A DNA stretch of 34,874 nucleotides. Source: Ignavibacteria bacterium. GTDB lineage: Bacteria > Bacteroidota > Ignavibacteria > UBA10030 > SZUA-254. The position numbers and the translations under genes were made by a program. The stretch is taken from contig JACOSY010000001.1 in assembly GCA_016178595.1 (NCBI GenBank), forward strand, positions 1-34,874. Reading direction: 5' to 3'. Position 1 is the stretch's first letter, and each line of letters opens with the position of its first letter. Shown one piece after another: positions 1-34,874 of the stretch. The notes beneath the pieces were generated by a model. That model was not told the origin of the DNA. It did not search any database and worked only from the letters and a program-made list of their open reading frames with translations.

Positions 1-132
1 ACAAACTTCGACGCTGTCTCCAATGCTGATGTGAAACGTTTAGAACGACGCATGAACAACAGACCAAGAAAAATATTACATTATCAAACACCACGCGAAG
101 TCTTTAACCGGCGTGTTGCACTTGCTCATTGA
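1..132 (+). CDS. IS30-family transposase, C-terminal fragment (5' end outside window)
   Basis: The frame is open from base 1 to the TGA at 130-132 and gives 43 residues. It contains the signature tail of IS30-family transposases: NNRPRKILHYQTPREVF followed by a short basic end. In the family this is the end of the DDE (rve) integrase domain, which cuts and joins the element ends. Only the C-terminus is visible, so catalytic residues and completeness cannot be judged. The bases around the stop (about 112-140) are where the right terminal inverted repeat of an IS30 element normally lies, but the left end is outside the window, so no repeat can be paired. It marks the edge of a patchy accessory region. 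Confidence 0.85.
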   Translation, partial: TNFDAVSNADVKRLERRMNNRPRKILHYQTPREVFNRRVALAH

Positions 133-164
133 ATCCAGCTGGATGGTTAATTACGACTATAATC

Positions 165-186
165 GAAAGTGAGAGACGCATCATGA
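165..186 (+). repeat. Shared start-region repeat, copy 1 (DoxX gene)
   Basis: This 22-bp segment runs into the ATG of the DoxX gene. It is identical to 1770-1791, at the CPBP protease start, except for one base (A versus G at the tenth position). It covers the ribosome binding site and start codon of both genes. Sequence further upstream is only loosely similar (a GGATGG block in both). Confidence 0.8.
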
Positions 187-596
187 ACGTAAAAAATATC
201 ATCTCGAAATGGATAGCTTGGACACCCTATCTACAGAGCCTGCTGCGCATCGTGGCCTCGATCATGTTCATTTTTGTCGGCACGATGAAGCTTTTCGCCT
301 TCCCGGCTGGAATGCCACCAGACGGGAGTACCGCCCGGTTCATGTCCGAAATTTGGATCGGAGGTGTCCTCGAAGTATTCGGCGGTGCGTTGCTTCTCCT
401 CGGCCTCTTCACTCGCCCTGTTGCATTTATTCTGGCCGGCGAGATGGCTGTGGCGTATTTCCAGTTCCACTTCCCTCAAGGTTTCTGGCCCACCATGAAT
501 GGTGGCGTAACCGCCGTGCTGTACTGCTTCGTCTGGCTCTACTTCTCTGCCGTCGGTGCGGGACCGTGGAGCCTGGATGCGAAACGGGGGAAATGA
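183..596 (+). CDS. DoxX-family integral membrane protein
   Basis: This is a 137-residue protein with about four hydrophobic segments. It has the DoxX-family pattern: an N-terminal helix with RIVASIMFIFVGTMKLF, a PPDG loop, GVLEVFGGALLLLGLFTRPVAFILAGEMAVAYF, and a conserved HFPQGFWPTMNGG loop. Family members are small inner-membrane proteins, some of them linked to oxidative stress and thiosulfate:quinone metabolism. The substrate here is unknown. I chose the ATG at 183 because GAGAG lies just upstream and the protein then starts at the usual point. An in-frame GTG/TTG-type start near 129 would overlap the transposase and add an unconserved tail. A TATAAT at 158-163 could be its -10 element, but no well-spaced -35 is evident. 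It may be read together with the decayed gene downstream. Confidence 0.88.
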   Translation: MNVKNIISKWIAWTPYLQSLLRIVASIMFIFVGTMKLFAFPAGMPPDGSTARFMSEIWIGGVLEVFGGALLLLGLFTRPVAFILAGEMAVAYFQFHFPQGFWPTMNGGVTAVLYCFVWLYFSAVGAGPWSLDAKRGK

Positions 597-629
597 AAAT
601 TAGCAACTCAACAAACCAAATGTAAATTA

Positions 630-988
630 ATGAACATGAGAAGAGTAATTTTTCAAATGATGGTAACACTGGCTTCTTTGAAGGACCAAGCAGAGAAATA
701 GATTGGCATAACGTCGATGACGAGTTTAATGACTATGCCATCGATCTGCTGAATAATGTGGATGTTCTTTTATTCGGACGAGTGACGTATGAACTCATGG
801 CAAGTTACTGGCCAACCTCTGCTGCGACTGCAAACGATCCAATCGTTGCTGATAAAATGAACAATTTATCCAAAATTGTTTTGCTACATCCAACGATTCA
901 GAACATTTTCCAGAACGAATTTTTCTTGAATCCTTTCACCTTTTTCAACAGCCTACTAGTGCCATGCTTAGAATTTTGGAAATTTTGA
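630..988 (+). pseudogene. Decayed RibD_C / dihydrofolate-reductase-like gene
   Basis: A start resembling MRRVIFQMMVTL begins at 636 (or 630). The frame then breaks: the next conserved block, GFFEGPSREIDWHNVDDEF, is in another frame. A family-typical LDGFF would need about four more bases near 672. After the shift the match is excellent through DVLLFGRVTYELMASYWP and NDPIVADKMNNLSKIV (to about 888). It then changes abruptly into unrelated sequence ending at the TGA at 986-988, so the C-terminal half of the roughly 180-residue domain is missing. Both an internal deletion and a 3' truncation are visible, so a functional reductase-like enzyme is very unlikely. Bases 989-1200 hold no gene that I can recognise. 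Confidence 0.75.
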
Positions 989-1200
989 TCTAGTTTCCAA
1001 GAAGGGTATCCGGTCGTGCAATTTCTTGTCCCTCTGGAATGTAGAACGCGGCGCGGCGCTATCCGTTTTTTGGGGAGCGGCAAAGGTGCATTGCGCATCC
1101 ATTTCGCCAATAGGTTCCAACGAAAATCTTTCTTCGTTAATTCAATCCTTGAACGATGCATTACTAACGCAATCAATCAATTAACGAGAGGAAAAACATC

Positions 1201-1638
1201 ATGAATAAATTCAGGTTTGTCGCTCACGTGTTGTGTGCTATACTTGCTTTCGGCATTGGCAACGCCCAGGAAAAGAATACCCCATCGAAGGAGAATGGGG
1301 GGAATCCTTCTGCGATGCAAACGGAAACTGTCATTGCTACTTATAACGTTATACCCGGTACAGAGGATCAATTCTGGAAAGTTTTTCAGAGTCACTGGAC
1401 CACCTGCCGTCGTTTGAACCTTGTTCTGCAGAAGCCGCACATGATTCTTCGCGGAAAGGATGATTTCGGGAAGGCATTCTTCGTCGAGATTCTGACGTGG
1501 AAAAACCCCGACGCGCCCGATCACGCGCCGGCTGAGGTTCGTTCGATTTGGAAGCAACTGAATACGATGACCGAACCCCGCGATGGTCACCCCAAGATAT
1601 ATTATCCCGAGGTTGAGGTTCTTGTAGGCGGAAAATAA
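1201..1638 (+). CDS. Small secreted protein with ABM-like (dimeric alpha/beta barrel) fold
   Basis: This 145-residue protein begins with a signal peptide (MNKFRFVAHVLCAILAFGIGNAQ, cleavage probably near residue 23) and a short linker. Residues 42-143 look like an antibiotic-biosynthesis-monooxygenase (ABM)/dimeric alpha-beta barrel domain: ETVIATYNVIPGTEDQFWKVF, then an aromatic-rich strand (FFVEILTWKN) and a final VEVLV strand. No catalytic residues can be assigned, because such folds serve in monooxygenases, EthD-like proteins and stress proteins alike. AGAGG about 10 bases before the ATG supports the start. It stands alone: the decayed reductase gene lies upstream and the CPBP protease downstream after about 150 bp. 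The coding assignment is firm, the function weak. Confidence 0.75.
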   Translation: MNKFRFVAHVLCAILAFGIGNAQEKNTPSKENGGNPSAMQTETVIATYNVIPGTEDQFWKVFQSHWTTCRRLNLVLQKPHMILRGKDDFGKAFFVEILTWKNPDAPDHAPAEVRSIWKQLNTMTEPRDGHPKIYYPEVEVLVGGK

Positions 1639-1746
1639 TTGTACGGTCGGATAGGACGAGAGAAGAAATTGGCAGGCATCAACGGAATAGAGGGTAAACT
1701 TAATCTGAAACTTCTAAGAACAAAAACATTTGGTTCTGGTGTCGTT

Positions 1747-1758
1747 ATACTATAGTAT
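1747..1758. repeat. 12-bp perfect palindrome upstream of CPBP gene
   Basis: ATACTATAGTAT is its own reverse complement and lies 29 bp before the CPBP start. It overlaps possible -10 sequences (TATACT at 1746-1751, TATAGT at 1751-1756), so it could be an operator as well as promoter DNA. A 12-bp AT-rich palindrome can also arise by chance. Confidence 0.3.
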
Positions 1759-1769
1759 CAGCCGGATGG

Positions 1770-1791
1770 GAAAGTGAGGGACGCATCATGA
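1770..1791 (+). repeat. Shared start-region repeat, copy 2 (CPBP gene)
   Basis: This is the second copy of the element described at 165-186, matching at 21 of 22 bases. It includes GTGAGGGACG and the ATG of the CPBP protease gene. Confidence 0.8.
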
Positions 1792-2657
1792 TCGCACTCT
1801 GGCGGCGCTTGCCGGTCATTGTACGGGCCGTTCTCATTGGGGGCATGATTGGCGGCGCGGGAACCCTGCCATGGGGCCTCCTCGTCTCGGCAAATCAGAA
1901 GTTCTTGCCGAGCGTGCCTTGGGCGGTGCCTCCGACCGCTCTCTATCTGTGGCTCTTCTGGCGATATGTTCGGGGAGAGGGATGGCCCCGGTCGACTGCG
2001 GAGGCACGACGCACGAATGTTCGCGCCAACCGCCTCCCGGACGATGTGTGGGGATCTGCGCTGCTCGCAGGCACACTTGGCCTGGTGACAGTTGTACTCC
2101 TTCAGCGCGTGATGAACCGGTTGGTCAGTTTGCCCCAACAGCAGCTTCCCGACCTATCGCACATCCCAGCCGTGACCTTGTTCTGTTTTCTCCTGACAGG
2201 CTCCGCGGTCGCCGGCATCGCCGAGGAAACGTCGTTCCGCGGCTACATGCAAGGACCCATCGAACGGCGTCACGGACCGGTGGTTGCGATCCTGGTGACG
2301 GGGTCGCTGTTTGGATTCGCGCATTTCACGCATCCGGAAGTCGGACTGATCCTGATGCCGTACTATCTGGCCGTCGCCGCCGTCTATGGCGCACTCGCCT
2401 ACCTGACTAACTCGATCTTGCCGAGTATGGTGCTTCACGCAGGCGGGAACGTCCTGGGCGGCATTGACCTGTTTGCTCGGGGTCAGGCGGAGTGGCAAGC
2501 ACCGTCGAGCCCGTCGCCGCTGATCTGGGAAACGGGTGCCGATGCGTCGTTCCAGATCTCTTGCGTGTTAGTTCTCCTCGTGGGAGCCGCCGCGGTATGG
2601 GCGTACGCCGCGCTTGCCAGCGTCGTGCGAAAAGCACTGACGATGGACCACACATGA
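1788..2657 (+). CDS. CPBP-family intramembrane metalloprotease (CAAX protease-like)
   Basis: This is a 289-residue polytopic membrane protein with hydrophobic segments near residues 10-33, 45-60, 88-107, 127-145, 163-180, 187-205 and 255-280. The CPBP/ABI (PF02517) signature is complete: EETSFRG (E146, E147, R151), a histidine in FGFAHF (H179), and LPSMVLHAGGN (H217, N221). In the family these form the glutamate/histidine active site of an intramembrane metalloprotease or prenyl-protein protease. The substrate is unknown; bacterial members act in bacteriocin self-immunity, anti-sigma cleavage or protein processing. The ATG at 1788 follows the shared GTGAGGGACG start region. The gene appears more GC-rich than its neighbours to the left, and with the nearby transposase remnant this suggests acquisition by transfer. 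Confidence 0.9.
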   Translation: MIALWRRLPVIVRAVLIGGMIGGAGTLPWGLLVSANQKFLPSVPWAVPPTALYLWLFWRYVRGEGWPRSTAEARRTNVRANRLPDDVWGSALLAGTLGLVTVVLLQRVMNRLVSLPQQQLPDLSHIPAVTLFCFLLTGSAVAGIAEETSFRGYMQGPIERRHGPVVAILVTGSLFGFAHFTHPEVGLILMPYYLAVAAVYGALAYLTNSILPSMVLHAGGNVLGGIDLFARGQAEWQAPSSPSPLIWETGADASFQISCVLVLLVGAAAVWAYAALASVVRKALTMDHT

Positions 2658-2725
2658 GCGCTCCTTAGGGACGTGCTTGAAGAATTGATGGGGATTAGGG
2701 ATGATTTCCGCAACGAAGGCAACCT

Positions 2726-2775
2726 AAGGAGGCCCCGCCATGTCGATGGATATGTCCCTGATGGGGGCCTTCTAG
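2726..2775 (+). other. Orphan translation start: strong SD plus 11-codon reading frame
   Basis: A consensus AAGGAGG (2726-2732) sits seven bases before an ATG at 2740 that opens MSMDMSLMGAF and stops at TAG 2773-2775. A signal this strong usually belongs to a real gene. The frame ends just before the 3' end of the converging TonB receptor gene, so this is probably the beginning of a gene whose remainder was lost. It could instead be a short leader peptide. Confidence 0.35.
2730..2770. terminator. GC-rich hairpin between convergent genes (possible bidirectional terminator)
   Basis: AGGCCCC (2730-2736) pairs with GGGGCCT (2764-2770), and GCCAT/ATGG can extend the stem with a small bulge. It lies between the ends of the plus-strand CPBP gene and the minus-strand TonB receptor gene. 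There is no clear T-run on either side, so it may work poorly as an intrinsic terminator, and it overlaps the orphan start. Confidence 0.4.
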
Positions 2776-2786
2776 AGGTAAGAATT

Positions 2787-5219
2787 CTATTGGTTATCCT
2801 CGTACCGCAACTGATCATCCTTGGATTTTTTTGGCGGCGCTCCAAAGTGGTACGTGAAGCCGAGAAATACGATTCTGGAATCACGCGTATTGACGACAAT
2901 CTGGTTTAGCCCCGGCGTATTCAATTCAAGTTGTCTCTTCAATGTCTTAAAGATATCTGAGGCCGTCAGAAGCAATGAAACTTTCCCGTCCAGTAGTTCT
3001 TGCCGAAATCCCATATTGACCACGTAACTTGGACTATTCTCCCCTTGCGGTGTCAAGCGGGATGAATTGTAGTTTGAATTTATCTGGACCCGCGATGCTT
3101 TGGCGAGGTTGACGTTGAACGTTAGGGCACTACTCCACGTGGTTATCGATTTTTTATCGCTATAGCCAAGGTTAGAAGCGTCAATCTGATTATGAAAGCC
3201 GCTGGCGCTCCAATGTGCTGTAATGATTTCACCGAGGTTTGCAGAAACAATCACCTCCAAACCTCCGGACTGATCGTTTGCGAGATTGTACCGCGTCGTC
3301 AACAGGGTAGAATCATTGATCGCCTGTGTTAGTGAAGTGAATCTATTGTACGTGTAGCGGTAATAGACTGCCGGCAGAACGGAGATCAGGTCATTCTGGA
3401 ATTGACAACCCAGTTCAATCGAATGAATGTATTCCGGTAAAAGAGTCGGATTGCCGGCTGAGACGTTTCTCGGATCACGATATTCGGGAAACGGATTCAG
3501 GTCTTCTCCACGAGGACGATTTGTGCGTAGGCTGTAACTAAGCTGCAACTCAGCGGTGCCGCTCAACTTGTACGAAAGGTGCATAGTTGGGAAAATAGTA
3601 AAATAGCGGTCAGAAAAGATGTAATCCTTTGTCACCAAGTCGGATTTTCGGGAAGCTTGCTCGGTCCTGAGTCCTCCTAAAAATCCGAATGCACCAAACG
3701 ACTGTTTGTACGTGACATATAATGCATTGATCGATTCGTCAAAGAGAAATCGATTTGTCTTTGTAACATCCTTCACAAAGTGCCGCAGGATTGTATCGAA
3801 GTATTCGGCGTAAAAGTCGAAATTATTGCTCTTGAATTCACCTGCATATCCGGCTTCTACTGTAGAATTCTCGGTCAGTGGGTTCGAATAGTCAAGAGAA
3901 AGCTGGTTTCTGCTGTCGCCTTGTGTAATCAGTGTATTATCGTAGCTCGTGGAATTTGCAGGCAGCGAATACATGTTCGTGAAGTGATTATCTTCCTGTT
4001 CCGGGGACTGCGTAGTAGTAAATTCAAGCCTCAGTGTATGTTCCTCCTTGGGAAAATTACGCTGGAGATACGTCGTGAAACCGTATTCCTTTTCATATTC
4101 AGGATCGAAGCGATTGCGGCTATATTGCTCCGTTGTTGCTCCGGCGTCATTTTGTAAGACGGTATTCAAATTATCTGTTCTTGTAAAAGTATTGATAAAG
4201 TAATTTCCAGAGATACCGAATTGATTCCGCGCATCGATGTGATAGTCCAATCCGAGTGCAACCATATTTGAAAGCGGACTGGCGTAGGAAACAAGATTTC
4301 CATTGTAGTAGGTTAACACCGACGCCGCATCTCCTTGTGCCCTTACGTCTGTGTTCGTGCGGTTGCGGTTATCTTTTCGCAAACTATAGTTCACATACAT
4401 GTTATAATTGCCCGGATTATAATTAAGCCTGATATTGCCGTTGTAACGACCCTGATTGCCTGCATTCGCCGTGAGATTGCCATTGATTCCAAGAGTTGTA
4501 TTTTTCTTTTGGACAATGTTGATAATTCCCGAAGTGCCATCGGGTTTGTATTTCGCAGATGGGTTCGTGATCACTTCTATTTTTTCGATTGAGCTTGCAG
4601 GCATTTGCTGCAATGCCTCCGCACTGTTTTTATCCATCAGCGGAGACGACTTGCCATTAATCATGATCAAGACGTTCGATGAACCTCGTAAACTCACGTT
4701 CCCGTCAATATCGACTTGCACAGAAGGAACGTTCTGAAGTAACTCGCTTGCCGATCCTGCCTTGCTCATTAAGTCCTGATCGATGTTGTATACCTTCCGG
4801 TCAATCGAATTGTTAAACATGGATTTTTCCGCAGTCACCAGCACTTCATCCAAGTCCACCGTCGTTGCAAGTAATGTAACTTCGCCAAGATTCAAATGCT
4901 GATGTTGAGAATCAATCGTGAAGACAGGCGTTGTTTTCTCTTTATATCCGATCAAACTGAATTTGAGAAAATACTCACCGGCCGGTGCATCAATAAAATC
5001 AAACGTACCTGTCTTATCGGTCGTTTTTCCAGTGACGATAGCGTTGTCAACCTTCTGATGGAGAACGACATTCACAAACTCAACGGGACGATTTGTTGTC
5101 TCGTCTATGACTGATCCTTTGATCGTTCCTGTTTTGGTATCCTGCGCTAAAAGGCGTGTCGTGATAAGCAGGATAATACCCAATATCGCGCGAAGTGTTC
5201 TTACCTGCATATGGCTCAT
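2787..5219 (-). CDS. TonB-dependent outer-membrane receptor, OMP_b-brl type
   Basis: The protein has about 810 residues. After a signal peptide (MQVRTLRAILGIILLITTRLLAQ), residues about 28-110 form a carboxypeptidase-regulatory/CarboxypepD_reg-like beta sandwich (GTIKGSVIDETTNRPVEFVNV ... AGEYFLKFSLIGY). A plug domain follows (LQNVPSVQVDIDGNVSLRGSSNVLIMINGK, then GTSGIINIVQKK). The rest is a long beta-barrel rich in alternating aromatic strands, with the ENLNPFPEYRDPRNVSAGNP-type block of Bacteroidota receptors. Such proteins import ligands across the outer membrane using TonB; the ligand is not deducible. I chose the ATG at 5219. An ATG at 5210 is equally possible, and an upstream one at 5276 would overlap the preceding gene. 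None has a clear SD, which suggests coupling to the lipoprotein gene just upstream on the same strand. Confidence 0.9.
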   Translation of the reverse strand: MSHMQVRTLRAILGIILLITTRLLAQDTKTGTIKGSVIDETTNRPVEFVNVVLHQKVDNAIVTGKTTDKTGTFDFIDAPAGEYFLKFSLIGYKEKTTPVFTIDSQHQHLNLGEVTLLATTVDLDEVLVTAEKSMFNNSIDRKVYNIDQDLMSKAGSASELLQNVPSVQVDIDGNVSLRGSSNVLIMINGKSSPLMDKNSAEALQQMPASSIEKIEVITNPSAKYKPDGTSGIINIVQKKNTTLGINGNLTANAGNQGRYNGNIRLNYNPGNYNMYVNYSLRKDNRNRTNTDVRAQGDAASVLTYYNGNLVSYASPLSNMVALGLDYHIDARNQFGISGNYFINTFTRTDNLNTVLQNDAGATTEQYSRNRFDPEYEKEYGFTTYLQRNFPKEEHTLRLEFTTTQSPEQEDNHFTNMYSLPANSTSYDNTLITQGDSRNQLSLDYSNPLTENSTVEAGYAGEFKSNNFDFYAEYFDTILRHFVKDVTKTNRFLFDESINALYVTYKQSFGAFGFLGGLRTEQASRKSDLVTKDYIFSDRYFTIFPTMHLSYKLSGTAELQLSYSLRTNRPRGEDLNPFPEYRDPRNVSAGNPTLLPEYIHSIELGCQFQNDLISVLPAVYYRYTYNRFTSLTQAINDSTLLTTRYNLANDQSGGLEVIVSANLGEIITAHWSASGFHNQIDASNLGYSDKKSITTWSSALTFNVNLAKASRVQINSNYNSSRLTPQGENSPSYVVNMGFRQELLDGKVSLLLTASDIFKTLKRQLELNTPGLNQIVVNTRDSRIVFLGFTYHFGAPPKKSKDDQLRYEDNQ

Positions 5220-5238
5220 CGTCGTGAGGTATGGTCCG

Positions 5239-5946
5239 TTAATCGTTTTGCCTTGCGTTCGATTGCAGTTCCTCATACATTCGCCGAACTTTCTCGGCTC
5301 GTAGTTTGCCGATATGATTCATATAGATGTCGTATACCTTGTCGTGCCGTTCTTCTTCTGAAGCGCAGAGCTCGTCGCAGGTTCTTACCTTTACCAGATC
5401 CTTTTTGAGATAATCGTTCACATCAAATCCGATCGCTGCGGCCTCTTGCTCATCGACAAGCTTTGCATCCCGAGCAAACTTCACAGCTTTCTCAGCCAAT
5501 AGTCCGGCTTCTTCCAGACTGAGCTTATCCACATCGACACCTTTGTACCATTTTCCCTCAGCACGGAAATCGGACATGAGTTCTTCTCGACGATTCTTAT
5601 CTACGACATATATTGCTTCGACGTCGTACTTTTTGAAAACGGATTCGACGAAGGCCGCGAGTTCCTTTCCATCGGTCATTGAAGATCCACCGACCACGGC
5701 GATGACCGTACCGGCGCGGTTAAGCCAGGCTTCCTTGATATTTTCGTGGTTCTCCAGTTCAAGGAACACCGGTTTCGCCCGACTACCGCAGCCGATATCG
5801 GGCGCTGCGCCACACGCGAGCGGCACTTCATAAAAACTCACGAGTTCTTTGCCTGCGACTTCATGTTTATTACAGGCACTGCCGAAGGTCATTGCCAGAA
5901 CGCTGATGGTGATGACCGTAAGGAAAAACTCCATACGCTGCTTCAT
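5239..5946 (-). CDS. Putative lipoprotein of unknown function
   Basis: This is a 235-residue protein starting MKQRMEFFLTVITISVLAMTFGSAC. The hydrophobic signal followed by GSAC at residue 25 suggests lipidation, although the lipobox is not ideal. AAGGAG eight bases before the ATG at 5946 fixes this start over a longer in-frame one at 6087. The mature part has a Cys-containing block (EVPLACGAAPDIGCGSRAKP), then a VIAVVGGSSMTDGKELAAFV stretch, then a charged helical C-terminus with CDELC. I do not recognise the family. The TonB receptor gene follows on the same strand about 19 bp later, so the two probably form an operon. A surface or periplasmic partner for the receptor is an inference from position only. 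Confidence 0.75.
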   Translation of the reverse strand: MKQRMEFFLTVITISVLAMTFGSACNKHEVAGKELVSFYEVPLACGAAPDIGCGSRAKPVFLELENHENIKEAWLNRAGTVIAVVGGSSMTDGKELAAFVESVFKKYDVEAIYVVDKNRREELMSDFRAEGKWYKGVDVDKLSLEEAGLLAEKAVKFARDAKLVDEQEAAAIGFDVNDYLKKDLVKVRTCDELCASEEERHDKVYDIYMNHIGKLRAEKVRRMYEELQSNARQND

Positions 5947-6059
5947 TGTGCGTTCTCCTTGTGGACTGATTTTAAGCTCAACGCTTACCATACAATCTTT
6001 AGCTTCAACCTTCGTTGCTTTCTCCCCTTCCTTCTTCAATGTATGATGGTTGCACCATA

Positions 6060-6087
6060 AATATAACAATATTAATTGATGAGGCAA
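6060..6087 (-). promoter_or_regulatory. Candidate promoter for lipoprotein/TonB receptor operon
   Basis: On the minus strand TTGCCT (6082-6087) and TATATT (6060-6065) are separated by 16 bp, about 115 bp before the lipoprotein ATG. The -10 matches five of six sigma-70 consensus positions; the -35 is weaker. Confidence 0.4.
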
Positions 6088-6191
6088 TGCTGAAAGGTGC
6101 TCAAGGTTTTGCCGATCCTTTTTGACCGCAACTTATGGAAGGCGCTTGTACTCACCCTCCTCGAATTCACTCTCTGTTTCAGACTTCCTTC

Positions 6192-6220
6192 TTGAATTCG
6201 GTTGAAAAAATTCGTATACT
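6192..6220 (+). promoter_or_regulatory. Candidate sigma-70 promoter of the oxidase operon
   Basis: TTGAAT (6192-6197) and TATACT (6215-6220) have the ideal 17-bp spacing. They lie about 120 bp before the cupredoxin ATG, and no other plus-strand promoter is evident up to the oxidase genes. The 394-bp gap between 5946 and 6341 therefore appears to hold two divergent promoters and no gene. Confidence 0.6.
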
Positions 6221-6340
6221 ATGCGCAGAAAGAAGTTAATTGTGCATCGAACTCTCGGATGCTGCCGCAAATATCAACACTCGAAAATCAAATTGTATTT
6301 ATTCAAGCACGTTATTTCACAACCACTTAGGAGAAACAGT

Positions 6341-7045
6341 ATGTTTGCTTCGCGCGGCTTCGCCGTTGTCGTTCTTCTTCTCATTCTGACCTTCGTTGCT
6401 TCAAGTCTCAAAGCTGGAAACATCACAGGCAAGATTAATTTCACCGGCGCGAAGCCTGCGCTTTCAATGATCAAGATGAATGCCGATCCAAAGTGCATGA
6501 AGATGCACGGCGGCAAAGATGTTCCATCGGAGCAAGCGGTCGTCAATTCTAACAAGACGTTGCAGTATGTATTCGTCTATGTGAAGAAAGGACTTGAAGG
6601 AAAGAAATTCCCCACGTCGAATACAAAGTTGAGCCTTAATCAGCAAGGATGTATGTATCATCCGCACGTGTTCGGCATGATGACCAAGCAGCCGCTTGAG
6701 GTCGTCAATAGCGATCAAACCCTCCACAACATCCACGCGCTCCCCAAGAACAGCACGCAGTTTAACATCGCACAACCAATCAAAGGCATGAAACTGACGA
6801 AGACATTTGATAAGCCCGAAGTCATGGTGAAAGTAAAGTGCGAAGTCCATAACTGGATGGCCGCATACATTGGTGTGCTCGATCATCCTTTCTTTGCCGT
6901 TTCGGATGATCAGGGAAAATTTGAGATTAAGAATCTCCCTCCGGGTGAGTATGAGCTCGAAGCCTGGCACGAGAAGTTTGGGACGAAGACGATGAAGGTC
7001 TCCGTCGGCGCGTCCGATACGAAAACTGCCGACTTCACGTATTGA
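6341..7045 (+). CDS. Secreted cupredoxin-like protein with carboxypeptidase-regulatory-like domain
   Basis: The protein has 234 residues with a signal peptide (MFASRGFAVVVLLLILTFVA ... LKA, cleavage near residue 25). Residues about 70-180 are plastocyanin-like. H129 (QTLHNIHALP) and C167-H170-M173 (KCEVHNWM) match a type 1 copper site (His, Cys-x-x-His-x-x-Met). Residues about 184-232 form a small regulatory-like beta domain (GKFEIKNLPPGEYELEAWH). The ATG at 6341 is chosen because AGGAG lies seven bases before it and a signal peptide follows. It is the first gene of the oxidase operon, 66 bp before subunit I. A role as a periplasmic electron carrier or copper carrier for the oxidase is inferred from the copper site and the position. 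Confidence 0.82.
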   Translation: MFASRGFAVVVLLLILTFVASSLKAGNITGKINFTGAKPALSMIKMNADPKCMKMHGGKDVPSEQAVVNSNKTLQYVFVYVKKGLEGKKFPTSNTKLSLNQQGCMYHPHVFGMMTKQPLEVVNSDQTLHNIHALPKNSTQFNIAQPIKGMKLTKTFDKPEVMVKVKCEVHNWMAAYIGVLDHPFFAVSDDQGKFEIKNLPPGEYELEAWHEKFGTKTMKVSVGASDTKTADFTY

Positions 7046-7111
7046 TTATCCGGTTTCATCTCGCCGACACAAGAGATACCAGTCTAGCACACAATAGGCA
7101 CACGGGAATCT

Positions 7112-8905
7112 ATGAGTACAAACCACTCAAGTCACACACTTGAAGCGGTTCCCCATGTGGATCTTCACCCCCATGAGGAACTACCTTTCTGGCGGAAATA
7201 TATTTTTTCCACCGATCACAAGGTCATCGGCATCCAGTACGGCATCACAAGCCTGATCTTTCTTTTCTTCGGCTTCAGCTTGATGATGCTGATGCGGTGG
7301 CAGCTTGCGTATCCGGGAGAAGCGCTTCCTATCCTCGGGAAACTTTTTGGGGATGAACGGATGCCCGATGGCATCATGCTTCCGGAGTTTTACAATCAGC
7401 TCGGAGCAATGCACGGCACGATCATGGTTTTTCTCGGAGTCGTACCGCTCGCCGTCGGCGCATTTGGGAACTACGTGGTGCCGCTTCAGATCGGCGCGCC
7501 CGACATGGCTTTCCCAAAGTTGAACATGGCAAGCTACTGGGCATACTTCACCGGTGGAATCGTCATGCTTGCGAGTTTCTTCATACCGGGCGGTTCAGCA
7601 CAATCCGGCTGGACATCGTACCCACCGCTCTCCGATGTCACTGTCCCGGGCCTTTGGGGCGGTCAAACCTGGTGGCTTATTGGCATGGTCTTCTTGATCT
7701 CGTCCTCGCTCCTCGGTTCCATGAATTTCATAGTTACAATCATACAGTTGCGGACAAAAGGCCTGACCTTCATGCGCCTTCCGTTCTTTGTATGGGCACA
7801 GTTCGTGACCTCCTTCTTGCTTCTGCTTGCGTTTCCTCCGCTTGAAGCGGCGGGCGTTCTTCAGTTAATGGATCGTGTCGCCGGAACAAGTTTCTTCCTC
7901 CCATCCGGACTCATGGTGAGCGGACAGATACTTCCCAATACTGGCGGCGGTAATCCCCTGTTGTGGCAGCATTTGTTCTGGTTTCTCGCTCATCCCGAAG
8001 TGTACGTCTTGATCCTGCCTGCTCTTGGCATCGTTGCCGAGATTATTGCGAACAATACACGCAAACCACTCTGGGGATACAAGTCGTTGGTCTTCGCAGT
8101 GATCTTCCTCGGCTTCATGTCGTTCATCGTATGGGCACACCACATGTTCTTGACCGGCATGGGCACGGCAATCAGCGCGTTCTTTCAGACGACGACGATG
8201 ATCATTTCGATTCCATCGGTCATCATTCTTTCAGCGCTGTTTATTTCTCTGCATGGCGGATCGATTCGCTTCAACACGCCGATGCTTTTCGCGCTGGCAT
8301 TCCTCCCAATGTTCGGTATCGGTGGATTGACGGGTCTTCCGCTTGGTCTCGCCGCATCGGACATTCCTTTACACGATACGTATTACGTCATCGGCCATTT
8401 CCATTATGTCGTCGCACCGGGAACCATTTTTGGACTCTTTGCTGGCATTTATTACTGGTTTCCAAAGATCACCGGTCGAAGAATGAACGAGAAGCTCGGC
8501 AAGATTCATTTCTGGGGATCGTTCGTCTGCATGAACCTCATCTTCTTTCCGATGCTCATACAAGGTTTGGCAGGAGTATCGCGCCGGTTATATGATGGCG
8601 GTCAGCAGTACGCACATGCTCAGAGCGTTCTCTACCTGAATGAAGTCATGTCGATTGCCGCGTGGGTCATGGCAATCTTCCAACTCTTCTTCATCGTGAA
8701 CTTCTTCTGGAGCAGACGGAAAGGTGAAAAGGTTTCCGCAAACGTATGGGAAGCGACAACGCTCGAGTGGGCCGCGACCACTTCCCCGCCGCTTGCTCAC
8801 GGTAACTTCTCCAAGATTCCGGAAGTCCATCACGGTCCATACGAGTACAGTGTTCCCGGACAGGTGAAAGACTATCTACCACAAAACGAATTAGCAAAGG
8901 CGTAA
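7112..8905 (+). CDS. ctaD: Cytochrome c oxidase subunit I (heme-copper oxidase, type A1-like)
   Basis: This is a 597-residue polytopic protein carrying heme a and the heme a3-CuB site, where oxygen is reduced to water with proton pumping. Ligands are present: H101 and H431 (heme a), H429 (heme a3), and H294, H343 and H344 (CuB). HPEVY (294-298) supplies the cross-linked Tyr and the D-channel Glu296. Other D-channel residues are intact: D131 in GAPDMAFP, N120 and N138. The Mg-site pair H421-D422 is kept. The odd feature is the K-channel. The lysine of the usual PTGIK motif falls on Ile372 in IPSVII, counted without gaps from the HH pair. The gene lies between the cupredoxin gene and subunit III, six bp from the latter. 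Confidence 0.97.
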   Translation: MSTNHSSHTLEAVPHVDLHPHEELPFWRKYIFSTDHKVIGIQYGITSLIFLFFGFSLMMLMRWQLAYPGEALPILGKLFGDERMPDGIMLPEFYNQLGAMHGTIMVFLGVVPLAVGAFGNYVVPLQIGAPDMAFPKLNMASYWAYFTGGIVMLASFFIPGGSAQSGWTSYPPLSDVTVPGLWGGQTWWLIGMVFLISSSLLGSMNFIVTIIQLRTKGLTFMRLPFFVWAQFVTSFLLLLAFPPLEAAGVLQLMDRVAGTSFFLPSGLMVSGQILPNTGGGNPLLWQHLFWFLAHPEVYVLILPALGIVAEIIANNTRKPLWGYKSLVFAVIFLGFMSFIVWAHHMFLTGMGTAISAFFQTTTMIISIPSVIILSALFISLHGGSIRFNTPMLFALAFLPMFGIGGLTGLPLGLAASDIPLHDTYYVIGHFHYVVAPGTIFGLFAGIYYWFPKITGRRMNEKLGKIHFWGSFVCMNLIFFPMLIQGLAGVSRRLYDGGQQYAHAQSVLYLNEVMSIAAWVMAIFQLFFIVNFFWSRRKGEKVSANVWEATTLEWAATTSPPLAHGNFSKIPEVHHGPYEYSVPGQVKDYLPQNELAKA

Positions 8906-8911
8906 ACAACG

Positions 8912-9496
8912 ATGGAAATTCCCTATACCATTACCGCACGACCCGATACGGGCCTCTTCAATGCGAAGCTCGGGGTGTGGCTCTTCCTTACATCGGAGGT
9001 CATGTTGTTCGGAGCGTTGTTCACTACGTACATCCTTCTGCGGGTCGGTGCCCCAACATGGCCGCACGGCGAACTTGACGTGCCTCTGGCAACATTAAAC
9101 ACTGCAGTTCTCATCACTTCCAGCATCACAATGGTGATGGCGTGGGCTTCGCTCGTGTTGAAGGAATGGAAGAAGCACAAATTATATCTCGCCGCGACAA
9201 TTCTCCTTGGTGTGGCTTTCCTTGTCATCAAAGCGTTCGAGTACGGCCATCACTTCGCGGAAGGTGAGTTGCCCAACAAGAGCACGTTCCTGGCGATTTA
9301 CTTCACGCTCACGGGCCTTCACGGACTCCACGTTATCGGCGGCATGATCGTGAACTCGTACCTTTTCTTTATGGGCGGCAAGATGTGGAAGACACAGCCT
9401 GAACGATTCACGAATCGGATCGAAGTCGCCGGCCTCTACTGGCACTTCGTTGACCTGGTATGGATTTTCTTATTCCCAGTCCTCTATCTCTTATAG
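8912..9496 (+). CDS. ctaE: Cytochrome c oxidase subunit III
   Basis: This 194-residue membrane protein has five hydrophobic helices, the shorter of the two common subunit III forms. Family blocks are clear: KLGVWLFLTSEVMLFGALF, FEYGHHFAEGELP, YFTLTGLHGLHVIGGM and VAGLYWHFVDLVWIFLFPVLYL. Subunit III has no redox cofactors; it stabilises subunit I and supports proton uptake at the D-channel entrance. It starts six bp after ctaD, with AAAGGCG as a plausible ribosome binding site, and the subunit IV gene follows after nine bp. Confidence 0.95.
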   Translation: MEIPYTITARPDTGLFNAKLGVWLFLTSEVMLFGALFTTYILLRVGAPTWPHGELDVPLATLNTAVLITSSITMVMAWASLVLKEWKKHKLYLAATILLGVAFLVIKAFEYGHHFAEGELPNKSTFLAIYFTLTGLHGLHVIGGMIVNSYLFFMGGKMWKTQPERFTNRIEVAGLYWHFVDLVWIFLFPVLYLL

Positions 9497-9505
9497 GAAT
9501 AGACT

Positions 9506-9820
9506 ATGGACACAGCACATACACAAGAGTTTAAGAAACATATCCGTACGTACATCTTGGTGTTCGTGGCGCTGCTCGCGCTTACGATCATCACGGTCAC
9601 AATATCGACCCTCCACTTAAGTGTGCCGGCAGCAATCACCGTAGCGTTGATCATCGCAACCATTAAAAGCTCGCTGGTTGCAAGCTACTTCATGCACCTG
9701 ATCTCCGAGAAGAAGCTTATCTTCCTGGCGTTGCTCATCACAGTTGTTTTCTTCGTGGCGCTTATGTGGCTGCCGATTTTTGCACATTCAGATCCGATAA
9801 TTTACAAGAATGTCCCTTAA
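9506..9820 (+). CDS. Cytochrome c oxidase subunit IV (bacterial, COX4_pro/CtaF-like)
   Basis: This 104-residue protein has three transmembrane segments (about 15-35, 40-62 and 70-90), with the family block AALIIATIKSSLVASYFMHL here as VALIIATIKSSLVASYFMHL. Small subunits of this kind accompany bacterial caa3/aa3 oxidases and help assemble or stabilise subunits I-III. AGGA lies about seven bases before the ATG. Its last 11 bases overlap the next small gene. Confidence 0.88.
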   Translation: MDTAHTQEFKKHIRTYILVFVALLALTIITVTISTLHLSVPAAITVALIIATIKSSLVASYFMHLISEKKLIFLALLITVVFFVALMWLPIFAHSDPIIYKNVP

Positions 9821-10016
9821 AGCATTTCATATTTTCTTTATTAGCGTTTCGATCCTGCTCGCGCTCGGCTTCGCCGGATGGATGATCCAGGAATATGCAC
9901 ATGATGGAAAGATTCTCACTCTGGCTGGTGCTCTTACCTCAGTTGTCGTCGGTGTTGCTTTGGCGATCTACGGATTTCGCTTCCTACGAAAACTGCGGCA
10001 CGTGAGTTATCTATGA
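9810..10016 (+). CDS. Small two-helix membrane protein of the oxidase operon
   Basis: This 68-residue protein has two hydrophobic segments (about 6-26 and 36-57) joined by an acidic turn (QEYAHDGK), with a basic C-terminus (RFLRKLRHVSYL). I cannot name a family. It overlaps the subunit IV gene by 11 bp and the following gene by four, so it is clearly translated as part of the operon. A structural or assembly role in the oxidase is inferred from position only. Confidence 0.7.
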   Translation: MSLKAFHIFFISVSILLALGFAGWMIQEYAHDGKILTLAGALTSVVVGVALAIYGFRFLRKLRHVSYL

Positions 10017-10288
10017 AGATAACAAGGATACCTTTCATACTCAGCGTTCTTGTTGCACTTCAGGGCACAATAGTGGCCTGCCCGAACTGCTACGGCGCGC
10101 CGGGTTCTCCGTTGACTGATGGGATGAACACAGCCATCCTGATCATGCTGGGTATTACAGGCTTCGTGTTCGGTTTGTTCATCGTCTTCTTCGTGATGTT
10201 ACGAAAGCGATCTCGGCTCTTCAGCGGTCACCCATCGGATAAAGCATTCGTGAACGAAAAAGGAGTTCTTCAATGGAACATTTTTTAA
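10013..10288 (+). CDS. Small membrane protein with exported CPNC motif
   Basis: This 91-residue protein has an N-terminal hydrophobic segment ending in VACPNCYGAPG (Cys23 and Cys26), a second membrane helix at about residues 41-63, and a basic cytoplasmic tail. The Cys-Pro-Asn-Cys pair on the outer face could bind copper, act as a thiol pair or mark a lipobox; the sequence alone cannot decide. It overlaps its upstream neighbour at ATGA, and its end overlaps subunit II by 16 bp. Position between subunits IV and II suggests a role in building the oxidase, possibly CuA insertion (inference). Confidence 0.7.
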   Translation: MKITRIPFILSVLVALQGTIVACPNCYGAPGSPLTDGMNTAILIMLGITGFVFGLFIVFFVMLRKRSRLFSGHPSDKAFVNEKGVLQWNIF

Positions 10289-11643
10289 ACCTTCCCCCCG
10301 ACGGTTCAGCACACGGTCCTGCGATCGATCATCTGATCGGTATTGTACACTGGTTGATGATTGTGCTCTTCGTCGGCTGGGGAACGTTCTACCTTTTTAC
10401 ACTTGTCCGGTTCCGACGATCCAGGAACCCGAAGGCAAACTATGCCGGCGTAAAGAGCCATGTCTCCAGCTATCTCGAGGTTGCTGTTCTAGTAATCGAG
10501 ATCGTCTTGCTCGCCTTTTTCTCTGTCCCGCTCTGGTCGAAGCGTGTTGATGCATTTCCTGCAGAGAAAGATGCGACTGTTGTCAGAGTCGTTGCCGAAC
10601 AGTTCTCCTGGAATGTTCATTATCCCGGACCTGACGGGAAATTTGGAAAGACAGCTCTCGGCCTGGTCGATGCCGATAATCCCCTCGGCCTGGACCGAAG
10701 CGATCCGGATGCAAAGGACGACATTACAACAATCAACCAGCTCTATCTGCCCGTTGGAAAATCTGTCATCGTCCACCTATCGTCAAAGGACGTCATTCAC
10801 AGTTTTGGCATCCCCCCCTATCGTGTAAAACAGGATGTGATACCCGGAATGAGCATTCCGCTTTGGTTCACACCAACAAAAACGACCGATGAAATTCGCG
10901 AAGAGCTCCGGATGACCTATTCAGTAGCTGATGTCATGAAAAAGGTCAAGAAAGTTGCGCTTCCCTCGATGTCGACGATGCCGATTAAAAAGGGAATGGA
11001 CATGAGCAATATGATGGCGATGCAGGATTACACCGACCAATCGGGTGGAACACTTGTTTCGAAAAATGATAAGCTCACTTCAGAAAATATCGACAAAATT
11101 TTTGATGCAGGCAGGTCGAGCGTTGCCGCACGTCCCACAGCCGGACTCGATAAATATGTTTCCCTAGAAGAGGTAAAAGACAGCAGCGGAAATTCGATCG
11201 TTGCGAAGAACGATGTACTCACAGAGGATGTCGTGACGAAACTTGTAGAGACCGGCATGAAGGAAGTGAATGTGCGCAAGATTTCCAACATGGACCTCTT
11301 CGTCGTGATGCAGGACTACGCCGATAAGTCCGGCAGCCAGCTTGCGGCAAAGGGCGACGCGGTTTCTGAAGAGCTGCTGACAAAGTTTGCAGATGCGGCA
11401 ATCAACGAAATCGTTCTTGCTCCTGCAACTCCGACTGAAATCGCCTGTGCACAACTCTGCGGGCTTGGGCACTACCGCATGCGTGGCTACGTGAGCGTTG
11501 TAACGCCAGACAAATTTAAGGAATGGTACGATCAGCAAGAGGCGTCTCTCGCACCGCAACAAGCAGCGCCGGATTCCACAGCATCGGCAGCAGCACCACA
11601 AGACACCGTTGCCGCTCAGGGAAGTCAGGAGATTCATCATTGA
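10273..11643 (+). CDS. ctaC: Cytochrome c oxidase subunit II with large insertion in the CuA domain
   Basis: The protein has 456 residues, against roughly 200-350 in common forms. There are two membrane helices (about 19-45 and 66-88), then a periplasmic cupredoxin domain that takes electrons into the dinuclear CuA centre. Ligands are H176 (DVIHSFGIPP), C392, C396, H400 and M403 (CAQLCGLGHYRM). The Glu normally found between the two cysteines (C-x-E-x-C) is Gln394. Between WFTPTKT (about 204) and the CuA loop (about 389) lie about 180 extra residues containing 48-residue repeats. Removing them would give a normal TPTKT-EIACAQLCG junction. The tail (421-456) is Ala/Gln/Pro-rich with no cytochrome c domain. 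The gene overlaps its upstream neighbour, and its stop overlaps the TTG of ctaA. Confidence 0.95.
   Translation: MEHFLNLPPDGSAHGPAIDHLIGIVHWLMIVLFVGWGTFYLFTLVRFRRSRNPKANYAGVKSHVSSYLEVAVLVIEIVLLAFFSVPLWSKRVDAFPAEKDATVVRVVAEQFSWNVHYPGPDGKFGKTALGLVDADNPLGLDRSDPDAKDDITTINQLYLPVGKSVIVHLSSKDVIHSFGIPPYRVKQDVIPGMSIPLWFTPTKTTDEIREELRMTYSVADVMKKVKKVALPSMSTMPIKKGMDMSNMMAMQDYTDQSGGTLVSKNDKLTSENIDKIFDAGRSSVAARPTAGLDKYVSLEEVKDSSGNSIVAKNDVLTEDVVTKLVETGMKEVNVRKISNMDLFVVMQDYADKSGSQLAAKGDAVSEELLTKFADAAINEIVLAPATPTEIACAQLCGLGHYRMRGYVSVVTPDKFKEWYDQQEASLAPQQAAPDSTASAAAPQDTVAAQGSQEIHH
10885..11436 (+). repeat. Insertion of 144-bp (48-residue) tandem repeats within ctaC
   Basis: Three homologous units are anchored at residues 261 (LVSKNDKLTSENIDKIFDAG), 309 (IVAKNDVLTEDVVTKLVETG) and 357 (LAAKGDAVSEELLTKFADAA), exactly 48 residues apart. 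A degenerate earlier unit is suggested by SVADVMKKVKKVAL and the matching MQDYTDQSGG/MQDYADKSGS linkers. The pattern K-x-D-x-L-T-x-E-x-(8)-A-G resembles the KGDVITEELVEKIEEAG-like motifs of some RNA polymerase and lipoyl-like folds; that resemblance is only an impression. Confidence 0.8.
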
Positions 11644-12713
11644 AAGGCTACAACAAAGGCCTTCATCGTTTCGCTTTCTTCACTGCCTGCTGCACGTTCC
11701 TTCTCATCATTGCGGGTGGATTGGTAACGAGCACGCAGTCGGGGCTCTCCGTTCCTGACTGGCCGACAACGTACGGTCATTTCATGTTCGCTTACCCTCT
11801 CGATCAAATGGTCGGGGGAATCTTTTATGAACACAGCCATCGTATGATTGCATCCGTCGTGGGATTTCTCACCGTCATTCTTGCGATGTGGATGTGGCGG
11901 AAGGAAGATCGGAGATGGGTTCGCAATCTATCATACGTCGCTCTCGGCACAGTGATACTGCAAGGCGTGCTTGGTGGGTTGACCGTTCTCTTGATGCTTC
12001 CGACCGCTATCTCTGTCAGTCACGCGACACTCGCACAGACATTCTTCGCAATTGTCGTCACGCTGGCTTTGATCACGTCAAAGTGGTGGCGTTCCGATCA
12101 GCCGCTCCTTCAACGGGAAGGAAAAAAAAATTCGCTGCCACAACTCATTCTCATCACGGCGTTTGCCGTCTACATCCAATTGATCCTCGGCGCACTGATG
12201 CGGCACACCCATTCCGGCTTGGTCGTCCCTGATTTCCCTCTTGCATACGGACAGTTGTTCCCTTCGCTTTCTCCGGAAGCGATGGATCAGTATAACCAAC
12301 AACTCATTCAATCCGATATTCGGATAGCCGCCGATGGAGCCGTTACGCAAGGTCAAATCATCATTCATATGCTTCACCGTTTCTGGGCAGTTATTACTGC
12401 AATCTTCATCGCATGGACCGCAGTACGCCTGCTCAAGCTCTCGTCACAGTCAAAGCGCTTAGCCCGGTTGGGTTACGTCCTGTTCGGCCTGATCGTTCTG
12501 CAAATAGCACTTGGAGCGCTTACAGTGTTATCACTCAAGGCAGTGGATGTCACGACGGCACATGTTGCAACTGGCGCTCTCCTCCTTGTCACATGTGTGC
12601 TGGCATCGTTCCACTCAATCAAATTATCCGGCAAATTATCCGGCAAATTATTCGGCATCCGTACACAACATCAGACGGCAGTATCTTTCTCACCAGGTGA
12701 GGTTTCTGCATGA
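11640..12713 (+). CDS. ctaA: Heme A synthase (CtaA/COX15)
   Basis: This 357-residue, eight-helix protein oxidises the C8 methyl of heme O to the formyl of heme A. Conserved histidines are present in both halves: EHSHRMIA and SVSHATLAQ in the first, MLHRFWAV and TTAHVATG in the second. The paired loops SGLSVPDWPTTYG and SGLVVPDFPLAYG are typical of the family. No ATG fits the N-terminus. The TTG at 11640 has AGGAG about nine bases upstream and shares TTGA with the stop of ctaC, so TTG is the likely start. A 12-bp triplication near the 3' end encodes KLSGKLSGKLFG in the C-terminal tail. Confidence 0.94.
   Translation: MKGYNKGLHRFAFFTACCTFLLIIAGGLVTSTQSGLSVPDWPTTYGHFMFAYPLDQMVGGIFYEHSHRMIASVVGFLTVILAMWMWRKEDRRWVRNLSYVALGTVILQGVLGGLTVLLMLPTAISVSHATLAQTFFAIVVTLALITSKWWRSDQPLLQREGKKNSLPQLILITAFAVYIQLILGALMRHTHSGLVVPDFPLAYGQLFPSLSPEAMDQYNQQLIQSDIRIAADGAVTQGQIIIHMLHRFWAVITAIFIAWTAVRLLKLSSQSKRLARLGYVLFGLIVLQIALGALTVLSLKAVDVTTAHVATGALLLVTCVLASFHSIKLSGKLSGKLFGIRTQHQTAVSFSPGEVSA
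12621..12656 (+). repeat. Tandem 12-bp repeat (three copies) in ctaA
   Basis: AAATTATCCGGC occurs at 12621-12632 and 12633-12644, and once more with one change (AAATTATTCGGC) at 12645-12656. The unit is a multiple of three, so copy-number change adds or removes four residues of the cytoplasmic tail without a frameshift. Confidence 0.9.
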
Positions 12714-13639
12714 ATAGTGACGTTGAAGTGCTGGGGAATGCCGATGCGCGATCTCGTGGAAAAGTTCTTGACTACATCGAACTGATGAAGCCTGAGTTGA
12801 CGGGACTGTCAGTCTTGACAACTTTGTGTGGTTTCTATTTAGCTACTGTTGGCTCACTCAACTATTGGCTCTTCTTCCATACGGCGCTTGGCACACTGCT
12901 CGTTGGCGGAGGAGCCGGAACACTCAATCAATATGCCGAGCGAAAGTATGATGCGATGATGAAACGGACTGAGCGTCGTCCCCTGCCTGCCGGACGCCTT
13001 GACCCCTCGGAAGTTCTCATCTTCGGAATTGTCATATCAGTCCTTGGTATCATTGAGCTTTCCGTCTGGACGAATTTTCTCACCGGATTCCTCGGTGCGA
13101 TTACGTGGACAACGTATTTGTTCCTGTACACGCCGTTGAAGCGTGTGACACATCTGTCGACACTGATTGGCGGAATTCCCGGAGCCATCCCGCCGATGAT
13201 GGGTTGGGCCGCGGTCCGCAATGATCTTACTGTTGAAGCCTGGATACTTTTTGCGATCCTCTTCTGCTGGCAGATGCCTCATTTCTTCTCACTCGCATGG
13301 ATGTACCGGAAGGATTATGCACGAGCCGGCTTCAAAATTCTCACCGTGATGGATGAACACGGCAGGCGAACGAGCCGCCAGATTCTTTTATACTGTATCG
13401 TTTTGATTCCTGCAAGCCTCGCTCCTGCATACTTCGGGATGACGGGGATGTTTTCCATCGTTACAGCTCTTGTGCTCGGATCGGGTTTTCTCGTTTATGG
13501 TTCATTGCTCTCCAGATTTTCACGTCGTCTCGAGCAGGAAGCACTCGGAAAAATTAACGTCTATTCTCGCCGCATGTTCTTCGCTTCGCTGGTGTACCTT
13601 CCAACACTGATGATTGTTCTCTCACTTGATAAGATGTAA
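12710..13639 (+). CDS. ctaB: Protoheme IX farnesyltransferase (heme O synthase)
   Basis: This is a 309-residue UbiA-superfamily prenyltransferase that attaches farnesyl to heme B to give heme O, the substrate of CtaA. The Asp-rich prenyl-diphosphate site is seen in NQYAERKYDAMMKRTERRPL, and the second motif region in FSLAWMYRKDYARAGFKIL. About eight or nine hydrophobic segments follow the family layout. The start overlaps the end of ctaA at ATGA (12710-12713). The two heme enzymes directly follow the oxidase subunits they serve. Confidence 0.96.
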   Translation: MNSDVEVLGNADARSRGKVLDYIELMKPELTGLSVLTTLCGFYLATVGSLNYWLFFHTALGTLLVGGGAGTLNQYAERKYDAMMKRTERRPLPAGRLDPSEVLIFGIVISVLGIIELSVWTNFLTGFLGAITWTTYLFLYTPLKRVTHLSTLIGGIPGAIPPMMGWAAVRNDLTVEAWILFAILFCWQMPHFFSLAWMYRKDYARAGFKILTVMDEHGRRTSRQILLYCIVLIPASLAPAYFGMTGMFSIVTALVLGSGFLVYGSLLSRFSRRLEQEALGKINVYSRRMFFASLVYLPTLMIVLSLDKM

Positions 13640-13731
13640 GGCACTGTACGGTCGGAACGCTTCATCATACGGTAACATCACACCCTGCTCATCTTTCAAC
13701 ATCCACAGGGAATTTACCTGACAAGCATTGT

Positions 13732-14679
13732 ATTATCGTCGATCGGGTAAGTCACTCGTATCCGCCAACGCGGAAACAGAAGGAACCGCGACAAGCCCTT
13801 CAGAATATCAGCTTCACTGTAGGGCGCGGTGACATCTTTGCACTCCTTGGACCGAATGGCAGCGGCAAGAGTACGCTCTTTCGCATCCTCTCCACGATCA
13901 TAGGGCAGACATCCGGTCAAGTTTCCGTTCTTGGCTTGGACTTACGGAAACAACAAGAGGCAATCCGGCGTCTTATCGGCATCGTCTTCCAACATCCGAG
14001 CCTGGATAAGAAGCTCACCGCACAAGAGAATCTCCGCCATCAAGGCCATCTCTATGGACTGCGCGGCCATGAACTCACTCAACGAATCCATGATGCACTT
14101 GAGAAGGTAGGGATCATTGATCGCGCGAACGATCTCGTCGAAAATCTCTCCGGTGGAATGCAGCGCCGCGTCGAACTTGCAAAGTGTCTGTTGCACAAGC
14201 CGCAGCTTCTCATTCTCGACGAACCAAGCACGGGGCTCGACCCCGGAGCGCGTCGTGAGTTTACAGAGTACTTGCATCAACTCCGCGATACAGAAGGAGT
14301 TACAGTCCTCCTCACAACACACATTCTCGATGAAGCCGAACACTGTGATCACATTGCGATCGTGGACCGCGGACAACTTGTCGCTATGGGTTCACCTGCC
14401 GATCTCAAAAACGAAATTGGCGGCGAAATTATTTCGGTAACATCCCGGGATCCGGCGGCACTACGTGAATTGATCGTGAAGAAGTTTGGCGGTGATCCGA
14501 AGCTGGTCGATCGTACAATCCGCATTGAACGCACGCACGGCCACGAGTTTATACCACAGCTCGTGCAGGCATTCCCCGGCCAGATCGACGCCGTCACACT
14601 TGCAAAGCCGACACTCGAGGACGTCTTCATCCAGAAAACCGGTCACCGATTCTGGAACAATAGAGAGGAAACCGATTGA
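13732..14679 (+). CDS. ABC transporter ATP-binding protein; no canonical start codon
   Basis: The frame carries a full nucleotide-binding domain. Numbered from 13732, it has Walker A GPNGSGKST (about 40-48), Q-loop VFQH (about 86-89), signature LSGGMQ (139-144), Walker B LLILDEP with TGLD (about 159-171), and H-loop TTHILDEAE. The C-terminus (DVFIQKTGHRF) is typical of DrrA/CcmA/NatA-type exporters. The first in-frame TTG, at 13936, lies after Walker A and cannot be the true start. Between the upstream stop (13630-13632) and Walker A there is no in-frame ATG, GTG or TTG. Homology-like sequence begins near IIVDRVSHSY, so ATT at 13732 is my best guess. A frameshift or sequence error is the alternative. 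The gene is partnered with the permease that overlaps its stop. Confidence 0.85.
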   Translation: MIVDRVSHSYPPTRKQKEPRQALQNISFTVGRGDIFALLGPNGSGKSTLFRILSTIIGQTSGQVSVLGLDLRKQQEAIRRLIGIVFQHPSLDKKLTAQENLRHQGHLYGLRGHELTQRIHDALEKVGIIDRANDLVENLSGGMQRRVELAKCLLHKPQLLILDEPSTGLDPGARREFTEYLHQLRDTEGVTVLLTTHILDEAEHCDHIAIVDRGQLVAMGSPADLKNEIGGEIISVTSRDPAALRELIVKKFGGDPKLVDRTIRIERTHGHEFIPQLVQAFPGQIDAVTLAKPTLEDVFIQKTGHRFWNNREETD

Positions 14680-15473
14680 TGAGCGGCAACGCTTCGACAT
14701 TTCTTGGAGCCTTTTCACTCTGCCAGCGCGAGCTCGTACGTTTCTACAGACAACGTAGCCGCATCATTGGGGTCATCGGCTCGCCACTTCTGTTCTGGTT
14801 TTTGATCGGTTCGGGATTGGGGACTTCCTTCCGTCATCCCACAGATCAATCCGGCATGAACTATCTCGAATTTTTTTTTCCCGGTACGATCGTCCTCATT
14901 ATTCTGTTCACCTCGATCTTTTCCACCATTTCGATCATCGAGGATCGCCGTGAGGGATTCCTCCAATCGGTGATCGTCTCACCGATTTCTCGCTCAGGGA
15001 TTGCGCTCGGCAAGATACTCGGCGGAACAACGCTCGCAGTTCTCCAAGCGATCCTCATGCTGTTGGTGAGTCCGTTCATCGGAATTACCTGGACCTTTGT
15101 CTCGGCTTTCGTCGTGCTGCTGGTAATTTTTATTATTGCTTTCGGCCTTACGGGCTTGGGCTTTCTCATTGCCTGGAGGATGGATTCAACACAGGGCTTC
15201 CACGCTATCATGAATTTGTTTCTGATTCCCCTTTGGCTACTCTCCGGAGCGATTTTTCCGGCTTCGGGAGCGGCGGGTTGGTTGAGCAAAGTCATGATGA
15301 TCAATCCCCTCTCCTATGGGATGGCAGCTTTGCGGGAAGGTTTGTATCTTACCAGGAATCCGGCCGGAACCGAGTTTGCATCGTTGCCCGTGGCAATCGT
15401 GGTGACGACCCTGTTCGCCATTCTCACGTTCATTCTTTCGACCGTGATCGTTCACAAATCCACGACCGCATAA
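14679..15473 (+). CDS. ABC-2 type transporter permease
   Basis: This 264-residue protein has about six hydrophobic helices and the ABC-2 signature: GSPLLFWFLIGSGLGTSF, FFFPGTIVLIILFTSIFSTISIIEDRREGFLQSV, PISRSGIALGKILGG and LSGAIFPASGAAGWLSKVMMINPLSYGMAALR. With the ATPase it should form an exporter. The cargo is unknown; a role in cytochrome or copper-centre maturation is suggested only by its place between ctaB and the SCO gene. I prefer the ATG at 14679, which overlaps the stop of the ATPase gene by one base, to a TTG three bases earlier. Confidence 0.92.
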   Translation: MSGNASTFLGAFSLCQRELVRFYRQRSRIIGVIGSPLLFWFLIGSGLGTSFRHPTDQSGMNYLEFFFPGTIVLIILFTSIFSTISIIEDRREGFLQSVIVSPISRSGIALGKILGGTTLAVLQAILMLLVSPFIGITWTFVSAFVVLLVIFIIAFGLTGLGFLIAWRMDSTQGFHAIMNLFLIPLWLLSGAIFPASGAAGWLSKVMMINPLSYGMAALREGLYLTRNPAGTEFASLPVAIVVTTLFAILTFILSTVIVHKSTTA

Positions 15474-15476
15474 CCG

Positions 15477-16094
15477 ATGGCAATTCGTAAGACATTGTTT
15501 CTCACCATCATCCTTTTCATTCCTTTTTTCCTCGGCGTTGGAATTGTCGGCTACTGGTACTGGACATCGCGCATTGAGAAGAAAGCTCTCCTCCCCAATT
15601 TTGGCGTAGTACCCGGGTTCTCGCTGACATCAGAACGGAATCAAACTATCACCCGAAACAACCTGCTCGGCAAGGTGAGCATTATCGACTTCATCTTCAC
15701 GGACTGCGCCGGCGCGTGCCCCGTGATGAGCATGAAGATGAAGGATCTTCAGAAGGTTGTTCGAGCCGAGCCTGCAATCCAGCTTGTCTCGGTCTCCGTC
15801 GATCCCGAAACGGACACGCCGGAAGTGCTCAAGAAATACGCCGAGCAGCACGATGCACTCTCGGGAAAGTGGATTTTTCTCACCGGAAGAAAGGATAGCA
15901 TCTATACGCTCACGAAGGATGGATTCCATCTCGGACTCGATATCGAAGGCGAAGGGGCAATCATTCACAGCCAGAAGTTTGTGCTCGTCGATAGCCGGGG
16001 TGAAATTCGCGGATACTACGATAGCGAAGATGAAGAAGCGATGAAGAATCTCATCCGCGATGCGCTTGCTCTCTCCAGGAGGATATCGGCATGA
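15477..16094 (+). CDS. SCO1/SenC-family copper chaperone
   Basis: The 205-residue protein has an N-terminal membrane anchor (about 8-28) and a periplasmic thioredoxin-like domain. The copper-binding C-x-x-x-C is C77-C81 in FTDCAGACPVMS, and the distant ligand is H164 in AIIHSQKFVLVD. SCO proteins deliver copper to, or reduce the thiols of, the CuA site in subunit II. Cofactor insertion is thus encoded in the same operon as its target. The gene starts three bp after the permease and ends with a four-base overlap into the DUF420 gene. Confidence 0.95.
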   Translation: MAIRKTLFLTIILFIPFFLGVGIVGYWYWTSRIEKKALLPNFGVVPGFSLTSERNQTITRNNLLGKVSIIDFIFTDCAGACPVMSMKMKDLQKVVRAEPAIQLVSVSVDPETDTPEVLKKYAEQHDALSGKWIFLTGRKDSIYTLTKDGFHLGLDIEGEGAIIHSQKFVLVDSRGEIRGYYDSEDEEAMKNLIRDALALSRRISA

Positions 16095-16513
16095 TAGAAT
16101 CCCTGCCAACCATCAACGCGCTTCTGAATAGCACGAGCGCAATCCTTCTTCTTACCGGCTACTTCTTCATCAGGAAAGGAAACCGCGAGGCTCACAAGCG
16201 GTGCATGATCGGAACGTTCTCAGTCTCTATTCTGTTTCTTATCTCATACCTCACATATCACGCGTACCATGGCACGACGAGGTTTCCGGGAGAAGGATGG
16301 ATCAGGCCGGTCTATTTCACGATCCTCGGAACTCACACCATACTTGCAGCCGCCATTGTGCCGCTTGCGATCATCACTCTTCGCCGGGGACTGAAGAACG
16401 CCATCCCCAAACACAAAGCAATCGCGCGCTGGACGTTTCCGATCTGGCTGTATGTTTCGGTGACGGGCGTTGTGGTGTATTTCATGCTGTATCACCTCTA
16501 TCCCCAACACTAA
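16091..16513 (+). CDS. DUF420-family membrane protein (CtaM-like)
   Basis: This 140-residue protein has four hydrophobic helices and family-typical histidines: REAHKRCM, YHAYHGTTRFPGEG, LGTHTILAAAIVPLAI, PKHKAIARWTFPIWLYVSVTGVVVYFMLYHLYP. DUF420 proteins, including the Gram-positive CtaM, are needed for assembly of heme-copper oxidases. It overlaps the SCO gene by four bases and is the last gene of the operon, followed by a hairpin. Confidence 0.92.
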   Translation: MIESLPTINALLNSTSAILLLTGYFFIRKGNREAHKRCMIGTFSVSILFLISYLTYHAYHGTTRFPGEGWIRPVYFTILGTHTILAAAIVPLAIITLRRGLKNAIPKHKAIARWTFPIWLYVSVTGVVVYFMLYHLYPQH

Positions 16514-16524
16514 TTCAAATACAA

Positions 16525-16549
16525 ATGCCGGATCGCATCGACCCGGCAT
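16525..16549. terminator. Terminator-like hairpin at end of oxidase operon
   Basis: ATGCCGG (16525-16531) pairs perfectly with CCGGCAT (16543-16549) across an 11-base loop. It begins 12 bp after the DUF420 stop and lies between convergent genes, so it may act in both directions. There is no good T-run, so termination strength is uncertain. Confidence 0.6.
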
Positions 16550-16567
16550 CTCAATCGTGAAGCGATC

Positions 16568-16807
16568 TCAGTTGGGATTGCCGTCAACGCACTGTGAGGA
16601 CGTCCATCCGGCACATGTGGCGAGGCACATGTTGACGTAGCGGCACTTTTGCTTTCCACAGATGACCGGTGCAAAGGCAGTAGTGCAACCGCAACCCGAG
16701 CCGGTCGGACACGACGCCGCGTAGGCGACTTCCGTGTTCATTTGCACGATGCCGACGATCGCAACGATCAGCACGACCGCGAGAAGAACGATACGAAGCG
16801 CAACCAT
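16568..16807 (-). CDS. Small secreted Kazal-like cysteine-rich protein
   Basis: The protein has 79 residues. A signal peptide (residues 1-30, ending AYA) precedes a mature part of about 49 residues with eight cysteines (33, 39, 41, 50, 55, 61, 65 and 73). The core CGCTTAFAPVICG ... CRYVNMCLATCAG follows the Kazal/follistatin-like pattern (C-x-C ... P-V-x-C-G ... Y-x-N-x-C-x-A-x-C-A-G). Kazal domains classically inhibit serine proteases, but bacterial versions are often of unknown role. GGGAG seven bases before the ATG supports the start. It lies downstream of the M13 peptidase on the same strand. Inhibition or binding of a protease is inferred, not shown. Confidence 0.75.
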   Translation of the reverse strand: MVALRIVLLAVVLIVAIVGIVQMNTEVAYAASCPTGSGCGCTTAFAPVICGKQKCRYVNMCLATCAGWTSSQCVDGNPN

Positions 16808-16861
16808 AATGCGACTCCCTTCGTTGTTATGAATGATTGAGCGTACTCGAGATGATCGGTG

Positions 16862-16966
16862 TCATCCCGCCATAACATACGCAAATTCCTGGATAGCTTC
16901 AACGCTCCACAAATGACGCGAGAACACACACTCTGCATTCAATTTGCTTGAAATAAACATTCCCAT
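16862..16966 (-). CDS. Possible 34-residue peptide gene
   Basis: A GAGGAG sits seven bases before an ATG that opens a 34-codon frame ending in TGA. It begins 17 bp after the M13 peptidase stop on the same strand. The peptide starts MGMFISSKLNAECVF, ends SVEAIQEFAYVMAG, and has no signal peptide. Its C-terminal segment (VEAxxxFAYV) reappears as a short start-less frame upstream of the peptidase (19191-19232). The strong ribosome binding site argues for translation; the small size and unknown family keep confidence moderate. Confidence 0.45.
   Translation of the reverse strand: MGMFISSKLNAECVFSRHLWSVEAIQEFAYVMAG
16874..16904. repeat. Imperfect 31-bp repeat, copy downstream of M13 gene
   Basis: This segment shares AACATACGCAA and AGCTTCAACG blocks with 19200-19230 in the same order and orientation. 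In the minus-strand frame both copies encode VEA...FAYV. The two copies flank the M13 peptidase gene. Confidence 0.55.
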
Positions 16967-16983
16967 CGCAATTCTCCTCTACG

Positions 16984-19035
16984 TCACCAAATCTTCACTC
17001 TCACGTTATCCGCACGCCACATTGCATCACCTTCCTTGATTCCGAATGCCGCATAAAATTCCGGCATATCGGATAACGGTCCGATGACGCGGAACTTGAC
17101 GGGTGAATGCTCGTTGCTTCGAACCTGATTGGCAACAGCTTCTGGACGTTCGTTCACCATCCATGCCAATGCATAGCCGAGGAAGAAGCGTTGCGGGGGA
17201 CGTAAATCGCCAACGACTTCCTGGCTCTTGTACTGATTGGTTTTCTTGAACGCTTCATATCCCATCATGATGCCACCCAGGTCGGCGATATTTTCGCCTT
17301 GCGTCAATTCACCGTTGATGTGCAGGGTGTCGACGGCAACGTACTCGTTAAATTGTTTCACGATCATTTTTGTCTTGGCGTAAAACTTTGCGCTATCGTC
17401 AGGATCCCACCAGTTGTTCAGGTTGCCTTGTTCATCGTACTTGCTTCCCTGGTCGTCAAAGCCGTGAGTGATTTCATGTCCGAACGTCGAGCCGCCGATA
17501 ATGGAGTACAGCAGCGCATCGTCAGCCAGTTTCCGTTCATACCCCGGTACGATGATGTTGCAACCCGGCACTACGATTTCATTGTTTGAAGGATTGTAAT
17601 ATGCATTGTAGGTTTGAGGCTCCATGCCCCATTCCGTGCGATCAACCGGCTTCCCATATTTTGCAATCATGTAATCGAACCTCCACCGGTTGGCGCTCTT
17701 TCCGTTCTGCACATAGGAGGAACGATCGACGTGCATACTGCTCATGTCTTTCCACTTATCGGGATAGCCCACCTTCATGATAATCGTGCCGAGTTTCTTC
17801 AGCGCTTTCACCTTCGTGGCATCACTCATCCAATCCAATGTCTTAATCCGTTCGGCGTAAACATCTTTGATGGCATTCCCAATTTCCAGGAGTTTTTCTT
17901 TGGTTCCTTTGGGCAAGTAGTCGGCAACATACACCTGGCCGATCAATTCGCCGAGAGAGCCGTCGGTTTGTTCAACGACGCGCTTCCATCGAGGCTTTGG
18001 CTCCGGCACTCCGCGAAGTGTCGTGGAATAAAAGCTGAACGTTTCAAGAAATGTTTTATCATCGAGGTAGCGCGCAAGACCGCGCACGAGATGGTACTTG
18101 AGATAATTTTTCCAATCGTCAAGCGAAAATGTTTTGAGCTCATCGTTCAGTGCAGTCAAGAATTCAGGTTGACCGACGACCACCGTATCCGGATCGTGCA
18201 ATCCCACACCTTCAGCAAAGATACTCCAGTCGAGGTTGGGGGTGGATTCCGTCAATTGCTTGAACGAAATCTTATTGTAATTCTTCAGCGGGTCGCGCGT
18301 GTCTTCCCGTTTGCGGCACGATTGGGCGATCGCGGTTTCCAATTTCATCATACGCTCGGCAGCCTGCCCCGCGCCGGCATCATCGTATCCCATAATGACA
18401 AACATGCGATGAAGATGCTCGACAAATTTCTGGCGGATCATGACGGCATGTGCGTCGCCATCGAAATAATATCTGCGGTCAGGGAGACTCAATCCGCCCT
18501 GCGAAATAAAAATGGCATTCTTGCTGCTGATCTTATCATCCTGCCCGACGCCAAAGCCGAACAGAGGCGAACCGGAAACGCCATGAATATATGCCGCCGA
18601 GCGCGCGAGGCCTTTCAGATCCGTAATGCCGTCGATCATTGCGAGGTCGCTTTTGAGACCGGCGATGCCGTTGTTATTCAACGCAACGCTGTCCATGCCG
18701 GTAAAAAAGAAATCACCGATCTTTTGTTTGTTGCTTCCTTTTTCGGCGGTGGTTAATGACGAAGACGATTCGCAGATGTCGCGAACCTGCGCATTGATCG
18801 TATCCTGGATCAACTGCCAGAGTCCGTTACTTTGCTCGCTGGGAGGAATGGGATTGTCTTTGAACCACTTCCCATTGGCAAAGAGGAAAAAATCATCGCC
18901 GGGTTTCACAGTCGGATCGATGTGTGACACAAGAGGATCGAGCGCCTGCGTTGTGCCGCCGGTCTGACTGACTGCAACAGACGCAGAGAATGCCATGACG
19001 GCAACAAGCGCGAAGGAAAGGATGTGCGTTTTCAT
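16984..19035 (-). CDS. M13-family zinc metallopeptidase (neprilysin/PepO-like), secreted
   Basis: This 683-residue protein has a signal peptide (MKTHILSFALVAVMAFSASVAVSQ). The N-terminal M13 domain opens with the usual DPTVKPGDDFFLFANGKWF block. The catalytic domain has the zinc motif HEITH inside FGHEITHGFDDQG, the third-ligand motif ENIADLGG, and the substrate-binding region NAYYNPSNNEIVVP. The end (MWRADNVRVKIW) is complete. M13 enzymes cleave peptides outside the cytoplasm. I chose the ATG at 19035 because the signal peptide starts there. A TTG at 19104 with AAGGAG 11 bases upstream is an alternative but would add 23 polar residues before the signal. The 34-residue frame and Kazal-like gene follow on the same strand. 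Confidence 0.95.
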   Translation of the reverse strand: MKTHILSFALVAVMAFSASVAVSQTGGTTQALDPLVSHIDPTVKPGDDFFLFANGKWFKDNPIPPSEQSNGLWQLIQDTINAQVRDICESSSSLTTAEKGSNKQKIGDFFFTGMDSVALNNNGIAGLKSDLAMIDGITDLKGLARSAAYIHGVSGSPLFGFGVGQDDKISSKNAIFISQGGLSLPDRRYYFDGDAHAVMIRQKFVEHLHRMFVIMGYDDAGAGQAAERMMKLETAIAQSCRKREDTRDPLKNYNKISFKQLTESTPNLDWSIFAEGVGLHDPDTVVVGQPEFLTALNDELKTFSLDDWKNYLKYHLVRGLARYLDDKTFLETFSFYSTTLRGVPEPKPRWKRVVEQTDGSLGELIGQVYVADYLPKGTKEKLLEIGNAIKDVYAERIKTLDWMSDATKVKALKKLGTIIMKVGYPDKWKDMSSMHVDRSSYVQNGKSANRWRFDYMIAKYGKPVDRTEWGMEPQTYNAYYNPSNNEIVVPGCNIIVPGYERKLADDALLYSIIGGSTFGHEITHGFDDQGSKYDEQGNLNNWWDPDDSAKFYAKTKMIVKQFNEYVAVDTLHINGELTQGENIADLGGIMMGYEAFKKTNQYKSQEVVGDLRPPQRFFLGYALAWMVNERPEAVANQVRSNEHSPVKFRVIGPLSDMPEFYAAFGIKEGDAMWRADNVRVKIW

Positions 19036-19123
19036 GTCGGTCTTTCTAGTAGTTGTATGATATGAGAAAACGTTTTGCATTCGAGATAGTTTCAATATCG
19101 GCAATAAGTTTTTTGCTCCTTCC

Positions 19124-19151
19124 CCGGCGCTCTCTCACAAGGGAGCACCGG
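19124..19151. repeat. Inverted repeat upstream of M13 gene
   Basis: CCGGCGCTC (19124-19132) pairs with GAGCACCGG (19143-19151) with one mismatch and a 10-base loop. It lies in the divergent region between the M13 gene and the aromatic operon. On the minus strand an AAGGAG follows, so it could affect M13 leader RNA, but no T-run makes it a clear terminator. Confidence 0.45.
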
Positions 19152-19199
19152 CGAATATTTCACCCTCCGAGGAGAGACCGTTGGAGTGACTTAATCTGC

Positions 19200-19230
19200 A
19201 ACATACGCAAAATTCTTATCAGCTTCAACG
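19200..19230. repeat. Imperfect 31-bp repeat, copy upstream of M13 gene
   Basis: This is the partner of 16874-16904. The minus-strand frame reads NVEADKNFAYVAD then stop, but it lacks a start codon (TGA just upstream), so this copy looks like a remnant. Confidence 0.5.
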
Positions 19231-19273
19231 TTTGATCATAATACTCGTCAGCAAATTCGAGTACATTTTTCAC

Positions 19274-19302
19274 TTGACAATCACCGAGAATCTTCGTATC
19301 CT
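19274..19302 (+). promoter_or_regulatory. Promoter of the aromatic amino acid operon
   Basis: A perfect -35 TTGACA (19274-19279) is followed after 17 bp by TATCCT (19297-19302), which keeps the key T, A and final T of a -10. The predicted transcript start, near 19309, is only a few bases before the leader peptide ATG at 19313. A TATATC further right (19306-19311) would be badly spaced. Confidence 0.65.
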
Positions 19303-19312
19303 TGCTATATCT

Positions 19313-19408
19313 ATGAACGCAACCATCAAGCATACGGCATTAAGATTTTGGTACGCTTACTATTGGTGGAGTGTATCCTCCTCGCTTGGTGGTCAAAGAA
19401 CGGCGTAA
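19313..19408 (+). CDS. trpL: Leader peptide of aromatic operon attenuator
   Basis: A 31-codon frame runs from ATG 19313 to TAA 19406-19408. Residues 11-19 read RFWYAYYWW, so seven of the eight residues 12-19 are aromatic: one Phe, three Tyr and three Trp, including tandem Trp codons at 19364-19369. This is the hallmark of a transcription-attenuation leader, in which ribosome stalling at scarce-aminoacyl-tRNA codons decides the fold of the RNA downstream. It sits between the promoter and a Rho-independent terminator just before trpE. No SD precedes the ATG, and the predicted transcript start is almost at the ATG, so translation may be leaderless. TGGTGG at 19387-19392, within the 3' part of the frame, can pair with CCACCA in the terminator. 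Confidence 0.85.
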   Translation: MNATIKHTALRFWYAYYWWSVSSSLGGQRTA

Positions 19409-19427
19409 CACTGATGATGAGAATTTG

Positions 19428-19467
19428 AAAGCCCTTCTTGGTGCCACCAGGAAGGGTTTCGTGTTTT
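19428..19467 (+). terminator. Attenuator terminator before trpE
   Basis: CCCTTCTTGGT (19432-19442) pairs with ACCAGGAAGGG (19446-19456), an 11-bp stem with one G-U pair and a GCC loop. AAA/TTT can extend it past a bulged G. TTTCGTGTTTT follows. The competing structure uses TGGTGG at 19387-19392 with CCACCA at 19444-19449, which overlaps the terminator's loop and 3' arm. A ribosome at the leader stop would cover 19387-19392 and let the terminator form; a ribosome stalled on the aromatic codons would leave it free. Confidence 0.82.
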
Positions 19468-19478
19468 ATAGGGACGCT

Positions 19479-19502
19479 ATGCGACGTAAAGAGAAACAAT
19501 GA
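19479..19502 (+). other. Seven-codon frame overlapping the trpE start
   Basis: ATG at 19479 opens MRRKEKQ and ends at a TGA that overlaps the trpE ATG as ATGA, the same junction used between most genes of this operon. GGGAC lies just upstream. It might couple ribosomes into trpE, whose own SD is weak, but a chance frame is quite possible. Confidence 0.25.
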
Positions 19503-20962
19503 CATTCGAAGAATTCTTAACGCTGGCTGAATCGTACAACGTGATACCGGTGAGCGAAACGCTGCTCGCCGATACGCTCACGCCTGTTTCCTCCTATCTC
19601 CGTCTTCGCGAAGGAAGCTCAAGTTCTTTTCTCTTCGAGAGCGTCGAAGGTGGAGAGCGAGTTGCACGATACTCCTTCATCGGCCGCGATCCAATAACGA
19701 TGTTGAAGTGCCGGGATCGGATGACAACCATTACTGAGAACGGAAGGACAGAGACATCCGGTGAAAATTTCTTCGGCCTTGTCAATCGGCTCGTGAACAA
19801 ATACCGCCAGCCATCTCTTCCATCGCTGCCGCGGTTCACAGGAGGACTTGTCGGCTTCGTCGGCTATGACGCGATTCGTCACATTGAAAACATTCCGTGC
19901 AAGGTCAACGACCCGATCGGATTACACGATAGCATCCTCGGTCTCTTCACTTCCATTATTGCATTCGACCACCTTAAACATCAGGTAACGTTGATCGTTC
20001 ATGTCTTGCTGGATTCCAAGCAAGATCTTCGCCGGCAGTATGATCGAGCGATGCTCGACATCGTAAATCTCAAAGCGAAACTCTGGAATACACATCCCCC
20101 GGCCCAGGAATTTCATGCGTGCCCTGACCGACTCCAGCATGAAACTACGGCAGAGGAATTCAAAGCAAGCGTCGTCAAAGCGAAACAGTACATCCATGAT
20201 GGAGATATTTTCCAGGTCGTTCTCTCCCAACGTTTCTCGACTGAATTCCATGGAGACACTTTTAACGCATACCGCGCTTTACGTGTGATCAATCCTTCTC
20301 CCTACCTGTATTATCTTGATCTGGATGGATTCAAAGTGATCGGGTCGTCACCTGAAATACTTGTCCGGATGGAACATGGCGTCGGCGAAGTCTACCCGAT
20401 TGCAGGAACGCGGCCTCGCGGAAAAACCGATGACGAAGATATCGCGCTTGAACATGAGCTGCTTGCAGATGAAAAGGAACGGGCAGAGCACGTCATGCTC
20501 GTCGATCTTGGCCGCAACGACTTGGGACGAATCTGCGAAGCCGGAACCGTCACTGTCGATCAATTGATGGTGATCGTCCGATACTCACACGTCATGCACA
20601 TAGCGTCGCGCGTGATTGGAAAAGTCCAGCCTGATAGATCGTGTGTGGATGTGTTAAAGGCAACGTTCCCCGCAGGAACAGTTTCCGGTGCACCGAAGAT
20701 CCGCGCAATGGAAATCATTGACGAGTTAGAGGAAACGCGCAGGGGCATATACGCCGGCGGCGTCGGCTACTTTGATTTTTCCGGCAATATGGATATGTGC
20801 ATCGCTATCCGCACGATGTTCGCGACGAACGGACGGATTTATTTTCAAGCGGGCGCGGGTATCGTCGCAGACTCTGATCCCGAACGAGAGTACCAGGAAA
20901 CTATGAACAAGGCGCGGGCGCTTGTTGAAGCTCTCCGCATGGCGGAAGGAGTGATGCGATGA
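19499..20962 (+). CDS. trpE: Anthranilate synthase component I
   Basis: This 487-residue enzyme converts chorismate and ammonia to anthranilate. The N-terminal region has the tryptophan feedback site in its variant form SSFLFESVEGG (about 41-51, the LLES element). The C-terminal chorismate-binding domain has SPEILVRMEHG, YPIAGTRPRG, LGRNDLGR, GTVSGAPKIRAMEIIDELE and GAGIVADSDPEREYQET. Length and order are normal for TrpE, and the associated TrpG confirms it over a PabB or isochorismate synthase. It is the first structural gene after the attenuator, with only AAAGAG as a weak ribosome binding site. The end overlaps trpG by four bases. Confidence 0.97.
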   Translation: MTFEEFLTLAESYNVIPVSETLLADTLTPVSSYLRLREGSSSSFLFESVEGGERVARYSFIGRDPITMLKCRDRMTTITENGRTETSGENFFGLVNRLVNKYRQPSLPSLPRFTGGLVGFVGYDAIRHIENIPCKVNDPIGLHDSILGLFTSIIAFDHLKHQVTLIVHVLLDSKQDLRRQYDRAMLDIVNLKAKLWNTHPPAQEFHACPDRLQHETTAEEFKASVVKAKQYIHDGDIFQVVLSQRFSTEFHGDTFNAYRALRVINPSPYLYYLDLDGFKVIGSSPEILVRMEHGVGEVYPIAGTRPRGKTDDEDIALEHELLADEKERAEHVMLVDLGRNDLGRICEAGTVTVDQLMVIVRYSHVMHIASRVIGKVQPDRSCVDVLKATFPAGTVSGAPKIRAMEIIDELEETRRGIYAGGVGYFDFSGNMDMCIAIRTMFATNGRIYFQAGAGIVADSDPEREYQETMNKARALVEALRMAEGVMR

Positions 20963-21540
20963 TACTCGTCATCGATAATTACGATTCCTTCACGTACAAC
21001 CTCGTGCAGCTCGTTGCCCAGCATACAAAGGATTTTCGTGTTGTTCGAAACGATACACTGAGCGTTGCCGAAGTTGAAGCCATCAAACCAAATCGTATTC
21101 TCATTTCACCCGGGCCGGGCCGGCCTGAGAATGCAGGTATCTGCGTCGATCTCATTCGAACGCTCGGGATTTACATTCCGGTGCTCGGCGTCTGTCTTGG
21201 TCACCAGGCAATCGGATATGCGTTCGGTGGGAAGATTATTCACGCACCACAATTGATGCACGGAAAAACTTCCTACATCCAGCATGGAGGCGAGGGCATC
21301 TTCGAGAAACTTCCGAATCCATTCGAGGCAACCCGATACCATTCTCTGGTCATATCATCTGAAGGATTCCCGAAAGAGTTGAACATCACGGCGAGAACCG
21401 CCGACAACGTCATCATGGGAGTGCGTCACGCATCGTATCCGATAGAAGGAATTCAATTCCATCCGGAATCAGTTCTGACCAAACCCGGATATCAACTTAT
21501 TGCGAATTGGATTCACGCTTCCCACGAGGCACACGTATGA
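20959..21540 (+). CDS. trpG: Anthranilate synthase component II (glutamine amidotransferase)
   Basis: This is a 193-residue class I glutamine amidotransferase that supplies ammonia to TrpE. The catalytic triad is C79 (GVCLGHQAIG), H168 and E170 (IQFHPES). The N-terminus MILVIDNYDSFTYNLVQ and the oxyanion motif SPGPGRPENAG are typical. It is a separate protein, not fused to TrpD as in enterobacteria. It starts within the trpE stop (ATGA) and ends in an ATGA overlap with trpD, so the three should be made in linked amounts. Confidence 0.97.
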   Translation: MILVIDNYDSFTYNLVQLVAQHTKDFRVVRNDTLSVAEVEAIKPNRILISPGPGRPENAGICVDLIRTLGIYIPVLGVCLGHQAIGYAFGGKIIHAPQLMHGKTSYIQHGGEGIFEKLPNPFEATRYHSLVISSEGFPKELNITARTADNVIMGVRHASYPIEGIQFHPESVLTKPGYQLIANWIHASHEAHV

Positions 21541-22547
21541 AGCAGTTCATCCAGAAAATTGCGGAAGGACAGCACCTCACACGCGAAGAAGCGGCGGCAG
21601 CGATGCGAACGATCATGGAAGGAAATGCGACCGCGGCACAGATCGCGGCCCTTCTCATTGGCATGAAGCTGAAGGAGGAGCAACCGGATGAGCTTCTGGG
21701 ATTCGTGGAAGTCATGCGAGAGAAGGCTATACGGGTTTCTATCGATGATCCTGATGCTATTGATATGTGTGGAACGGGCGGCGATGGAGCCGGAACGTTT
21801 AACATCTCGACTGTTGCATCGTTCGTCGTTGCCGGTGCTGGCGTGACTGTGGCAAAGCATGGCAACCGGTCTATCTCCAGCAACTGCGGAAGCGCAGACG
21901 TGTTGAAGGCGCTTGGTGTGAATATTGAGCTACCGCCGGAGAAAGTCGAAGAGTGTATTAACGCCGTTGGCATTGGATTCCTCTTTGCTCCTCTGTTCCA
22001 TCCTGCGATGAAGTATGCGGCGAAACCGCGCTCGGAGCTTGGCGTCAAAACGTGCTTCAACATGCTCGGGCCGATGACCAATCCTGCAGGCGTACGTCGC
22101 CAACTGGTGGGTGCGTTCAGTCAGAAGGCCGCGGAGAAGATGGCTGCTGTTTTCGATCGATTGGGTGTCGACAAGGTTTTCGTCATCTGCTCGCATGATG
22201 GAATGGACGAAATCTCACTTCACGCGCGCACAACAGTTCATGATGTCGATGGCCATCGAAAACCTCAAACCTATGAACTTGATCCATCGTCGTTTCCGCT
22301 CCCAAGAGTCGAACGTTCCTCAATCCTTGGCGGCACAGCGGAGACAAATGCAAACCTCGCCATCGACGTACTCAAGGGCACGAAAGGCCCACATCGCGAT
22401 ATCGTGCTGGCAAATGCTTCTTCCGGACTTCTTGTTGCCGGAAAGGCACACGATATCAATGAGGGAATTCAGCTCGCCGCCGAGTCGATTGATTCCGGCA
22501 AGGCGCTCGATAAACTCAATAAGCTGAGGAATTTCACGAACGGATGA
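21537..22547 (+). CDS. trpD: Anthranilate phosphoribosyltransferase
   Basis: This 336-residue enzyme transfers phosphoribose from PRPP to anthranilate. The PRPP-binding CGTGGDGAGTFNIST motif and KHGNRSISSNCGSADVLKALG are present, as are the helical N-terminal domain (LTREEAAAAM) and FLFAPLFHPAMKYAAKPRSELG with TCFNMLGPMTNPA. The ATG at 21537 overlaps the trpG stop and gives the usual N-terminus MKQFIQKIAEG; an in-frame start 30 bases earlier would lie inside trpG. The 3' end overlaps trpC by four bases. Confidence 0.97.
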   Translation: MKQFIQKIAEGQHLTREEAAAAMRTIMEGNATAAQIAALLIGMKLKEEQPDELLGFVEVMREKAIRVSIDDPDAIDMCGTGGDGAGTFNISTVASFVVAGAGVTVAKHGNRSISSNCGSADVLKALGVNIELPPEKVEECINAVGIGFLFAPLFHPAMKYAAKPRSELGVKTCFNMLGPMTNPAGVRRQLVGAFSQKAAEKMAAVFDRLGVDKVFVICSHDGMDEISLHARTTVHDVDGHRKPQTYELDPSSFPLPRVERSSILGGTAETNANLAIDVLKGTKGPHRDIVLANASSGLLVAGKAHDINEGIQLAAESIDSGKALDKLNKLRNFTNG

Positions 22548-23344
22548 ACATCCTCCAGCAAATCGTCGAACATAAGCGCGAGGAGATCGCTGCACGCAAA
22601 CAGCACATAACGATCTCGGACTTGGCAGGCTCGGAATATTTTGAAAGAGAAACGTTTTCACTTCGCCGCGCACTCAACGATCAACCGGTCTTTGGAATCA
22701 TTGCGGAAATCAAGCGTGCATCCCCTTCAGGCGGATCGCTCAATAATAATGTCGATCCCAGGAACCTTGCGCGTGAATACGAAGAGCACGGCGCTGCAGG
22801 AATCTCCGTCTTGACCGACGAGCGGTTCTTTTCAGGTTCACTCGACGATGTGAAGAAAGCCCGCAGCGCTGTCAGCTTGCCCATCCTGCGGAAAGATTTC
22901 ATATTAGATGAATACCAACTTTTCGAAGCGAAGTCCGCCGGCGCAGACGCTGTACTTCTCATTTCAGCGATACTTGAGAAATCACAGTTACGAGATCTTC
23001 ATGCAGCGGCGAAAGAATTGGGGCTCGAAGCACTCGTGGAATTGTATGAAACGGATGAGATCGATAAGCTTGACTTCGATCGGATGAAACTCATCGGCGT
23101 CAACAATCGCGACCTGCGAACATTCACCATCGACGTGAACCATTCGATTGAACTGGCGAAGCTGATGCCGTCGGACATTACCTTCGTGAGTGAAAGCGGT
23201 ATTTATAGTTCGGACGATCTCAAGAAACTCTCGGACCACGGGATCCGTGCAGCGCTCATCGGCGAATATTTTATGAAATCCGATGGGCCGGGCAAAGTAC
23301 TTGCAGAGTTGTTGGAAGGATTGAAGCGTGAAACCACGAGTTAA
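22544..23344 (+). CDS. trpC: Indole-3-glycerol phosphate synthase
   Basis: This 266-residue TIM-barrel enzyme closes the indole ring from carboxyphenylaminodeoxyribulose phosphate. Family motifs are clear: IIAEIKRASPSGG, GISVLTDERFFSGSLDDV, LPILRKDFILDEYQ, GADAVLLISAIL, LVELYETDE, GVNNRDLRTF and FVSESGIYS. It is separate from TrpF, unlike the TrpC-F fusion of E. coli. The start overlaps trpD by four bases, and the trpF start lies 17 bases before its stop. Confidence 0.97.
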   Translation: MNILQQIVEHKREEIAARKQHITISDLAGSEYFERETFSLRRALNDQPVFGIIAEIKRASPSGGSLNNNVDPRNLAREYEEHGAAGISVLTDERFFSGSLDDVKKARSAVSLPILRKDFILDEYQLFEAKSAGADAVLLISAILEKSQLRDLHAAAKELGLEALVELYETDEIDKLDFDRMKLIGVNNRDLRTFTIDVNHSIELAKLMPSDITFVSESGIYSSDDLKKLSDHGIRAALIGEYFMKSDGPGKVLAELLEGLKRETTS

Positions 23345-23948
23345 AATTTGCGGCATCACAAATAGCGAAGATGCGGCGCTTGCTGTTCGAGCAGGAGCCG
23401 ATGCTCTTGGCTTCATCTTCTATGAGAAAAGTCCGCGATACATCACGCCACAAGTAGCAGCATCCATTATTCAGCACCTTCCGCCATTCATAACGCCTGT
23501 GGGTGTCTTCGTCAATGCGGCCCGCGAATTCATCGAGGAAGTGATTCGAACGACCACCATCCGTGCGATCCAGCTCAGCGGTGAAGAAACACCCGACGAT
23601 TGCACCGGCTATTCGGTCAGCGTCATAAAATCCTTCCGGATACGGAAATGGGAAGAGGTTGAGAGCGTGAAACGTTTCACCATTGCCGCTGCCATGCTCG
23701 ATGGCGCGAAGGATGGTCAGTATGGCGGTTCCGGCGACGTTGCAGACTTTACTATTGGAAAAGAAATTCGGAAATTCCATCCATTGATACTTGCAGGCGG
23801 ATTGAATCCGGATAATGTCATAGAAGCCGTTCGCGCAGTTCAACCGTATGCCATTGATGTAAACAGTGGAGTCGAGAGTACACCGGGAACAAAAGATCCG
23901 GCAAAACTACAAATGCTTTTTGAACGCTTGCGATCCTCATTTCCTTAA
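23328..23948 (+). CDS. trpF: Phosphoribosylanthranilate isomerase
   Basis: This 206-residue TIM-barrel enzyme performs the Amadori rearrangement before the TrpC step. It starts at GTG 23328 (VKPRVKICGI), with GGAAGGA a few bases upstream inside trpC. Catalytic Cys7 in KICGIT and the Asp in YAIDVNSGVES are present, along with ALGFIFYEKSPRYI and LAGGLNPDNV. The 17-bp overlap with trpC suggests translational coupling. A 41-bp gap follows, one of only three junctions in this operon that do not overlap. Confidence 0.96.
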   Translation: MKPRVKICGITNSEDAALAVRAGADALGFIFYEKSPRYITPQVAASIIQHLPPFITPVGVFVNAAREFIEEVIRTTTIRAIQLSGEETPDDCTGYSVSVIKSFRIRKWEEVESVKRFTIAAAMLDGAKDGQYGGSGDVADFTIGKEIRKFHPLILAGGLNPDNVIEAVRAVQPYAIDVNSGVESTPGTKDPAKLQMLFERLRSSFP

Positions 23949-23989
23949 AAATTATAGAGAACAGACGAACATAATCTGAAGAATATCAC

Positions 23990-25036
23990 ATGCTGATTGT
24001 TATGAAGCTCGATGCCCCACGCGCGGATATCGAGAGAGTAAAAGAAAAGATTCGCTCGCTGGGTTATACTCCACACGAAATTCCCGGCGACCACCGGACG
24101 GCGATCGGAATTACCGGAAACAAGAGCAGACCCGACGCGGAACAATTCCTCACGCTCGCGAGCGTGCTCGAAGCGATTCCCGTCACCAAGCCCTTCAAGC
24201 TCGTCAGTCGGGACGCAAAGCCGGAGGATTCGCTCGTTCATGTCGGTGAAGAAGTTGTAGGCGGCAAAGAACTGACGATGATCGCCGGCCCGTGTTCGGT
24301 CGAAGGACGACAGCAGATCATCGACATCGCTTTCACGCTGAAGGAGATGGGTGTTCGATTCCTCCGGGGCGGTGCATATAAACCCCGGACTTCCCCCTAT
24401 TCCTTCCAGGGATACAAGACGGAAGCTCTCCACTATTTGAAAGATGCGAGGGATGCGACAGGATTGAAGATCGTTACAGAGGTCAAAGATACGGAAACGC
24501 TGCCGCTTGTCGCCGAAGTTGCCGATGTCCTGCAGGTCGGCGCGCGCAACATGCAGAACTATTCTTTGCTCGAAGCTATCGGCGATCTCCGGAAGCCTGT
24601 GCTGCTCAAGCGCGGGCTTTCCGCAACGATCGAAGAATTATTGATGGCGGCAGAATACATTTTACATGGCGGAAACTACAATGTTATTTTATGCGAGCGA
24701 GGAATACGAACCTTTGAAACGGCGACTCGAAACACACTCGACCTGAATGCCATTCCGATCATCAAGAAGTTGTCTCATCTCCCCATCATTGTCGATCCAA
24801 GTCACGGCATCGGCGTGTGGGATGGAGTGGCTTCGATGGCATTGGCTGCAATAGCTGCCGGCGCTGATGGATTGATTATTGAGGTACATCCCGATCCTAC
24901 GATGGCGCTCTCAGACGGTTACCAGTCGTTGAAGGTCAATAAGTTCAAGCAACTATTGGAAAAGCTTGAGCAGCTTGCGCCAATCATGGATCGAACATTC
25001 ACAAGAACGGCCATCAACGCCGAGGCAGTCGAATGA
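23990..25036 (+). CDS. aroF: DAHP synthase, type I-beta with N-terminal regulatory domain
   Basis: The 348-residue protein catalyses the first step of the shikimate pathway, condensing PEP and erythrose 4-phosphate. Residues 1-72 form a ferredoxin-like (ACT-like) domain ([20 protein letters not shown] ... [11 protein letters not shown]) like that of the Thermotoga maritima enzyme, where it confers Tyr/Phe inhibition. The barrel has [59 protein letters not shown] and IIEVHPDP. The enzyme is thus probably feedback-controlled in addition to operon attenuation. It sits between trpF and trpB, interrupting the trp block, and overlaps trpB by four bases. Confidence 0.95.
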
Positions 25037-26256
25037 CGCTCAATGAGTATCACCAGCCCGATGATCTCGGGCATTTCGGAAAGTTCGGCGGGCGCTTCGT
25101 CCCTGAAACGCTGATCACCGCACTCCAGGATCTTGAACACGCGTATGCCGTAACAAGGCGCGATCCGGTTTTTCAAAAAGAGTTGCAATCGCTCCTTCGA
25201 GATTACGTCGGGCGACCGACTCCACTCTACTTTGCGCGTCAACTGACGAAGAAGTACGGCAAAGGGAAAATTTATCTGAAGCGTGAAGACCTATGCCACA
25301 CCGGCGCTCACAAGATCAACAATACTGTCGGACAAATCCTGCTCGCGAAGTACCTCGGCAAGCCTCGCATCATCGCGGAGACCGGCGCCGGTCAGCATGG
25401 CGTTGCCACGGCAACTGTTGCGACGATGATGGGCCTCGAATGTGCCGTCTACATGGGTACGGAGGATATGGCTCGCCAGGAGATCAATGTCACGCGGATG
25501 AAATTACTCGGCGCAGAAGTTATTCCCGTCTCATCAGGCACCCGCACGTTGAAAGACGCGACAAACGAAGCCCTGCGTGACTGGGTCACCAATGTCCGCA
25601 ATACGTTTTATGTCATCGGCTCGGTCGTCGGTCCTCATCCGTACCCGATGATCGTCCGCGACTTTCAGTCGGTCATTGGCCGGGAAACGAAAGAACAAAT
25701 GCACGCACTTCACGGTCGATTGCCGGACTACCTCGTTGCGTGTGTGGGCGGCGGCAGCAACTCGTTGGGCTTGTTCTACGATTTCCTCAGCGATCACGAT
25801 GTAAAGATGATCGGCGTCGAGGCGGCGGGATTGGGAGTTGAGTCCGGTCATCATGCCGCGACACTTACCGCAGGCACACCCGGAGTTCTTCATGGCTCGT
25901 ACAGTTACGTATTACAGGATGCCGACGGTCAGATCAAATCGGCTCATTCCATCTCCGCCGGCTTGGATTACCCGGGCGTCGGTCCTGAGCACAGCCATTT
26001 GAAAGATACGGGACGAGTAGCGTATGTTTCCGTTACCGATGATGAAGCCCTCGCCGCCGGACTTGAATTAACGCGACTCGAAGGAATCCTTCCGGCACTT
26101 GAATCATCTCATGCACTTGCCTATCTCGATACGTTGTCGCCGCAAACATCAGTTGACGACCTCATTGTCGTCAATCTCTCCGGCCGAGGTGAGAAAGATC
26201 TCCCAACGATTACGCGAGCCTTCGTGAAGGGTGAGGCGGAGAAGGCGAGCTCATGA
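25033..26256 (+). CDS. trpB: Tryptophan synthase beta chain
   Basis: This 407-residue PLP enzyme joins indole and serine. The PLP lysine is K94 in GAHKINN, and the phosphate-binding loop is [47 protein letters not shown] and [18 protein letters not shown] mark it as canonical TrpB1 rather than the long TrpB2. It overlaps aroF upstream and trpA downstream, each by ATGA. Confidence 0.98.
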
Positions 26257-27050
26257 ATAGATTGAGCAAACGACTAGAATCGCTTCGCCGTGACAATCGA
26301 AAGGCACTATCACTTTTTGTTACGGCAGGATTCCCTTCTGCCGATAGCACGGTTCCTCTCGTGATTCAACTCGCCGATGCCGGTGCCGATCTCATTGAGC
26401 TCGGCATCCCATTCTCCGATCCCATCGCGGATGGCCCGACAATCCAGAACAGCTCCGAGGTTGCTCTTCGCAATGGGATGAGTCTTCCAAAAACATTGGA
26501 GATAGCAAGAGAGATTCGAAAACAAAGCGATGTGCCGCTTGTTCTTATGGGATATGCAAATCCAATTTATGCGTACGGTCTTATGAAGTTTCTCGGCTCC
26601 TGCAAAGAAACCGGCATCGATGGAACAATCATCCCGGATATGCCGTTGGAGGAGAGCGAAGAATATAGAACGATGGCTCAGCAATGCGATATTGCCACAA
26701 TCTTCCTTGCCGCGCCGACGACACCACCGGAGCGGCTCGTTCAGCTCGATCAAGCATCATCGGGATTTCTGTACTGTGTCTCAATCACCGGAGTCACCGG
26801 CGAGCGACAAGCACTCGCAGCACAAGCGGAAAGTTTTCTCAGGCGAGCACGAGCATCCGTAAAAAAGAATCCTCTCCTCGTCGGCTTCGGCATTTCGACG
26901 CCTGAGGATGCACGACGGGTTGCCGCATTAAGCGATGGCATCATTGTCGGCAGCGCGCTTGTGAAAATCTTGCAGAATGCGAATGCTCACCACGCCATCG
27001 ATCATGCCGTGGAATATGCCCGATCACTCCGCGAGGCACTCGACTCATAA
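26253..27050 (+). CDS. trpA: Tryptophan synthase alpha chain
   Basis: This 265-residue TIM-barrel subunit releases indole from indole-3-glycerol phosphate and passes it to TrpB. Catalytic E49 and D60 lie in [53 protein letters not shown] and [11 protein letters not shown] are also family blocks. It starts inside the trpB stop. An 18-bp gap separates it from aroB, where the operon changes from tryptophan to common-pathway genes. Confidence 0.97.
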
Positions 27051-27068
27051 ATCTTTTCAAGCCACTCC

Positions 27069-28142
27069 ATGCGAATTCATCTCAAACGAATCATCGACAA
27101 CTCGTACGATATCCGGTTCGTCAACAATATTTCAGAAGCGGGAGCTGATATCCGCTCGACCTACCCCGATGCCCGCGTCTTCATCATCACGGATGTGAAC
27201 GTCGGGAAACACTACGCAGGTCCCTTTGCTCGTTGCGTCTCCGGAAGAACAGCTCCGGCATACGTGCTACGGATTCCCGCCGGCGAGGCGAGCAAGAACC
27301 GCACGATGAAAGAGTCCCTTGAGGATCAACTCATCTCGCTCGGAGCAACACGCAACTCGGTCATCGTCGCTCTTGGCGGAGGAATGATCGGTGACCTTGC
27401 AGGATTTGTTGCCGCGACACTTCATCGTGGTGTATCGTTTATCCAGATTCCGACGTCCCTCCTCGCACAAGTCGATAGCAGTATCGGAGGTAAAGTCGCT
27501 GTCGATCATCCGCAAGGGAAAAACTTGATCGGCGCTTTCTTCCAGCCAAAGAAAGTCTATATCGATGTTTCGACGTTGAAAACACTTCCTGACGGTGAAT
27601 TCCGTAACGGAATGGCAGAGGTCATCAAGTATGGCGCAATCCTCGACGGCAAGCTTTTCACATTTCTGGAGAAGAACCGCGCGGCGATTCTGCGGAAGAA
27701 TCCGAACATCATGCACGCCATCATCGAACGCTGCTGCGAGCTCAAGCGAGCCGTTGTCGAAAAAGATGAGCGAGAAGTCGACTACCGACGCATTCTGAAT
27801 TTCGGCCACACGATTGGGCATGCCGTCGAGCAGGTATCGAACTATCGCATTGCACATGGTAAGGCAGTTGCGATTGGCATGGCTGCAGAAGCAAAGGTAT
27901 CGACTGCGTTGGGAATTCTTTCCAGCAACGACGCTGCTCGACTCGAAGATGCGCTCAAGGCTTTTGGACTAGCGACATCCTTTCCAGCGAAAATGAGAAC
28001 AACTGCAATCTTCGACATGACGTTGCGGGATAAGAAGACACAACAGGGGAAAGTCCATTATACTCTTCTTGAAAAGATCGGCAAAGCACGAGTCGGGGTT
28101 CCGATGAGCCGTGTTCGGGCACAGGAGTTGTTTGAGCGATGA
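27069..28142 (+). CDS. aroB: 3-Dehydroquinate synthase
   Basis: This 357-residue NAD- and metal-dependent enzyme converts DAHP to 3-dehydroquinate. The NAD site is in ALGGGMIGDLAGFVAATLHRG; substrate and metal residues are seen in PTSLLAQVDSSIGGK, KNLIGAFFQP, GMAEVIKYG and NFGHTIGHAVE. The ATG at 27069 gives the expected N-terminus. The stop overlaps the aroDE fusion gene by four bases. Confidence 0.97.
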   Translation: MRIHLKRIIDNSYDIRFVNNISEAGADIRSTYPDARVFIITDVNVGKHYAGPFARCVSGRTAPAYVLRIPAGEASKNRTMKESLEDQLISLGATRNSVIVALGGGMIGDLAGFVAATLHRGVSFIQIPTSLLAQVDSSIGGKVAVDHPQGKNLIGAFFQPKKVYIDVSTLKTLPDGEFRNGMAEVIKYGAILDGKLFTFLEKNRAAILRKNPNIMHAIIERCCELKRAVVEKDEREVDYRRILNFGHTIGHAVEQVSNYRIAHGKAVAIGMAAEAKVSTALGILSSNDAARLEDALKAFGLATSFPAKMRTTAIFDMTLRDKKTQQGKVHYTLLEKIGKARVGVPMSRVRAQELFER

Positions 28143-29560
28143 GAGTGTGTATCTCCATTGCACCTTCTTCCACAAAGGACGCAGTCGCAAAACTCAAACA
28201 AGCAGCGCGACAGACCGATCTCGTCGAACTACGGATCGATGGAGCCAATGATCTTGACATCGAACGATTGTTGCGGCGACCGAGGCCCGAAGTAATCGTG
28301 ACCAACCGTCGGCGTTCGGAAGGCGGACGTTTTGACGGCAATGGAAAGGATCAGCTTGAAATTCTTACGACTGCATTGCGGCTGGGCGCAGAGTACGTTG
28401 ACGTCGAGGCAAGTTGGGGTACACCCGTTGTTCGTCAGCTTGTCAAAAATAAAGGCCGAGGTCGGGTAATCGTTTCCTACCATAACTTTGAAAACACTCC
28501 GAGGAATATTCACTCCATCTACACGAAGCTGAGCAAGCATGGTGCGGACATCATCAAAATCGCTACAACAGCAAGCGATATTAACGATAACCGCCTTCTC
28601 TTCGATATTCTTCAACGTTCTCGTGCGGAAAAGCAAAAGACTGCGGCTTTTTGTATGGCCGAACGAGGACAAATCAGCAGGATTCTCGGCGGCATCTTTG
28701 GCTGTCATCTAATGTACGCTGCGTTCACATCCACCGAATGCACTGCGCCGGGCCAGTTGACCGCAGCGGACTTGAAAAAGATTTACCAAGTTCATACTTT
28801 AGATCGACGGACACGGATATTCGGTCTCGTCGGAAATCCAGTCTCCCACAGTCGCGGGATTCATTATCACAATGCATTCTTTCACCGGAGATCGATCAAC
28901 GCCGTCTATGTCAATTTCTTGGTAGATGATGTTCGGAAATTCTTCACGGCATTCCGCGCTACTCTCTCGGGCGCGAGTGTCACCATGCCGTTCAAGCAAG
29001 ATGTTATCCCGCTGCTTGATCGTCTTGAAGACGACGCCCGTCGTATTTCCTCCGTCAATACCATCATCATGAGAAGAGGAAAAGCGATTGGTTATAACAC
29101 CGACCTACCGGCCATTATTTCCGTGATAAGGAAAAGAACATCCCTCCGAGGAAAACGAGCGCTCGTTCTTGGAACTGGAGCAACGGCAAAAACAATGCTC
29201 TACGCGATGGCTGCGAACGGTGCACACGTTACTGTAGCCGGGCGGTCCCCGCGGAAAGCAAAGGCACTCGCTTCCGAATTCAATTGCGAGTGGGCATTGC
29301 TCAATGATCTTTCCTCGCTGACGACAGATATCGTTATGAATGCAACTCCGGTTGGGATGTCATCGATACCCGACGGGGAGATTGTTCCCAGAAAAATTCT
29401 TCGTAAAGGAACGATTGTTTTCGATGCGGTCTATTCACCGCCCACAACTCCTCTTCTCCGATCGGCACGGTTGGCAGGTTGCACAACGATTTCAGGCATG
29501 GAACTATTTGAAGAACAAGCCAATTTCCAATCTCGTCTCTTTCAGGAATCAATTCGATGA
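28139..29560 (+). CDS. aroDE: Bifunctional 3-dehydroquinate dehydratase (type I) / shikimate dehydrogenase
   Basis: The protein has 473 residues with two enzymes. Residues 1-218 are a type I dehydratase: ELRID near 30, catalytic H115 in VSYHNFENTP, Schiff-base K140 in DIIKIATTA. Residues about 225-473 are shikimate dehydrogenase: FGLVGNPVSHSRGIHYHNAFF (substrate loop), catalytic K286 in SVTMPFKQDV, D322 in GYNTDLPA, and NADP-binding VLGTGATAKTM. It therefore carries out steps three and four of the pathway. The same order is known in plants and chlamydiae; most bacteria use two proteins. The usual S-x-S in the SDH substrate loop reads SHSRGIHYHN, with Gly-Ile instead of Ser-Pro, a mild deviation. 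It overlaps both neighbours by ATGA. Confidence 0.95.
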   Translation: MRVCISIAPSSTKDAVAKLKQAARQTDLVELRIDGANDLDIERLLRRPRPEVIVTNRRRSEGGRFDGNGKDQLEILTTALRLGAEYVDVEASWGTPVVRQLVKNKGRGRVIVSYHNFENTPRNIHSIYTKLSKHGADIIKIATTASDINDNRLLFDILQRSRAEKQKTAAFCMAERGQISRILGGIFGCHLMYAAFTSTECTAPGQLTAADLKKIYQVHTLDRRTRIFGLVGNPVSHSRGIHYHNAFFHRRSINAVYVNFLVDDVRKFFTAFRATLSGASVTMPFKQDVIPLLDRLEDDARRISSVNTIIMRRGKAIGYNTDLPAIISVIRKRTSLRGKRALVLGTGATAKTMLYAMAANGAHVTVAGRSPRKAKALASEFNCEWALLNDLSSLTTDIVMNATPVGMSSIPDGEIVPRKILRKGTIVFDAVYSPPTTPLLRSARLAGCTTISGMELFEEQANFQSRLFQESIR

Positions 29561-30831
29561 CACCTGATACGGTTCGAATGATTCGACCCACTACTCGTAT
29601 CAATGCCAGCGTGGAAGTGCCGCCATCGAAGAGCTACACGAACCGTGCGCTCATTGTGTCAGCTCTTGCCGATGGTGCATCGACTCTCATCAATCCATCA
29701 CCGAGCGAAGACTCGGAGTACTTAATCGCAGCGCTCAAGGAATTTGGCGTTGGCGTCAAAAAAGAAAACCACCGCGTTCACATCCAGGGAACGGGAGGTT
29801 CCCTCACGGTTCCATCGAAGGAAATTTTCATTGGCAATGCCGGAACTGCTATGCGCTTTCTCTCAACCTTTGCGTGCCTCGCACAGGGTGATACGACGAT
29901 TACAGGAGATGAGCGCATGCAGCTGCGGCCCATCAACGACCTTCTCGACGCCCTGCGGATGTCCGGCATACGGTGCAGCAGCAAGAACGGTTGCCCACCC
30001 GTAACAATTCATGGCGGAACGTTCAATGGGAATCGGATCGATGTTCACTCAACGATCAGCAGTCAGTTCCTCTCATCGTTATTATTGTCAGCACCGTACA
30101 CGAAGAGACCGGCCTCCATCCATGTGAAGGGACAGCTCAGCTCGCTTCCCTACATCAACATTTCGCTGCACGTCATGCGTTCCTTCGGGGCGGAGATCGA
30201 TTTCAGCGACTTCTCCATATTTCATGTGAGCAACAAGGAACGATATATCGGCCGTGAGTTTCACATCGAATCGGATGCCTCTGCAGCGACATATTTTCTC
30301 GCCGCTGCGGCAATCACCGGCGGCCGCATCGTCGTCAAGAAACTCTCGCCGGAATCGCTTCAAGGAGATGTGAAATTTATTGACGTGCTTTCCGATATGG
30401 GCTGTATCGTGACAAAGCACGAAGAGAGCCTTGAAGTGCGCGGAGGAAAACTCCGCGGTATCGATGTCGACATGAACCATTTACCCGACTGCGTCCCGAC
30501 ACTTGCTGTCGTTGCGGCTTTCGCAGACGGGCCCACGACAATCTCGAATATCGGACAACTGCAGTTTAAGGAATCGAATCGGCTCCATGCAATCGCAACT
30601 GAGCTGATGAGGATTGGGGCCAAGGTGGAAGTACTTGACGATGGGCTGGTCATTATTCCACAGCCGCTGCATGGAGCTACAATTGAAACGTACAACGACC
30701 ACCGTATTGCGATGAGCTTTGCTATCGCCGGCTTGCGCGTCAATGCAATCGGAATTAAGAATCCAACGTGTGTCTCGAAATCCTTTCCAAATTTCTGGGA
30801 AGAATTCAAAAAGATTGAAGCAAAGGAGTAA
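29557..30831 (+). CDS. aroA: 5-Enolpyruvylshikimate-3-phosphate synthase
   Basis: This 424-residue enzyme adds enolpyruvate from PEP to shikimate 3-phosphate. It has [19 protein letters not shown], the PEP-site [34 protein letters not shown], the catalytic Asp in [16 protein letters not shown], and [17 protein letters not shown]. The start at 29557 overlaps the previous stop; ATG at 29578 ([14 protein letters not shown]) is an alternative. Its substrate needs shikimate kinase, which is not encoded in this window. The aroC fusion gene follows after two bases. Confidence 0.96.
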
Positions 30832-30833
30832 TC

Positions 30834-32174
30834 ATGGCTGGAAATGCGCTCGGAAGTTTCTTTCGAATCACGACCTTTGGCGAAAGCCACGGTAAAGCTG
30901 TGGGCGTTCTGATCGATGGTGTCAAACCGAACATGATCGTTTCCGAAGCGGAGATTCAGAAGGAACTCGACCGGCGGCGTCCCGGACAAAGCAGCGTCAC
31001 GACATCGAGAAATGAAGCGGATCAAGTACACATTCTCAGCGGTGTCTTCGAAGGGAAAACGCTTGGCACACCACTCTGTCTTCTTATTTGGAATAAGGAT
31101 CAGAATTCGAAAGCGTATGATGCGATCAAAGACCTCTTTCGCCCCGGCCATGCCGGCTATACCTACTTATCGAAGTACGGAATCCAAGATTACCGCGGCG
31201 GCGGACGATCATCCGCGCGGGAGACCGCGGGACGTGTTGCCGCAGGTGCACTGGCAAAGCACATTCTTGCACGGCGGGGAATTCGCATCATCGCTTACAC
31301 GAAGGAGGTCGGCGGGATCGTTGCAAAAAAAATCGACTATGATCAGATCGAAAAAAATCCTGTCCGCTGTCCGGATCGTGAAGCTGCCGATCGGATGGCA
31401 AAAAAAATCCTCAGGGTCAAGAACGAAGGAGATTCGCTCGGCGGCATTGTTGAGGCGATCATTCAGAATTGTCCGTCAGGACTAGGCGATCCCGTCTTCG
31501 ATAAGCTCGAAGCCGATCTTGCCAAGGCGCTGATGTCTATTCCGGCGATCAAGGGATTTGAGATTGGATCCGGCTTCGCTGCAGCCCGCATGCGCGGAAG
31601 TGAGCACAACGACGAGTTTATAAAAGACAGAAAGACGGGAAAGATCCATACGAAGACGAACTATGCAGGCGGTATTCTTGGAGGAATTTCCAACGGTGAA
31701 GACATCGTCGTCCGCGTTGTTGTCAAGCCGCCTTCTTCTATCCCGAAAGCACAACACACCGTCGATGTCAAAGGACGAGCCCGCACCATCAAAGTTGAAG
31801 GTCGTCACGATCCCTGTCTTTGCCCGCGCGCAGTGCCGGTTGTGGAATCAATGATTGCACTCGTCATAGCCGATCATCTGATGCGACAGCAAATGTTGAA
31901 GAACAATGGCAACCCGCTCTCTCGACTCCGAAAAGAAATCGACTTCACTGACGATATGATTATGATGCTCCTCAGCGAACGACAGGAACTTGTCCGTGAA
32001 GTCGGACGACGAAAGAAAAAACATCGCCTTCCGATCCCGAACCGAAAACGCGAAGAGGATATCCTCACCAAACGACTTGCCCTTGCCGGGGAAGCCAATC
32101 TCGATGATAAGCTCGTGGAAGTCATTTACCGGGCAATCTTTGACAATGCTCGCCGTATTCAGAAAGTTGTATGA
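30834..32174 (+). CDS. aroC: Chorismate synthase fused to AroQ chorismate mutase
   Basis: Residues 1-357 are chorismate synthase: [62 protein letters not shown], and [16 protein letters not shown]. About 90 further residues (about 358-446) match an AroQ chorismate mutase: [30 protein letters not shown], then basic [17 protein letters not shown], and an end [11 protein letters not shown]365, R383, a Lys of 394-397, E408 and Q443 fall where AroQ active-site residues are expected. The protein should make chorismate and convert part of it to prephenate. That fits tyrA next door, whose ATG lies inside this stop. Mutase fusions to DAHP synthase, PheA and TyrA are familiar; one to AroC is not a form I know well. 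Confidence 0.92.
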
Positions 32175-32911
32175 GTAAAGAAATCGCCCTCATCGGATAC
32201 GGCAGGTTTGGTCGTCTCGCTGCTGCACATCTCCGCAAAGATTTCCAGGTGTGCGTTGTAGAACCTCGTAAATCCGTACAACTTGCTCGTGGCATGCGCC
32301 GTGTGTCTCTTGAGGAAGCGGCATCCAAGCCGGTTGTTCTTCTTTCCGTTCCAATCAATCGACTTTGTGATGTCCTTACCACAATTGCCCCCAAGCTTCG
32401 AATCGGGGCGCTCGTTATCGATGTCTGCTCGGTAAAAGAACAGCCGGTTCGCTGGATGAAATCTCTTCTACCCAAAGATGTTTTAATTCTGGGAACTCAT
32501 CCTCTTTTCGGACCAGATAGCGCAGCAAAAAGTCTGATGGGACATACAATTGTTCTCTGCCCCGTGCGAATTCGGAAAAGACAACTTCAACGCCTCTCGA
32601 CTTATCTTCGAGCACGCGGATTGAATGTACAACTATTGACGCCTCTTCGTCACGACAAACTTATGGCATCGACACTTTTCCTGACACAATTCGTTGGCCA
32701 CGGCCTTCGTAAACTTTCGCTGCCAAATCCTACATCTTCAACTCACAATTTCAGATCTCTTCATCACATTGCAACAATCACGGGAAACGATACGATGGAA
32801 CTGTTCCGTGACATGTTCGAATACAACCGCTTTGCCAAACGTCTCCCTGAAGAGCTTCTCCGATCGTTCAGCGAACTTCATAAAACGCTGAAGTCACCTC
32901 GCAGTTATTAA
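32171..32911 (+). CDS. tyrA: Prephenate (or arogenate) dehydrogenase
   Basis: This 246-residue protein has an N-terminal NAD(P) fold ([17 protein letters not shown]) and the TyrA substrate block [27 protein letters not shown], then a helical dimer domain ([15 protein letters not shown] ... [14 protein letters not shown]). It oxidatively decarboxylates prephenate or arogenate toward tyrosine. The THPLFGPDS motif resembles plant-type arogenate dehydrogenases, so the substrate is not settled by sequence. It has no ACT domain, so control probably lies at DAHP synthase and the attenuator. It is the last gene of the operon; no good terminator hairpin is visible in the 88 bp that follow. Confidence 0.92.
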
Positions 32912-32999
32912 CACAAATATCCCGTCATGACTGCATAATTTTCCACAATAATGCTTCATTTCCATAAATAAGGGTTGAGTAAAATCCCATCTTCCTCTG

Positions 33000-33028
33000 T
33001 TGACATTCTAACGAAAAAATACGATAAT
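33000..33028 (+). promoter_or_regulatory. Consensus sigma-70 promoter before secreted-protein gene
   Basis: TTGACA (33000-33005) and GATAAT (33023-33028) are separated by exactly 17 bp. The predicted start near 33035 leaves about a 50-base leader, with AAAGGA seven bases before the ATG at 33087. Confidence 0.75.
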
Positions 33029-33086
33029 AGATCATACACAATCATAGAACAGGGAGGGCAATTTTCGTCCTATTGAAAGGATAATT

Positions 33087-34601
33087 ATGAAGAAGTTGCC
33101 GTTACCGTCTCTGTTATTCTTTGCCATCCTCTTCACTCAGCCTGCTTCCGCCCAAAAACGACTCCTCGTCAATCAGTTTGGTGATGCGATTACATTGACG
33201 AAAGGTAGCAGCGCGATTTCTATCATCAAAGAGGCTACTTCTCTCTCTGCCGCTCAAGACTGCGGCATAGCCACCTTTGGATTCGAACCTCTCAAGTATC
33301 CCCCTGCAAGTGGTGGCCAGTATGCTTTGCATAAAGACATCATGGGCATGTGGTTCGAAGCACCTGCGAGCGGGAGAATTGACACCGTGTATTGGATCAT
33401 GAACGGTGTTTGCCGCGACGAGTCCACTCTATCGCTGCGAATATTCAATTCGAACATCTACACCGGTCATGGACCGGGATATGACGGTTATCCCGCTCCT
33501 TCATTGAGTACCTGCTGGGGATACTACCTCAGTACAGCCGATCAGGAAGATGGTATCGCTGCATTTCCTGAGGATGCTGCCGGTCCCGATACGACGTGGC
33601 AATCTACGGTGACCAGTGGACCCGGTCCATCATATCCGCCCATAGCTAAGGGAATTTGGGGTCTCTCCGGTGTACCGGTCAACGTTCACGCGAATAAGAT
33701 CAACAAATTTGACCTCAATCTTGTTACCGAACTCAACGTAACAGAGGGAGATCGGTTCTTCATAACTCTAAGATTGGGTGGACATGCAGGTGATGCCTGT
33801 ACTCCAAGTACGGCTGACGTTTTTACACGGAGTCTCGAGCCAGATCCTCTCCTAACGCACGACTGGAAATTTTATGAAAACGTGGCAGTCTTTCCCGGAG
33901 CAGTTTGTAAGGGATGGGTCGCACGCGGAGAATGGAACTTGCTCTTTTGGTATAGTATGACTCCCACGAGTAATACTCCACCGAACATCATTAGCGAACC
34001 ACTTCATAATACGACCTCGACAGATGTCCGAGATTTCACAGCCGTCATCACGGATTGTGATGCATTCGATACTTTGCGCGCAGGTGTACAATCGGCCTTC
34101 ATACGATACACGGCCAACGGCGGCGCATCGCAGGTTTCTCCAATGCTTTACCTGACCGCCGATCAGTGGGAAGCAACCATCCCCGGACAGTCTGTGGGAT
34201 CGACAGTCTCATATCGCATTATTGCAGTCGATTCCCTAGGCCTGGCCGATTCCAGCGGATTGAATACATACCGTATAATTAGCCCGAATAGTTTATATTA
34301 TCGTGCTGACACAACGACGACCTGCACACCGGCATCAATTCACTCGGCACCCGCCATCGGCGCCTCAGACTGGTTCGTCGATTCTGCGAGAGCGGGAACC
34401 GGTTCTCACCGCGGCGATGACGGCACCGCAGGCCCCTTCTCGCTTGGCGGCCCGTTCGTGTACTATGGTGATACCGTCAACTATGCCTGGATCGGTGTGA
34501 ATGGCGCCATGGCACTGACCAAGAGTGCAACTGATACTGATGATGTGAACTTGAATGGTTTTGCAACGGGCGGATGGGATCTTCCGAACCGCCAGCATTA
34601 G
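33087..34601 (+). CDS. Large secreted protein, reading frame broken at 3' end
   Basis: The protein has 504 residues with a signal peptide (MKKLPLPSLLFFAILFTQPASAQ). Residues about 55-290 form a beta-rich domain with scattered cysteines that I cannot name. Residues about 295-395 look like an Ig/FN3-type module (PPNIISEP ... FTAVITDCD ... VSYRIIAVDSLGLADSSG). From about 410 a further beta domain begins (DTVNYAWIGVNGAMALTKS), resembling cell-surface repeats of Bacteroidota secreted proteins. It stops at TAG 34599-34601 inside that domain, just after GWDLPNRQH, while fitting sequence continues in the +1 frame. It is therefore probably the front part of a longer secreted or adhesin-like protein. 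A strong promoter and AAAGGA support the start. Confidence 0.75.
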   Translation: MKKLPLPSLLFFAILFTQPASAQKRLLVNQFGDAITLTKGSSAISIIKEATSLSAAQDCGIATFGFEPLKYPPASGGQYALHKDIMGMWFEAPASGRIDTVYWIMNGVCRDESTLSLRIFNSNIYTGHGPGYDGYPAPSLSTCWGYYLSTADQEDGIAAFPEDAAGPDTTWQSTVTSGPGPSYPPIAKGIWGLSGVPVNVHANKINKFDLNLVTELNVTEGDRFFITLRLGGHAGDACTPSTADVFTRSLEPDPLLTHDWKFYENVAVFPGAVCKGWVARGEWNLLFWYSMTPTSNTPPNIISEPLHNTTSTDVRDFTAVITDCDAFDTLRAGVQSAFIRYTANGGASQVSPMLYLTADQWEATIPGQSVGSTVSYRIIAVDSLGLADSSGLNTYRIISPNSLYYRADTTTTCTPASIHSAPAIGASDWFVDSARAGTGSHRGDDGTAGPFSLGGPFVYYGDTVNYAWIGVNGAMALTKSATDTDDVNLNGFATGGWDLPNRQH

Positions 34602-34874
34602 CGATGCACAGAGCGACATCGCAGTCTTCCGTGTTGTTCTGAATCGTAATACCGGCGTCATCGAATTCCAGTACGATAACATTGGCGTTGGCGGCGAGGA
34701 GACGACCGATGGAACGCTTGTCGGCATCCAGTGCGATTCACTCACTCATCATGCGACTGTGCCTGATGTGCCGCCCTTCAACCATTTCAACCGGAGCGGA
34801 TATCCGGTTGAGACGCGGCTGCATGACGGGTTGTGTATCCACTACTATCCGGTGGTCTACACGTTTACGTCGTT
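34591..34874 (+). pseudogene. Frameshifted continuation of the secreted-protein gene (runs off window)
   Basis: In the frame beginning GCC at 34591 the sequence stays open to the window end and reads SDIAVFRVVLNRNTGVIEFQYDNIGVGG and then TTDGTLVGIQCD. This is the expected strand pattern for the second half of the surface beta domain started in the 33087 gene. It has no start signal. Related domains usually have several strands between a WDLPN-like and an FRVVLNRNTG-like block, so a deletion may accompany the frameshift. Confidence 0.6.

Follow-up and report, generated by a model that had tools for sequence, protein, structure and literature searches.

A predicted ribosome-mediated attenuator with a mixed aromatic codon run in front of a 13-gene trp/aro/tyrA operon of an Ignavibacteria bacterium

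The operon and its leader region

The window, by which we mean the whole stretch of 34,874 nucleotides analysed, carries 13 consecutive genes for chorismate, tryptophan and tyrosine synthesis. All 13 genes of the original prediction could be named downstream of the leader from NCBIfam and Pfam matches, as follows.

19499..20962, + strand: trpE (profile matches)
20959..21540, + strand: trpG (profile match)
21507..22547, + strand: trpD (profile match)
22544..23344, + strand: trpC (profile match)
23328..23948, + strand: trpF (profile match)
23990..25036, + strand: aroF-type DAHP synthase (profile matches)
25033..26256, + strand: presumed trpB (match to the PLP-dependent family PALP of Pfam only)
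26253..27050, + strand: trpA (profile match)
27069..28142, + strand: aroB (profile match)
28139..29560, + strand: aroDE, 3-dehydroquinate dehydratase fused to shikimate dehydrogenase (profile matches)
29557..30831, + strand: aroA (profile match)
30834..32174, + strand: aroC fused to chorismate mutase (PF01264 and PF01817)
32171..32911, + strand: tyrA, prephenate dehydrogenase (profile matches)

The biggest gap among these genes is 41 nt. We take the frame at 25033..26256 to be trpB from its length and its place before trpA; none of the 13 genes was named as a shikimate kinase. The operon comprises the pathway to chorismate and the Trp and Tyr branches, without the Phe-specific dehydratase. The single match to pheA (prephenate dehydratase) in the genome lies on another contig, outside the operon, and its ATG stands 3 nt behind the stop of the upstream frame, so that there is no room for a leader between the two. 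A scan of 19380-33200 found 11 promoter-like sites vs. 11.5 expected, and an internal promoter is unsupported. In the same stretch 26 terminator-like sites were counted vs. 15.1 expected, nearly all of them inside genes. The aroC-chorismate mutase fusion has a near-full-length match in all five other f1 operons that reach that far and in both f3 operons.

A DUF420 gene (16091-16513) is located upstream of the trp operon, and a DUF420-like frame lies within about 500 nt of trpE in the relatives G002, G006, G009, and G012. In the window the DUF420 gene and the operon are separated by a reverse-strand ORF of 706 aa (16984-19104), which is presumably an M13-type peptidase. On the other side of the operon (33000-34601), a promoter match TTGACA-17-GATAAT (11/12) precedes a 504-aa ORF that has no Pfam match at 1e-5.

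The region in front of trpE contains the following elements.

19274..19302, + strand: sigma-70-type promoter TTGACA-17-TATCCT (sequence scan and family conservation)
19313..19408, + strand: leader peptide ORF of 31 aa, MNATIKHTALRFWYAYYWWSVSSSLGGQRTA, with no Shine-Dalgarno-like tetramer
19322..19331, + strand: region 1 (protector), ACCATCAAGC, predicted to pair with 19384-19393 (own-versus-swapped test)
19346..19369, + strand: stall run F-W-Y-A-Y-Y-W-W (window sequence and family comparison)
19384..19393, + strand: region 2a, 5' strand of the antiterminator, of which 19385-19393 would pair with 19443-19451
19396..19404, + strand: region 2b, of which 19396-19400 would pair with 19435-19439 and 19402-19404 with 19431-19433 (fold)
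19406..19408, + strand: leader stop codon TAA, at a position where a terminating ribosome could mask region 2 (folding)
19429..19459, + strand: Rho-independent terminator hairpin of 14 pairs; an imperfect T tract extends behind it to about 19469

The leader is a short ORF (ATG at 19313, TAA at 19406-19408) with a run of codons for products of the operon (trp, tyrA) upstream of the first gene. The run extends from F12 (19346) to W19 (19367-19369) and holds three Trp, three Tyr, and one Phe codon; with its one codon, Phe is the weakest of the three aromatic signals. The seven aromatic residues in eight positions claimed beforehand are exact to the base, and so are the end of the run at 19369 and the motifs TGGTGG (19387-19392) and CCACCA (19444-19449). 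At least seven aromatic residues in nine occurred in 26 of 20000 Markov-1 samples of the + strand of 19100-19498, and the six frames of the whole window contain two such 9-mers. The intrinsic terminator predicted between the leader ORF and the first gene as an 11-bp hairpin is present; the 11 bp are the core of the 14 pairs. A search of the window against Rfam, which covers families for the Trp leader, the T-box and others, returned no matches at gathering scores.

The leader in the family and the class

Among the 15 genomes of the window's family, 14 gave some TrpE match. Ten of these are TrpE (the window's own and those of nine relatives, which are 50-83% identical to it over the matched part), and four are merely weak partial matches. 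In one member (G014) the upstream sequence ends at the contig end, and it is not among the nine leaders with readable upstream DNA. Every one of the nine leaders has two or more Trp and one or more Tyr in a 9-residue run. The runs are RFWYAYYWW, NWYWFWYRWY, TWYWSYWY, FWYWYWF, YSWCWSYWY, YRRYWWW, RYWYWF, RYWFWW, and PYSYPGAWW: the order of residues varies and the class of residue is kept. This comparison of upstream regions, proposed along with the original prediction, found the Trp/Tyr run and the terminator conserved; Phe is not in all of the runs.

The search was extended to the class, in which 147 of 391 genomes matched TrpE at E<=1e-100; from this and previous searches 122 trpE loci were read, two of them without upstream sequence. 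The genomes are mostly draft assemblies, and family and class labels are those of the genome set used. Leader start codons were set by rule and three were corrected by eye. A leader with a Trp run followed by a terminator was found at 89 of the 122 loci. At 26 loci only trpEG was seen and no leader plus terminator was detected by rule, and when the trpEG-only and upstream-less loci are set aside, the count is 89 of 94. The absence from the 26 trpEG-only loci indicates that attenuation goes with the long form of the operon. The trpEG-only loci without a leader (f4, f6, f8, f12, f20) include L151, L152, L159-L163, L172, L173, and L179-L183, and further such loci are L185-L191, L193, and L250-L253. 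Four genomes (G060, G070, G302, G367) have a longer trp operon with no leader by rule; in the tyrA-containing operon of G016 (f3), inspection by eye showed a leader that had escaped the rule, with one residue each of Trp, Tyr, and Phe. Outside the class, 79 of 80 trpE loci from named lineages were scanned. Five leaders were convincing (L033, L046, L056, L063, L077), each with a Trp run and no Tyr or Phe in it, and two further rows look spurious.

Many f24, f14, and f27 leaders start with T-Y-Y or T-Y-N-F (among them L168, L169, L225, L228, L233, L234, and L237), at a distance from the Trp run of several to about 15 codons. A ribosome stalled at this motif would sit far upstream of the antiterminator.

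The -10 box of the window's promoter is 10 nt from the leader ATG. Since the promoter and hairpin scan of the window region found no more than was found in shuffled sequences, the significance of both elements rests on conservation. In eight aligned family members TTGAC is kept in seven and TATC in eight. Across the class, a promoter scoring at least 9/12 was present within 75 nt upstream of 82 of the 89 leaders vs. 15% of shuffles, and in the control interval 175-250 nt upstream in the same genomes it was present in 10 of 86. With the gap from the -10 box to the ATG restricted to 4-15 nt, the counts were 68 of 89 leaders vs. 4% of shuffles. A Shine-Dalgarno-like tetramer in the usual place was found at none of the 89 leaders vs. 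41 of 89 trpE starts; shuffles carry one in just 2.9%, and its absence from the leaders is in itself not unusual for their base composition. Because the conserved promoter would place the start of transcription next to the ATG, the leader mRNA is probably leaderless or nearly so, with a start within a few bases of the ATG.

Alternative RNA pairings and folding with a masked ribosome

The minimum-energy fold of 19383-19454 is a 17-pair antiterminator (-23.2 kcal/mol). The partner of region 2a (19443-19451) is the terminator loop and upper 3' arm, and the partners of region 2b lie in the terminator 5' arm. The pairing TGGTGG:CCACCA put forward earlier is thus part of a longer helix. It was evaluated with an alignment-free own-versus-swapped test, in which the partner of each leader was scored against the partners of all other genomes, and p=5e-5 is the floor of this test. 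The match of region 2 to its own loop and 3' arm averaged 16.97 vs. 12.85 for swapped partners (sd 0.31, p=5e-5, n=89). It was also detected in f1+f2+f3+f9 alone (p=0.0076, n=17), and in f5+f6 (n=12 loci) it was not significant (p=0.11). Individually, only 36 of 89 antiterminators reached p<0.05. The protector helix 1:2 behaved in the same test as a matched pair over the 89 leaders (16.30 own vs. 12.98 swapped, p=5e-5), with p=0.025 in f1 alone and p=0.083 in f27 alone (n=4). At the level of sequence, this comparison establishes the parts, their conservation, and their matched pairing.

An antiterminator that captures only the terminator 5' arm was also considered and was rejected: it gave p=0.036 overall and 0.72 in f1+f2+f3+f9, compared with 5e-5 and 0.0076 for the loop plus 3' arm. 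A small but significant match to the 5' arm was seen in f14+f24+f27 (9.33 vs. 8.72, p=5e-5), and the window fold also has an inner helix on that arm. The C-terminal codons GG.R.A are common to six of nine family leaders, and GAAnGG is invariant in an alignment of eight of them (alignment A1; region 2b); the shared codons are explained by the RNA pairing there.

The best antiterminator helix begins at a median of 20 nt past the last Trp codon. By the usual figures for the ribosome footprint, this start lies just beyond the leading edge of a ribosome stalled at the last Trp.

In a codon scan of the window, a ribosome was masked at successive codons; the RNA upstream of it was masked as well, and the transcript ended at 19451 or 19455. 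Ribosomes at codons 12, 13, 14, 16, 17, 18, and 19 (Phe, Trp, Tyr, Tyr, Tyr, Trp, Trp) left ∼17 antiterminator pairs, and ribosomes at codons 25, 28, 30 or the stop favoured the terminator. The folding check suggested with the original prediction thus came out as expected: a ribosome on the run frees the antiterminator and one at the stop codon does not, which also supports the claim that the stop is placed for a terminating ribosome to mask region 2. A stall at codon 11 (Arg) permits the antiterminator as well, and the run is therefore marked by its codons and not by a special fold. The last codon of the run is close to the limit, because a stall at codon 22 already loses the antiterminator with RNA to 19455.

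The 89 leaders were also folded, counting any partner of the loop and 3' arm between ribosome and hairpin as upstream pairing, in place of pairing with the terminator 5' arm. With RNA 8 nt short of the hairpin end, upstream pairing was favoured in 79 of 89 with the ribosome at the last Trp vs. 15 of 89 with the ribosome at the stop; 4 nt short of the end, the figures were 29 vs. 1. Once the hairpin was complete, upstream pairing was ahead in 3 of 89 (last Trp) and in 0 of 89 (stop). In the window the complete terminator is more stable at every codon tried, including with a stalled ribosome, so the switch must be kinetic. As upstream pairing is lost while the hairpin completes, the decision would have to fall before emergence of the 3' arm is complete, and the computed exclusive antiterminator, freed on the run and masked at the stop, exists only before hairpin completion.

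Exceptions were seen at both lengths. Upstream pairing was not favoured by a stalled ribosome in two of nine family members (G002, G012) at 8 nt short and in four of nine at 4 nt short; f2, f3, and f9 loci had it in four of eight at 8 nt and in none at 4 nt. When the upstream RNA of the window was left free with RNA to 19455, a ribosome at codons 16-19 did not keep helix 1:2 from re-forming around it, and the terminator won. Without a ribosome, the antiterminator and not 1:2 prevailed with RNA to 19451, and from 19455 on 1:2 and the terminator prevailed.

Mechanism, sensed amino acids, and known systems

Very probably, the locus attenuates transcription by way of a ribosome that translates a mixed aromatic codon run. 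The attenuator mechanism proposed earlier is supported by the 89 leaders at 122 loci, the matched pairing, and the masking folds, and it is the comparison with the 122 trpE loci of the same class that makes attenuation clearly the best reading. In the scheme that we propose, RNA polymerase would start within a few bases upstream of the leader ATG, and translation of the leader would begin at once without a Shine-Dalgarno site. When charged tRNA-Trp and tRNA-Tyr (perhaps also tRNA-Phe) are plentiful, the ribosome would reach the stop codon and cover region 2, and the terminator would form. A stall in the run would leave region 2 just past the leading edge of the ribosome and free to pair; it could then capture the emerging 5' arm, loop, and upper 3' arm of the terminator, and polymerase would continue into the 13 genes. 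With no ribosome, region 1 can hold region 2 and termination would be the default. Helix 1:2 is assumed to be blocked during a stall by the ribosome between its strands or by a second one starting behind. An initiating ribosome could do so because region 1 is 10-19 nt from the ATG, inside its footprint. The start site, the kinetics, and the starvation response in this scheme are what we infer from the parts and the folds.

The case for Trp as a regulatory codon is strong, Tyr is a likely one, and Phe is a possible signal in this genome; the likely signals of the attenuator are Trp and Tyr. Operon content was compared with run content after 14 leaders on cut operons were left out. The mean number per 9-residue run was 3.44 Trp, 0.22 Tyr, and 0.28 Phe in 18 trp-only operons. 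In 48 trp+aroF operons, six of which are cut soon after trpA and may have tyrA further on, it was 3.29, 0.50, and 1.10, respectively. The nine tyrA-containing operons (10 were read, and G016 was left out) averaged 2.56 Trp, 2.22 Tyr, and 0.78 Phe. This trend would fit a run tuned to the products of the operon, with exceptions. G048 (f5) has YFTYAGYWW but no tyrA, and five f5/f6 aroF loci (G018, G032, G054, G057, G074) have an uninterrupted WWW or WWWW. The f9 leaders have Tyr and no tyrA in the fetched stretches, four of five of which end shortly after trpA or earlier, and the trp-only G293 and G344 carry Tyr and Phe.

At least two Tyr occur in the run in seven of nine tyrA-containing vs. five of 66 other operons (Fisher 1.3e-5, ignoring descent). 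On the TrpE tree the tyrA-containing loci stand in one part, save the long-branched G006, and there are just two supported independent contrasts for tyrA vs. at least two Tyr (1.1 the same way, 0.3 the other way). We therefore rejected the Fisher association as independent evidence, and the link between tyrA and Tyr is not independently replicated. The presence of aroF vs. Phe/Tyr gave nothing significant in eight contrasts on the same tree: 2.5 the same way and 0.0 the other way for at least two Tyr+Phe in the run, 2.1 and 2.9 for at least one, 2.0 and 1.4 for Phe in the run, and 2.4 and 1.1 for at least three Tyr+Phe in the whole leader.

A broader reading would make this a class-wide, near-leaderless attenuator whose run is rewritten by the gene content of the operon: Trp alone for trp genes, Phe/Tyr added for the first common aromatic enzyme, and interleaved Trp/Tyr for tyrA. 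In the window it would work like an OR gate, opened when any one of the end products of the 13-gene supraoperon runs short. We put this forward tentatively, as an idea that somewhat more probably fails than holds.

The original prediction had the leader reading Phe, Tyr, and Trp together, so that one switch would respond whenever any aromatic amino acid is short. Its Trp and Tyr part is supported, with both residues in nine of nine family runs. Stalls at Phe12, Trp, and Tyr also fold alike (upstream masked, hairpin incomplete), which fits such a switch and puts the Phe codon at a structurally permissive position; the comparison backs Trp and Tyr rather than all three. Phe is in five of nine family runs, and codons for all three are therefore not conserved together. 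Phe is present in 29 of 48 trp+aroF vs. 5 of 18 trp-only leaders, and the aroC-chorismate mutase in the operon should make prephenate, the precursor of Phe. Four of the nine family runs lack Phe, however, pheA is outside the operon, and the tree contrasts of Phe with aroF went 2.0 one way and 1.4 the other out of eight. Moreover, sensitivity is expected from theory to fall as the fraction of regulatory codons gets smaller (PMC1183508), which would make a single Phe codon a weak sensor. By the same argument, a mixed run may trade sharpness for breadth. We consider sensing of all three somewhat less likely than not.

It is unlikely that the leader is a plain tryptophan attenuator, in which only Trp is sensed and the Tyr and Phe codons are neutral filler, slow or aromatic residues being sufficient. 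In its favour, Trp is what these leaders have in common throughout the class, WWW stands alone in several trp-only and trp+aroF operons, and the tyrA-Tyr link has no real replication in its two supported contrasts. The AroR leader of Corynebacterium has Phe-Tyr-Phe and, according to the accessible text, answers to Phe and not to Tyr (PMC11802643), and codon presence is therefore no proof of response. Against this, Tyr reaches a mean of 2.22 in the tyrA-containing operons vs. 0.50 and 0.22 in the other two groups, it is kept in nine of nine family runs despite the changing order of residues, and Tyr stalls are as effective as Trp stalls in folding with the upstream RNA masked.

Action in trans of the terminated leader RNA or peptide, beside or instead of attenuation, seems very improbable. 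In Sinorhizobium, rnTrpL and peTrpL act in this way. As with rnTrpL (PMC7298713), the 5' end of the terminated RNA would lie at or close to the ATG, but the peptide sequence is poorly conserved. Least probable of all is arrest of the ribosome by the nascent aromatic peptide in response to a free amino acid, for which TnaC with Trp is a known case in the accessible part of the source (PMC8429421): the nine family leaders keep no fixed residue beyond the aromatic class in or beside the run, and their C-terminal GG.R.A codons (six of nine) are accounted for by RNA pairing.

The proposed Trp and Tyr attenuator resembles trpL of E. coli in its leader ORF with Trp codons, protector, antiterminator, terminator, and a stop codon that lets the finishing ribosome mask region 2. 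The run is mixed here and Trp only in E. coli. E. coli trpL has a strong ribosome site, a longer 5' UTR, and a region 1 that overlaps the Trp codons, whereas region 1 of the window leader lies in codons 4-7. The main antiterminator helix of the window would capture the loop of the terminator together with its 3' arm, and a second helix would form on the 5' arm. A single attenuator reads several amino acids of one operon in the ilvGMEDA and thrABC leaders of enteric bacteria; their mixed runs are branched-chain or Thr/Ile, and that of the window is aromatic. The earlier statement that classic leaders read one amino acid was too strong, given these ilv and thr leaders and the two amino acids in AroR (PMC11802643, accessible text).

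The C. glutamicum AroR leader is similar in having a mixed aromatic run before a DAHP synthase operon; it differs in that no Trp is mentioned in its run in the part of the paper available and in its response to Phe, not Tyr (PMC11802643). A prediction table that refers to Camakaris 1980 lists an 'attenuator sensing tyr-tRNA' for aroF-tyrA in E. coli and Shewanella (PMC2659441). Tyr supply is proposed there to control a DAHP synthase/tyrA operon by attenuation; this operon has no trp genes, and the accessible part gives no leader peptide. Putative attenuators have also been predicted before tyrA supraoperons, which are large clusters, the one of Desulfovibrio vulgaris running into the trp operon; leader peptides and sensed amino acids are not given in the available portion of that study (PMC1173090). 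In Sinorhizobium meliloti the trpL transcript begins at the leader ATG and the leader peptide is leaderless, as may be the case here; its peptide has 14 aa, and roles in trans are reported in the accessible text (PMC7298713). Our literature search, for which subscription papers were mostly beyond reach, found no Trp+Tyr(+Phe) leader before a trp/aro/tyrA operon, and we do not claim its absence from print.

According to the available part of a 2010 paper, leader-peptide attenuation was known from Proteobacteria and Actinobacteria and was added for Firmicutes (PMC2965389). The present finding would extend it to this class, in a form whose protector lies close to the start and that lacks a Shine-Dalgarno site. 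A comparative study by Vitreschak and colleagues in 2004 reportedly predicted attenuators also in Bacteroidetes/Chlorobi. While attenuators of this type are old, it is unusual for a mixed codon run to be matched with a mixed operon. The Trp-only, Trp+Phe/Tyr, and Trp+Tyr leaders on one RNA frame form a natural series on the gain and loss of attenuator specificity, which also lets one ask how a single switch balances several end products.
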